The notes under the pieces: generated by a model
Told to the model about the DNA's origin: nothing
Seen by the model: the letters and a program-made list of their open reading frames with translations, nothing else
Database searches by the model: none
Shown: positions 1 through 43,468 of the stretch, one piece after another
Position numbering within the stretch: the first letter of the stretch is position 1
Layout: each line of letters opens with the position of its first letter
Virus record (IMG/VR): IMGVR_UViG_3300044715_000224
Location: 1 to 43,468 of that record
DNA from: a virus
DNA length: 43,468 nucleotides
Strand: one strand, 5' to 3'
Program-made: the position numbers and the translations under genes

Positions 1-330
1 ACTGGTCCAGCAATTGTTAGGTGGCCTGTTGGTGCAAGACAAGAGCCACATGCAGACAAAGAATTTCATTCTGGCCCAGAAAAAGGAAGAGCAAATGATT
101 TTCCTTGGTATGACCTAGCTGGTTTATTTTATTTTAACGATGATTATGAAGGTGGAGAATTATATTTCCCACAACATGGAATTGAATTTCAGCCAGTGGC
201 TGGAGCAGCATATTTTTTCCCAGGTGACATGAACTATACACACGGGGTAAGACCAGTAAAATCTGGAAATAGATTTACATCTCCATTCTTTTGGACGATA
301 CAAAAACATACAGGAGAAAAACAACCATGA
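1..330 (+). CDS. 2OG-Fe(II) dioxygenase 1, prolyl-4-hydroxylase-like (5' end outside window)
   Basis: Only the C-terminal 109 codons are present; the frame is open from base 1 to the TGA at 328-330. This is the catalytic double-stranded beta-helix of a 2-oxoglutarate and Fe(II) dependent dioxygenase, which couples decarboxylation of 2-oxoglutarate to hydroxylation of a substrate. Visible iron ligands are H and D of EPHADKE (codons at 49 and 55) and H of YTHGVRP (codon 241); the arginine ten residues later (codon 271) is placed to bind the 2-oxoglutarate carboxylate. Between them is FNDDYEGGELYF, a motif shared in varied form with the next three genes. It overlaps the next start by ATGA, so the genes are probably translationally coupled. 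The enzyme class is clear; the substrate is not shown by the sequence. Confidence 0.88.
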   Translation, partial: TGPAIVRWPVGARQEPHADKEFHSGPEKGRANDFPWYDLAGLFYFNDDYEGGELYFPQHGIEFQPVAGAAYFFPGDMNYTHGVRPVKSGNRFTSPFFWTIQKHTGEKQP

Positions 331-1172
331 GTGAATTAGAACATGTAGAGCTTTATCCAAAAGTTGATGTTTATAGAAATGTCTTAAAAGACCCAGCACA
401 ACTATATGAAGTAATGAACGCTTCAGAAAAAACTTCAGAAGGAAAGTATTTTTTAAAGACCTGGGATCCTTGGGCTCATTTTGGAACGTATACTCAGAAA
501 AAAGATATAAGAGAAGTTTCTGCAGAAATTCAATCTACAGAAATGTTTATTAAAGAAAAAGCATTTGTTGAAGAAGTTGAAGCGGCATACAGTAAGGTTA
601 TAGCGGACTACATAGAAAGACACAACATCGAGTTGCCAGAAGGCTGGCGATTCAGCGGATCCTCTTATTCTAAATATCATGCAGGAGTTGACAACCTTAA
701 GAGTAAACTTACCATGCAGTATCATACAGACCATATAACATCACAAAAAGATATGCCTGGGGATAAATTTTCAATTACCTGCACAATGTATATTAATGAT
801 GATTACGATGGCGGAGATATAGAGTTTTATATTAATGGGCAATTCATTAATCATAAGCCAAAAGCTGGTGACATTTTAGTATTTCCTTCAACAGAGCCAT
901 ATTATCATGGGGTAAAAACAATTAATAGCAATGAGAAATTTTTTGTTAGAAATTTTATAATGACCCCTCACAATGGCACAGAAGAATGGCTTGCCAACCA
1001 AAGAAAATTTGGTGCTTACAAATGGGCAAAAATGGAGCAAGAAAGAATTGATTACGACGATAAAAGAAACATGGTTTATTTTAATGACGGAGTTCCAGTT
1101 ACATATGAAGAGCATGTTGAAAAGCAATTTGGCGTCCCATTTGATGCTGAAAAGGAAAAGGGGATAATGTAA
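327..1172 (+). CDS. 2OG-Fe(II) dioxygenase 2
   Basis: A 281-residue dioxygenase starting at the ATG that overlaps the previous stop; an AGGAG lies about ten bases upstream. The frame could extend to 291, but that would run far into the preceding gene and lacks a ribosome site. Iron ligands are H133 and D135 (YHTDH) and H194 (YYHGVK); K204, ten residues after the distal histidine, fits the lysine used by prolyl 4-hydroxylases to bind 2-oxoglutarate. The core motif is YINDDYDGGDIEF. About 100 N-terminal residues precede the catalytic core and are not recognised. Length and the PSTEPYYHGVK segment match the fifth dioxygenase at 40861 closely, so these two are probably paralogues. The substrate is unknown; neighbouring fibre genes suggest a virion protein. 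Confidence 0.88.
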   Translation: MSELEHVELYPKVDVYRNVLKDPAQLYEVMNASEKTSEGKYFLKTWDPWAHFGTYTQKKDIREVSAEIQSTEMFIKEKAFVEEVEAAYSKVIADYIERHNIELPEGWRFSGSSYSKYHAGVDNLKSKLTMQYHTDHITSQKDMPGDKFSITCTMYINDDYDGGDIEFYINGQFINHKPKAGDILVFPSTEPYYHGVKTINSNEKFFVRNFIMTPHNGTEEWLANQRKFGAYKWAKMEQERIDYDDKRNMVYFNDGVPVTYEEHVEKQFGVPFDAEKEKGIM

Positions 1173-1174
1173 TT

Positions 1175-1927
1175 ATGGAAAGAAATATGGTTATAACTAG
1201 ACACAAGCCAGATATTGTGCAATATGACAACTTCTTAACTCCAGATGAATGTAAATCAATCATTGATGTTCTAGCCATTAAGATGGAAAAAGAACAATTA
1301 AAGTGGATGCCAATTTCATTTTATGAGTCATACTCATCAGGTACTCCAGAGTTAAATGACCCAGACACAATTGCCTGTGGCCTACCAGGAGATTTTTTTG
1401 TAGACCTTAGACAAAGAGTTATAGATGCTACTGCAGACATGGCTGGTAAAGATCCAGAACAAATGTCGCAGATAAGCTGGCACTCTCAAAGATGGGCACC
1501 AGGAGCTTTTGCAAATATGCATTCAGACAATACTTCTAATGATGGAGTTTCGGGAGCATTTACTAGAAGTAGATATGCAACTTTTCTTTATTTAAACGAT
1601 GATTTTGAAGATGGTATTTTAAACTTTAAGCATGGATTAACAATTGTTCCAAAAACTGGAACCCTAGTAACATTTGCTGGAGGATTCCATAACATGCACG
1701 AAGTTACAACAGTTAAAAAATCTATAAGATACACTCTTGGATCATTCTGGGATGATAGAGAAGAAAGTGATTATCCACAGGAAGTTAGAGATGCTTGGGC
1801 GGCAGAACTTGCTGAGGTTAGAGCAATGCAAGCAGATGAAGCTATTGAGTGGGAAGACTACAGAAATAAAGGATTAAGAATAACCCCCCGTGGAGAAGTA
1901 TATCCAGCATCAGAAGTAGAAGGATAG
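1175..1927 (+). CDS. 2OG-Fe(II) dioxygenase 3
   Basis: A 250-residue enzyme of the same superfamily, two bases after the previous stop. Iron ligands are H116 and D118 (MHSDN) and H175 (MHEV), with R185 ten residues later as the probable 2-oxoglutarate anchor. The central motif is LYLNDDFEDGILNF, more divergent than in its neighbours. The N-terminal half includes SFYESYSSGTPEL and a W-H-S-Q-R-W segment just before the iron site, as in many phage prolyl-4-hydroxylase-like proteins. A tail of about 50 mostly acidic residues follows the core. Start choice is moderate: there is a purine run at 1156-1163 but spacing is long, and coupling to the upstream stop is likely. The divergence suggests a different substrate from the other copies. 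Confidence 0.86.
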   Translation: MERNMVITRHKPDIVQYDNFLTPDECKSIIDVLAIKMEKEQLKWMPISFYESYSSGTPELNDPDTIACGLPGDFFVDLRQRVIDATADMAGKDPEQMSQISWHSQRWAPGAFANMHSDNTSNDGVSGAFTRSRYATFLYLNDDFEDGILNFKHGLTIVPKTGTLVTFAGGFHNMHEVTTVKKSIRYTLGSFWDDREESDYPQEVRDAWAAELAEVRAMQADEAIEWEDYRNKGLRITPRGEVYPASEVEG

Positions 1928-1928
1928 C

Positions 1929-2579
1929 ATGCAAAACAATGTAGAGTTTAAGCAATTTATAATGTTTGATCTTAAAGTTTTGGGAACAGATATATGGTAC
2001 TGGGAAAATGCATTAAGCTTTCCAGAACATTTAAAAGATTTTATAGACAAAATAGACCAAGAGCCAGAATCATATTCCAGAATATCTAAATGGGAAAATT
2101 GGACTGCTAGCAATGATTCTAGTCTAGTATACGGTAAAACAAAAACAATAAATGCGTCTGCTTTAAAAAAAACTACTGGATCTGACATGGTAGATAAAAA
2201 AACTCTTTATATTGCTAATAGTTTTTCAATGGCTTTTCAAATGTGCACCGATAGATATTTGGAATCTAGAAGGTTAGATAAAAATAAATATAACCTAAAT
2301 CTTGATCGCATAACAATAAAAGCCTGGAATGAAGGACAATCAATGGGCCCACATTTTGATGGACAAGATGGAAATAAAGATTTAGCATTTTCTTTAGTAG
2401 CATATATTAATGATGATTATGAGGGCGGAGAGATTAATTTCCCAAACCATAATGTGACTATAAAGCCAAAAGCTGGAAGCCTAATAATGTTTCCATCACA
2501 AGAGCCTTACATACACGAAGTAAAGCCTATTGTGTCTGGTACTAGATACATGAGCCCAGCACACGTATATATTAAGTAG
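1929..2579 (+). CDS. 2OG-Fe(II) dioxygenase 4
   Basis: A 216-residue dioxygenase, one base after the previous stop, with GAAGGA about six bases before the chosen ATG; an alternative in-frame ATG lies at 1962. Iron ligands are H142 and D144 (GPHFDGQ) and H196 (YIHEVKP), with R206 ten residues later. The core motif YINDDYEGGEINF is nearly the same as in copy 1, and the ending SPAHVYIK closes the beta-helix. It is the last of the four-gene array and ends 20 bases before the collagen-like fibre gene. Known prolyl 4-hydroxylases of this fold act on proline in proteins; that this one does so is inference from context. Confidence 0.88.
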   Translation: MQNNVEFKQFIMFDLKVLGTDIWYWENALSFPEHLKDFIDKIDQEPESYSRISKWENWTASNDSSLVYGKTKTINASALKKTTGSDMVDKKTLYIANSFSMAFQMCTDRYLESRRLDKNKYNLNLDRITIKAWNEGQSMGPHFDGQDGNKDLAFSLVAYINDDYEGGEINFPNHNVTIKPKAGSLIMFPSQEPYIHEVKPIVSGTRYMSPAHVYIK

Positions 2580-2587
2580 ATAGGTGG

Positions 2588-2593
2588 TATAAT
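2588..2593 (+). promoter_or_regulatory. Promoter -10 for fibre gene, leaderless geometry
   Basis: TATAAT preceded by TGG (an extended -10) sits exactly six bases before the ATG at 2600, and there is no Shine-Dalgarno sequence between them. A transcript starting at the usual distance would begin at or next to the ATG. No convincing -35 is seen 16-18 bases upstream. Confidence 0.6.
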
Positions 2594-2599
2594 AAAAAA

Positions 2600-3712
2600 A
2601 TGAGCACAGGAGTAAATGGCTGGAGATTTCCAGACTACACAGACACCCCAGACGTACCTAGAGACCTAGGAAACCTTGGCGCTGACATTGCGACATTCAT
2701 TGCCGCTAATCCAGGCCCACAGGGCCCTTCAGGCACCTTAGCGGTAGGTACAGTAACTACTGTTAGTGCTGCTACACCAGCATCAGTTGTAAATGTAGGA
2801 ACTGCATCTAATGCTATATTGAATTTAACATTACCAAGAGGTGTTGATGGAATTATTGGTGGTCCTGGTCCCTCTAATGTTTTAAATATTGGAACTGTTG
2901 TTGAAGGCGGCTCTGCTAGCGCAACAATAACTGGAACCAGTCCTTCACAAACATTAAACTTAGTTCTTCCCCAAGGTCCGCAAGGCATACAAGGACCAAC
3001 TGGACCTCAAGGTCCAGCCACAGTAGCTGTTGGAACAACTACAACTGGTGCGGCTGGAACAAATGCCTCAGTTGTTAATACTGGAACGACAGCAAACGCT
3101 ATTTTTTCATTTACAATACCAAGAGGCGCAACTGGCGCAACTGGACCAACTGGACCTCAAGGCATTCCTGGAGACAGCGCAACAATTGACCCAATAGCAA
3201 CAACAATAAGTTTAAATATACCGACATCTTCTGGATACGGAGTAAACTCTAACTGGTACCCATTTGCAAACAATCTTTATTCAATGGGGCAGCCAACAGA
3301 TGTCCCAAATGGAGTTTCATCAAATAGATTCTGGAAAACAATATACTCTAATACTGGAACCATTAATACTTCAGATGAAAGATTAAAAACTGATATTGTT
3401 ACATCTCCACTTGGCCTTGATTTTATAAATAATTTAAATCCCGTAAAATATAAATTCCTTGAAGGTGGAAAAGAAGTAGTTGAGGGAGACATAGTTTCTA
3501 TTCCTGGATCAAGAACACATTATGGACTTATTGCCCAAGAAGTAAAACAAGCATTAGATGAATCTGGTGTTGGAGATTTTGCTGGTTGGGTAAAAATGGA
3601 TATGTCACAAGAAGATTCTATGCAAGGCCTAAGATATGATCAGTTTGTGGCACCATTAATTAAAGCCGTACAAGAGCTTACAGCGAGAGTCAAAGCCCTA
3701 GAAGAGAAGTAA
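2600..3712 (+). CDS. Collagen-like tail fibre with S74 intramolecular chaperone
   Basis: A 370-residue virion fibre. Residues 1-38 are a short N-terminal attachment-like segment. Residues 39-45 are GPQGPSG. Three imperfect repeats of 45-50 residues follow (about 49-93, 97-141, 144-194); each has a beta-rich half with a GTV/GTT...SASV pattern and ends in collagen-type Gly-X-Y triplets (GPQGIQGPTGPQGPA at 126-140, GATGATGPTGPQGIPGDS at 176-193). The C-terminus from S258 is a peptidase S74 domain: TSDERLKTDI gives the Ser/Lys pair (S258, K263), followed by HYGLIAQEVK and a terminal coiled coil. In this family the domain trimerises the fibre and then cuts itself off just before the serine. Whether this is a receptor-binding tip or a head or neck fibre cannot be told. 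It follows four hydroxylase genes directly. Confidence 0.85.
   Translation: MSTGVNGWRFPDYTDTPDVPRDLGNLGADIATFIAANPGPQGPSGTLAVGTVTTVSAATPASVVNVGTASNAILNLTLPRGVDGIIGGPGPSNVLNIGTVVEGGSASATITGTSPSQTLNLVLPQGPQGIQGPTGPQGPATVAVGTTTTGAAGTNASVVNTGTTANAIFSFTIPRGATGATGPTGPQGIPGDSATIDPIATTISLNIPTSSGYGVNSNWYPFANNLYSMGQPTDVPNGVSSNRFWKTIYSNTGTINTSDERLKTDIVTSPLGLDFINNLNPVKYKFLEGGKEVVEGDIVSIPGSRTHYGLIAQEVKQALDESGVGDFAGWVKMDMSQEDSMQGLRYDQFVAPLIKAVQELTARVKALEEK
2744..3181 (+). repeat. Three imperfect 45-50-residue fibre repeats with collagen triplets
   Basis: Coding repeats at residues about 49-93, 97-141 and 144-194 of the fibre. Each starts with a V/I-G-T-V/T segment, continues through (S)ASVVN-G-T or equivalent and LNLTLP/FSFTIP, and ends in Gly-X-Y triplets. 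The first copy has a degenerate triplet part (GVDGIIGGPGP). Proline is mostly in the X position (GPQ, GPT); GIP at 188-190 is the one clear Y-position proline. Confidence 0.75.
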
Positions 3713-3715
3713 GAC

Positions 3716-5521
3716 ATGTCATATAAGTATACTGTCTTAAAAGATAACCCACTTGCATTTTTTTTGTTGGATGAGGTTCGTTCTGGAGAAACTAATTTAT
3801 ACAGCAACTTAACTTCACTGTATTCCACCTATCAAGATTTAAAAGATAATGGAATTTCATATGCAGCAGTTAGCGGACTACCCATTGTAGACTACTCTGG
3901 AAATTCTATGGAGGGCTACGCAATAGATGCTTCAGATATGGAAGTTCTTCCAATAGTAGGAGCTGGCGTCAGAGGTACTGAAATTAATGAAAATATTGAT
4001 CTGTCTTTAAAAGCTTTAGGAATTGCTAATTCTAAAAGCCCAGACAACCCCTTTGCATTTGAAATATGGTTTAGCCCAGATCCTTCTGACCTATCAGAAT
4101 ACTTAATCATTGGAGATGCAACAAATAAAATAGGTTTATTTTATAAAAATGAAAATGTAATATTTAAGTGCACGGAGCAAGAAAAAGTCTGGTCTAAAGT
4201 AGCCAAGACTAAAGTAATGCATATAGTGGGAATATTTTCTAAAGATAAAATGTCTTTGTATATAAACGGATCTCTGGTTTCTGAAAAATTTATTACAGCA
4301 GGGTTTAAATTTACAAATGCATCCATGACTCCTAAAATTGGTCCAGCAAATACTGGAAAGAGATTTGTAGTAGATTCGGCAGCAATATATAATTATGAAA
4401 TAGAAGACACAAAAATTTTAGCACATTATTTAGCTGGGTATAAAGAAACTAAGTATTCACAAATTGTTTATTCTAAAAACGGCGTATTGTTTTCATTAAA
4501 TTCTGTGTTTTTAAAACCAGCAGTTTCATATAGATATCCTGGATCTAAATCCTTAGATTCTATAGTTTCGGGAGACGCATACTATAATCCAACTTATAAA
4601 AGAATAGAATTTGCCCAGACAGAATTAGTAGAAGAAAAAACTTTTGTATTTGAAGAAAGACTTTATGTGCCAAACCCAGAGAACATTGTTTCTTCTAGGA
4701 TATCTTATGGCCAAGATGTGCAAAACATTTTAGTGGAAGCTAAGGTTCCAGGGCAGCCATGGGTAGTATGTAAAAACAATTCTACTCTTCCATATTATAA
4801 TAAAAATGAAGACCTATCTGGTCCAATACTAGACATACGTGTAACAATGAACACTCTAGATTCATCTTTTGACCTCCCCTACTTTGATAAATTGGAAATT
4901 GACTTATACTCAAATAAAGATTTTTATTCTGATAATGGTGGGGGTAAAATATATTCAAACTACGATTATTCATTGGGTTATTATAACTACCCAGTAAGAA
5001 TGCAAAATAAATACAACGGATTGACCATGCAATCTGGTTATGGCTTTTCGGTAGACCTTCCAATACAGCCAAGAACAATAGAAATGTTTTTTACTCCAAG
5101 AGAAGGTAAGAATGTTTTATTCTCATCAGCCTTAGCCTCTTTAAGCTGGACAAATAGCGGGGTAATAACAAAAAATGGAATTAGTGCAATATACGTCAAT
5201 GGAGTAAATAGAACTACATCCACCAACGTATCCCAATTTTTATTAAGTGGAGTATCTCATCACATATTAATAGTGCTAAGCGCAAGCGCCACAAATATTA
5301 AATTAAATCAGAACCAAAGTGGGTCGGAATATGGTGGATCTAATACCTATAGCAATTTAGCATTTTATGAAACCCCATTTACCGCTCCAGAAGCCCTAAA
5401 GAATTATAAGCTGTATTGCTCAGAAAATTCATTTACCATAGAAGACCCAGGCATAACTTTCTCAGAAAGTGCTACTGGCCTAGACAACACAGCCTACTTC
5501 ACAAGATCTTTTGACGTTTAG
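3716..5521 (+). CDS. Tail-associated protein with two LamG/concanavalin-like domains
   Basis: A 601-residue protein beginning three bases after the fibre gene, with a GAGAAG ribosome site. Residues about 105-245 resemble a LamG/concanavalin-A-like jelly roll: FEIWFSPD, a strand ending in IGLFYKN, then MSLYINGSLV and a closing DSAAIYNYEIED segment. Residues about 445-590 repeat the pattern (TIEMFFTPREG, AIYVNGVNR, LAFYETPFT). The middle, about 250-440, is beta-rich and not recognised. These domains usually bind glycans or other surface ligands, so an adhesin or fibre role is likely. It follows the collagen-like fibre and is probably co-transcribed with it. The family is recognised only by pattern; no exact homologue is claimed. 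Confidence 0.65.
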   Translation: MSYKYTVLKDNPLAFFLLDEVRSGETNLYSNLTSLYSTYQDLKDNGISYAAVSGLPIVDYSGNSMEGYAIDASDMEVLPIVGAGVRGTEINENIDLSLKALGIANSKSPDNPFAFEIWFSPDPSDLSEYLIIGDATNKIGLFYKNENVIFKCTEQEKVWSKVAKTKVMHIVGIFSKDKMSLYINGSLVSEKFITAGFKFTNASMTPKIGPANTGKRFVVDSAAIYNYEIEDTKILAHYLAGYKETKYSQIVYSKNGVLFSLNSVFLKPAVSYRYPGSKSLDSIVSGDAYYNPTYKRIEFAQTELVEEKTFVFEERLYVPNPENIVSSRISYGQDVQNILVEAKVPGQPWVVCKNNSTLPYYNKNEDLSGPILDIRVTMNTLDSSFDLPYFDKLEIDLYSNKDFYSDNGGGKIYSNYDYSLGYYNYPVRMQNKYNGLTMQSGYGFSVDLPIQPRTIEMFFTPREGKNVLFSSALASLSWTNSGVITKNGISAIYVNGVNRTTSTNVSQFLLSGVSHHILIVLSASATNIKLNQNQSGSEYGGSNTYSNLAFYETPFTAPEALKNYKLYCSENSFTIEDPGITFSESATGLDNTAYFTRSFDV

Positions 5522-5525
5522 CCTG

Positions 5526-5544
5526 CAATATTTTTAAAATATTG
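5526..5544. repeat. A/T inverted repeat after the LamG gene
   Basis: CAATATTTT-T-AAAATATTG is a perfect 9-base inverted repeat four bases after the stop of the LamG gene. It could fold as a weak hairpin at the 3' end of that transcript, but it has almost no G/C and no T-run after it, so it is not a standard intrinsic terminator. Confidence 0.4.
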
Positions 5545-5564
5545 TCACAGATTAGGACAGAAGA

Positions 5565-5593
5565 TGGACTTTTGTTGAGAATAATGGTAAACT
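5565..5593 (+). promoter_or_regulatory. Promoter for the head operon
   Basis: TGGACT at 5565-5570, a 17-base spacer, and TAAACT at 5588-5593 with TGG in front (extended -10). The ATG at 5603 is nine bases after the -10, so the predicted leader is only about 2-3 bases. No ribosome site is seen. It would drive the small gene, portal and following head genes. Confidence 0.5.
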
Positions 5594-5602
5594 GGTTAAC
5601 AT

Positions 5603-5941
5603 ATGGAAATCTTAAATCAAAAAAGTCAAGTTGTTGAAGAGACACGCCTAGGCATATACGTATGGGAAATGCCAGATGGTCGATGGATCGGCGATGATGA
5701 TGGAAATTTCCTTTCTATAACATCAACCAAAGGCAACAGATCTAAAATTGCCGCACTCGCAGATTCTGTTAGACATTATGGAATTAGCGAAGGCCAGCCT
5801 AAATTTCTTTCAGGCAGAAGAAAAATTGATGATGAAGAATTTGAGCATCAAAACGAAAGACTTAAATGGGGCCTTACTCCAGATCCATTAGATATTGGAG
5901 AATATAAAGATTCAATTTTAAGAGGGGGATCTGTAAGATGA
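5603..5941 (+). CDS. Conserved-looking small protein upstream of portal, function unknown
   Basis: A 112-residue hydrophilic protein, not recognised. It starts with a variable segment, then YVWEMPDGRWIGDDDGNFLSI, a tryptophan-rich beta-like stretch, followed by helical KIAALADSVRHYG and a basic/acidic C-terminus with LKWGLTPDPLDIGEY. There is no signal peptide, membrane segment or cysteine motif. Its stop overlaps the portal start (ATGA), so it is coupled to portal synthesis and is likely a head or packaging accessory protein. In many phages this slot before portal holds terminase; this protein is far too short and has no ATPase motifs. A real gene by coupling, length and neighbour spacing. 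Confidence 0.6.
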   Translation: MEILNQKSQVVEETRLGIYVWEMPDGRWIGDDDGNFLSITSTKGNRSKIAALADSVRHYGISEGQPKFLSGRRKIDDEEFEHQNERLKWGLTPDPLDIGEYKDSILRGGSVR

Positions 5942-7521
5942 CACAATTTTTAGAAGACGGACCAGAAGATACATACGAGGTATCTGTTAAAAATAGTTCA
6001 GACCTATTCTCATTTAAGAAAGAAAAAGAACACGTAGACCCATTTGCAATTGGTATTGATGACCTTAAAAAAGTAAGAGGCCTTGGAACAAACTTTAAAA
6101 GAAAAGTAAATAGAGATTTTGCAAAATCATTTACTGGTAAAGATGGAGCAGCAACACAACAAAATCTATTGCAATCAGCAGTTACTGGTTATGCAATGTT
6201 CGACCTTGTACAACCAGTATATAATCTAGAATATCTTTCTCAAATATATGAAGTTTCAACATACAACTATGCAGCTATTAATGCTAAGGTGGCAAATATT
6301 GTTGGTCTTGGATATTCTTTTATGGAGACAAGAAAAACGAATGATGCCATTGATGCAATAACAGATGATAAGCAATTAGATAGAGCTCGTAGAAAACTAA
6401 ATAAATTAAAACAAGATCTTCAAGACTGGCTAGATGCAACAAATGAGGAAGATACATTTACCGAAACATTAATAAAGGCGTATACAGACCTAGAAGCAAC
6501 TGGTAACGGCTACCTCGAAATTGGTAGAACTACAGGCGGAGACATTGGTTATATTGGCCATATACCAGCAAAAACTATGCGTGTAAGAAGACTTAGAGAT
6601 GGATTTATGCAATTGCTTTATGGAAAAGCTGTATTCTTTAGAAACTTTGGAGATACAGAAACTATTAATCCAATTGGCGATTCAGAGGATAGACCAAACG
6701 AAATCATTCATTTAAAGAAATATACCCCAATGAATAATTACTACGGTATTCCAGATATTGTAGCAGCCCAGATGTCACTTGCGGGAAATGAATTTGCTGG
6801 CAGATACAACCTTGACTACTTTGAAAACAAAGCGGTACCAAGATATATTATTACAGTTAAGGGAGCAAAGCTTTCTCCAGAGTCAGAAAGGAAATTGCTT
6901 GAATTCTTCCAAGTTGGATTAAAGGGTAAAAACCACAGATCACTATATATTCCTCTACCAGCCGACACTCAAGACAATAAAGTTGAATTTAAAATGGAAC
7001 CAGTTGAAGCTGGTGCCCAAGAGTCTTCATTTAATATTTATAGGCAGTCAAATAGAGATGAAATTCTATTGGCACACAGAGTCCCAATTAATAAAATTGG
7101 TGTTCCAGAAGGCGTATCTTTGGCAAACGCTAGAGATGCAGATAAAACATTTAAAGAGCAGGTTTGCCGTCCAGCTCAAATGAGACTTGAAAAAAGAATT
7201 AATTCAATAATTGAAGAAAAGACAGATGCATTAAAAATTAAATTCGAAGAGTTGACTTTGACTGACGAAGATACCCAGTCTCAAATAGACGAAAGATATT
7301 TAAGAATGCAGGTAATTACTCCTAATGAAGTTAGAATTAGAAAAGGAATGATTCCTGTTGACGGCGGAGACGAAATGGTTGAATTAAAGCCACAGCAAGC
7401 AGCTGATCAAAAGGCAACTGCTGGGAAAACTAGGGCTAGGGATTCAGAAAGATCTGCTGCATCTTCCGATAAAGTCGGAGAAGGCAGAAATGCAAAGGGT
7501 GACGGAAAAAGGGTTGACTAA
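5938..7521 (+). CDS. Portal protein
   Basis: A 527-residue portal of the HK97/PBSX-like family, the dodecameric ring at the capsid vertex through which DNA enters and leaves. Family-like features are the N-terminal YNLEYLSQIYEVSTYNYAAINAKV segment (about residues 90-120), the IIHLKKYTPMNNYYGIPD block (about 255-275) typical of this family, NYDYFEN-like NLDYFENKAVPRYII (about 290-310), and the long C-terminal helical part with LLAHRVPINKIGV and LANARDADKTF (about 380-405). The C-terminal about 35 residues are charged and low in complexity. It overlaps the gene before by four bases and is followed by protease/scaffold and capsid, the standard order. Confidence 0.9.
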   Translation: MTQFLEDGPEDTYEVSVKNSSDLFSFKKEKEHVDPFAIGIDDLKKVRGLGTNFKRKVNRDFAKSFTGKDGAATQQNLLQSAVTGYAMFDLVQPVYNLEYLSQIYEVSTYNYAAINAKVANIVGLGYSFMETRKTNDAIDAITDDKQLDRARRKLNKLKQDLQDWLDATNEEDTFTETLIKAYTDLEATGNGYLEIGRTTGGDIGYIGHIPAKTMRVRRLRDGFMQLLYGKAVFFRNFGDTETINPIGDSEDRPNEIIHLKKYTPMNNYYGIPDIVAAQMSLAGNEFAGRYNLDYFENKAVPRYIITVKGAKLSPESERKLLEFFQVGLKGKNHRSLYIPLPADTQDNKVEFKMEPVEAGAQESSFNIYRQSNRDEILLAHRVPINKIGVPEGVSLANARDADKTFKEQVCRPAQMRLEKRINSIIEEKTDALKIKFEELTLTDEDTQSQIDERYLRMQVITPNEVRIRKGMIPVDGGDEMVELKPQQAADQKATAGKTRARDSERSAASSDKVGEGRNAKGDGKRVD

Positions 7522-7538
7522 CCCTAATCAACTGCTAT

Positions 7539-7567
7539 TTGCTTTATAGTAGATAAACCATTAAAAT
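7539..7567 (+). promoter_or_regulatory. Promoter candidate for protease/scaffold/capsid, leaderless geometry
   Basis: TTGCTT at 7539-7544, a 17-base spacer and TAAAAT at 7562-7567. The -10 ends seven bases before the ATG at 7575 and no Shine-Dalgarno site lies between, so the mRNA may start at or beside the ATG. A second possible -10, TATAGT at 7545-7550, has no matching -35. Confidence 0.42.
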
Positions 7568-7574
7568 TAAGCAT

Positions 7575-8918
7575 ATGAACATTGAAAAGTCACAGTGGTC
7601 GACCAATGGCCAAAACATTCATTTGTCTGTCCCATTCACAAAAGTGAATAGGGAGACAAGAACTGTTTCTGGATTCGCTACATTAGACAACGTAGACCAA
7701 ACAGGTGACGTTGTAACAGCAGAAGCAAGCATAAAAGCATTTGAAAGTTTTAGAGGCAATCTTAGAGAGATGCATCAACCATTAGCTGTAGGCAAAGTAG
7801 TTTCTTTTAAACCAGAAACATATTACGATCAAAAGTCAAAAGAATTTTATAATGGAGTTTATGTAACATCATATATCTCTAAAGGCGCACAAGATACATG
7901 GGAGAAAGTTCTTGACGGAACACTTTCAGGTTTTTCAATTGGCGGAAAAATTAAAGAGTCAGATAATGAAATGAATAAAGCAACAGGAGAAACTGTAAGA
8001 TTTATTAAAGATTATGATTTAATTGAATTATCAATTGTTGATTCTCCAGCAAACGAAATGTGCAATATTATTTCAATAGAGAAAATGAACGGCCAACTTG
8101 TATTTAAAGGTATGGCAGCAGATGTAGTTACAGAAAATATTTTTTATTGCGAAGAAAGCGATTCTGTTTTTATCTCAACAGACAAAACGTATTCTTCTCC
8201 AGTTACTGGAAAAGAAGCTACGCTAATTGGATGGGTCGAAAGCTCAGACATAAACAAATCAAAAGAGATAGATAAGATTCTTGCTTCATTTAAGAAGTCA
8301 AGAGTTCCGTTACCTGGAATACAAACAATAGCAAAACAGGTTAACGTACAAGGAGGTAATGAAGTGGAAAAACTAAACGTAAAAGCTGAAGATTCAACAG
8401 TAGTAACTGCAGAAACAGCAATCGTTGAAGAGACCGTAGTAGCATCTGATGCACCTGCAGTCGAAGATGCACCAGACACTGATAACTCAGTGGAAGATGC
8501 AGACTCTGCTTCTGTAAATGTCTTTAAGTCGGTTGATGCTCCTCAAGCAGAAGCTGCAGTTGAAGAACCTGATTTTGCAAAAATGTTAGTAGACCTAAAG
8601 GGATTCTTTGCAGATACTCTTAGCAAGGCTACAGAGGCAAATGCAGTACAGGTTTCAGAAATCAAAGAAACTGTAGAGACTTTTAGTAAGAGCGTAAATG
8701 CTCAAATTACAGAGTTAGCAGAAAAGCACAGTGCACTTAGTGCCGCTGTCACAGAAATAAAGGGCACCATTGATGGTGTTCAAAAGCGTGTAGATGCCGT
8801 AGAAGGCGATACAGCAATTAAAAAGTCCTCAGACCTTGGCGGGTCTGTTGCACCAGCAGTAAACAAATCAAAATGGAACGGTTCTTTCCTCGGTTCCGTA
8901 AACGAAATATTTAACTAG
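7575..8918 (+). CDS. Prohead protease with C-terminal scaffold region (XkdF/HK97-like)
   Basis: A 447-residue protein with two parts. Residues 1 to about 180 are a prohead serine protease: VSGFATLDNVDQTGDVV at the start, REMHQP with H67, and LSGFSIGG with S121 as the likely catalytic histidine and serine, then DYDLIELSIVDSPAN. Such enzymes mature the capsid by removing scaffold and capsid N-termini. Residues about 185-255 are an unassigned linker domain. From about 264 to 447 it is acidic, alanine/valine-rich, then coiled-coil, as in scaffolding proteins, ending in FLGSVNEIFN. A strong internal ribosome site at 8351-8357 before GTG 8364 suggests the scaffold part is also made alone. It lies between portal and capsid. 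Confidence 0.85.
   Translation: MNIEKSQWSTNGQNIHLSVPFTKVNRETRTVSGFATLDNVDQTGDVVTAEASIKAFESFRGNLREMHQPLAVGKVVSFKPETYYDQKSKEFYNGVYVTSYISKGAQDTWEKVLDGTLSGFSIGGKIKESDNEMNKATGETVRFIKDYDLIELSIVDSPANEMCNIISIEKMNGQLVFKGMAADVVTENIFYCEESDSVFISTDKTYSSPVTGKEATLIGWVESSDINKSKEIDKILASFKKSRVPLPGIQTIAKQVNVQGGNEVEKLNVKAEDSTVVTAETAIVEETVVASDAPAVEDAPDTDNSVEDADSASVNVFKSVDAPQAEAAVEEPDFAKMLVDLKGFFADTLSKATEANAVQVSEIKETVETFSKSVNAQITELAEKHSALSAAVTEIKGTIDGVQKRVDAVEGDTAIKKSSDLGGSVAPAVNKSKWNGSFLGSVNEIFN
8351..8366 (+). promoter_or_regulatory. Internal ribosome binding site with in-frame GTG start
   Basis: AGGAGGT at 8351-8357, one of the best Shine-Dalgarno matches in the window, lies inside the protease gene, six bases before GTG at 8364 in the same reading frame. 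A near-perfect site inside a gene at a domain boundary suggests a second start. Confidence 0.6.
8364..8918 (+). CDS. Nested scaffolding protein from internal in-frame start
   Basis: Translation from GTG 8364 would give a 184-residue protein, starting MEKLNVKAED, identical to the last part of the protease-scaffold polypeptide. It is acidic and A/V-rich for about 75 residues, then has an amphipathic helical part (DFAKMLVDLKGFF to VDAVEGD) and a basic end, which fits an internal scaffold that binds capsid subunits through its C-terminus. Phage lambda C and Nu3 are a known example of this in-frame nesting. The sequence shows the start signal; production of the short form is inferred. Confidence 0.5.
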   Translation: MEKLNVKAEDSTVVTAETAIVEETVVASDAPAVEDAPDTDNSVEDADSASVNVFKSVDAPQAEAAVEEPDFAKMLVDLKGFFADTLSKATEANAVQVSEIKETVETFSKSVNAQITELAEKHSALSAAVTEIKGTIDGVQKRVDAVEGDTAIKKSSDLGGSVAPAVNKSKWNGSFLGSVNEIFN

Positions 8919-8934
8919 GGTAGGTGAAATAAAA

Positions 8935-9984
8935 ATGAGTAATGAAACATTAGAAAAAGCAATCGCAGCAGGCACAACAGCCTCAACTGGTTTTGCATCA
9001 ACAACTGGAGGAGCAGGAGTACACACAGCGTCTGAAAACGGCAACGGTGGTCTTCTTAATCCAGAACAATCAGCTCGCTTCCTAGACTATATGTTCGATT
9101 CAACCGTAATTGGAAAAGTCGCACGTACAGTTCGAATGAAGTCAGACACAACAGAAATTGATCGTATGTCAGTAGGAGAAAAGCTTGTTAAGCTTGCATC
9201 CGAAGGAGATAATACAGGTGTTAACTCAGCTGTAACTTTCTCAAAGATCTCTTTAACAACAAAGAAGCTACGCATGGACTGGGAGCTTTCAACAGAATCA
9301 CTAGAAGATAACATCGAGGGTGCAGATCTAGAAGATCACATTGCACGTTTGATGGCGACACAAGCAGGAAATGACATCGAAGATGTTATTCTTAACGGTG
9401 ACGAATCTCTAACAACCGATGCTCTTTACAAATCATTTAATGGTGTTGTAAAGAAAGCTAAGACCTCTGGTCGTGTAGTAGATGCAGCGGGTGCAGTAAT
9501 TTCTCGTGCTGTATTCAACTCAGCGCTTAAGGCTCTTCCACGTAAGTACAAGCAACGTCGTACAGACCTTCGCTTCCTTGCAGGATCAAACTTGATCCAA
9601 GATTACTTATACTCTAACTCACAGAACATCCAGAACGTTACTCCACAAGATATTGCCTCTGGCATTATCCGTGGTGATGTTCCTGTTCTAGGAGGTCCTG
9701 CAGGATATGTAGCTCCATACGCATTTGGTATTCCAATCGTTGAAGTTCCACTTCTTCCAGAGACACAAACTGGTACATACGCAAGCCCATCAGGATCACA
9801 CGGAGATGTCCACTTGACATTCCCTAACAACGTGGTAATTGGTGTAAAGCGTGACGTAACAGTTTACCGCTTCTTCTGGCCACGTAAGGACTCAATTGAG
9901 TACACAATGTATACTCGTGTTGGCGTTCAAATCGAGCAGGCAGACGCTTGGGTAGTTGTAAAGAACGTTAAGATAGCTTCCTAA
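8935..9984 (+). CDS. Major capsid protein, HK97 fold
   Basis: A 349-residue major capsid protein. Residues 1 to about 35 are a flexible small-residue N-arm. Then come LNPEQSARFLDYMFDSTVIGKVARTVRM, MDWELSTESLEDNIEG, and the helical segment HIARLMATQAGNDIEDVILNGDE, all typical of the phage capsid family. The C-terminus has VHLTFPNNVVIGVKRDVTVYRF and VVVKNVKIAS. No separate cleaved delta domain is present, which fits a separate scaffold next door. Codon use stands out: arginine is CGT/CGC/CGA throughout, with no AGA, unlike portal or protease, a sign of very high expression. A strong terminator follows at once. Confidence 0.93.
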   Translation: MSNETLEKAIAAGTTASTGFASTTGGAGVHTASENGNGGLLNPEQSARFLDYMFDSTVIGKVARTVRMKSDTTEIDRMSVGEKLVKLASEGDNTGVNSAVTFSKISLTTKKLRMDWELSTESLEDNIEGADLEDHIARLMATQAGNDIEDVILNGDESLTTDALYKSFNGVVKKAKTSGRVVDAAGAVISRAVFNSALKALPRKYKQRRTDLRFLAGSNLIQDYLYSNSQNIQNVTPQDIASGIIRGDVPVLGGPAGYVAPYAFGIPIVEVPLLPETQTGTYASPSGSHGDVHLTFPNNVVIGVKRDVTVYRFFWPRKDSIEYTMYTRVGVQIEQADAWVVVKNVKIAS

Positions 9985-10000
9985 TTAGGAATTAATCTAA

Positions 10001-10040
10001 GAAAAGCCCCCAATTAATTTTGGGGGCTTTTCATTTTAAT
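10001..10040 (+). terminator. Intrinsic terminator after the capsid gene
   Basis: A 12-13-base stem, GAAAAGCCCCCA at 10001-10012 pairing with TGGGGGCTTTTC at 10021-10032, followed by ATTTT. This is a strong G+C stem with a T-rich tail, 16 bases after the capsid stop codon. Confidence 0.9.
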
Positions 10041-10056
10041 TATACAATGCTATAAT
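10028..10056 (+). promoter_or_regulatory. Promoter for the connector operon
   Basis: TTTTCA at 10028-10033, a 17-base spacer, and TATAAT at 10051-10056 with TGC in front (extended -10). The -35 box overlaps the T-run of the capsid terminator, so transcription stops and restarts at one spot. The transcript would carry a leader of about 21 bases with the ribosome site AAAGGAG. Confidence 0.68.
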
Positions 10057-10083
10057 GGTTTTACCTAGAAAAAGGAGTAATAA

Positions 10084-10479
10084 ATGTCTTTTGACACATT
10101 AAAGGTCGGAGAGCTAAAAGCAATTGCAGAAGATTTCGCAGTTGAAACAGAAGGACTTAAGAATAAGCAAGACATAATTGCAGCACTATCAGAAGAGGGT
10201 GTTACATACGAAGTGTATACTAAGACACTAAAGGATGTAGAAGATGCAAAAGAGGAAATTGAAATCCTCCCAGTATTTGATCCAAAGGCAGAGCGTACAG
10301 AAGATACTGTACTAGTTAGAATGACAAGGGCAAACTTTAGGTATGACATTTTGGGCCACACGTTCACACAGGAACACCCATTTGTAGCAATGCATAAAGA
10401 TTCTGCTCAAGAAATTTTTGATATAGAGGAGGGGTTTCGTTTAGCCACACCAAAAGAAGTACAGGATTATTACGGCTAA
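10084..10479 (+). CDS. Head-associated protein with Rho-N/SAP-like N-terminus
   Basis: A 131-residue protein with AAAGGAG seven bases before the ATG. Residues about 5-38 (LKVGELKAIAEDF ... LKNKQDIIAAL) look like the small three-helix Rho N-terminal/SAP fold, which often binds nucleic acid and also occurs in phage head proteins. The rest (TEDTVLVRMTRANFRYDILGHTF ... FRLATPKEVQDYYG) looks like a beta-rich capsid-surface or connector domain. It lies between capsid and head-tail adaptor, a slot often holding head decoration or connector proteins. The function is inferred from position; the fold call is only by pattern. Confidence 0.6.
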   Translation: MSFDTLKVGELKAIAEDFAVETEGLKNKQDIIAALSEEGVTYEVYTKTLKDVEDAKEEIEILPVFDPKAERTEDTVLVRMTRANFRYDILGHTFTQEHPFVAMHKDSAQEIFDIEEGFRLATPKEVQDYYG

Positions 10480-10494
10480 CCTTAACAACACAAA

Positions 10495-11475
10495 ATGGAA
10501 ATTATAGTAGGAACAAATGCTCCAGTAAAGCAAAGAGTCTTTTGGAAAGGCGGCATATCTAGAGCAGATTCACTTCCAACAGTTAAGTTTTATGACATAA
10601 CTGAAGACCCAGCAGTTACTCCATCTATTAATCCATTAACTCTTTTACACACACAAACAGCAGAAGAAGTAGACACGGACTTTGGAGTATACAGTGTATA
10701 CCCACCATTGGCTCTTACAAACAGACCTAGATCATTAAAGCTAGTATGGGAATATCAGGTTGATGGACAGTTAGTAACAAAAGAGCATAAGATTTTTGTT
10801 GTAACTCCATACGTAGACTTAACGCAGGCAGCAGATGCATTAGGGTTTGGATTTGATCAATCTGACCCAAACTATAAAACATTTGCTGACTTGGTTGCTG
10901 CAGAGCGATATGCTAGAAAGTTAATTGAAAACTATACTGGACAGCAGTTCCATTTATATGATGATGTAAATATTGTTTATTCAACTGGTGCAGATGTTTT
11001 ACCGTTGCCTCAAAAGATTAACCAGTTACACGAGCTTTATTTAAATGACATGCTTTTGGTTGATACAATTAACAACATTAATAATTTAAATATGCCAGTT
11101 TCGGTATCTGAAAGTGGATTTGGGTTAAGAGTTGATAGATCAAACGCTTTAGACAATGTGGTATATTACGCAAACGGCATGATTCCTCCAAGCATTAATG
11201 ATAGTGGAAGAGGTATATTTGTAAACGGCGGAACATACAGGGTTGCTGGTAGATATGGTTGGCAAAATGTACCAGACGAGGTAGAGCTTGCTTGTATTGA
11301 ATTAATGAGAGACTTTTTCTCTAAAGATAAAGAGTGGCGAAATAAATACATAAAGAGTATACAAACATTTGACTGGCAGTTCCAATACGATACATCAGCA
11401 TTTAGTGGCACAGGAAATAACTATGCAGACCAGCTATTGCTACCATACGTCACAAACAAAATGGTAGTTATTTAA
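10495..11475 (+). CDS. Head-tail adaptor/connector protein
   Basis: A 326-residue protein. The N-terminal about 110 residues form a beta-sandwich-like region (VKQRVFWKGGISRADSLPTV ... KLVWEYQVDGQLVTKEHKIFVV). The C-terminal part has the helical and beta arrangement of gp6/gp15-like adaptors: DLVAAERYARKLIENYTGQQFHLYD (about 132-156), a strand region, then VELACIELMRDFF (about 261-273) and a final KSIQTFDWQFQYD. The ER-A-K-IE..TGQ-F pattern is characteristic of connector proteins that bind the portal ring. No clear Shine-Dalgarno site is seen, so translation may depend on the gene before, whose stop is 15 bases upstream. The added N-terminal domain makes it longer than typical adaptors. Confidence 0.68.
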   Translation: MEIIVGTNAPVKQRVFWKGGISRADSLPTVKFYDITEDPAVTPSINPLTLLHTQTAEEVDTDFGVYSVYPPLALTNRPRSLKLVWEYQVDGQLVTKEHKIFVVTPYVDLTQAADALGFGFDQSDPNYKTFADLVAAERYARKLIENYTGQQFHLYDDVNIVYSTGADVLPLPQKINQLHELYLNDMLLVDTINNINNLNMPVSVSESGFGLRVDRSNALDNVVYYANGMIPPSINDSGRGIFVNGGTYRVAGRYGWQNVPDEVELACIELMRDFFSKDKEWRNKYIKSIQTFDWQFQYDTSAFSGTGNNYADQLLLPYVTNKMVVI

Positions 11476-11476
11476 C

Positions 11477-11905
11477 ATGAACAATCTGGTCGATTCTATT
11501 TTCAATATGAAAGTAGATATATATATGCAAGAAGACTATCAGGACCCAAATACTGGTGCTATTAAAAAGTCTTGGATATATGAAAAGACACTCCCTTGTT
11601 TTGCAAAAGGAATGATATCTAACTCATCTTCTGCAAGAAGCGGAGACAATAGGTCTATATCAATTAAATATGAAAACACTCAAACTATAGAAATTAGAAC
11701 ACAAACACCAATTACGTATAGACAAAAAATAACTAACATTAAAGATTCTTCCAACAATGTAATATGGTATGAATTAAATTACCCAAATGATACACCCACA
11801 GTCTTTGAGATAGTAAGCTCAACACCAATCACAGATCCGTTTGGAACACTTATGGCATACAATTCAATTGCCAAAAGGTCGGAGAACCAGATAATTGGAG
11901 ACTAA
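11477..11905 (+). CDS. Head-tail stopper/joining protein (putative)
   Basis: A 142-residue, beta-rich protein starting one base after the adaptor stop. MKVDIYMQEDYQDPNTGAIKKSW and a run of short strands (ISIKYENTQTIEIRTQTP, VIWYELNY, TVFEIVSSTPITDPFG) fit the small beta-barrel of gp16/FII-like stoppers, which close the connector once DNA is packaged. The MxVxIY...DpnTGai.ksW opening is typical of that family. The assignment rests on pattern and on position between adaptor and tail terminator. Its end overlaps the TTG start of the next gene by 11 bases. Confidence 0.55.
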   Translation: MNNLVDSIFNMKVDIYMQEDYQDPNTGAIKKSWIYEKTLPCFAKGMISNSSSARSGDNRSISIKYENTQTIEIRTQTPITYRQKITNIKDSSNNVIWYELNYPNDTPTVFEIVSSTPITDPFGTLMAYNSIAKRSENQIIGD

Positions 11906-12689
11906 CGGAGTAGCACTACTACAAGCAGCATCTGGCCTAGAAAGATTCATGGTTGGTTCATCTGCCGCTGGAGTTATTAAAGACAGTAACGTAGCACAGA
12001 TATCTGCATTCTTATATTACCAAGCGAATGTAGCAGCAAAGCTTACGTCAAACAAAGCATTTCAAAGACTTTTTAAAACTACAATATTTAATCAAATAGA
12101 CAAAGACTTTGGACTATTTATAGACTCTCAAGCACGTACAAAGCCAAAATCATTACACCATGTATATGAATGGAATAAAACTGGTCAGACTACTGGTAGA
12201 TTATTTAAACTAAACAGAATGGATTCAATTGGACTTTCATTTAAAATTAACTATGATTTAAAATTATCTAAATCTTCCGTGCCGACAAAAAATAGAAAAC
12301 AAAAGAGTAGATACGTTTTTGCAAATAAGGCTGCAGTAATGGAAAAAGGCATGCCAATTACAATCAGACCAAAATCAGCTGAAAGGCTGGTATTTGAAAT
12401 TGATGGAGAAGTTGTATTTATGCCAAAGGGCAAGTCAGTTACAGTAAGAAGCCCAGGCGGTAGAGCATCTACCAATCAATTCAATCTTGCATACAGCAGA
12501 TATTTTAGTGGGCCTATGGTATCTCATTCTATAAAGGCGTCTGGATTTCAAAATATATTTGGATCTAAGTTTGAAAAGGCAATGAGAGTTCCTTCTTCTA
12601 TATCCAAGGTGCGTTATTCTTTTAGTCCAGGTACAATTAGACTACAGGCGGACTCAGCATTAACTGAACAATTTGGAGGGGTAGCATAA
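11895..12689 (+). CDS. Neck / tail-completion protein (putative)
   Basis: A 264-residue basic protein. The start is taken as TTG 11895, with a GGAG ten bases upstream inside the previous gene; the next in-frame ATG at 11949 would lose 18 residues. The N-terminal half is helical (AFLYYQANVAAKLTSNKAFQRLFK), the C-terminal half is basic and beta-like (MEKGMPITIRPK, GEVVFMPKGKSVTVRSPGG). The position between stopper and tail terminator matches the HK97 gp10-like tail-completion slot, but the protein is longer than that family and no motif decides the matter. Confidence 0.5.
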   Translation: METNGVALLQAASGLERFMVGSSAAGVIKDSNVAQISAFLYYQANVAAKLTSNKAFQRLFKTTIFNQIDKDFGLFIDSQARTKPKSLHHVYEWNKTGQTTGRLFKLNRMDSIGLSFKINYDLKLSKSSVPTKNRKQKSRYVFANKAAVMEKGMPITIRPKSAERLVFEIDGEVVFMPKGKSVTVRSPGGRASTNQFNLAYSRYFSGPMVSHSIKASGFQNIFGSKFEKAMRVPSSISKVRYSFSPGTIRLQADSALTEQFGGVA

Positions 12690-13195
12690 TGGTAAACTAT
12701 AATATAGATGCAATGTATGAAATTAGAAAACACTTGTGGCAAGAACTAATACTAAACAGTCTAGTTGATCCTAATTCATATTACAGCGACAACTTAGGCG
12801 AAGCAATAATTCCAATTATCCCAGTTCAGCAGGCTCCAGAAATGAGTCAATTTTTAAGCGGCAAAACCCATATAGTTTATGACAAGATAGGTAGCACCTA
12901 TGAAGAAAACTGGATGATATGTTGCGAAAAGATATCATTTACAATTTACTCAGTAGACCATGCTGAAATAAATGCCATTAGGAATATGATGATGGATGTA
13001 TTTAGAAGAATGGACGATTCTGCCAGAGACTTAAACAACTCCAAATCTACAGACAAGATAATATTCCACAATACAATGATTGTGGACATGTCTCCCACAG
13101 AGCCATCTGAGGAGCTAGCAGGCTTCCTGGCAGCAGACATTATATTAGAGGTTAAATACTCTAGAACCGTAGGGGCCAAGGGCAGGTTTGATTAG
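12689..13195 (+). CDS. Tail terminator protein
   Basis: A 168-residue protein whose ATG shares one base with the previous stop (TAATG); TTGGAGGGG provides a ribosome site. Order and pattern fit a tail terminator: helix at the start (MYEIRKHLWQELI), a strand with PIIPVQQAPEM, TYEENWMICCEKISFTIYS, helix INAIRNMMMDVFRRMD, and a final strand AADIILEVKYSRTV. Tail terminators cap the finished tail tube and bind the neck. It directly precedes the major tail protein, as in many siphoviruses. Confidence is from position plus the alternating helix and strand pattern. Confidence 0.62.
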   Translation: MVNYNIDAMYEIRKHLWQELILNSLVDPNSYYSDNLGEAIIPIIPVQQAPEMSQFLSGKTHIVYDKIGSTYEENWMICCEKISFTIYSVDHAEINAIRNMMMDVFRRMDDSARDLNNSKSTDKIIFHNTMIVDMSPTEPSEELAGFLAADIILEVKYSRTVGAKGRFD

Positions 13196-13318
13196 TTTGC
13201 CTTTTGGTTGATTGTAAGATAAAATTATACCAAGAGGAAATGAGCCTAGCCAGCTTGCTTTAAAGTTTTACAGTAAGTCAATATATATATATTTATTTAA
13301 TAATGGAGGTTTTAAAAC

Positions 13319-14035
13319 ATGGCAAATCAAATTGCAGGTAATGCTAAGAATATTCTAGTTGGTGCTTCACCACTATTTATCTCAAACTTAGACGTTACAG
13401 CTACAGGATATGTAGAAAATTTTGCACCTGGAGAGCAGGGCTCAACAGCACCAGCTTTTTCAGCTCCAACAGCTTCAGCTGATGGAAAGTCATACACAGA
13501 TACTTTGAATGAAGTAACTGCTTCAACAACACCAGCATTCTATTACAGAAACGTTGGTTACACAAACAACGGTCTTCAGGTTACATACAACCCATCATAC
13601 GGTTCAGTAACAGTAGATCAGCTTCTTGATACAGCAAAGCTTTTCAAGGAGTCAATGGAAGTTATGATCGCAACAGAAATGGCAGAAGGAACTCTTGAGA
13701 ACATTCTTGCAGTATTCGGCCAGAGCTCAGGTACACTTACAGATGGAGCAACAGTAGACAAGCTTGGTCTTGCTGGTGGAGCTCTTGGTGAGGCACCAAC
13801 AGAGCGTCAGCTAGTTGCAGTAGGACAGGCTCCAACATCTGGAGCAGGAGTAACAAAGGCAGAGCGTGTATACTATGCACGTCGTGTTCTTTCTGTACAA
13901 CAGTCACAGTTCTCTTTGGCTCGTAACGCAGCATCAACATTCCCAGTTACATTCCGTTTGCTTCCAGATGGTTCAAAGGCTGGTCAGGAATATGGTTTCA
14001 TCGTAGACCGTGTTCTAAATAAGACAGGCGCATAA
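13319..14035 (+). CDS. Major tail protein (tail tube)
   Basis: A 238-residue protein with GGAGG nine bases before its ATG. Sequence features fit a tail-tube subunit: small-residue N-terminus (AKNILVGASPLFIS), NVGYTNNGLQVTYNPSYGSVTVDQLLDTAKLFKESMEVMIATEMAEGTLENILAVFG across about 81-140, and a C-terminal RRVLSVQQSQF ... TFPVTFRLLPDGSKAG. A 'V-DQLLD ... ATEMAEGTLENI' helix region with such beta flanks is common in actinophage tube proteins. Nearly all arginines are CGT/CGC (one AGA seen), again marking very high expression. It precedes tail chaperones and the tape measure, and a strong terminator follows it. Confidence 0.88.
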   Translation: MANQIAGNAKNILVGASPLFISNLDVTATGYVENFAPGEQGSTAPAFSAPTASADGKSYTDTLNEVTASTTPAFYYRNVGYTNNGLQVTYNPSYGSVTVDQLLDTAKLFKESMEVMIATEMAEGTLENILAVFGQSSGTLTDGATVDKLGLAGGALGEAPTERQLVAVGQAPTSGAGVTKAERVYYARRVLSVQQSQFSLARNAASTFPVTFRLLPDGSKAGQEYGFIVDRVLNKTGA

Positions 14036-14054
14036 TTAATTCTTATTAATTAAT

Positions 14055-14086
14055 AAAACCCCCCTAAGAAATTAGGGGGGTTTTAA
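14055..14086 (+). terminator. Intrinsic terminator after the major tail protein
   Basis: A 13-base perfect stem, AAAACCCCCCTAA at 14055-14067 and TTAGGGGGGTTTT at 14072-14084, closed by a GAAA tetraloop, with T-rich 3' arm. It lies 20 bases after the tail protein stop codon. Confidence 0.92.
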
Positions 14087-14088
14087 CA

Positions 14089-14117
14089 TTGTATTGGTAA
14101 TTCTGATATGATACAAT
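14089..14117 (+). promoter_or_regulatory. Promoter for tail chaperones and tape measure
   Basis: TTGTAT at 14089-14094, 17-base spacer, TACAAT at 14112-14117 with TGA in front (extended -10). It begins five bases after the terminator stem of the major tail protein. The leader is about 24 bases and holds the strong ribosome site AGGAGG before the TTG start at 14148. Confidence 0.75.
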
Positions 14118-14147
14118 AATTAAGACGAGATCCTAGGAGGATTTAAA

Positions 14148-14480
14148 TTGGCAACAACAGTATATGATGTAGAAGAGATTCAACTACAAAATGGCGCAAC
14201 CGTAAAGTTAAAGCCTTTAACAATTAAAGAGCTTAGAAAATTTATGGCAGCTATTGCAAAGACGGCAGAAGTAACTACAGAAGATGAGACGCTAACCATC
14301 CTAATCGATGCTTGTGCAGTAGCACTAGAGAAGCAGCTTCCAGATTTGGTAAAAGATAGAGACGCATTCGAGGACACCCTTGACGTTCCTACAATTAATC
14401 GTATCCTTGAAGTTTGCGGTGGAATCAAGATGGACGATCCAAATTTGTTAGCAGCAGCGGTTCTAGCTGGTCAGAACTAG
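14148..14480 (+). CDS. Tail assembly chaperone, short form (gpG-like)
   Basis: A 110-residue protein starting at TTG 14148, chosen because AGGAGG lies seven bases upstream and no ATG is near. It begins MATTVYDVEEIQLQNGATVKLKPLTIKEL, a beta-strand then helix pattern typical of chaperones that coat the tape measure protein during tail assembly, followed by helices through TINRILEVCGG. A slippery heptamer at 14441-14447 near its 3' end allows a fraction of ribosomes to enter the next frame and make the extended form. Without slippage the protein ends at TAG 14478-14480. Position between tail tube and tape measure confirms the role. Confidence 0.85.
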   Translation: MATTVYDVEEIQLQNGATVKLKPLTIKELRKFMAAIAKTAEVTTEDETLTILIDACAVALEKQLPDLVKDRDAFEDTLDVPTINRILEVCGGIKMDDPNLLAAAVLAGQN

Positions 14481-14809
14481 ATCTAGCTGCATTAGAAGGA
14501 GAAGTATTTCTAATAGGAAACTATAAGAATTACGAGGAATTGGAAGACAACCTTTCAATGCCAGAATTGATTCAAACTTTTAAATCTATGCAAAAGTCTG
14601 AATCAGAAAAAAGAAAGTTTTTGGCCGCAATACAAGGCGTAGAACTTGATGACGCCGAAGAACAAGAAGAAAGCAAGAGCTTTGAAGATGTAAGAAGAAA
14701 GGCTCTTGGAATAACTGCAAGTGCATCTGATGTTGTTTCATTACAAGGTCAGTTTGCTTCAGAAGCAGGGTTTGGTATCGGAGCGGGACTCGGATACAAA
14801 AAGGAGTAA
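14148..14809 (+). CDS. Tail assembly chaperone, frameshifted long form (gpGT-like)
   Basis: Product of a -1 frameshift at the heptamer A-AAT-TTG (14441-14447): codons 1-100 in the first frame (14148-14447), then 14447-14809 in the -1 frame, about 220 residues in all. After the join the protein reads VSSSGSSWSELDLAALEGEV, then a helical region (EELEDNLSMPELIQTFKSM), an acidic stretch, and a C-terminal FASEAGFGIGAGLGYKKE. The second frame has no good start of its own: the open frame only extends back to 14414, inside the first gene. The conserved tail-chaperone frameshift is well established in siphoviruses; here the shift site is read directly from the bases, its use is inferred. Confidence 0.85.
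14441..14490 (+). promoter_or_regulatory. Programmed -1 frameshift site (A-AAT-TTG plus downstream hairpin)
   Basis: The heptamer AAATTTG fits X-XXY-YYZ in the zero frame (P-site AAT to AAA, A-site TTG to TTT). Downstream a hairpin can form from GTTCT at 14460-14464 and AGAAC at 14473-14477, extendable by a G-T pair; an outer stem GCAGC 14451-14455 / GCTGC 14486-14490 could enclose it and would begin three bases after the heptamer. Confidence 0.85.
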
Positions 14810-14813
14810 GTAG

Positions 14814-17800
14814 TTGGCAGATCAAAATATAGTTACCAACATAACTGCGACGGCTAATTTTTCTAGTCTAACAGCGCAGTTACAAGCGGTTACTTCTCAA
14901 CTTCTAAAACTCCAAGCTACAACAATTGGTTTAAATAAAAATTTAACTAGCCAAGTTGGAGTAATGAATCGTCAGTTTGACGAAACCATGCGCTCCACTG
15001 GCCAGTTTGCCAGACACTTTGTAACATTAACTTCAGACGTATCTAAGTTTGGTCAGAACCTAGATAGCGGAAGAATGAAGCTAGGACAATATTTTAGAGC
15101 CTGGCAAGGACATACACAAAAAACTAGCTCATTAGTTAGAGAGTTAGCCAAGCAACAAGTAATGCTTGAGAACGCAATCATACAGCCGCTAGGTAAAAAC
15201 GCTCAAGGATTAATGCAATACAACGTAATGGTTCAATCTGGACTAGACGCAACAAAAAATAAGTCTGCATTATTAAGACAAGAACTATCTATTATGAACA
15301 AGGTAATGATGGATGGATCAAATCAGCTTATTAACTGGGGTAAGAATACACAGTGGGCTGGTCGTCAGTTAACAGTAGGATTAACTGTACCTTTAGCAGC
15401 ATTCGGTATGGCTGCAGCAAAAGCATTTAAGGAAGCAGATCAAGAGTTAACTCGTTTAACAAAGGTTTATGGAGGATTAACTGCAACATCCAGCGCTGAT
15501 CTTCTTAAGGTTCGTAAAGATGTTATGGCAGTATCAAGAGAATTAGCTTCTGGACTAGGAGCAAACTTTACAGAGACTATTGCGCTTGCCGCAGATATTG
15601 CTGCTACTGGTAAAGAGGGTGCAGACCTAATTGACTCAACAAGACAAACAACAAGACTTGCAATTCTTGGTGAAGTAGATAGACAAGAAGCAATGAAAGC
15701 AACTCTCGCAATTCAAACCGCATTTGGACAAAACACAATGCAGTTAGCAGAGTCAATTGACTTCCTGAACGCCGTTGAAAACCAGACCTCAACAACTCTA
15801 GATGATTTAGTAACAGCTATTCCAAAAGCTGGCCCAGTAGTAAAAGCACTTGGCGGAGATGTAGAAGATCTTGCACTTTATTTAACTGCAATGCGTGAAG
15901 GTGGAATTAACGCATCAGAAGGTGCCAACGCATTAAAGTCTGCATTAGCATCTGTAATTAACCCAACAAAAGTTGCAAAAGAAATGTTTATGGGATTGGG
16001 AATTGATTTAGCTGGGATAGTAGATAAAAATGCTGGCAACTTAACTGGAACAATTATGGCACTTAAGGATTCTCTAGACTCACTTGAACCACTACAAAGA
16101 GCAAGAGCAATTGAACAATTATTTGGTAAGTTTCAGTTTGCAAGAATTAATGCATTATTTGAGAACTTAGGGAAAGAAGGAAGCCAGACCCTACAAGTAT
16201 TAGACTTAATGAAGGCTAGCACGAAAGATCTTGCTAGTATATCTGAACGAGAATTAAAGGCACTTACAGAATCAGCATCTGGTAAATACAGAAGAGCACT
16301 TGAATCAGTAAAGGCAGAGCTTGCAGTAGTCGGAGAGCAATTCCTAAAAGTTGGAGCATTTGTATTAAATGCAATCGATGGAATTTTAAAGTTTATTGGA
16401 AACCTTCCAGCACCAATTAAGGCTGTACTAGGATTTATTGGAAGTCTTACAGCAGTTGCTGGTCCTATTATTATGTTAACTGGTGTACTTGCCAACTTCT
16501 TTGGATATATCATTAAAGGAATACTTGCCCTAAAAAACATTGGTAAGGGTGGAACAGGATTTAAGTTATTAACTCCAGAATTAATGGCAGCTGAGGCTGC
16601 TGCAAAAAATGTAGAACAATCATTCTACAGTGACACAAAAGCAGCAGCTACGTTTTCTGATGCAGTTTTAACACTAGCAGCATCATTTGAAAAACTAAAG
16701 CAAAGCGCAATGTCATCTACCGTTGCAACTAGCAACAGTATGTCTACCGTAGCTGGTAACCCAGTGATGCGAGGCGGGGGAAGAATTGTAGACAAAGATA
16801 ACCCTCTTGTTGGCAAATCATATTCAAGAGACATGTCCCATGTTATTCCAACTGGATCAAAAACTGCAGAACAAAGAGCAAGCGAAACAATATTCTCTAC
16901 AGTTCCTGGACCTAAGCCAGTAAACCTAAGACTTTCAAATTCACCACAGACATACATGAACGATGACCTTCCAAGAATTCCTGGAGTTACTTCAGTTAAC
17001 GGAGTATCAAATGGAATAGTTGCAGCAGAAGCCGCTAAGTGGCATTCTATGACCGCAGCTTTGGCAATGCAGTCTAAAGCAGAAATAGCATTACTTAAAA
17101 CTGAAATTGCTGCTACTGGAACAGTAACAGCATCACTATCAGATTCATATCAAGCATTGCTTCCACAAATGACAAAGATAACTTCTTTAGCAGCAGACGA
17201 AACAGCATTAATTGTTAAGCAATTACAAGCTGGTAAAATTACAGTAGAGGCAGCTAGAGCTAAAATATTTGCATTAAATGCACAAGTAGAAGTTATGCTA
17301 GCTCAAACAGCGCAAGGTGTAGCTACTGCTCAAGCAAGAAACATAAACTTGGGAATGGTTCCGCTTACATCTCAACCAGTAGTAGGCGCAGCTGGCAAGT
17401 CAAACATGAAAGAGCTTTTCCATAAGTCAGAAACTTCTAAACTGGTAGATTCAATTGCACGTGGTCTTGGTGTTAGAACATCTGGTGCTGGTTACAGTAT
17501 TCAAACAACAAAGCCTAGATTTAATGCTGGCGGAAAAATTGAAGACTTTGGTCAAAACAAAACTCGGGTAAGCGGTCCTGCATCTATTACATATGACGAT
17601 AGAATGGGCAGTATTCCATTGGGTGGATATGTATTAAATCAAGCGGCATCGATGGATCCAGCAAATGCTAAATTAGTAGCAGCAGCACCATCAACTCATA
17701 ATAACAGCGGTAGCAATATAACTGCTTTGCTTACACCAAAAGAAACAGTATTTGGTCCAGGAATTCAAGACAATCCAGAATTATTAGCAGCAGTAGATGC

Positions 17801-20800
17801 AGCAAATAACGGAAGACCACTTCCAAGACGTATGGGTGGTGGAAAGATTAATCTTTCAACATCTAATTATGGAGCAATAAATCCAGCAGTAATGGTTAAA
17901 ATTTTATCACAATTATTTAAACGCAATCCAAAACTTTCAAGGGAAATGCTTCGAGGCAGAGATATGTCTTTGTCTGGTGCGGAAGCTAGAGCATATCAGG
18001 AAAGTGTTTTTGGAACTGCTCTTAGATCATCATCTAGAGAATTAAGCAGACAATATTATTTTGTAGGAAATTGGGGCGGAAGATTAAGGGCAAGTGTCAA
18101 TACAGCTCTTTCTCATGGTGCTGCTAAAAAGGCTGATATTGTAAGCGATTTAATGCATGGATCATCTCAGCAGGCATTGCCTTCACTTACCAGATTTTTA
18201 CAAGTAAATAAAGTACCTCCAGACAAAATAGCATTACTAACTGATCGTGCTAGAGCAAACATGGTTTCTGGTTTGTCTGGTACTGGTAAAATTGGGGAAG
18301 CAGAATGGTCAAGGCTACAACACAAAGAATATCTTGCAGTAGCTAAAGAGCTTCGTTTAAGAAAAGAATATCTAGAAAGCTTAAATGTTCCAGGACAAAG
18401 AAGAGCCCATTCAACTGACCCAGTTGCTAGAGGAATTCAAGCGGAGACTGCTTTAAATCCATATGGTAAAACAGATTTAGAAAAACTTATTGCAGCAAAT
18501 GATGCCAATGGTACAAGGTATATGGGCTCATATCGTAATTATGGAATAGAAAAAATTAATGGAGAACCTACCGCATTAGCGCACATGATGCCTAAATTTA
18601 GTGGCGGAGGAATGATCGGCAATGTCTTAAAGGGTTTGGCCATGAGAAGAATTGGTGCAGGATTTGGACCAACTGGAGCTCCTAAGCCAAGTATGTATGA
18701 GTCAGCACCATGGGGAGTTAACTCACTTTCAATTGGAATGGCAGAAACATTATTTGCAAATTCTGGATTAAGAAAAAATACACAAAAATTATTCTATGAT
18801 AAGTTTGCGGCAGCTATGGCAAAAGAAAAGCCATACGGTTATGTTAAAGATGCAAAGACTGGTTCTTTAAAGCACGGGCTTGAGCCAGATGTACTAGATT
18901 CAATTATTAGATCAGCAGCTTCAGATCTGATTGGAGATAGAAATGTATTAAGACAATTGTCCCCAATAGACAGAGACATATTAAAAAATAAATATTTAAA
19001 TTGGGATTCAAAACAAAATACTCCAATGACAGCAGAACTTAAAAAGAAAATATTTGATATTAGCGGTAATAGAGAAATGGGTGGTCCAGTATCTCCAGGA
19101 CAAAATTATGTTGTTGGAGAAAAAGGACCAGAAATATTTAGACCACTTCAGAGCGGAAATATTATTCCTGGATATGAAGTTGGCGGAGTTATTAAATACG
19201 GTAAAGACTCATATGGACTTAGTGGAAATCCAGCAAAACGTGCAGAACAGCTTGCAGAAAAAGCAGCACGTGCTGAAGCAGCTAAATCTTACGGGGGACA
19301 AAGATCTTTCCCTTACGCACCAGGATTAAGACTTCCCTTATCAGGAGCAGGCTCATCTATAGACTCTGCTTTTTCATCAATTGCTTCTTCTCTTAAAGCA
19401 GGCTCAAATAAATTAGTAACAAGCACAAGAATGATTAATGATCAGGTATCTTATTCGATAAGATCACTTGTAGACGGATCAAGATTATATGCAGACTCCA
19501 TAACATCATCAGCCAAGTCTATTGGTTCGTCTTACAAACGTGGTGGCTCTGAAATATTAATTGCTGGAGCACCAGGAGCATTCCCAGGTGGCAAAGAAGA
19601 TCGTGCCCAAAGAATGGCTAGTTCATTTAGAACTAATGCTGCATACTCAACAGCAGCAATCATGCACCCAATACAATACTTAAAGACAAAAGGATTAAAT
19701 CCAGAATTTGGTCAAGGCGCTGGTGCAAACATGGTTGGAATGATGGGCGGAATGGCAGCAGGTGGAGCAATAGGTGGAAAGCTTGGCGGTCAAAATGGCG
19801 CAATGATGGGTAGCATGGCTGGAATGATGGGCGGCCAAATGCTTCTTCCAAAAATTGGTGGAATGATTGGGAAACGTGCTGCAGCAAGTGCAGCAACAGC
19901 AGGATTAGCTTCCGCAGGATTTGGCGCAACCGCAGCCGCTGCTGCAGGTTTAGTTGCACCATTAGCAGCGGTAACAGCAGCAGGTATTGCTGGATACAAA
20001 ATGTGGAAGCATTATAAAGAAGGACAAGATCTTAATATAGCTTCGTTTGGTTTGACTGCAGAAGCAGCTAAAAAAGCTGGACTTAGGTTTACAGATTTTG
20101 GCGCAAGGATTAAGGATACTATTCAAAATGCAAAAGATATGGCTGATGCAAATAAGTTAGTTTATGAAAGTATGAAAGACGGCGGAACGCCATTCCAAAT
20201 GACTACTGCAGAATACACGAAATTAAAGGTTGAAGTTAAAGAAACATTTGGTGAGCAAATTGATATATTAAACCGCCAGCCTTCAACTAAGGTTCCAGAC
20301 GCAGTTAGCAGAATTAAAGAACAGTTAGTTGCCGCTGGTATGTCTGCTGAAGAAGCAACTAAAAAAATATATACAATGCTTCAGCTTTCAAATAAAAAAG
20401 ATCAGTCAATCACTGCAACACTTGGCAATGCAGACTTTAAGGCAATTACAGATCCCCAATCTGCTGCTGTTTCTGCAGTAACTAGCTTTGGAGAAGACAC
20501 TAAAACTCAGGGCAATAAAGAAAAAGCCGCCCAATTAAATACAGCCCTTACAGCAACTGAAACTGCAATTAATGATTTAATTGAAAAAAGAGAAAGACTT
20601 GTGGCGAAAGACTTGACTGGTAAAGTAAAATCACTAAGTTTTGCAGAAGCTGAAAAAATAGTGATTGATCAAATAAATAATTCAAAAGAAGCTGGAACAG
20701 TAATTGATGAAGGAACAATTAGTGCAATGGAAGAAATAAATCCAGGAATTAGAAAAATGATTAATGGATCTGATACAGTTGTAAGCGTATGGCAAAAAAT

Positions 20801-22295
20801 TAGATTGCAAGCACAAGGATTTACTGGAGACCTTAATAAATTAAACGCCGAGCAAACCCAATTAATTGCCGATGCTTTCGCTGCAATATCTACATCTGTA
20901 GTAGCAACAAATTCAGCCAAAGGCGGGCTTCTAGAAAAGCAATACACTGCACTTGGTAAGCTAGAAGACAAAATTAAGTCTTACACACAAGCGTTAAAAG
21001 GACAAAAAGTTTCAGAGCAAATATCTGATAGAGAGAGGCTGTCTTCACTTAACAAGCAGATTGAAGCAAATAATAAATTGGCGGAAGCTAGAAAGAAAGC
21101 ATTGTCTGCAGCACAAGCAGATGCCGACCTTGGAAGACAAATTGAAAAGACCAGAATTGCAATGCTTAATGCTGAAGCAACTGGAGACACACAAAAATCT
21201 CAAGAACTTAGACTTGATTTGGAGTCATTGACAAGTCAGCAACAAACAGAGTCACAATCAAAAGCTATTGATAAGGCAAATGAACTTGCAAATGCACCTC
21301 TCAAAGCTGCTATTGAAGCTATGGCTAAAAATCAACAAAAGGCTGCCGACAGTGCAGCGCTAGCTGGAGAAAGTTTAGAGTCATATCGTAAAAAGCAAGA
21401 AGAGTCTGTTGCGGCAATAGATAAAGTTAATAATTCCATGACCGCACTTTATGGCAATGCTGAAGCAGCTGGTAAATCAGTAGAAGAATATGTTAAAACA
21501 AATAAAGAAGCAGCAGCTGGATTCGTTGCTGCAGTAGAAGCGGCTACTGGCGAAAAGATGCCAAGGTATCTGGATTTTCAAAATTATGAAGGTGGGCAAG
21601 TAGTAAGTAAAAAAGTTGCAGTTTCTCCACAAGCAAACGCATTATCAATATTAGCAAAAGCAGGAGCAGGTTCTGCCGTTAACGATGCACTTGCAAATAG
21701 CATTAAGGGTGGAGCATCTCTTAAAGATATTGTAGACGCAATTCAAAATAAAGAAGATTCCAAAAAACTGAAAAAAATTTCTTATGCGATAAAGGAATCT
21801 GGATATTCTGCTAATAAAGTTGGAGCTGGCGCCCTTTCAGCTGCTGGAATTTCTTCGGGAGAACAGGTATTAGGAACAACATTTTTAGATAAAGATGGAG
21901 TAAAATGGAAAATATCTTCCCGTCCTGTTGGCGGGTATAACTCTGACTGGGGTGTGACAAAAGCTGGGTTTGGAACTATGAATTTAAATCCAAAAATACC
22001 AACAATTGTTGGAGACCGTGGGCCAGAAATGGTATTCGGAAATATGGTTATTCCTAACATGGCAAAAGTTCCTTTTGCATCACCAAGGTATGACTTAAAA
22101 GAAGCTGCAAAAAGATTTGAGCCTATGCAACAAAGATCTTCAAGTGCATCATATGTAGTAAATCAAAATATCTACGCATCTGAGGGAATGGATGTCGAGG
22201 CATTGTCAAATATGATTGTCAAAAAAGCTGAAATTGTTATTGGACAAAAGGCTAAAGTTAATGTTAAAATGATTGGACAGGGGAAGAATATATAA
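14814..22295 (+). CDS. Tape measure protein
   Basis: A 2493-residue protein, the largest in the window, from TTG 14814 with AAGGAG eight bases upstream. It sets tail length and is extruded through the tail at infection. The TP901-type core is around residues 180-480 (RQLTVGLTVPLAAFGMAAAK, then ATGKEGADLI, GDVEDLALYLTAMREGG). A hydrophobic, membrane-active segment lies at about 531-575, and a Gly/Ala/Met-rich one at about 1642-1730. Around 1016-1425 two unrelated-looking helical modules are set between glycine-rich GGGK/GGGM joints. VGEKGPEIF (about 1433) and VGDRGPEMVF (about 2399) are tape-measure signature turns. A coiled coil spans about 2048-2209. At the usual 0.15 nm per residue an uncut protein predicts a tail of roughly 370 nm. 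Confidence 0.93.
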   Translation: MADQNIVTNITATANFSSLTAQLQAVTSQLLKLQATTIGLNKNLTSQVGVMNRQFDETMRSTGQFARHFVTLTSDVSKFGQNLDSGRMKLGQYFRAWQGHTQKTSSLVRELAKQQVMLENAIIQPLGKNAQGLMQYNVMVQSGLDATKNKSALLRQELSIMNKVMMDGSNQLINWGKNTQWAGRQLTVGLTVPLAAFGMAAAKAFKEADQELTRLTKVYGGLTATSSADLLKVRKDVMAVSRELASGLGANFTETIALAADIAATGKEGADLIDSTRQTTRLAILGEVDRQEAMKATLAIQTAFGQNTMQLAESIDFLNAVENQTSTTLDDLVTAIPKAGPVVKALGGDVEDLALYLTAMREGGINASEGANALKSALASVINPTKVAKEMFMGLGIDLAGIVDKNAGNLTGTIMALKDSLDSLEPLQRARAIEQLFGKFQFARINALFENLGKEGSQTLQVLDLMKASTKDLASISERELKALTESASGKYRRALESVKAELAVVGEQFLKVGAFVLNAIDGILKFIGNLPAPIKAVLGFIGSLTAVAGPIIMLTGVLANFFGYIIKGILALKNIGKGGTGFKLLTPELMAAEAAAKNVEQSFYSDTKAAATFSDAVLTLAASFEKLKQSAMSSTVATSNSMSTVAGNPVMRGGGRIVDKDNPLVGKSYSRDMSHVIPTGSKTAEQRASETIFSTVPGPKPVNLRLSNSPQTYMNDDLPRIPGVTSVNGVSNGIVAAEAAKWHSMTAALAMQSKAEIALLKTEIAATGTVTASLSDSYQALLPQMTKITSLAADETALIVKQLQAGKITVEAARAKIFALNAQVEVMLAQTAQGVATAQARNINLGMVPLTSQPVVGAAGKSNMKELFHKSETSKLVDSIARGLGVRTSGAGYSIQTTKPRFNAGGKIEDFGQNKTRVSGPASITYDDRMGSIPLGGYVLNQAASMDPANAKLVAAAPSTHNNSGSNITALLTPKETVFGPGIQDNPELLAAVDAANNGRPLPRRMGGGKINLSTSNYGAINPAVMVKILSQLFKRNPKLSREMLRGRDMSLSGAEARAYQESVFGTALRSSSRELSRQYYFVGNWGGRLRASVNTALSHGAAKKADIVSDLMHGSSQQALPSLTRFLQVNKVPPDKIALLTDRARANMVSGLSGTGKIGEAEWSRLQHKEYLAVAKELRLRKEYLESLNVPGQRRAHSTDPVARGIQAETALNPYGKTDLEKLIAANDANGTRYMGSYRNYGIEKINGEPTALAHMMPKFSGGGMIGNVLKGLAMRRIGAGFGPTGAPKPSMYESAPWGVNSLSIGMAETLFANSGLRKNTQKLFYDKFAAAMAKEKPYGYVKDAKTGSLKHGLEPDVLDSIIRSAASDLIGDRNVLRQLSPIDRDILKNKYLNWDSKQNTPMTAELKKKIFDISGNREMGGPVSPGQNYVVGEKGPEIFRPLQSGNIIPGYEVGGVIKYGKDSYGLSGNPAKRAEQLAEKAARAEAAKSYGGQRSFPYAPGLRLPLSGAGSSIDSAFSSIASSLKAGSNKLVTSTRMINDQVSYSIRSLVDGSRLYADSITSSAKSIGSSYKRGGSEILIAGAPGAFPGGKEDRAQRMASSFRTNAAYSTAAIMHPIQYLKTKGLNPEFGQGAGANMVGMMGGMAAGGAIGGKLGGQNGAMMGSMAGMMGGQMLLPKIGGMIGKRAAASAATAGLASAGFGATAAAAAGLVAPLAAVTAAGIAGYKMWKHYKEGQDLNIASFGLTAEAAKKAGLRFTDFGARIKDTIQNAKDMADANKLVYESMKDGGTPFQMTTAEYTKLKVEVKETFGEQIDILNRQPSTKVPDAVSRIKEQLVAAGMSAEEATKKIYTMLQLSNKKDQSITATLGNADFKAITDPQSAAVSAVTSFGEDTKTQGNKEKAAQLNTALTATETAINDLIEKRERLVAKDLTGKVKSLSFAEAEKIVIDQINNSKEAGTVIDEGTISAMEEINPGIRKMINGSDTVVSVWQKIRLQAQGFTGDLNKLNAEQTQLIADAFAAISTSVVATNSAKGGLLEKQYTALGKLEDKIKSYTQALKGQKVSEQISDRERLSSLNKQIEANNKLAEARKKALSAAQADADLGRQIEKTRIAMLNAEATGDTQKSQELRLDLESLTSQQQTESQSKAIDKANELANAPLKAAIEAMAKNQQKAADSAALAGESLESYRKKQEESVAAIDKVNNSMTALYGNAEAAGKSVEEYVKTNKEAAAGFVAAVEAATGEKMPRYLDFQNYEGGQVVSKKVAVSPQANALSILAKAGAGSAVNDALANSIKGGASLKDIVDAIQNKEDSKKLKKISYAIKESGYSANKVGAGALSAAGISSGEQVLGTTFLDKDGVKWKISSRPVGGYNSDWGVTKAGFGTMNLNPKIPTIVGDRGPEMVFGNMVIPNMAKVPFASPRYDLKEAAKRFEPMQQRSSSASYVVNQNIYASEGMDVEALSNMIVKKAEIVIGQKAKVNVKMIGQGKNI

Positions 22296-22744
22296 TGGCA
22301 GCTTTAACTTTACCAGTAGGTTCAGCATTGTTTATACAAGATGCTCTTGGCGTCTGGCAAAAATTAACTGAGCATAATAGGTCCCCAATATCTGTAGATG
22401 TACAACGCTTTGAGCAGACCTCTAGAATGGCCAATGGAAGCCTTAGAAAGCTGTTTATAGCCGATAAGAAGAACATATCCACCTCCTGGAGCATGGTTCC
22501 GTCATATTCCACTATGACCGTAGATACAGGCTGGGGAGCGGAAGACATTAAAGCATTTTATTTAAGCGCCAAAGGCCAAGGAACATTTAATGTAAGAATA
22601 GCATATAACTCAGCCAGAACCGAAGATTTTGCCGCAAGTTTTACCTCATGCTCATTTAATATGATTAAAAGAAATGTAAAGGAAAAAGCGGCGGATACAG
22701 CACAGGCATTTTGGGATGTAAGTATTTCACTGGAAGAAGTATAA
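22295..22744 (+). CDS. Minor tail protein, distal-tail (Dit-like) position
   Basis: A 149-residue protein whose ATG overlaps the tape measure stop (TAATG). It is beta-rich: LTLPVGSALFIQD, ISVDVQRFEQTSR, KNISTSWSMVPS, GTFNVRIAYNSA, AFWDVSISLEEV, consistent with a tube-like or Dit N-terminal-type beta sandwich with one helix (AEDIKAFYLSAKG). In siphoviruses the gene after the tape measure is usually the distal tail protein that joins tube and tip; this one is short, so a Dit core without adornment is possible. The family is not recognised with certainty. Confidence 0.55.
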   Translation: MAALTLPVGSALFIQDALGVWQKLTEHNRSPISVDVQRFEQTSRMANGSLRKLFIADKKNISTSWSMVPSYSTMTVDTGWGAEDIKAFYLSAKGQGTFNVRIAYNSARTEDFAASFTSCSFNMIKRNVKEKAADTAQAFWDVSISLEEV

Positions 22745-25700
22745 TGCAATCAGTAAGCCAAACAACTCTAGATAAACTTAATACATCTGCTTCATATTCA
22801 ATGTCAGGCGGATGCTGGCTAGAATATAATATGAACGATTTAATTTTAAATGCAGCGGTTACGGCTACACCAGCTGAAACTGCAACTCAAACAGATCCAA
22901 TTACTGGTAAAACATACCAGCCATTTAAAAAGCTATTTCCATTAACCAGCATAATAGACCCAAGAAGACCTTCGGCAGCAGGAATTAATTATTTTATATT
23001 AAACCCAAATGTTATAAATAGCATACCAAAGTATAACGTTTCTTCAGATCTTCCAGTAAGAACTTATTTTTCTAGCCCTAAAAATCAATACAAATTTTGG
23101 GTTTCACCCAAGTCTGGCGGCACAGCATTAAGTAATTTTAGTTTTACTGTAGATTATCCTATATCAAAAACTGCTGTTGCCAATACCATACTTGTTAAAT
23201 TTGAAACTTCTTACTCTAAGCCATCTACGTGGTCTATTAAAATACAAGATCACGCTGGTACTGAAACCACAATATCTACAAATGGAGTTGTGCCAGATAA
23301 TGGAGTGTTCCAACTTTACTACAATGGATCCTCCTGGTCCACTACAAAATTTACAACGCCTACTGCTCCATTAAATATTAAAAAAATAATTGTATCTGTA
23401 AATACAATTAGCGTTGCAAACTCCTATCTTGGAGTTATAGAAGTTGGTGCTAGATATATTCAAGACGTATCAAATAGATTAGTTTCTTTTCAAATTTCAA
23501 AAACTTCATCAGATGATTCATCTGGCATTGTTCCAGTTGGATCAGTAACATCAAATGCTCTATCAATGTCACTAGAGGGGTATGATAAAAAAGGCATTGA
23601 GTATGACAAAACAATGGCATTCAATAAAGATAATATAAATTTGTACAAGAACGTAAAGGTGATTCCATTTAATAAAATAGGAGACGATGTTATTCCACAA
23701 GGAATATTTTACATAGATTCCTTCACTTTGTCAGAATTTGGAGATATTGATATTCAGGGACTAGACGGAGCAAAGTTTTTACAAGAAATACTAGCCCCAG
23801 ATATTGTAATTCAAAATGCTCCATCACAAGCAATTATTAGAAGGCTTTTAGATAGCGTAGGGTTTACTGGATATAATTTTAATACATATGGTAAAGGGGA
23901 TGTAAATAAAGTTGACTCTGCAACTATAGTTCCTTTGTATTGGTTTACAGAAGATACAAAAACAGTATGGCAACACATACAGGATCTATGCAGAGATACT
24001 CAAATGATAGCAACATTTGATAACAATGATATTCTTCAATTCTATCCTAGAGACTATTTATTTGATAAATTAAGAACATCTAGTTTTAAATTTAGAAGTG
24101 AAACTAAGGGAGTAAACATCCCGAATATTATATCTTTCACTAAAGAAACAGTCCCTTCTGTCAAAGCAGTAAAAGTGATATATACTCCAATTATTAGTAC
24201 AAACTATCAAGGCTCATCAGACAACCTTTATGTTTCTCCGCCAGCCGCTATCGGTGCAGCCGCACTACAAACAACATTATTATCAACCGCCCAAATTGAA
24301 ACAGACGCACCAAAAGGCGTTGTTTCGCTATCTCCTATTAGCGTTTATAGTGATTTAGCAGATACATCTTTTTATAATAAGGCTGGATATTTTTTAATCA
24401 ATAATGAAATAATTGAATACGATGCAATTGAATTTCAATATGAGCCGCTTTCATCTCCTAATACAGTTACAAAAAAATGGATAACGTCAGATTCAGACAT
24501 TGCAAAGTTTCTTGGGGAAAGCAAGATTAATTCATTCAAGCCTACGCTAAGATATAGAATTAAAGAAAGAAATGCATTTAATGCAACTGGCAAAGGTATA
24601 GGTGTAGGAGAGACCCACCTGGTAAATATTGATGATCTAAAATCAGAATGGTCAGGATCTAAACTAAACTTGTCTGCAAAAACAAATGTTGCAGACCAAT
24701 CAGTATTCTCATTAAGACAAACAGATGGATCTGGTGTTTCAATTTCTAGATCCCTTCTTACAATAGTTGCACCTACGGCATCTAAAGAATACTATTGCGC
24801 TTCAATTAGTCCAGACGTTAATTTTACATCACAGAAATATTTTTCAATTGGAACAGCTTTATTCTTTAAGCTTGCTAAAGGTAGTAATGGAAGAACTACT
24901 GGAGAACAGTTTGTTTCTGCTGGACTTGGTATTGGTCTTGACGCCAATAACTTAAACGGCTATATTTTAAAAATTGGGACTTCTCAAAACGTAGCAAACA
25001 AAGGATTAAATTATAGAGATGTACAGTTATTTAAAATAGTTAACGGAGTAGAGACACCAGTTTCTGATACTCAAAAGACAGAAGAGGCATCAATTACTGG
25101 AGTATCTGGAGGAGAGTTTTACAGAGTAGACGTAAGAGTTTCTCAAGCAACAACAGGCCAAAGAATATTTAAAATTAAATTTAACAATGCCGTAATAACA
25201 GCAACTGATTCTGAAGCCACAACAATGGGCAACAAAATTGCATTAATCGGCATACAAGGTGAATCATCATTTGACTACGCATATGTAGCTTCATTAAAGA
25301 AAGAAGATTTTACTGGATCTTATTCTTATGACAATTATGGATCATACGTTGGTTCTGCCACAGAATTAAAAAATGTGTTTGGAGACTTTATTGCTATTGG
25401 ATCTGCCTCCACTTTATCAAGTCCATGGATAAAAGAATTTGGGCCAGTAGCTAGAGAAATTAAAAAAATATCAACTAGGTATGCAACAAGACCAGGTTTT
25501 GTTAAATACCCTCAAATAATATTAAATCCCAACGTAACGCTACTTGGGTACGACGCAAACTCATTTGGAATTGATGCTTATATTTTAAATAACACTGGAG
25601 CATTTGTTGATTTAGCAGACGGCGGTCAAAAAAGCTTTATTGTAGTAGGAGAAACAATAGCTCCCCTGGACCCATTTGAGTACCTTGACCCAGATCTATC

Positions 25701-26007
25701 TGCAACCAAAAATGATGAGCAAGTCGCATTTGAATCTATGTGGATACAAAAGGAATCAGAAGCGAAGGCTTTATCTACATGGATGAGAACTCAATGGTCT
25801 AAACAACAAACAGTTATTCAGATAGATGTTTTCCCAAACCCTATTATTGAAACAGGGGATGTAGTTGAAATATCTTATCCTAATAACTTTGTGTATTCTA
25901 CTGAAGATACTGGGCAAACGGCTGGCAAATATATTGTTTTGGATATTGAGCAGGGGTATAGCCAAGCCCCATCTACAAAACTTACCTGCAGGTCGATTTA
26001 TGTTTAA
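22744..26007 (+). CDS. Tail hub/tip protein with inserted lectin-like domain
   Basis: A 1087-residue protein starting at ATG 22744, which overlaps the previous stop (TAATG); an upstream ATG at 22711 is in frame but lies inside the previous gene. Residues about 245-450 resemble a tail hub (gp27/Tal-like): VSFQISKTSSD, then GIFYIDSFTLSEFGDIDIQGLDG, SQAIIRRLLDSVGFTG, and WFTEDTKTVWQHIQDLCRDTQMIATFDNNDILQF. Residues about 628-855 form a concanavalin-like insertion (SKLNLSAKTNVADQSVF ... FRVDVRVSQ-type GEFYRVDVRVSQATTG, KIALIGIQG). The C-terminal part (TWMRTQWSKQQTVIQIDVFPNPIIETGDVVEISYP) is the closing hub beta domain. It would form the trimeric tip that opens on host contact. Confidence 0.7.
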   Translation: MQSVSQTTLDKLNTSASYSMSGGCWLEYNMNDLILNAAVTATPAETATQTDPITGKTYQPFKKLFPLTSIIDPRRPSAAGINYFILNPNVINSIPKYNVSSDLPVRTYFSSPKNQYKFWVSPKSGGTALSNFSFTVDYPISKTAVANTILVKFETSYSKPSTWSIKIQDHAGTETTISTNGVVPDNGVFQLYYNGSSWSTTKFTTPTAPLNIKKIIVSVNTISVANSYLGVIEVGARYIQDVSNRLVSFQISKTSSDDSSGIVPVGSVTSNALSMSLEGYDKKGIEYDKTMAFNKDNINLYKNVKVIPFNKIGDDVIPQGIFYIDSFTLSEFGDIDIQGLDGAKFLQEILAPDIVIQNAPSQAIIRRLLDSVGFTGYNFNTYGKGDVNKVDSATIVPLYWFTEDTKTVWQHIQDLCRDTQMIATFDNNDILQFYPRDYLFDKLRTSSFKFRSETKGVNIPNIISFTKETVPSVKAVKVIYTPIISTNYQGSSDNLYVSPPAAIGAAALQTTLLSTAQIETDAPKGVVSLSPISVYSDLADTSFYNKAGYFLINNEIIEYDAIEFQYEPLSSPNTVTKKWITSDSDIAKFLGESKINSFKPTLRYRIKERNAFNATGKGIGVGETHLVNIDDLKSEWSGSKLNLSAKTNVADQSVFSLRQTDGSGVSISRSLLTIVAPTASKEYYCASISPDVNFTSQKYFSIGTALFFKLAKGSNGRTTGEQFVSAGLGIGLDANNLNGYILKIGTSQNVANKGLNYRDVQLFKIVNGVETPVSDTQKTEEASITGVSGGEFYRVDVRVSQATTGQRIFKIKFNNAVITATDSEATTMGNKIALIGIQGESSFDYAYVASLKKEDFTGSYSYDNYGSYVGSATELKNVFGDFIAIGSASTLSSPWIKEFGPVAREIKKISTRYATRPGFVKYPQIILNPNVTLLGYDANSFGIDAYILNNTGAFVDLADGGQKSFIVVGETIAPLDPFEYLDPDLSATKNDEQVAFESMWIQKESEAKALSTWMRTQWSKQQTVIQIDVFPNPIIETGDVVEISYPNNFVYSTEDTGQTAGKYIVLDIEQGYSQAPSTKLTCRSIYV

Positions 26008-26015
26008 TGAAATGG

Positions 26016-26021
26016 TAGAAT
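26016..26021 (+). promoter_or_regulatory. Possible -10 box with leaderless geometry
   Basis: TAGAAT with TGG in front (extended -10), ending exactly six bases before the ATG at 26028. No Shine-Dalgarno site is present. The -35 region at 17 bases (TCGATT) matches the consensus poorly. Confidence 0.4.
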
Positions 26022-26027
26022 CTTAAT

Positions 26028-26438
26028 ATGGCTACAAAAAAACCAAGAATAGGAAAGTCGCAAGTTGCTGGTGGAGTTAAAGTCCAGCTGCCTTTAGACT
26101 CACCCCTAAGAAAAGTATTAAAAACAGATCAGTATGATCTTGTCAATATATACACTGATAGGGTAGATAAAACATATGTTGCTTCATCTCCAGACGATAA
26201 TGAAGATATTGAAGATGACGATGATGATACCACACCAGATGAACCAATAGATACTTCGGATGCCCCAAATTTAGAGGACATAGTTTTAATTGGAACAACT
26301 GGGAAAAGATATTCTTCTGGCCAAACAATAACCGACCCAGAAATATATTATGATGGGAATAACAATAGGCTATTCAGAGTCACCTTTGAAGTTAAAAATA
26401 GTGTTGGAGAGATTGTAAAGGGAGTAATGATAGTATGA
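26028..26438 (+). CDS. Small tail protein with acidic linker, function unknown
   Basis: A 136-residue protein. The first about 30 residues are basic (MATKKPRIGKSQVAGGVKVQ), residues about 53-82 are a very acidic linker (DDNEDIEDDDDDTTPDEP), and the C-terminal about 50 residues are a compact beta-like unit with GTTGKRYSSGQTI and LFRVTFEVKNSVGEIVKGVMIV. Basic head, acidic hinge and beta unit suggest an adaptor between tip and fibre. It is followed with ATGA overlap by another tail protein, so it belongs to the tail operon. The family is not recognised. Confidence 0.6.
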   Translation: MATKKPRIGKSQVAGGVKVQLPLDSPLRKVLKTDQYDLVNIYTDRVDKTYVASSPDDNEDIEDDDDDTTPDEPIDTSDAPNLEDIVLIGTTGKRYSSGQTITDPEIYYDGNNNRLFRVTFEVKNSVGEIVKGVMIV

Positions 26439-27322
26439 TAACAAAATTTGGTAAAAGATTTATAACATCTTATTTAGCAAGCGGACTTAATTTCAATCAA
26501 AAAGACATTGCAATAGGAATAGGATCGCAAGCCCCAACTGTAAATGACTCAGACATGCAATTTGAATTTTATCGATCAGGAGTTTTTCTTGGAAGTTCTG
26601 ACATACAAACAAATACAGCAAGTGGGGTAACAACATATTCAGTAGTTTATAAGACTACATTGCCAACAGACGTTGAGGGCATAATATCAGAAATTGGAAT
26701 TTTCCCTTCAGGGTTTTTGCAAAATACAGACTATTCTTCTAAATATATATCATCTTTTGAGAATACAACAGACTGGAAAGATTCAGATGGCGCACAACCA
26801 ATATCTGTATCAACACCAACTCCAAAAATAGGTTCCTCATATTTTTCTATTACCGCAGCAAGCAATCAATCAAAATCATATAGCCTGGATACCGTTTTTG
26901 ATCTTGCTGGATATGGAGTTGAAGACAGTATTTCACTTGCTTTTTATCAATCAGATTTAAACTTAGATTATATTTATGTTAGATTTTACAGCTCACCAAC
27001 TAGCTATAAAGAAATAAGATTTTTAGCAACAACATCTATAGGACATAAAATTTTATCACTTAAGTTATCTAGCTTATTTAACTCTACATTTTCATCTGCT
27101 GGAGCAACAGACTTTTCTAAAATTACTATAATAGAAATAGGCGCTAAAGCTAAAGTTTCAGGGGCTACAAATGTTTTATTAGATGGGTTAAGATTAAATG
27201 ATGAAGACAGATATAACAGCCAGTATGGCTTAATTAGCAGATCTATTCTTTCTACCCCCATAGTAAAACCTCTTGGCATAGAGATGGATATTGAATATAA
27301 AGTAAATCTAGGATTCTTATAA
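26435..27322 (+). CDS. Minor tail protein, beta-sandwich carbohydrate-binding-like
   Basis: A 295-residue protein in ATGA overlap with the gene before and TAATG overlap with the fibre after. The N-terminal about 100 residues (FGKRFITSYLASGLNFNQKDIAIGIGSQ ... ISEIGIFPSGFLQ) look like a phage tail baseplate or fibre-base segment. Residues about 105-250 look like a jelly-roll carbohydrate-binding-like domain (WKDSDGAQPISVSTPTPKIGSSYFSIT ... SKITIIEIGAKAKVSGATNVLLDGLRL). The last strands VKPLGIEMDIEYKVNLGFL close it. Role: tip or fibre-base component, possibly glycan binding; the domain call is by pattern only. Confidence 0.6.
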   Translation: MITKFGKRFITSYLASGLNFNQKDIAIGIGSQAPTVNDSDMQFEFYRSGVFLGSSDIQTNTASGVTTYSVVYKTTLPTDVEGIISEIGIFPSGFLQNTDYSSKYISSFENTTDWKDSDGAQPISVSTPTPKIGSSYFSITAASNQSKSYSLDTVFDLAGYGVEDSISLAFYQSDLNLDYIYVRFYSSPTSYKEIRFLATTSIGHKILSLKLSSLFNSTFSSAGATDFSKITIIEIGAKAKVSGATNVLLDGLRLNDEDRYNSQYGLISRSILSTPIVKPLGIEMDIEYKVNLGFL

Positions 27323-29853
27323 TGGTTGATAAATATTCACCAGGTAGATATGATCCAATAAGTGGAAAATATTTTCCAGCAGATTTAAGCAAAACAAATG
27401 AAGAGGCAGCCAATGCAGCAAATACAAAAACTGCAGATGCATTTACTGTTAAAAAATCTGGCTTAAATGTTGTAATGAATGGTCAATATCAATTTTCGTT
27501 TGCATATTTATATTCTGATCCAAATAATGCCTCAAACCTTATTCCTGGAACCAGGTCCCCCAACTTTATAGTTACGCTACAAACTCCCGATTTAACTCAG
27601 CCAGTAACCAACCTTGTTGTAACACCTTCACTTCTTTCTTATGGAGTTAATTGGACTTTAATAGATAAAGCTTTAGCTGCAAACAAATGGCTTATTGATA
27701 TACAGATATACGAAAGTTTAACTGGAGCATTTGCAGGAGAAGAATATTTAGTTTGGAATGGAAACGGAAACTCTGCAACCATACTTGTTTCAAATACAGC
27801 AAACAGATGGATACGTGTTGATACACGAGATCAAGATTATAGGAAGAAAAGCGTTTCTTTTGGCCCATTCAAAGCAATAGATCCAATTGTTGTAGATACA
27901 ACTGGGCCAGCAAACGTAACTTCCGTGACTGCTGAAAGTGGAATTGATACATCTGGATACTTGGGATTCAATGCTTACGCAAACATATCTTGGCCAGCAG
28001 TAACAGGCGGAGGCATAAGAGGATATAGAATTAGATTTAGCAATGATAGCGGAGCCACCTATTCTTATGTTGATTCTCCAGGAACTGGAACAACATATAA
28101 GCTTGCTGGACTAGTAATTGGATCAACCTATAAAATAGCAGTTGCCACATATGATGAATATAATAATACATCTTCTTCATATGTATCTGGACCAGATGTT
28201 ACGGTTACTGGAACTCCATCAGTAACAAATTTTATTAAGGGCGGAGATTTTGAATTCGGAGTAGGGGTGGGATCAGTTGCAACAAATAAAGGTTTATATT
28301 TTGATGCCAGCAACTATTGGTATATTAATGCAACAAACAGTGCCAGACTTAAAGTTGGTGGGTCTACAAGCAACTACCTACTTTGGGACGGCTCTACATT
28401 TGCGGTAGATGGTAACATAACGGCTAGAGGCGGGCAGTTTAGCGGTAATATATTTATGTCTACAACTGGAGCATCTATATATAGCGGAACAATTGATGCA
28501 ACTACTGGTAATCTAACTGGCAACGGATTTGCATTAAATTCAACGGGATTAAAGGTTGCTAACGGCACAAAGTCTGTAACTATATCTGCTGCAACTGGAA
28601 CAATAACTGCCAATGGTGGATCTATTGCTGGATGGGCATTAGGAGATAATACTTTTTCTAAAAACAATATTATATTAGACAGTACAGGAAATGGTAAAAT
28701 ACAAGTTGGCGCAAGTGCACAGAATAGTGTTTATTTAGGAACAGAGACTTCTGGTGGAACTTCATTTCTTATGTGGGCAGGTAATAATACTCCTGATGCT
28801 AATGCTAAATTTAAAATAGGAGCAGACGGCACACTATATGCAGTTGGTGCAGTTTTTGGATTAGGATCAAGTATTGCTGGATACGCAACATCTACACAGT
28901 TAACTACGGTTTCCACCACCGCAACAACTGCTGCATCAGATGCCAATACCGCAAAAATTGCTGCTCAGGCCGCAAAGGCAACGGCGGATGCCGCTCTACC
29001 ATCAACAAGCTTCAATAGAGACGCTATTGTAAATAGCATTAACAGCTCTGCTACAACAACTACAATAAACGGCGGTAAAATAACAACAGGAACTGTTTCT
29101 GCAAATGCAGTTGTTTCAGATTTTATTTCTGCATTTAATATCAACGCAGATAAAATTACTTCTGGAACAATTGGTGCATCTGTATCTATTACAACCCCAA
29201 CGATTACAGTTGGATCATTAGGAGATTCTTATTATTTTAAAACAAAGTCTATACGAAGTGGTACATCAATTGAGGCTTTAGCAGTAAATGCTATAAACAT
29301 GATGTCCGCTTCATCAGCTGGAACCCTTTCAAATTGGTATCCCTACTATACCGATGACGCATCACTTGGTTTTGTAAGCTCCCCCTATAACCTTAGATGG
29401 AGAAATATATTTTTAATAAATAGTCCAAACGTAAGCTCAGATAATAGATATAAAAATAACATACAGGTTTCAGACCTAGGCTTAGATTTTATTAAAAAAT
29501 TAAATCCAAGAAAATACAAACTGAATTCAAGATCCGTTAAGCCAGTTATAGATGAAGACGGCAAAGAAGTGCTACATGAAAATTCTGATAAGCCAGTAAC
29601 TGAGCCAAATTTAAATGACCCAGGAGTAAGAAATCATTATGGGTTTGTAGCTCAAGAAGTAAAGGAAGCTTTAGACCAATTAGGTATATATGACTCGGCA
29701 GCCTTTTGGACGCTAGCCGATAAAGATGATCCAGAGTCTAGTCAGGCTTTGGTTTATGAACAATTTATTTCACCACTAACCAAGGCTATACAAGAATTGT
29801 CAGATATGGTAGAATCATTACAACAAGAAATAAATACACTGAAGGGTATATAA
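27322..29853 (+). CDS. Tail fibre with Fn3 domain and S74 chaperone
   Basis: An 843-residue fibre. Residues 1 to about 190 are an attachment region with beta segments. Residues about 194-297 form a fibronectin type III domain (GPANVTSVTAESG, FNAYANISWPAV, GYRIRFSNDSG, YKIAVATYDEYNN). From about 330 to 640 it has short beta-helical repeats rich in G, T and N (GNITARGGQFSGNI, ATTGNLTGNGFAL, GKITTGTVSANAV), typical of fibre shafts. From S706 it is a peptidase S74 domain with SSDNRYKNNI (S706, K711), HYGFVAQEVKEAL and a final coiled coil. Self-cleavage before S706 would release about 138 residues. The S74 part resembles that of the collagen-like fibre at 2600, so the two share ancestry. Confidence 0.85.
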   Translation: MVDKYSPGRYDPISGKYFPADLSKTNEEAANAANTKTADAFTVKKSGLNVVMNGQYQFSFAYLYSDPNNASNLIPGTRSPNFIVTLQTPDLTQPVTNLVVTPSLLSYGVNWTLIDKALAANKWLIDIQIYESLTGAFAGEEYLVWNGNGNSATILVSNTANRWIRVDTRDQDYRKKSVSFGPFKAIDPIVVDTTGPANVTSVTAESGIDTSGYLGFNAYANISWPAVTGGGIRGYRIRFSNDSGATYSYVDSPGTGTTYKLAGLVIGSTYKIAVATYDEYNNTSSSYVSGPDVTVTGTPSVTNFIKGGDFEFGVGVGSVATNKGLYFDASNYWYINATNSARLKVGGSTSNYLLWDGSTFAVDGNITARGGQFSGNIFMSTTGASIYSGTIDATTGNLTGNGFALNSTGLKVANGTKSVTISAATGTITANGGSIAGWALGDNTFSKNNIILDSTGNGKIQVGASAQNSVYLGTETSGGTSFLMWAGNNTPDANAKFKIGADGTLYAVGAVFGLGSSIAGYATSTQLTTVSTTATTAASDANTAKIAAQAAKATADAALPSTSFNRDAIVNSINSSATTTTINGGKITTGTVSANAVVSDFISAFNINADKITSGTIGASVSITTPTITVGSLGDSYYFKTKSIRSGTSIEALAVNAINMMSASSAGTLSNWYPYYTDDASLGFVSSPYNLRWRNIFLINSPNVSSDNRYKNNIQVSDLGLDFIKKLNPRKYKLNSRSVKPVIDEDGKEVLHENSDKPVTEPNLNDPGVRNHYGFVAQEVKEALDQLGIYDSAAFWTLADKDDPESSQALVYEQFISPLTKAIQELSDMVESLQQEINTLKGI

Positions 29854-30014
29854 TGGACAATAGATTAGAACTAATTGTAACAGCATTGCAGCAACGTATT
29901 GGCGAAATTGTCTCACAATATGAGACAAATATTGCTGTTCTCCGTGCCGAGATTACTCAGTTGTCAATAAAAATTCAAGAACTAGAAGCACCAAAGGAAA
30001 AACCAAAGGAGTAA
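29853..30014 (+). CDS. Small coiled-coil protein of the tail operon
   Basis: A 53-residue protein whose ATG overlaps the fibre stop (TAATG). It reads MDNRLELIVTALQQRIGEIV, continues as one long amphipathic helix with leucine/isoleucine heptads (ITQLSIKIQELE), and ends in a charged EAPKEKPKE tail. No signal or membrane segment. It sits between the fibre and a lectin-like protein with two-base spacing, so it is probably a trimerisation or assembly factor for one of these, but nothing in the sequence proves this. Confidence 0.65.
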   Translation: MDNRLELIVTALQQRIGEIVSQYETNIAVLRAEITQLSIKIQELEAPKEKPKE

Positions 30015-30016
30015 AA

Positions 30017-30442
30017 ATGGCCGAACAATTGCAACCAATGCCTGTAAATCCAGGCGACCCAATAACATCAGAGTTATTGGCCAACATTGTGTCTAATATT
30101 AATATAATAAATAACTTGTCAAATAGTATTAACGATAGTGGTAGCTCTACACAAGATCCTGGGGCGGGTGTTCAAACACAAATTGAGTCTGGCAGATTAA
30201 AAATTACTGCGAATAAAGACGGAAAAACAATAACACCAGTAAGTTTTAAAAAGCCATTTAGTGCCAGGCCAAATATAGTATGCACAGTTTGGCAGCCATC
30301 GGCTGTTGGGGCATTAACCAATAAATTTCAACCAATAGTAACAGTTGCTTCTGCTGAGGGATTTTCAATTCAAATGCAAAACGTAGGCGCTACGGCAAGC
30401 GGAAGCCTATATGTGCAATGGATTGCTTGTAGTACCACATAG
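30017..30442 (+). CDS. Tail-tip protein with H-type-lectin-like C-terminus
   Basis: A 141-residue protein with AAAGGAG before its ATG. The N-terminus (MAEQLQPMPVNPGDPITSEL) and a helix (LLANIVSNINIINNL) look like a trimerising base; a Ser/Gly linker follows. Residues about 70-141 are beta-rich: ITPVSFKKPFSARPNIVCTVWQ, FQPIVTVASAEGFSIQMQN, SLYVQWIACS. The F-x-x-x-P-x-V...V and closing WIA strand are like H-type lectin or gp53-like fibre-tip domains, which bind sugars. It is the last tail gene; a strong promoter follows immediately. Confidence 0.55.
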   Translation: MAEQLQPMPVNPGDPITSELLANIVSNINIINNLSNSINDSGSSTQDPGAGVQTQIESGRLKITANKDGKTITPVSFKKPFSARPNIVCTVWQPSAVGALTNKFQPIVTVASAEGFSIQMQNVGATASGSLYVQWIACSTT

Positions 30443-30445
30443 GTA

Positions 30446-30473
30446 TTGACAATATGTAGCACTATGCTACAAT
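30446..30473 (+). promoter_or_regulatory. Strong promoter of the replication region
   Basis: A perfect -35 TTGACA at 30446-30451, a 16-base spacer, and TACAAT at 30468-30473 with TGC in front. It is the best sigma-70-type promoter seen in the window. The start point, near 30480, lies just before the 24-base palindrome at 30487. Confidence 0.8.
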
Positions 30474-30486
30474 TTGATTTAGACTA

Positions 30487-30510
30487 TAGGCCATGAATAT
30501 TCATGGCCTA
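30487..30510. repeat. Perfect 24-base palindrome in the leader of the replication operon
   Basis: TAGGCCATGAAT followed by ATTCATGGCCTA, with no mismatch. It lies about seven bases after the predicted transcription start and 18 bases before the ATG at 30529. It could be an operator for a dimeric repressor, or an RNA hairpin with a 10-base stem and ATAT loop that protects the 5' end. It lacks a T-run, so it is not a plain terminator. Confidence 0.8.
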
Positions 30511-30528
30511 TTAACATTAAGGTAAATA

Positions 30529-31344
30529 ATGACAAACGATTTAAAGTGGATGCTATCATCAGATCAGCAATTTCCATATCAGGATGACAAGATGATCGAG
30601 CTTTGGTTTAAAGTTATGAAATGGTTCAAACCAGATGTTGTTGATTACCTTGGTGACACAGACGATCAAGCCTGTTATAGTAAATATACAGATGGCAAAC
30701 CGACAGAATTTTTAAAGGCATATAAGAATGATGACGTGACAAATGATTTAGAGTTAATGCTAAAAGATATGAAGATTGAGGCAAGCGGCGCTAGAGAATT
30801 TTATGAAAGAACAAGAAAAATGCTTCCAAACGCACAGCTATTCTCAGCACTAGGAAACCACGATATTAGAATTTTTGATTATCTAGATAAAAAAATACCT
30901 GAATATGCAAAGCATGTAACACCAGAAGCTCTATGGAGTTTAGATTCATTGGGCTACGATTATATTTATTATAACGAATTACCAGAACGCCGTTTTGGAG
31001 ATATCCATGTTCACCACGGAATGTCAATTGCAGCCACAGGATCTGTTAGAAAAGATATGGAAGATATGCAGGTGTCTTTAATTAGAGGTCATTCTCACAG
31101 GATCGCTTCACACATGGTTACTTACGAGCTTAGAAATAAAGGCAAGGGAGAAACTTTACGTGGGTATGAGATTGGTCACATGTGTGATGAAAAAGGTCCA
31201 GGAATGAAATACACTCAACATCATGACTGGCAAAAAGGATTTGCTATTGCTCATATAGAAAATGGTAAATATCCTCACATTAACATGATCCATGTTTCAC
31301 CAGAGTATTCTTGCGTAGTGGACGGAAAGCTCTTTCAAGTATGA
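30529..31344 (+). CDS. Calcineurin-like metallophosphoesterase
   Basis: A 271-residue enzyme starting 18 bases after the palindrome with a TAAGG ribosome site. The metallophosphoesterase motifs occur in order: D12-x-Q14 (in place of the usual DxH), G42-D43-x-x-D46, G109-N110-H111-D112, H160 and H162/H163 (IHVHHG), and G187-H188-S189-H190. These coordinate two metal ions and hydrolyse phosphoesters. The first-motif Q in place of H is the one departure from the usual set. Substrate could be nucleic acid (SbcD/Mre11-like) or a nucleotide; the context of replication genes favours nucleic acid, but no DNA-binding cap is recognised. First gene of the early operon. Confidence 0.83.
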   Translation: MTNDLKWMLSSDQQFPYQDDKMIELWFKVMKWFKPDVVDYLGDTDDQACYSKYTDGKPTEFLKAYKNDDVTNDLELMLKDMKIEASGAREFYERTRKMLPNAQLFSALGNHDIRIFDYLDKKIPEYAKHVTPEALWSLDSLGYDYIYYNELPERRFGDIHVHHGMSIAATGSVRKDMEDMQVSLIRGHSHRIASHMVTYELRNKGKGETLRGYEIGHMCDEKGPGMKYTQHHDWQKGFAIAHIENGKYPHINMIHVSPEYSCVVDGKLFQV

Positions 31345-31529
31345 TTAAGTGTAATAAATGCGGAGGGAGAGTTTTTGTAGACAGAGTATTCTCTCAAAAA
31401 ATGCATATGGAATTGTTTTGCATCATGTGCGGCAAGCGCTGGATGATGAATAAAAATACAAATAAGATGGGCAAATGGCTAGAGACACTAGAAGAAAATC
31501 ACTCAAAGAAGTACGGTATTTCTTCTTAA
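31341..31529 (+). CDS. Small zinc-ribbon protein
   Basis: A 62-residue protein starting at ATG 31341, overlapping the previous stop (ATGA); a longer in-frame start at 31311 would lie inside the phosphoesterase gene. It has CNKC near the N-terminus and CIMC about 30 residues later (MIKCNKCGGRVFVDRV ... LFCIMCGKRW), the two knuckles of a zinc ribbon, then a basic C-terminal tail. Such tiny zinc ribbons often bind nucleic acid or RNA polymerase. No further function is visible. Its end overlaps the next gene by 55 bases in another frame. Confidence 0.7.
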   Translation: MIKCNKCGGRVFVDRVFSQKMHMELFCIMCGKRWMMNKNTNKMGKWLETLEENHSKKYGISS

Positions 31530-31957
31530 ACGAGAAGATACATAAGACTCTTAGCTTATCTAGAGCTAAAGATCAATTGATTGCTTGGTCGTATTTAGAT
31601 AAGAAAAGAATGCTTTACCCATATTCAGAAGTAGATAAAAATATGGGAAGTGCTTATAGTATTGTTCAGGTTGCCTCAATGTTGAATAAACATAGGGTTA
31701 CAATACAAGAGTATATTCTAGAAGGAAAAATTAAGTCTCCACAAAAAATTTATCCAATAGGCAGTGCCTCAGAAGATGTTTGGTATAAGTATATGTTTAG
31801 CGACAAAGATATATTAGATTTACATCAATATATATTAGAAGCAGGTCACTCCAAAAATGTTCCGTCTAAGGCAGAATTATTGGCTCTTCTCAAACACAGC
31901 TTTATATTGTATACTAAGACCGTAGACGGTTTTGTACCAGTATGGAAGGCGGAGTAA
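31475..31957 (+). CDS. Helix-turn-helix (MerR/excisionase-like) protein
   Basis: A 160-residue basic protein. Residues about 58-95 read GSAYSIVQVASMLNKHRVTI, followed by QEYILEGKI: a winged helix-turn-helix of the MerR/excisionase type, in which the V-A-x-x-L-N-x-x-x-x-T/V-I-x-x-x-I-x-x-G-x-I pattern is characteristic. The N-terminus is basic and helical and the C-terminal part (SKAELLALLKHSFILYTKTVDGFVPVWKAE) is not recognised. It may regulate early genes, with the palindrome at 30487 a candidate site. The start at 31475 overlaps the zinc-ribbon gene by 55 bases; a later start would remove basic residues but keep the helix-turn-helix. Confidence 0.65.
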   Translation: MARDTRRKSLKEVRYFFLNEKIHKTLSLSRAKDQLIAWSYLDKKRMLYPYSEVDKNMGSAYSIVQVASMLNKHRVTIQEYILEGKIKSPQKIYPIGSASEDVWYKYMFSDKDILDLHQYILEAGHSKNVPSKAELLALLKHSFILYTKTVDGFVPVWKAE

Positions 31958-32088
31958 TGAGTTACAACCCAATATATACACTTGAGACTGGCGCTTCCAA
32001 AAAACGTAAAAGAGAAAAAGAAGTTGAGGAGTGGAATTCCAAGAACGGCCCTGTTATAATAAAAAAGGTAGAAGATGGAAAAAAGTAG
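31957..32088 (+). CDS. 43-residue basic protein, function unknown
   Basis: The ATG overlaps the previous stop (TAATG) with GGCGGAG just upstream. The product begins MSYNPIYTLETGASKKRKRE, then KEVEEWNSKNGPVIIKKVED. It is highly charged, with a KKRKREKE patch suited to nucleic acid or an acidic partner. Coupling, ribosome site and tight packing support a real gene. Nothing is recognised. Confidence 0.6.
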   Translation: MSYNPIYTLETGASKKRKREKEVEEWNSKNGPVIIKKVEDGKK

Positions 32089-32188
32089 GATGGCTACCTG
32101 CGATATTTGTAAAAGAGATATAGAAGTTCGCTGGGGGATATTTGCCAGCGATACATTAACTAGACATAAGAAGGCGGAGCACAAATGA
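32075..32188 (+). CDS. 37-residue C2H2-type zinc-finger protein
   Basis: MEKSRMATCDICKRDIEVRW, ending LTRHKKAEHK: C-x2-C and H-x4-H with 19 residues between them, a single C2H2-like finger. Start at ATG 32075 is chosen because AAAAAGG lies six bases upstream; an in-frame ATG at 32090 would remove five residues only. It overlaps the previous gene by 14 bases and the next by ATGA. A DNA- or protein-binding accessory is likely. Confidence 0.65.
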   Translation: MEKSRMATCDICKRDIEVRWGIFASDTLTRHKKAEHK

Positions 32189-32388
32189 CAACAAGAGTAA
32201 AGGTTGATCTTTCTTTTACTAGAAATCTTGGTAACTATGAAAGCATCAGGATAAATGTTGGCATAGAAGATGATGCCCGTTCTGGAGAAACAGTAGATAT
32301 TGCTACAGAAAGAGTTTACGGATTTGTAGAAAAAAAGCTAATTCAAAAAATTGGTGAAATAGAGGAAGAGCTGAAAATTGGCAAATAA
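32185..32388 (+). CDS. 67-residue protein of the replication operon, function unknown
   Basis: Starts at ATG in ATGA overlap with the zinc-finger gene; GGCGGAG is a good ribosome site. It reads MTTRVKVDLSFTRNLGNYES, then IRINVGIEDDARSGETVDIA, and a helical C-terminus (VEKKLIQKIGEIEEELKIGK). A beta hairpin plus helix resembles small phage proteins that lie near replication genes and occur widely without a known role. The end overlaps the TTG start of the next gene by 11 bases. Confidence 0.65.
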   Translation: MTTRVKVDLSFTRNLGNYESIRINVGIEDDARSGETVDIATERVYGFVEKKLIQKIGEIEEELKIGK

Positions 32389-32698
32389 TAGAGAGCCATA
32401 TATCCTTATAACAAATTATCAAAATCTTTATAAAGAAAGATATGGCAGGCTTCCTGTATTAAATAAGTTTAGAGAAAAATGGGCCATGCAGGATGTAATT
32501 GATAGCGTAGGATTTCATAAGGCAAATGACTTATTGAATTATTATTTTAGCCTAGAAAAAACAGGACACCCGTTACAATTCTTTTATTATAACTTTGATA
32601 AAATGGAAAATGCTAGAATAGAGTTACAAAAGGATATTGAGACACGCCGACTACTGCGAGAGTCTACTAAAAAGATGGTGGAAGAAGGCGGGCTATGA
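32378..32698 (+). CDS. Putative helicase partner, function unknown
   Basis: A 106-residue, helical, charged protein from TTG 32378, with GAGGAAGAG upstream; no earlier start is possible in the frame. It reads LITNYQNLYKERYGRLPVLN, KFREKWAMQDVIDSVGFHKA, and a strongly charged C-terminal helix. It overlaps the helicase gene by ATGA. Small helical proteins just before DnaB-type helicases are sometimes helicase loaders, and this is the best guess, but no AAA+ or known loader motif is present. Confidence 0.6.
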   Translation: MANNREPYILITNYQNLYKERYGRLPVLNKFREKWAMQDVIDSVGFHKANDLLNYYFSLEKTGHPLQFFYYNFDKMENARIELQKDIETRRLLRESTKKMVEEGGL

Positions 32699-33942
32699 AT
32701 ACAGAAGCAACACTAATTTCTGCTATATGTAAGAATAAAGATATAAGCACTGTTATGGCAGAAAATGTCGATGAGCTATTTACCTCTCATGGAGATGTTT
32801 GGGATGGTCTAAAGTCTTATTATAATAAGTTTAAGGCTATACCAGAAATTGGAATCCTACAAGAAAAATTTAAAGACTTTGAGCCAGACCTAAATGCAAC
32901 AGCAGAAACTGCATATTATCTAGATAACCTTAAGAATGAGTTCTTGTCTAGCAGACTAAAGAGTATTTTAATTCGTGGCGGATCCATGCTAAAAGAAGAT
33001 GTTGCTTCTAGAGTTATTGCCGAACTTCAGTCCCAGCTTTCTAGCTTAAACAAATATACAAATAATGTCCGTGACCTAGATATAACTGATGCAGATAAAG
33101 CCATTAAGCATTTAGAGGCTTTAAAGGCCCGTACAGCCCAGATGGGCGGTTCTCCAGGTATTAAGACTGGGTTCCAGTCAATCGACCTTGCATACCCCAC
33201 TGGAATGGCTCCAGGACACCTTATAGTGGCCATTGGCTGGCCAGGGAAAGGAAAGACATGGTTTACATCCTACCTTGCCTGCAAGGCATGGGAGCAGGGA
33301 TTTAAGCCCATGATTGTTTCTCTTGAAATGACACCAGAGAATATGCGTGACAGAATTTATACAATGCTGGGCTCAGGTTTATTTAAAGCTAGCGATTTTG
33401 CAAAGGGCGATATTAATATTGACGATTTCAGAACTTGGTCGGGAAAGAAATTTGTAGACAAGAATAAGTTTATCTTAGTATCAAATGAGGGCTCTGGAAA
33501 TGTGACACCAAATGCTATTCAAGCAAAGATAGACCAGCACAAACCAGATATTGTTATCCTAGACTATCATCAATTGTTTACAGATAATAATAACTCCAAG
33601 GCTCCAACAGAACGTAATATGAATATATCTCGTGAGTTTAAAAACTTAGCAGTAAGAAATAATATTCCTATTATTGATATTACCGCTGCTACAGCAGACG
33701 ATATTACAGATCAAGATAACCCACCCATGATGAGTCAAGTTGCTTGGTCAAAAGCAATTGAGTACGATGCAGATATGGCTATGGCTATTCACAAGTACAA
33801 GGGTACAGACATGATTGAAATTGTTTCTAGAAAGAATAGACACGGACACGACTTCGGTGTATTTTTAGATTGGGATATTAACAGGGGTATCGTCAAAGAG
33901 ATTTACGAAAATCCGTTTGCAAATGACGCACAAAAGAATTAA
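32695..33942 (+). CDS. DnaB-like replicative helicase
   Basis: A 415-residue RecA-fold helicase that unwinds DNA at the fork. Residues 1 to about 135 are the N-terminal domain. The Walker A motif is GWPGKGKT at 181-188 (IVAIGWPGKGKTWF), the H1a-like glutamate is in VSLEMTPENM, and Walker B is DIVILDYHQL at about 284-293. SREFKNLAVRNNIPIIDITA and the C-terminal EYDADMAMAIHKYKG, VSRKNRHGHD match the DnaB C-terminal order, with R/H residues where the arginine finger and loop are expected. Length is a little under the usual 450-470. Coupled by ATGA to the gene before; primase and SSB follow. Confidence 0.88.
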   Translation: MNTEATLISAICKNKDISTVMAENVDELFTSHGDVWDGLKSYYNKFKAIPEIGILQEKFKDFEPDLNATAETAYYLDNLKNEFLSSRLKSILIRGGSMLKEDVASRVIAELQSQLSSLNKYTNNVRDLDITDADKAIKHLEALKARTAQMGGSPGIKTGFQSIDLAYPTGMAPGHLIVAIGWPGKGKTWFTSYLACKAWEQGFKPMIVSLEMTPENMRDRIYTMLGSGLFKASDFAKGDINIDDFRTWSGKKFVDKNKFILVSNEGSGNVTPNAIQAKIDQHKPDIVILDYHQLFTDNNNSKAPTERNMNISREFKNLAVRNNIPIIDITAATADDITDQDNPPMMSQVAWSKAIEYDADMAMAIHKYKGTDMIEIVSRKNRHGHDFGVFLDWDINRGIVKEIYENPFANDAQKN

Positions 33943-34225
33943 AAGATTTCAAATTGCCGTAGAGTTTAATGACGACAGTCAAATTATAAGTTTAAGGCCT
34001 CAGTACGAAAACTTATTAACACAAGATATGCGTGGTAAAGGATATATAAGGGTATTAGATATTGATCCAGCTTTCTCAATAGAGTTTACTGGACAAACAT
34101 GGAGATTCTTAATGACTCTCCACGGGATATATGTGGGAAGGAAGAAGGCATGGCAATTCGAGGGTACAACTCAAAACAAATTGATACCAAGGACTACGCC
34201 CCAAGCCATATTAAATCAGTCTTAG
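33923..34225 (+). CDS. Small protein between helicase and primase, function unknown
   Basis: A 100-residue basic protein starting at ATG 33923 (a TTG at 33917 is in frame). It overlaps the helicase by 20 bases and the primase by 76 bases in another frame. The product has two beta-rich parts: FQIAVEFNDDSQIISLRPQY and YIRVLDIDPAFSIEFTGQTW, then RFLMTLHGIYVGRKKAWQFE. The tryptophan- and basic-rich end suits nucleic-acid or protein binding. The gene is supported by its position and by the coherent composition of the long frame; no family is recognised. Confidence 0.6.
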   Translation: MTHKRIKRFQIAVEFNDDSQIISLRPQYENLLTQDMRGKGYIRVLDIDPAFSIEFTGQTWRFLMTLHGIYVGRKKAWQFEGTTQNKLIPRTTPQAILNQS

Positions 34226-35145
34226 CTGAAATAGGACTTAATATTGTTGGCGCAACAGGCAATGATTTTCTATGCTACTGCCCATTTCATTCTAATAGAC
34301 ATACGTCTAGCTTTAGCGTAAGCCAAACATCTGGTGCATTTATTTGCTTCAACCCTGCTTGCGGAGAGACTGGCACTTTAGTTGATTTAATCAAACGCAC
34401 TATGCATAAAAATGATTTTCAATCTTTAAGATTAATCGCAGCCAAAGAAACAGAAGCGTTAGATAACTTTGATGAAATTATGGAAGATATGCTTGAAGAG
34501 AAACCAGCCTTCGAAGAATTTTCACAAGAAACATTAGATAGACTTCATTCCGATCTTGCTCGTAACGGTAATGCTAGATCTTATTTAGAATCTAGAGGTA
34601 TTAGCGTAGAGTCTATGAAACACTTTGGTCTTGGTTACTCACCAGCAATGAATATGATTGTTACTCCAGTTCATAGTCCAGATGGAATTCCAATTGGAAT
34701 AGTTGGTAGATCTATTGAGGGAAAGACTTTTAAAAATAGCACTAACCTTCCAAAAAGCAAAACTTTATTCAACATTCATAGAGCAAAAAAAATAGGAGAC
34801 CAGGTGATAGTTTGTGAGTCAAACTTTGATGCAATAAGAATTCATCAGGCGGGATTCCCCAATGTCGTGGCAACCCTAGGTGGATTTTTGTCTAATGAGC
34901 AACAATCTTTATTAAATAGACATTTTAATAAGATAATAATTATGACAGATGCAGATGAAGCTGGCAGGGAATTAGGCAAATCTATTTCTAGTAAGCTTAG
35001 AAATAAAGATATTTCTTGGGCCTCTTTTGGATATCGTGAGATATATCCAAATAAGGCTAAGGATGCTGGTGATTTAACTGAAGAAGAAATAAAAATATGC
35101 ATAAAAAAATCCGTATCAGATATTGAATATCGCTCATGGATATGA
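34150..35145 (+). CDS. DnaG-like primase
   Basis: A 331-residue primase starting at ATG 34150 with GGAAGAAGG upstream; the frame opens earlier at 34099 but without a good ribosome site. The zinc-binding domain has C42-x-C44-x2-H47 and C66-x4-C71 (LCYCPFH, CFNPAC). The catalytic TOPRIM domain follows with E223 (VIVCESNFDA) and D267-x-D269 (MTDADEAG), and ends in a short helical tail. The C-terminal helicase-binding domain of bacterial DnaG (about 580-600 residues) is missing, as usual in phages. It makes RNA primers and works with the helicase encoded just upstream. Confidence 0.87.
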   Translation: MAIRGYNSKQIDTKDYAPSHIKSVLAEIGLNIVGATGNDFLCYCPFHSNRHTSSFSVSQTSGAFICFNPACGETGTLVDLIKRTMHKNDFQSLRLIAAKETEALDNFDEIMEDMLEEKPAFEEFSQETLDRLHSDLARNGNARSYLESRGISVESMKHFGLGYSPAMNMIVTPVHSPDGIPIGIVGRSIEGKTFKNSTNLPKSKTLFNIHRAKKIGDQVIVCESNFDAIRIHQAGFPNVVATLGGFLSNEQQSLLNRHFNKIIIMTDADEAGRELGKSISSKLRNKDISWASFGYREIYPNKAKDAGDLTEEEIKICIKKSVSDIEYRSWI

Positions 35146-35151
35146 TATACT
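35123..35151 (+). promoter_or_regulatory. Promoter of the ssDNA-binding protein gene
   Basis: TTGAAT at 35123-35128, a 17-base spacer, and TATACT at 35146-35151 with TGA in front. It overlaps the last bases of the primase gene. The leader of about 42 bases contains GATGG-ATTTACA-CCATC (35161-35177), a small hairpin, and AAGGAG before the ATG. Confidence 0.72.
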
Positions 35152-35199
35152 AAATAAACAGATGGATTTACACCATCAACTATACAATAAGGAGATACA

Positions 35200-35877
35200 A
35201 TGGGTATCGTAAAAGGTCTAAAAGGATTAAATCAAGTTATGGACAAGCCTTCATACAGCGAAGGTGACGGAACAAAAGCACGTTGGGCAAAGCTAGAAGA
35301 TGCGGAAAGCGTAAAAGTTCGCTTCCTGCAAGAACTAGATCCTGACTCACCAATGTACAACGAAAAAAATGGTTTGGGTTTTATTGCCGTAGAGCATACT
35401 AACCCTAAAGACTACAAGCGCAAGGCACTATGTTCAATGGAAGATCAAGGCAAGTGCTACGGTTGCGAACAACACCGTAAAGATTATAAGGCGGGATGGA
35501 AAGGTCGTTCACGACTTTACATGAACGTATTAATTGATGATGGCAAAGAAGAGCCATACGTAGCAATTCTTTCTCAAGGTTCGAGTGGTAAAACAATTAC
35601 GCCAACTCTTATTGAGTACGCTGGCGAAATGGGTTCTATCAGCAATCTAATGTGGCGCATTAAGCGCACAGGAACAAAGACAGATACAAGCTACACAATC
35701 ATTCCTTTGGCTAAAGATGAGGCACCTTTTGATTCCTCAGCACTTGAATTGTACGACTTGGAGACAACAGCAATTCGAGATTTGCCTTATACAGAGCAAG
35801 AAGGATTTTTTAACGGAGAAGGCGGAAGCCATGAAGCTCCTACTGCTTCAGACTCAGACAGCAATTTAGTCTGGTAA
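35200..35877 (+). CDS. Single-stranded DNA-binding protein with zinc site
   Basis: A 225-residue protein of gp32-like design. The N-terminus is helical and basic (IVKGLKGLNQVMDK). The OB-fold-like body runs from about residue 40, with a zinc site C78-x7-C86-x2-C89-x2-H92 (CSMEDQGKCYGCEQH), and strands RLYMNVLIDDGKEEPYV, SNLMWRIKRTGT, TSYTIIPL. The C-terminal tail is acidic and ends in DSDSNLVW, the kind of tip that recruits replication partners. Arginines are CGT/CGC/CGA with no AGA, marking high expression. It has its own promoter and a strong terminator, so it forms a single-gene unit. Confidence 0.8.
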   Translation: MGIVKGLKGLNQVMDKPSYSEGDGTKARWAKLEDAESVKVRFLQELDPDSPMYNEKNGLGFIAVEHTNPKDYKRKALCSMEDQGKCYGCEQHRKDYKAGWKGRSRLYMNVLIDDGKEEPYVAILSQGSSGKTITPTLIEYAGEMGSISNLMWRIKRTGTKTDTSYTIIPLAKDEAPFDSSALELYDLETTAIRDLPYTEQEGFFNGEGGSHEAPTASDSDSNLVW

Positions 35878-35889
35878 CTATTTATAGTC

Positions 35890-35921
35890 AGGGGCAGTCT
35901 ATTGACTGCCCCTGCTTTATT
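35890..35921 (+). terminator. Intrinsic terminator after the ssDNA-binding protein
   Basis: A perfect 10-base stem, AGGGGCAGTC at 35890-35899 and GACTGCCCCT at 35904-35913, with a TATT loop and a T-rich tail (GCTTTATTTA). It sits 12 bases after the stop codon. Confidence 0.9.
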
Positions 35922-35930
35922 TAGTAAAAT
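35902..35930 (+). promoter_or_regulatory. Promoter embedded in terminator, leaderless geometry
   Basis: TTGACT at 35902-35907 lies in the loop and 3' arm of the preceding terminator; a 17-base spacer leads to TAAAAT at 35925-35930, and the ATG follows exactly six bases later at 35937. There is no Shine-Dalgarno site, so the message is predicted to start at or beside the ATG. It would drive the polymerase operon. Confidence 0.65.
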
Positions 35931-35936
35931 AACATT

Positions 35937-36143
35937 ATGCCTACATATGAAATCCCAGATCCGTTTGAGACATTTGTTGCTAATAAATATAAAAACTATA
36001 AGGGTATGTGGTACGACTTCTTTGCAAGAGAATGGAATTTAAAATCTGCATGTTGTGGGAAAGAGCTTTATGCACCAAACAAAAAAACTATGATTAAGAC
36101 AAGACTTTATCATACAAGGAATGAATGCATGGGCGGATATTAA
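35937..36143 (+). CDS. Small cysteine-containing protein before polymerase, function unknown
   Basis: A 68-residue protein. It reads MPTYEIPDPFETFVANKYKN, then a tryptophan-rich part (GMWYDFFAREWNLKSACCG) and RLYHTRNECMGGY. The CC pair, a histidine and a last cysteine (C-C...H...C) could bind one zinc. Its stop overlaps the polymerase start (TAATG). The start is set by the promoter six bases away. No family recognised. Confidence 0.6.
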   Translation: MPTYEIPDPFETFVANKYKNYKGMWYDFFAREWNLKSACCGKELYAPNKKTMIKTRLYHTRNECMGGY

Positions 36144-39100
36144 TGAGTTTTACACACTTACATGTTCATTCTTATTATTCATTAATGGATGGACTAAATT
36201 CACCTAAAGAATTATGCCAAGCAGCGTTGGATGCTGGGCAAACTGCGATTGCAATTACAGACCATGGCACTCTCTCTTCACACAGAGATATGCAAATTGC
36301 CGCAAAGGAAACTGGCATTAAGCCAATTCTTGGTGTTGAGGCGTACATATCTCCAACCGATAGATTTGATAGATCATCTAAAACCGATAAATCTATTCAA
36401 GCCTACAACCACATTATTTTGCTAGCGAAAAATAAAAAGGGGTTGGAGAATATTAATATCCTTCAGGAGCTTGCTTGGAATGAAGGTTTTTATCATAAGC
36501 CAAGAATTGACAGAGAAATATTAGATCTATATAGCGAAGGCATTATCGTTCTCAGCGGATGTCTTAATGGACTCATTAGTAAGGCTATCGATAAGGGTAA
36601 CATGGAGGAAGCAGAACTTCTTCTCAAGGGCTTTAAACAAACTTTTGGACAAGATTTTTACGTGGAAGTGCAATCACACAACCCTGTGGAGATCAACTCT
36701 GCCCTTTTAGAATTAGCAGACAATCTAAACATTAAGGCGGTGGCAACAGGAGACGCCCACTTTGCTAAAGAAGAAGATAGAATACTAGAGGAAGCATTGC
36801 TGATCCTATCTACATCTCCTAAAATTGACAAAGACTCGGACTTTGAGATGTCACGTAATATTAAAGATATGATGGAGAGATTTAATTATCTATACCCAGA
36901 CCGTAGAATTTCTTTCCAAGACTACAACTTGTTTATTCAGTCTAGAGAAGAGATTGAGGCAGACTTTAATAAAGCTGGAATTACTCGTACAGACATTTAC
37001 GAAAATACAATAGAAATTGAAAAGAAGATTGGCGAATATGACTTTAATCAAGGGCTAGACCTTCTTCCAGTTCCTAAAACAGATGCCGACCAAAAACTGT
37101 CTGATATGGCTTTTGAAGGCCTAGAAAGGCTACGCCTCAGAGAGAGCTGGCTAGGCAATGACGTATATGACCAGAGACTTATTGAAGAGTTAGAGATAAT
37201 TAAATCTAAGAACTTTGCCTCGTATTTCTTAGTTGTGGCAGATATGATTAACTGGGCAAAAGAAAATAATATTATGGTTGGCCCAGGTCGTGGCTCTGCC
37301 GCAGGCTCGTTGGTCTGCTATGCGCTTGGCATTACAGATGTAGACCCAATTGAATATGACTTGCTATTTTTTAGATTTATTAATCCAGAACGTAACGACT
37401 TTCCAGATATTGACACAGACTTCGAAGACCGTCGTCGTAAAGAAGTAAAAGAATATTTAAAGAAAAAATTCAAACATGTAGCATCTATTTCCACATACAC
37501 TTATTTTAAAGATAAAGGTGTAATTAGAGACGCAGCAAGAATTTTTATGGTTCCGCTTCAAGAGGTTAATCGTGCAATGAAATCAATTGATACTTTTGAA
37601 GATTTTATTTCTTCTCCAAATACAAAAGAATTTAGAGCTAAATATCCAGAAGTAGTTTGGCTTGCAGATAGATTGCGTGGAAGAATTAGATCTGTTGGCG
37701 TACATGCTGCTGGAGTAGTTGTAGCAAAAGATGATTTAAGAAAGTTTGCACCAGTTGAATCGAGAGAAGACGCACAAGATAAAGTGTCGGGAAGAATTCC
37801 TGTCGTTGCATACGATATGGATACGGTTGCAGATATAGGTCTTATTAAACTAGATGCACTAGGGCTTAAGACCTTATCTGTAATTTCTGATACCCTTAAA
37901 TCAATTAAATCTAGGACAGGCAAAGATATAATATTATCGTCTATGACGCTTGATGATCCAGAAGTTTATAAAATGCTTAGCGAAGGATTTACTAAGGGCG
38001 TATTCCAAGCTGAAGCAACACCATACACTAACCTTCTTATTAAAATGGGAACAGATAAGTTTGAGGATCTAGTTGCATCCAATGCACTTGTGAGGCCAGG
38101 AGCCATGAATACAGTTGGTGCTGCATACATTAAGCGTAAACACGGGAATGAGGCTGTAGATTATATGCATACTATAATGAAACCTTTTACCGAGAACACT
38201 TATGGTGTTATTATATATCAAGAGCAAGTTATGCAGGCATGCGTACACTTGGGCGGTATGACTTGGGCAGAGGCTGATAAGGTCCGCAAGATTATTGGAA
38301 AGAAAAAAGATGCAAAAGAATTTGACCAGTTCAAAGATAGGTTTGTTATTGGGGCTTCAAAACACATTACTAAGAAAAAGGCAGAGGCGCTCTGGCACGA
38401 TTTTGAAGCGCATGCTGGTTATTCTTTTAATCGTTCCCATGCCGTTGCTTATTCTATGCTCAGTTATTATACTGCTTGGCTTAAGTTTTATTATCCGCTT
38501 GAGTTCATGTTTTCAATTCTTAAAAACGAAAATGATAAAGATGCTAGGACGGAGTATTTAATTGAGGCTAAACGTCTAGGACTAAAGGTGCTACTGCCTC
38601 ATATTAACGAGTCAGGTCTTGATTTTTCACTTCAAGAAAATGCAATCCGATTTGGATTATCTGAAATTAAGTTTATATCTGACAACATTGCAAATAAAAT
38701 TATTGACAGCAGACCTTATATTGACTACAATCATTTTATTTCTATTGCTTCTGCTAAAGGAAGCGGTATAAATAGTAGAGCAATTAGTTCACTTAATGCA
38801 ATTGGTGCCGCAGCATTCAAAGATAATCCTAGAAGTGGAAATGAAAAAGATAATTACTATGAGTATCTAAACATACCAACATTTAATTTAGAAGGTATTC
38901 CCCCAAGAGTTAAAGCTCAGGCTAGACCAATTGAAGAGTTTGATGACCTAGGCTCGTTTGTTATGTTCGGAATGGTAAAGGGAATTAAACGTGGAACAGG
39001 CTGGGCAAGAGTAGAGATTGTAGATGAGACTGGTTCAATAGGACTCTTTCATAATGAGCAGACACAAATTGAAGTAGGTCAGATGTATTTCATCCTCGTT

Positions 39101-39424
39101 GGAGACAATAGAATAGCAAGGTATATAAAGGTTTCGGATATAGACCCTTCATCAAACGATATGTTTGTTGACTATTTGTACCGAAAAGAGTATGATCTTG
39201 AAGAAGACGAATATATAGTTGTAAACTTTACCCCATATGTAACAAAGGCAGGCAAAACTATGAGCCATATAGTGTTGTCAAATAGAAATAAGGAGTTGAC
39301 AAGAGCAATTGCTTTTCCAGCTATGTACAAAATGACCCTTGCAAAAATGCGTGAGGGAATGAAGTGTAGGGTTGTTCTATCAAAATTAGACGATGGAACT
39401 ATGAATGTAAAGGAAATCAAATGA
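36143..39424 (+). CDS. dnaE: DNA polymerase III alpha subunit-like (DnaE) replicative polymerase
   Basis: A 1093-residue family C DNA polymerase, started at ATG 36143, which overlaps the previous stop (an in-frame ATG at 36125 would lie in that gene). The N-terminal PHP domain is present with H7/H9 (THLHVHS), ITDHGTL, GVEAYI, HIILLA, LSGCLNG and TGDAHF, that is, the full metal-ligand set. The polymerase palm has GPGRGSAAGSLVCYALG, PDIDTDF with D422 and D424, and D571 in KLDALGLKTL as the third aspartate. The fingers and HHH region include AGYSFNRSHAVAYSMLSYYT. An OB-fold (FVMFGMVKGIKRGTGWARVEI) is near the C-terminus. It probably copies the phage genome; the intact PHP may act as proofreader. 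Confidence 0.93.
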   Translation: MSFTHLHVHSYYSLMDGLNSPKELCQAALDAGQTAIAITDHGTLSSHRDMQIAAKETGIKPILGVEAYISPTDRFDRSSKTDKSIQAYNHIILLAKNKKGLENINILQELAWNEGFYHKPRIDREILDLYSEGIIVLSGCLNGLISKAIDKGNMEEAELLLKGFKQTFGQDFYVEVQSHNPVEINSALLELADNLNIKAVATGDAHFAKEEDRILEEALLILSTSPKIDKDSDFEMSRNIKDMMERFNYLYPDRRISFQDYNLFIQSREEIEADFNKAGITRTDIYENTIEIEKKIGEYDFNQGLDLLPVPKTDADQKLSDMAFEGLERLRLRESWLGNDVYDQRLIEELEIIKSKNFASYFLVVADMINWAKENNIMVGPGRGSAAGSLVCYALGITDVDPIEYDLLFFRFINPERNDFPDIDTDFEDRRRKEVKEYLKKKFKHVASISTYTYFKDKGVIRDAARIFMVPLQEVNRAMKSIDTFEDFISSPNTKEFRAKYPEVVWLADRLRGRIRSVGVHAAGVVVAKDDLRKFAPVESREDAQDKVSGRIPVVAYDMDTVADIGLIKLDALGLKTLSVISDTLKSIKSRTGKDIILSSMTLDDPEVYKMLSEGFTKGVFQAEATPYTNLLIKMGTDKFEDLVASNALVRPGAMNTVGAAYIKRKHGNEAVDYMHTIMKPFTENTYGVIIYQEQVMQACVHLGGMTWAEADKVRKIIGKKKDAKEFDQFKDRFVIGASKHITKKKAEALWHDFEAHAGYSFNRSHAVAYSMLSYYTAWLKFYYPLEFMFSILKNENDKDARTEYLIEAKRLGLKVLLPHINESGLDFSLQENAIRFGLSEIKFISDNIANKIIDSRPYIDYNHFISIASAKGSGINSRAISSLNAIGAAAFKDNPRSGNEKDNYYEYLNIPTFNLEGIPPRVKAQARPIEEFDDLGSFVMFGMVKGIKRGTGWARVEIVDETGSIGLFHNEQTQIEVGQMYFILVGDNRIARYIKVSDIDPSSNDMFVDYLYRKEYDLEEDEYIVVNFTPYVTKAGKTMSHIVLSNRNKELTRAIAFPAMYKMTLAKMREGMKCRVVLSKLDDGTMNVKEIK

Positions 39425-39618
39425 GTGATGCAAAAATAGAAGATATTTACGCACAGCTAAACATTGCTAAAATACTTGTTGCTGCAATTGAAAGTCTTGG
39501 AGAAATTTCTCTACCAGTTGAAAATTTTTTAAAGGCAGCCAATGAAGACAAAGAATTGCAAGTAGATTACAATGAGGGCGATCAAACATTTACATTTAAA
39601 CTTAAACAAAAAGATTAA
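39421..39618 (+). CDS. 65-residue acidic protein after polymerase, function unknown
   Basis: Overlaps the polymerase stop by ATGA. It reads MSDAKIEDIYAQLNIAKILV, then a helix and an acidic part (NEDKELQVDYNEGDQTFTFK). Possibly a partner of the polymerase because it is translationally coupled to it. The next 62 bases hold the promoter of recA and nothing else. No family is recognised. Confidence 0.6.
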   Translation: MSDAKIEDIYAQLNIAKILVAAIESLGEISLPVENFLKAANEDKELQVDYNEGDQTFTFKLKQKD

Positions 39619-39628
39619 TTGTATAGGC

Positions 39629-39657
39629 TTCACAGCGCCCCATTTAAATGGTATACT
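39629..39657 (+). promoter_or_regulatory. Promoter of recA
   Basis: TTCACA at 39629-39634 (five of six -35 consensus bases), a 17-base spacer, and TATACT at 39652-39657 with TGG in front (extended -10). The leader of about 17-20 bases is purine-rich (AGAGAGAAGAAAG) and gives only a weak ribosome site. Confidence 0.72.
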
Positions 39658-39680
39658 AGTAGAGAGAAGAAAGAATACAA

Positions 39681-40685
39681 ATGACTATTTCCCTAGAAGA
39701 TATAATGGCAAAGCTAGACCCAAAAACACGTGCAAGAGTTCAATCTGCACAAAATGTTCAAGTTCATAAACAATTAACTCCTAGCATAGGATTAAATGTT
39801 GCCTTAAAGGGTGGCTTAGGATATGGAAGACAAATATTAGTTTGGGGCAATAAGTCTGCTGGTAAATCTTCTTTCTGCTTACAGATGATAGCATTAGCAC
39901 AACAAGAAGGCAAAACTTGTGCATGGATTGATGCAGAAGCATCTTATGATCAATCTTGGGCAGAGCAACTGGGAGTAGATTCATCTTCCCTTATTTATTC
40001 TCAAGCTAAAACAGTAAACGATATGGTAGACGTTGGCGTAAAGCTAATGGAAGCTGGCGTAGATGTAATTGTTGTTGACTCCATCTCTGCTTTGCTTCCT
40101 GGCATATATTTTGAAAAAGATGGAAACGAAATGAAAGATTTGCAAGACACAAAGCAAATCGGCGCAGAAGCAAAGGATATGACTCACGCAGTCAAAATGT
40201 TAAACTATGCAAACAAAAACACACTACTTGTTCTTATCTCCCAACAAAGAAATCAGTTTGGGTCAATGCATGCTTCACACATCCCAACAGGAGGAATGGC
40301 AGTTAAATTTTTCTCTAGTACCGTTATCAAGCTCTGGTCTTCAGAAGCTGAAGCTAATGCTATCAAGGCTGGCGTTCAAGTTGGGGACAAAATTATTGAA
40401 CAGCGTGTCGGAAGACCAGTCAATTGGGTTATTGATTACAACAAGCTCGGCCCCCCTAACCTTTCAGGACAATACGATTTTTACTACCAAGGAGAATCTT
40501 TAGGAGTTGATCGTATTGGTGAGACGCTAGATGTTGCAGAAATGTACGGTTTAGTAGAAAAAGGTGGAGCATGGTACACAATTAATAAAGAACGTTTTCA
40601 GGGTAGGGCTAAGGCAGTAGCATACCTTAGAGATAACCCAAAAGTTGCTGGCTCTTTGATTGAGGAAATCAATGCCAAATCTTAA
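39681..40685 (+). CDS. recA: RecA-like recombinase
   Basis: A 334-residue strand-exchange ATPase. The Walker A motif is GNKSAGKS at residues 56-63; AWIDAEASYDQSWAEQLGVD follows as in RecA/UvsX. Walker B is VDVIVVDSISALLP, the glutamine-rich switch is LVLISQQRNQFGSM, and the loop-2 region has HIPTGGMAVKFFSSTVIKLW. The C-terminal about 100 residues (VDYNKLGPPNLSGQYDFYYQ-type end, EKGGAWYTINKERFQGRAKA) match the RecA C-terminal domain. It is shorter than bacterial RecA (about 350) mostly at both ends. Likely used for recombination-dependent replication or repair of phage DNA. Confidence 0.9.
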   Translation: MTISLEDIMAKLDPKTRARVQSAQNVQVHKQLTPSIGLNVALKGGLGYGRQILVWGNKSAGKSSFCLQMIALAQQEGKTCAWIDAEASYDQSWAEQLGVDSSSLIYSQAKTVNDMVDVGVKLMEAGVDVIVVDSISALLPGIYFEKDGNEMKDLQDTKQIGAEAKDMTHAVKMLNYANKNTLLVLISQQRNQFGSMHASHIPTGGMAVKFFSSTVIKLWSSEAEANAIKAGVQVGDKIIEQRVGRPVNWVIDYNKLGPPNLSGQYDFYYQGESLGVDRIGETLDVAEMYGLVEKGGAWYTINKERFQGRAKAVAYLRDNPKVAGSLIEEINAKS

Positions 40686-40860
40686 TGAGTTTATTAACAG
40701 TCCTCGTGTTATTAGTAAAAAAAATCTAGAATCAATACTTGGGGTTAAGCCATGCTCAAAATGTGATAAGGATGCAGGTGAAGCATTTTGGGATCCAGAG
40801 TCTATGGTATTGTCTTGGGAATGTCCAGATGGCCACTTAAACGAAGTTAAGGTTGGATAA
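40672..40860 (+). CDS. Small zinc-binding protein after recA
   Basis: A 62-residue protein from ATG 40672, with TGAGGAAA upstream; it overlaps recA by 14 bases. Cysteines are arranged as CSKC (GVKPCSKCDKDAG), then WECPDGH, a C-x2-C...C-x3-H zinc site. The N-terminal half is MPNLNEFINSPRVISKKNLE. It is followed at once by dioxygenase 5. It resembles small zinc-ribbon-like phage proteins; the role is unknown. Confidence 0.6.
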   Translation: MPNLNEFINSPRVISKKNLESILGVKPCSKCDKDAGEAFWDPESMVLSWECPDGHLNEVKVG

Positions 40861-41706
40861 ATGACTACTGACTTTTCAGATATTAAAAAAATTGTAGTGG
40901 CCCCACAAATTGTAATATATAAAAACATATTTAAAAACAGCAAAGAGATAATTGAATTGCTGCAGGATAGTAGAAAAATTTCGTTCTTTAATGAATGGAG
41001 GGAATGGTATGGTCAAGGATTTAGAAGAGACGCAGACTTTAGTCTTTTAAATACTATAGACCCTGGAACCGATACATTTCTTAATTTAGAAAAACAATAT
41101 ATATTAGAAATAAATAAGTGTATGAATTTCATTAGAGAAGACTATCTTAATGAGTTTGGAAAAGAAAATGGAATATGGCCTTCATTTATAAAAGATTGGG
41201 AATCGCTAAAAGATACAGATAAAAAATACTGGATTGATTTTTTTAGATATGACGTAGATTTTCAAGGAAAGGTAAACCCTTCTGGATTAATCATGGAATA
41301 CCATGTAGATGAATTGCCAGTACCTGGGGAAACAAAAACAAAGAGGCACGTTGCCACTGTTAATTTTTATTTAAATAATAGTTATGACGGAGGGGAAATT
41401 TGTGTATACGATTCTATATCAAATAATACATACATGTATAAGCCTATGCCTGGAGATGCCGTTATAATGCCGTCAACAGAACCATTCTATCACGGAGTAA
41501 AGCCATTTAGTAAATCAGATAGGTATTTTTTAAGAGCGTTTATTGATTCTGATGTTAAAGACGAAATTGAGTGGAAAAAACAATACAACATAACAATTGG
41601 ACAAGACAATTTAAATAATGTTAATACAGAAGAATCTTATGTAGAAAAAGATTTACAAACCATAAAGCTGTCTATCCCATCTAACCTTATAGAAGTTAAA
41701 GGCTAG
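40861..41706 (+). CDS. 2OG-Fe(II) dioxygenase 5
   Basis: A 281-residue dioxygenase that starts right after the previous stop (TAAATG). Iron ligands are H148 and D150 (EYHVDELP) and H211 (FYHGVKP), with R221 ten residues later. The core motif is YLNNSYDGGEICVY, with N-S where the others have D-D. PSTEPFYHGVKP is nearly the same as in dioxygenase 2, and the length is identical (281), so it is its closest paralogue, although it is 40 kb away among replication genes. It is followed by a nuclease-like gene and a DUF6065-like gene; the substrate may differ from that of the four upstream copies. Confidence 0.87.
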   Translation: MTTDFSDIKKIVVAPQIVIYKNIFKNSKEIIELLQDSRKISFFNEWREWYGQGFRRDADFSLLNTIDPGTDTFLNLEKQYILEINKCMNFIREDYLNEFGKENGIWPSFIKDWESLKDTDKKYWIDFFRYDVDFQGKVNPSGLIMEYHVDELPVPGETKTKRHVATVNFYLNNSYDGGEICVYDSISNNTYMYKPMPGDAVIMPSTEPFYHGVKPFSKSDRYFLRAFIDSDVKDEIEWKKQYNITIGQDNLNNVNTEESYVEKDLQTIKLSIPSNLIEVKG

Positions 41707-41709
41707 TAA

Positions 41710-42015
41710 ATGTCTGAAAGAGCCGAAGTAAAAAGAGATAATGCTAAAGCACAAAAAAATAGCGGGCGAGGAGATTACCAAAAGGGTGATGCTAGGTGGA
41801 ATCAATTTTTAGTTGATTATAAGGAGGCGGGATCTACATTTACATTGAATAAAGAGGTTTGGTCTAAGATCTGTACAGATACATTTAAAGTAAATAGAGA
41901 TATGCATCCAGCCTTAAAAATTATTATAGGTAAAGAAAGCAAGGTGCGACTTGGTATAATAGAGTGGGCAATTTTAGAAGAATTAATTAAATGCTGGGAG
42001 GATAATAATGCATAA
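41710..42015 (+). CDS. PD-(D/E)XK-like nuclease candidate
   Basis: A 101-residue, lysine-rich protein. SGRGDYQKGDARWNQFLVDY-K has D at two positions before a VDYK box, and STFTLNKEVWSKICTDTF follows, the strand, short loop and helix that follow the E-x-K strand of PD-(D/E)XK nucleases such as Holliday-junction resolvases; ALKIIIGKES is the next strand. With D in place of E the box is unusual but compatible. If right it cleaves DNA branches in recombination or repair, next to recA. This rests on pattern only, so a function-unknown label is the safe alternative. Confidence 0.5.
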   Translation: MSERAEVKRDNAKAQKNSGRGDYQKGDARWNQFLVDYKEAGSTFTLNKEVWSKICTDTFKVNRDMHPALKIIIGKESKVRLGIIEWAILEELIKCWEDNNA

Positions 42016-42706
42016 TGTAGATGTTTATATAGATGACATATCTTTTCCGACAGCAAAAATTAGACCACTAGAACTTCAAAGAGAATGGATGCATTCATAT
42101 GTTTATAACTGCTACCCAATAGCAATGGCAAATACTTTTGGATATGGTATTTATTTTGAACACGACATATCTTTTATTTGGGATGGCTCTAAAGATGACG
42201 GAGCAGTTGGTATTATTGGTAAAGAAAATATTTGGGTTGGTAGAGGAGAAGGAACGGCAAGCTTTGCCACCAATTTAATATTTAAAACTGATGAAAACAC
42301 TAGTATGCTCACAATGCCAGTTCCAAATGAATATTTAGATGGAGCACAAGTTTTAAGTACAATATTGTCTACATCAGTATTTACTGGTACATTTACTATT
42401 GTTTGGAAACTTGATACTCCCAACAAAGAATATTTTGTTCCAGCTGGAACAAATATAGCATGTGTACTTCCAATATCGATTGGATCAATCCAGGGCTCAA
42501 TTTTTAATATTAAGAATTCTAAATGGCCATTTGAAAAAATTCAAGATAGTGAAGAATACATGAGCTATTTAAAAGAAAAAAATTCTGAAGGCATTAGGCC
42601 CAGAATGTATAAAAAGGGAATTGATCATACAGGCAAAATAATTGGTAAACATGAAGTAGATAAAATAATTTTAAACGTGAACTATGAAAATGAACAGGAA
42701 AATTAA
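42008..42706 (+). CDS. DUF6065-like protein
   Basis: A 232-residue protein that starts eight bases inside the end of the nuclease-like gene. It reads DDISFPTAKIRPLELQREWM, then NCYPIAMANTFGYGIYFEHD, and FIWDGSKDDGAVGI, IWVGRGEGTASF. R-x-W-M...C-x-P...A-N-x-x-G-x-x-I is the conserved opening of DUF6065. The rest is beta-rich (TFTIVWKLDTPNKEYFVPAGTNIACVLPIS) with a charged, lysine-rich C-terminus. The family function is not established. Its place beside dioxygenase 5 suggests a joint role, but this is inference. Confidence 0.5.
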   Translation: MHNVDVYIDDISFPTAKIRPLELQREWMHSYVYNCYPIAMANTFGYGIYFEHDISFIWDGSKDDGAVGIIGKENIWVGRGEGTASFATNLIFKTDENTSMLTMPVPNEYLDGAQVLSTILSTSVFTGTFTIVWKLDTPNKEYFVPAGTNIACVLPISIGSIQGSIFNIKNSKWPFEKIQDSEEYMSYLKEKNSEGIRPRMYKKGIDHTGKIIGKHEVDKIILNVNYENEQEN

Positions 42707-42811
42707 ATGAAAATATTTTTACTAGGATTGATGGCGGGTCTATCAATTGGATACCCGCTTGGGTTATTTATAGATCAAATAGACAAAAGGATAAAAAATA
42801 ATGGAAGATAA
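42707..42811 (+). CDS. 34-residue single-pass membrane protein
   Basis: MKIFLLGLMAGLSIGYPLGL with FIDQIDKRIKNNGR after it: one hydrophobic helix (residues about 2-22) and a basic tail. It starts right after the previous stop and overlaps the next gene by 11 bases. Too short for typical holins, but small holin-like or membrane-anchor peptides have this form. No further call is possible. Confidence 0.6.
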   Translation: MKIFLLGLMAGLSIGYPLGLFIDQIDKRIKNNGR

Positions 42812-43133
42812 AAATACACTACAGCTTATTAGCGATATCACAGAGTTTAATGATCTGCATGAGTTTATGCATGATGAGCACCTAGACAAAGCTTTGGCTA
42901 TCGTTGTAAAGCTTCTAATGAATCCTGATGTTCCTTCTGCAAAAGCCCCGCATTTAATTATGGAACTTCAAGCAATGTCCACCAAGTTTGCCGTGCTTGC
43001 TTCTGTATATTCTACAATTGCTAAGGACAAAGCTGGAACGGTTAATAATAATAAGAAAAATATTTACTATTCGGTAAAGGAGTCCATAGACAAACTCGTA
43101 GATGCACTTAAGTATGTGGTTAGGTATAACTAA
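42801..43133 (+). CDS. 110-residue helical protein, function unknown
   Basis: Starts at ATG 42801 within the end of the membrane peptide gene; its stop overlaps the next start (TAATG). It is nearly all helical: NTLQLISDITEFNDLHEFMH, DEHLDKALAIVVKLLM, then PHLIMELQAMSTKFAVLASV and a last helix VKESIDKLVDALKYVVRY. No cysteine motif, signal or catalytic pattern. Similar in composition to small phage proteins that lie between replication and lysis regions. Not recognised. Confidence 0.6.
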   Translation: MEDKNTLQLISDITEFNDLHEFMHDEHLDKALAIVVKLLMNPDVPSAKAPHLIMELQAMSTKFAVLASVYSTIAKDKAGTVNNNKKNIYYSVKESIDKLVDALKYVVRYN

Positions 43134-43468
43134 TGATTCAAAAAAGAATTATGCTGGTGTTTATTTTTATTGGTTCAGCAATAGGATTGTTTGTTTTAAA
43201 TTCTAATCAACCAGAGTGCATTAATCTATACGTAGACTACGGAAATAATTCTACAGTAGAAAAGAAATGCGTCAGTGCCAGTGGTAAAGTTAATTCTTTA
43301 GATCTATTAAAGACACATGGGTATAATATAGAGGGAACAGTAAAGTATGGAAATGCTGTTGTCTGCAGAGTAAATAATTTTCCCAACAACAGTGTTGAAA
43401 AATGCCAAGACATGCCACCAGAAAATGCATATTGGGCCGTGTTAGTAAAAAAGAATCAGGCCTTGCCA
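43133..43468 (+). CDS. Membrane-anchored DUF4430-like extracellular protein (3' end outside window)
   Basis: The first 112 residues of an open frame cut by the window end. MIQKRIMLVFIFIGSAIGLF is a signal/anchor helix after a short basic N-terminus. The rest is predicted outside the cell: four cysteines at 29, 46, 78 and 91 could form two disulfides; SLDLLKTHGYNIEG, AVVCRVNNFP and PPENAYWAVLV form the L-L...G-Y...C-R-x-N/D-x-x-P...P-P-x-x-A-Y-W pattern of DUF4430-like (transcobalamin C-terminal-like) domains found in secreted actinobacterial proteins. A phage copy could act at the host surface or in the virion. The domain call is by pattern. Confidence 0.6.
   Translation, partial: MIQKRIMLVFIFIGSAIGLFVLNSNQPECINLYVDYGNNSTVEKKCVSASGKVNSLDLLKTHGYNIEGTVKYGNAVVCRVNNFPNNSVEKCQDMPPENAYWAVLVKKNQALP

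Follow-up and report, generated by a model that had tools for sequence, protein, structure and literature searches.

A conserved phage array of putative 2OG-Fe(II) hydroxylases linked to a Phe-Phe-x-Pro-Pro repeat protein

Introduction

Multiple 2OG-Fe(II) oxygenases are among the commonest unexplained genes of aquatic phages and are usually filed as metabolic genes. In cyanophages, where several copies of this superfamily (phrog_61) occur per genome, they have been read as nitrogen/2OG or DNA-repair genes (Sullivan et al. 2010, PMC3037559), and in the records we read they are dispersed near replication or tRNA genes. Among other viruses, Mimivirus encodes both a repetitive structural protein, collagen, and the enzymes that modify it, including a lysyl hydroxylase/glycosyltransferase (PMC9546862), while PBCV-1 encodes a single viral collagen prolyl hydroxylase (vCPH, PDB 5c5t). 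Bacterial and algal prolyl 4-hydroxylases (P4Hs), such as those of Bacillus (5hv0/3itq), Pseudomonas (4iw3) and Chlamydomonas (3gze, with (Ser-Pro)5), act as single enzymes on proline-rich or unfolded peptides, without a dedicated repeat protein or a multi-enzyme phage cassette.

Here we analyse a 43,468-nucleotide stretch of freshwater phage DNA (IMG/VR record IMGVR_UViG_3300044715_000224, positions 1 to 43,468; hereafter the window). An earlier note, made from the sequence alone, had described four consecutive dioxygenase genes with HxD...H and a basic residue ten positions after the distal histidine, directly upstream of a fibre with Gly-X-Y triplets and an S74 chaperone, and had proposed that the array hydroxylates this fibre, or a LamG protein, to tune its stability or receptor binding. 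By comparison with hundreds of relatives, we find that these genes are part of a larger cassette, whose conserved partner is a tail-type protein carrying Phe-Phe-x-Pro-Pro (FFxPP) repeats.

Results

The window begins inside an array of five oxygenases

Window positions 1–2579 hold four consecutive plus-strand genes, D1 (1–330, 5' end missing), D2 (327–1172, 281 aa, overlapping D1 at an ATGA), D3 (1175–1927, 250 aa) and D4 (1929–2579, 216 aa), all of which exceed the Pfam cut-off for 2OG-FeII_Oxy_3 (PF13640), at 35.4, 37.4, 31.8 and 47.4 bits, respectively. Each contains HxD, the distal His and a basic residue at +10, which is Arg in D1, D3 and D4 and Lys in D2. The four genes described in the earlier note are thus real. 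They are, however, truncated by the window edge: the note had allowed that the array may continue upstream of base 1, and it does. A contig that is 100% identical to window 1–12576 (L003) contains the complete D1 (L003:7725–8402, 225 aa), preceded, going upstream, by a DUF6065 gene (PF19541, 100.2 bits, L003:6991–7728), a fifth oxygenase (D0, also above the PF13640 gathering score) and an FFxPP-repeat protein (L003:5006–6211) with FN3 and an FFPP/FFAPPG segment. The repeat gene and D0 are therefore seen in this identical contig rather than in the window itself. The order is FFxPP-repeat protein, D0, DUF6065, D1, D2, D3, D4. Across the five orthologous groups, the iron triad and the basic residue are invariant or nearly so in 57–94 non-redundant orthologues of each, including 57 for D1, in which HxD and the distal His are invariant; the D2, D3 and D4 groups contain 75, 62 and 83 members.

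Sequence and structure comparisons place three of the enzymes close to prolyl hydroxylases. The AlphaFold model of D4 (pLDDT 94.7) has PBCV-1 vCPH as its best Foldseek match (E 7e-11; phmmer 6.5e-5), albeit at about 19% identity, with 3gze, PHD2 and the Bacillus P4H also among its matches. However, PolD and PasI are close Foldseek neighbours as well, in line with a PF13640 fold that also includes small-molecule and nucleic-acid hydroxylases. D0 is nearest to Bacillus P4H, and the nearest PDB chains to D1 are PiuC, P3H1 and Bacillus P4H; the closest cellular structures to D0, D1 and D4 are the bacterial and algal P4Hs. The relationship is weak for D2, and D3 has no PDB relative by sequence. For DUF6065, a sequence search of the PDB returned nothing significant, while Foldseek matched its predicted structure to dUTPase (beta-clip fold) with E 1.3e-4 and a target TM of 0.6–0.7, but an rmsd of about 6–8. 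We found no literature on DUF6065 in open-access PMC, to which our literature searches were confined.

The collagen-like fibre is not the conserved partner of the array

The gene downstream of D4 (2600–3712, plus strand) encodes a tail fibre with a strong S74 chaperone domain (E 6e-14). Its Gly-X-Y stretches are real but short, with a longest run of six triplets (1 of 2000 shuffles reaches six), and Pfam Collagen scores only 13 bits against a 27-bit cut-off. It is followed by a LamG-domain tail protein (3716–5521, plus strand; PF13385, E 7.5e-13), which belongs to a backbone shared with array-less relatives. Stanwilliamsviridae actinophages such as Streptomyces phage Coruscant have the same portal-protease-capsid-LamG backbone (protease 44.7% identity), but no oxygenases, DUF6065 or FFxPP repeats at the equivalent place.

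To determine whether the fibre accompanies the array, we examined 52 dereplicated arrays and found that 29 have a collagen-like/S74 fibre beside them and 23 have none. The condition that the note itself had named as refuting its proposal, related phages that keep the array but lack any such fibre, is hence fulfilled. Conversely, one relative (contig L363) keeps the fibre and the LamG gene while losing D0–D4 and DUF6065. In addition, proline in the fibre triplets is found at X 108 times and at Y 32 times (5 to 1 in the window fibre), whereas collagen P4H acts on Y. The note's interpretation is therefore supported only in part: a phage cassette that hydroxylates a virion protein remains the best-supported reading, but the substrate it named is probably wrong.

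FFxPP repeats and the enzyme cassette occur together

Every dereplicated array with enough upstream sequence (29/29), as well as 42/42 new loci in a DUF6065-seeded set, follows a tail-type protein (FN3, often Hint) carrying FF-x-PP hexads. In the array-seeded set, 43 loci with upstream sequence have the repeat, and the one array locus scored negative (L022) has four shorter copies, which fall under the threshold. To approach this independently of the enzymes, we searched by repeat codons alone: 49 of 54 dereplicated repeat genes have the cassette within 4 kb, 48 of them with three or more genes, compared with 16 of 452 large control ORFs that have three or more such genes within 4 kb. The other five (on contigs L184, L219, L223, L234 and L248) lie on contigs that carry array or DUF6065 genes elsewhere. 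A repeat pattern lacking one base, in effect a frame-broken control, returned nothing. These associations are linkage by descent within mainly one phage clade plus a second lineage, and are hence not fully independent. In the second lineage, contigs carry a core D0-DUF6065-D1 beside a small FFxPP protein; PHROG hits in one contig (baseplate wedge, phrog_9206 head protein) indicate a contractile-tailed phage, while searches for gp23 and the T4 portal gave no hit, which is uninformative as the positive controls were not detected either.

The hexads are under strong protein-level constraint. Between perfect hexads, FF is conserved in 811/812 and PP in 812/812 units, while x3/x6 change in 39–48% of adjacent pairs and the F/P codons change only synonymously. 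The repeats lack Lys and Arg. Furthermore, repeat and cassette switch together: L363 has the same FN3-repeat-Hint scaffold with FGFTP repeats (L363:6244–7821) in place of FFxPP, and a different enzyme cassette. Comparing FFxPP loci (n = 86) with FGFTP loci (n = 34), D0 was found in 76 versus 1, DUF6065a in 69 versus 0, E4 in 1 versus 17 and E1 in 0 versus 10, and none has both repeats, although the FGFTP cassettes are heterogeneous.

Outside these phages, tblastn with DUF6065 or the repeat protein (low-complexity filter on) matched no isolate phage in a collection of 50,697 records, and the repeat pattern gave 11 weak hits in 84,980 cellular genomes, none with oxygenases.

Discussion

We consider it likely that the window genes are the 3' part of a conserved cassette that post-translationally oxidises the FFxPP repeats of its first gene's product, and of further FFxPP proteins elsewhere in the same genome. 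According to this model, the tail-type repeat protein would be made with 4–35 hexads in a flexible, proline-rich stretch; the prolyl-hydroxylase-like D0, D1 and D4 would use 2-oxoglutarate, Fe(II) and O2 to hydroxylate Pro-4 and/or Pro-5, while the others would act on another position, possibly Phe, or add a second hydroxylation; DUF6065, with its predicted dUTPase-like fold, would assist as a binding or accessory subunit; and the modified stalk would be built into the tail, as a stiffened or adhesive surface element comparable in principle to hydroxylated plant extensins or mussel foot proteins. Our data establish the anatomy of the cassette, the intact active sites, the reciprocal co-occurrence, the protein-level constraint on FF and PP and the co-switching of repeat and cassette, whereas enzymatic activity, including hydroxylation of peptidyl proline, the modified residue, the location in the virion and the biological role are inferred from sequence and predicted structure, without biochemical or proteomic data. 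Also, five enzymes exceed what simple proline hydroxylation needs.

Compared with PBCV-1 vCPH, here five orthologous groups form an ordered cassette with DUF6065 and a repeat protein, in phages. Compared with the Mimivirus system, in which the substrate is collagen Gly-X-Y and the chemistry is on lysine, the repeats here are non-collagen hexads in bacterial viruses, with no collagen requirement. If our reading is right, phages invest 4–6 kb in chemically tailoring their own particle, DUF6065 would gain a functional context, and small repeat-specific hydroxylases would become available for modifying designed peptides. A broader possibility, which we regard as about as likely as not, is a repeat-specific chemical code, in which virion proteins share one scaffold (FN3, aromatic/proline repeat, Hint) with interchangeable repeats (FFxPP or FGFTP, perhaps others), each installed with its own dedicated multi-enzyme oxidation cassette, together making modified low-complexity surface fibres; such a dedicated modification system for phage tails has apparently not been described, although our literature searches covered open-access PMC only, so that prior description in closed papers or preprints is not excluded.

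Among the alternatives, it is possible but unlikely that the oxygenases act on small molecules, nucleotides or host targets, as auxiliary metabolic genes or in DNA modification or repair or 2OG/nitrogen signalling, with their proximity to tail genes being incidental. This would agree with the published reading of the cyanophage enzymes, with the dUTPase-like predicted fold of DUF6065 and with an oxygenase/DUF6065 pair near replication genes (see below). However, the cyanophage relatives do not form cassettes on repeat proteins, the reciprocal linkage and the co-switching would remain unexplained, and the nearest solved relatives of D0, D1 and D4 are peptidyl-prolyl hydroxylases.

A RiPP-like route, in which the FFxPP segment is modified as a precursor and then cleaved or transferred by the Hint domain, for example onto a surface nucleophile, rather than remaining as a stalk in the tail, is similarly doubtful. 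A Hint/intein-like domain follows the repeat in many lineages, with profile matches to bacterial intein-like domain and intein structures (2lwy, E 2e-9, and other inteins), although Pfam matches for the L003 protein are below cut-off. Cys or Ser-1 is usually present and several of these domains end in a canonical VHN motif, but the block-B His is often Gln and the window lineage ends in IA rather than HN. Many repeat proteins have no Hint domain, having short tails or, in contig L166, an S74 domain, and the FN3, PASTA-like and S74 partners look structural. Hydroxylation of the collagen-like fibre or the LamG protein, despite direct adjacency, is the least likely reading given the co-occurrence, L363 and proline-position data above and the occurrence of LamG in Coruscant, which has no oxygenases there.

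A further oxygenase gene (40861–41706, plus strand; PF13640, 43.8 bits), with best hits in the D2 group at 25–29% identity, and a second DUF6065 gene (42008–42706, plus strand; PF19541, 74 bits) lie in the replication region of the window, next to recA and DNA polymerase genes. Their position among replication genes counts against our main reading, but the oxygenase is possibly part of the same modification machinery.

The oxygenase array extends beyond the sequenced window

Profile searches confirmed that the first 2579 bases of the window contain four consecutive + strand genes, D1–D4, all of which pass the Pfam cut-off for 2OG-FeII_Oxy_3. D1 is truncated at base 1, D2 (ATG at 327) overlaps the stop codon of D1, and D3 and D4 follow within 3 bases. 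Each gene encodes HxD, a distal His and a basic residue ten positions further on (Arg, Lys, Arg and Arg, respectively), and these residues are invariant or nearly so in 57–94 non-redundant orthologues per group. The observation of a four-gene array made in the earlier note therefore holds. The fibre that the note placed beside the array has a good S74 domain, but its Gly-X-Y runs are short, the longest being six triplets, and its Pfam Collagen score lies below threshold.

To determine whether the array continues upstream, we examined IMG/VR contig 3300034102_001642 (locus L003), which is 100% identical to window 1-12576. This contig shows upstream, in order, tail genes including an Mtd_N-domain protein; a 401-aa protein (L003:5006-6211) consisting of FN3, FFPPFFPPFFPPG(FFAPPG)4FFSPPG and a Hint/intein-like C-terminus; D0, a fifth oxygenase; DUF6065; and the complete D1. 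The Mtd_N-domain tail protein just upstream of the repeat protein (L003:3137-4972 and relatives) varies strongly in length between otherwise close relatives, from 611 to over 1000 aa, and is rich in internal repeats. The rest of that contig has two more oxygenases (locus L456) and a second FFxPP+Hint protein (L364:4247-6424, 725 aa) about 5 kb upstream of the first; several relatives also have two. The window itself carries one more D2-like oxygenase (40861-41706) and a second DUF6065 (42008-42706), a pair lying between recA and the window end, among replication genes.

The portal, protease, capsid and LamG proteins match those of Stanwilliamsviridae actinophages, with the protease 44.7% identical to that of Streptomyces phage Coruscant. 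In Coruscant, the region upstream of LamG has no oxygenase and no FFxPP, and the cassette is therefore an addition in the environmental clade. An actinobacterial host is inferred only.

The array is linked to an FFxPP-repeat protein

Next, we asked which protein belongs to the array, using several starting points. Seeding with the array, all but one of the array loci with more than 1.5 kb upstream scored positive for the repeat protein, and the exception, L022, has a shorter version with four copies, under the threshold; two loci in that list without the cassette (L143 and L152) also lack the repeat. Seeding with a DUF6065 alignment, 42 of 42 new loci with more than 2.5 kb upstream have the repeat protein on the same strand. 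Among dereplicated arrays, 29 of 29 with more than 2 kb upstream have the repeat protein. To approach the question without reference to the enzymes, we searched for the repeat by codon pattern, in a non-exhaustive search, and found that 49 of 54 dereplicated repeat genes with at least 3 kb downstream have oxygenase/DUF6065 genes within 4 kb, 48 of them with three or more, usually 3–1300 bp away. The five others (loci L184, L219, L223, L234 and L248) lie on contigs that carry array or DUF6065 genes elsewhere. As a rough control, 16 of 452 large ORFs in protease-selected loci have three or more such genes within 4 kb downstream. The same codon pattern in 84,980 cellular genomes gave 11 stretches, none near oxygenases.

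By contrast, the S74/Gly-X-Y fibre is present in 29 and missing from 23 of 52 dereplicated arrays with at least 2.5 kb downstream. Also, in 28 non-redundant fibres Pro is found at X 108 times and at Y 32 times, whereas collagen P4H hydroxylates Y-position proline. The persistence of the array in relatives without such a fibre is the outcome that the earlier note had set out in advance as refuting its proposal, in which the array hydroxylates the neighbouring fibre. The interpretation given in the note is thus only partly supported, since modification of a virion protein remains the favoured idea while the substrate it named is probably wrong.

FF and PP of the repeat are constrained at the protein level

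In 97 non-redundant proteins, the hexad is F-F-[A/S/G]-P-P-[G/S/A/L/R...]. Units lying between two perfect hexads have FF in 811 of 812 and PP in 812 of 812 cases. Between adjacent hexads, x3 and x6 change in 39% and 48% of pairs, while F and P codons differ only synonymously, in 11–29%; FF and PP are what is conserved. In contrast, the N-terminal partners (FN3, PASTA-like) and C-terminal partners (Hint, S74, short tails) vary. The Hint domain matches bacterial intein-like structures, but its catalytic residues are incompletely kept across these tail proteins, with Cys or Ser at position 1, a block-B His that is often Gln and a terminal HN that is kept or lost; these domains are perhaps partly degenerate.

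The oxygenases form five orthologous groups

Clustering of 403 non-redundant oxygenases resolved them mainly into five orthologous groups (D0 94, D4 83, D2 75, D3 62 and D1 57, including the reference), rather than five copies of one enzyme. The order REP-D0-DUF6065-D1-D2-D3-D4, where REP is the repeat protein, recurs with duplications and local rearrangements, and the presence of distinct, conserved groups suggests distinct sites or steps. A second, contractile-tail-like lineage (loci L182, L222, L184, L212, L166 and L249) carries a core D0-DUF6065-D1, with D1 on the opposite strand, plus another oxygenase beside a small, PASTA-like FFxPP protein of 100–150 aa. Its contigs, of 98–205 kb, are mostly without the PF04860 portal, and one has baseplate-wedge and phrog_9206 head-protein hits.

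D4 (predicted model, pLDDT 94.7) is closest in fold to PBCV-1 vCPH, algal P4H, PHD2 and bacterial P4H, and D0 and D1 are nearest in sequence to Bacillus P4H and to PiuC/P3H1, respectively; no such affinity was established for D2 and D3. The predicted structure of DUF6065 (pLDDT 92) matches dUTPase-like folds with modest scores.

Repeat and enzyme cassette are exchanged together

A natural swap is provided by contig G030 (116 kb), which has no match to the FFxPP pattern. This contig keeps the fibre and LamG and has the same FN3-repeat-Hint scaffold, but the repeat is FGFTP (L363:6244-7821), and its downstream enzymes include an Asp/Asn beta-hydroxylase family member, a PF13640 oxygenase and only a distant DUF6065-like protein. 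A pattern search for FGFTP repeats found 87 stretches. Comparing 86 dereplicated FFxPP loci with 34 FGFTP loci, we found D0 in 76 versus 1, D1 in 65 versus 1 and DUF6065a in 69 versus 0, while the groups designated E1, E4, E5 and E10 were found in 0 versus 10, 1 versus 17, 0 versus 9 and 0 versus 10, respectively; no locus has both repeats. The FGFTP loci (L365–L451; for example L363:6244-14975) represent a parallel system of FGFTP-repeat proteins with Hint domains and their own cassettes, which are heterogeneous and only partly resolved, and include the Asp/Asn beta-hydroxylase family, other oxygenases, glycosyltransferase-like genes and unassigned families.

A putative substrate-enzyme cassette

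Taken together, we read the array as the enzyme half of a substrate-enzyme cassette, for which the best-supported mechanism is hydroxylation of Pro, and possibly Phe, in the FFxPP repeats of a tail-type protein. The gene order, the intact active sites, the linkage found from either direction, the constraint on the repeat and the swap are demonstrated by our sequence data, whereas enzymatic activity, the modified site, location in the virion and purpose are inferences from them. In this view the cassette would work like viral collagen modification, but it fails the substrate criterion of that family. No match to DUF6065 or to the repeat protein was found by tblastn in 50,697 isolate-phage records. 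Within the open-access PMC literature, to which our survey was limited, the closest published reading for aquatic phage 2OG oxygenases is metabolic or DNA repair (PMC3037559). The cyanophage and methylophage 2OG oxygenases that we inspected (loci L452–L455) lie scattered among replication, tRNA or baseplate-region genes.

Follow-up and report, generated by a model that had tools for sequence, protein, structure and literature searches.

Terminators fused to putative restart promoters follow the codon-adapted capsid, tail and SSB genes of a freshwater phage

Introduction

Terminators behind capsid genes are already known from phages T7 and LUZ100. In those parts of the LUZ100 transcriptomics report that deal with the capsid gene, the major capsid gene is framed by a local promoter and a strong terminator, an arrangement that is likened there to T7, and an effect on gene dosage is documented for this LUZ100/T7 unit (PMC10134795). 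The parts of the report on the Cluster O mycobacteriophages (the Corndog group) that bear on the subject give a predicted terminator by the major tail subunit gene together with predicted leaderless promoters, and describe neither a terminator–promoter fusion nor a link with codon usage (PMC4351075). Mycobacteria commonly produce leaderless mRNAs (PMC4633059), and RNA polymerase that is retained after termination re-initiates at nearby promoters in vitro (PMC6978380).

Closer to the phage described here are members of the Stanwilliamsviridae (Mildred21, Annadreamy, Jada and Riptide) and Rhodococcus phage Francesca. They share its gene order and carry terminators at the examined capsid, tail and SSB positions, mostly with a promoter next to them, but the hairpin and promoter sequences differ. 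Directly after the capsid gene, a hairpin and a T-rich run are likewise found in phages of Vibrio, Pseudomonas and Rhizobium whose capsids are related (26–31% identical), although no clear restart promoter is seen in those gaps.

We analysed a stretch of viral DNA of 43,468 nucleotides (the window). As in T7 and LUZ100, a strong terminator stands immediately behind the capsid gene. T7 and LUZ100 rely on an RNA polymerase of their own, whereas the promoters here are of the σ70 type. The arrangement concerns the capsid gene only in the relevant parts of the LUZ100 report (PMC10134795), whereas here it extends to the tail and SSB genes and includes a restart promoter fused to each terminator. Also unlike T7, the window has no promoter directly in front of the capsid gene, where the gap measures 16 bp. 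Any dosage effect in the window would be by analogy with the LUZ100/T7 unit. What is new is that codon adaptation, a terminator and a restart promoter are coupled at the capsid, tail and SSB genes alike, and that a junction recurs in which the −35 element lies within the terminator. The open-licence literature yielded no prior account of this coupling or of a repeated −35 in a hairpin, an absence that is weak evidence. The codon outliers, terminators and promoters, with their geometry, conservation and spread, can be read from the sequences themselves.

Results and discussion

The window and its relatives

The window is a linear virus record of 43.5 kb with 37% G+C. Its main genes all lie on the plus strand, as do the features discussed below unless stated otherwise. 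Portal, protease, capsid and tail genes are present, and a replication block comprises genes for helicase, primase, SSB, DNA polymerase and a UvsX-like recombinase. A row of three 2OG-Fe(II) oxygenase genes occupies positions 291–2579. Its close relatives are metagenomic contigs, and because these reach 120 kb the window probably represents about 40% of the whole genome. Among named phages, its relatives belong to the Stanwilliamsviridae or infect Rhodococcus. Head–tail–replication synteny and homologous capsid and SSB genes make the window Stanwilliamsviridae-like when compared with annotated records, while nucleotide similarity to such phages is almost nil (one 39-base match). Among the matches listed, the capsids of Streptomyces phages are 53–60% identical to that of the window and the SSBs 36–41%. 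The relatives infect actinobacteria, and the window belongs to a freshwater phage from a freshwater clade. A search of genome contigs with the capsid gave no relative and a search with the tRNA-Asp pattern gave matches solely in Clostridia-type and WWE3 assemblies; no host was assigned.

Codon usage

A preliminary description of the window had set the capsid, major tail protein and SSB genes apart by their arginine codons, and had proposed per-gene codon adaptation and a comparison with related phages as checks. Both were carried out. The capsid gene (8935–9984) matches phrog_1623 (4e-88), phrog_10 and Pfam Phage_capsid, and the SSB gene (35200–35877) matches phrog_9721 (4e-47). The gene at 13319–14035 (phrog_2175) is identified as that of the major tail protein by synteny, as it takes the place that the records of Annadreamy, Francesca and Riptide assign to the major tail protein. 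These three genes do stand apart, occupying ranks 1–3 among 39 genes by two indices. With an index targeted at C-ending Phe, Tyr and Asn codons, ATC versus ATA and CGY versus AGR, the z-scores are 10.5 for the capsid gene, 6.2 for the tail gene and 5.8 for the SSB gene, followed by 4.1 for the UvsX-like gene at 39681. A hypothesis-free test that covers every synonymous codon and uses multinomial resampling as its reference gives 16.3, 12.7 and 8.2 for the top three and 4.6 for the next gene, DNA polymerase; the capsid gene is the strongest outlier and the SSB gene the third. The preference for CGN arginine codons is equally clear, with CGN:AGR ratios of 17:0 (capsid), 7:1 (tail) and 9:0 (SSB). 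In most of the other genes AGA is the main arginine codon. Base composition as the sole cause was rejected: the GC3 of the three genes (0.25–0.35) falls inside the range of the other genes.

Taken together, the tRNA genes of six long relatives read AGA, TTA, ATA and AAA. Most genes use these codons often, but the capsid and tail genes seldom do; the SSB gene still uses AAA. This fits a division in which most genes would lean partly on phage tRNAs and the three adapted genes on host tRNAs. That the three genes are adapted to host tRNA pools is suggested by general signatures of such adaptation.

Terminators behind the adapted genes

Under two scoring schemes, just three intrinsic terminators on the plus strand of the window qualify as strong, and each of them follows one of the three outlier genes, in agreement with the preliminary description. 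The hairpin scores are −14.9 (10001–10032), −14.5 (14054–14085) and −14.3 (35889–35914), and the next on the plus strand is −7.3. In five Markov controls the best hairpin reached −13.2 once and −7.6 or weaker in the rest. If codon usage and termination were unrelated, all three outliers would pair with the three terminators with a probability of 1/9139. Each site has a G+C-rich hairpin followed by a T tract, which is short behind the SSB gene (TTTATTT). The capsid terminator has a 13 bp stem with a GCCCCC/GGGGGC core and a T-rich tail, and is terminator-like on the minus strand too. A 14 bp stem with a CCCCCC/GGGGGG core forms the tail terminator, and an 11 bp stem with a 4-nt loop the SSB terminator. 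Stem pairing is kept in 96.6% of cells for the capsid terminator (six compensatory changes, 51 distinct relatives), 91.1% for the tail terminator (28 compensatory, 35 distinct relatives) and 97.6% for the SSB terminator (12 compensatory, 34 distinct relatives). Rfam gave no match.

The stems directly after the stop codons have stabilities of −15 to −23 kcal/mol. Such stable structures would also be expected if the hairpins served mainly as 3′ stabilizers of highly translated mRNAs, with insulation as a by-product and a promoter needed since transcription had ended, and the SSB mRNA would carry a conserved hairpin at its 5′ end as well. A stabilizer needs no T tract, however, and T-rich tails persist in nearly all relatives; the fused and precisely spaced promoters likewise favour stop-and-restart. 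We consider it unlikely that stabilization is the main function, and the two roles are compatible with each other.

Junctions with the restart promoters

The promoters were correctly placed at 10028, 14089 and 35902 in the preliminary description, but they do not simply succeed the terminators: they overlap or abut them. At the capsid junction the promoter TTTTCA-17-TATAAT with a TGC extension (10028–10056) has a −35 element that overlaps the terminator stem at its 3′ end (10032). It is present in 51 of 51 distinct relatives, and TGCTATAAT occurs in 50 of 51 distinct gaps. At the tail junction the −35 element of TTGTAT-17-TACAAT with a TGA extension (14089–14117) abuts the stem end at 14085, and the form TTGnnn-17-TA[CT]AAT with a TG extension is found in all 35 distinct gaps. 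A scanner listed TTAACA-18-TATGAT at this junction; it was set aside for the TTGTAT promoter, which is conserved in all relatives. The SSB promoter TTGACT-17-TAAAAT (35902–35930) has its −35 hexamer (35902–35907) inside the hairpin, in the loop and the 3′ arm. The inner stem pairs that share bases with this hexamer are invariant among the relatives, and TTGACT-17-TA(G/A)A(A/C)T is kept in 34 of 34 distinct gaps. All three promoters thus have conserved −35 and −10 hexamers of the σ70 type, with a spacing of 17 bp in every distinct relative (16–18 bp being expected), and they rank among the most conserved parts of the three gaps. Of all 65 terminators between same-strand genes in ten sequences, 55% are followed by a promoter with a score of at least 10, compared with 7% in shuffled sequences.

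The first gene past the capsid junction (10084–10479, phrog_9487) is preceded by AAGGAG and has ordinary codons (z = 0.9). Past the tail junction lies a gene (14148–14480, phrog_10504) that is syntenic with genes annotated as tail assembly chaperones (Annadreamy 34 and Riptide 54). The SSB junction is followed by a 68-amino-acid gene (35937–36143) that overlaps the polymerase gene and has relatives in 73 sequences. Its ATG lies 6 nt from the −10 element in 33 and 7 nt in one of the 34 distinct gaps, and its start is probably leaderless.

In seven distinct SSB gaps there is a tRNA insertion and the hairpin has no T tract. Those inspected contain a tRNA-Leu gene and a Shine–Dalgarno start in place of the promoter and T tract, so the terminator tail and promoter are lost together. 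A tRNA-Leu(UAA) gene stands behind the SSB gene at L109:5234-5365 (the SSB gap of G004) and in the SSB gaps of L162, L163 and L174.

Upstream promoters and proposed mechanism

A candidate promoter of the tail gene, TTGCCT-17-TAAAAT (13197–13225), lies at the start of the 123 bp upstream gap. Its TAAAAT element is present in five of six relatives, which is weaker evidence than for the restart promoters. The same gap (13196–13318) holds a conserved block, GAGCCTAGCCAGCTT. A likely SSB promoter with the extended −10 element TGATATACT (35143–35151) obtains its TG from the TGA stop codon of the primase gene. This element is kept in five of seven compared gaps and is absent from G002 and G003; promoter-like sequences occur at the corresponding position in Jada, Riptide and Annadreamy. 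The hairpin GATGG-n7-CCATC (35161–35177) in the 5′ leader of the SSB mRNA is kept in all seven compared gaps and may function in autoregulation, which is known for T4 gp32, or in mRNA stability. Streptomyces phages have a hairpin of another sequence at this leader position (window gap 35152–35199). Because its 16 bp upstream gap holds no promoter, the capsid gene must, from its sequence context, be co-transcribed with the protease gene at the least; the nearest candidate promoter precedes that gene in the gap 7522–7574. Conserved promoter-like −10 elements without terminators are found in the gaps 5522–5602 (before the gene at 5603), 7522–7574 (protease) and 39619–39680 (UvsX-like gene), and some of these would give near-leaderless starts.

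We propose, with a probability of about 0.72, that the three genes form high-output units within a colinear array, each consisting of a codon-optimized gene and a terminator fused to a restart promoter. Each unit would be a gene with codons optimized for translation that ends in an intrinsic terminator, and the tail and SSB genes would probably have their own promoters besides (the SSB one is absent from two of the seven gaps compared). Transcription by most host RNA polymerases would end after the gene for the abundant protein, leaving a short, hairpin-capped and presumably stable mRNA. The fused promoter, of moderate strength and σ70 type, would restart transcription for the next low-demand genes, and the output of these genes would be set mainly by this promoter. 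Production of the abundant proteins may thereby be decoupled from the dosage of downstream genes. We infer the use of host RNA polymerase and strong termination, and the dosage effect would then follow from the established behaviour of intrinsic terminators.

The junctions could alternatively divide temporal classes or regulated modules, with codon adaptation merely marking the genes at module ends. Terminators are indeed found behind unadapted genes too, and one stands before the metallophosphoesterase gene with the order of promoter and terminator reversed. The capsid and tail junctions, however, lie within the late structural module between genes that are needed simultaneously, and the SSB junction lies within the replication module, so that none of the three is a module boundary. 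This explanation is very improbable.

Recurrence in related phages

The comparison with related phages, including six of 105–120 kb, again finds adapted genes enriched for downstream terminators. Among 72 core families, defined as common to at least four of seven genomes, five have a strong terminator conserved in at least half of their members, and four of these five have codon ranks 1, 2, 4 and 5. At the family level the link between codon rank and terminator is significant (Mann–Whitney p = 1.9e-4). Within single genomes the association is weaker with unchanged direction (p from 0.0001 to 0.03), and it is found in Mildred21 (p = 0.03), Annadreamy (p = 0.03) and Francesca (p = 0.003). In these three phages, whose capsid and SSB proteins are 37–56% identical to those of the window where reported, a terminator is kept behind the homologous capsid, tail and SSB genes, with a promoter-like sequence next in most cases.

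It could be argued that there is no special design: terminators arise anywhere, a promoter is then obligatory, and the codon link is a coincidence in a fragment with few gaps. Few gaps of the window are long enough for a terminator, which makes the effective sample small, and a terminator inside a colinear array logically needs some promoter behind it regardless of design. Against this, the link holds when the gene families of seven genomes are compared and again in the three named phages, which are from other lineages, and other long gaps of the window hold conserved promoters without a terminator. Of the explanations considered, we regard this as the least probable.

The layout with the −35 element in the terminator also recurs. 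A fourth adapted family, coding for 346 amino acids and located outside the window, has a junction with TTGCCC-17-TAGAAT in which the −35 element is in the 3′ arm of the hairpin. At the SSB junctions of Annadreamy (TTGAAA-17-TATAGT) and Jada (TTGATT-17-TATGAT) and at the tail junction of Francesca (TTGACT-17-TAGTAT) it lies within or at the margin of the terminator loop. The hairpin sequences are unrelated; the recurrence was spotted by inspection and the independent cases are few. Because a start codon lies just past the −10 element at these four junctions, leaderless mRNAs, and with them leaderless translation, are suggested here as well. The 346-amino-acid family itself (L117:6335-7378) is conserved and codon-adapted with the terminator–promoter junction next to it, has no Pfam or PHROGs match and is probably an abundant protein.

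This geometry would also suit a hand-off device, in which RNA polymerase, once stopped, remains bound to the DNA and starts again from the fused promoter, so that downstream output would be a fraction of that of the abundant gene. If so, the −35 element inside the hairpin and the fixed 17 bp spacer in divergent phages would reflect a functional constraint. We know of no natural element dedicated to polymerase hand-off and hold the idea to be improbable, and the junctions provide a natural system for testing whether retained RNA polymerase re-initiates. As compact elements of about 45 bp, they could also serve as useful parts.

Returning to the high-output units, they amount to a testable rule for phage sequences, in which host-type codons plus a downstream terminator mark abundant products. 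The rule bears on a widespread freshwater group that is known here only from metagenomes.

Exceptions

The preliminary description had called these the only strong terminators and the layout a general design. The former is correct within the 43 kb fragment, while whole relatives show more cases as well as exceptions; the latter holds as a layout that recurs across relatives, but it is neither exclusive to adapted genes nor universal for them. The DUF932 gene has codon rank 3 in full genomes (Arg 72:0 over five relatives) and is followed by no strong terminator, with a weak long-loop hairpin (−7.7 kcal/mol) ahead of a tRNA-Asp gene. A permissive ViennaRNA terminator search was used solely to check this gene; owing to its end-pairing rule it gave the SSB family a score of only 57%, and it missed the DUF932 hairpin. 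Situated on the minus strand (L118:7060-8067), the strongly codon-adapted DUF932 gene adjoins other adapted minus-strand genes, and its product is probably abundant. Among the core families, codon ranks 6 and 8 are without a terminator; at rank 7, the gene for the fn3-domain protein is followed by one in two genomes out of six. Conversely, several terminators in the core-family survey stand behind unadapted genes. The Mildred21 tail gene has only codon rank 32, yet its terminator and promoter are kept, and this phage carries further terminators. No clear promoter is seen in the SSB gap of Francesca.

A fourth stable hairpin in the window (around 30489–30512, −15.5 kcal/mol) has little T tract and lies between a promoter and the metallophosphoesterase gene. 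In this gap (30443–30528) the order is reversed: the promoter TTGACA-16-TACAAT comes first, then the hairpin and then a Shine–Dalgarno sequence. The inverted repeat TGTAGCACTATGCTACA spans the −10 element of this promoter, and in four relatives the hairpin has a T6 tail. This arrangement resembles a regulated promoter that has an attenuator in its leader, or else a small-RNA unit.
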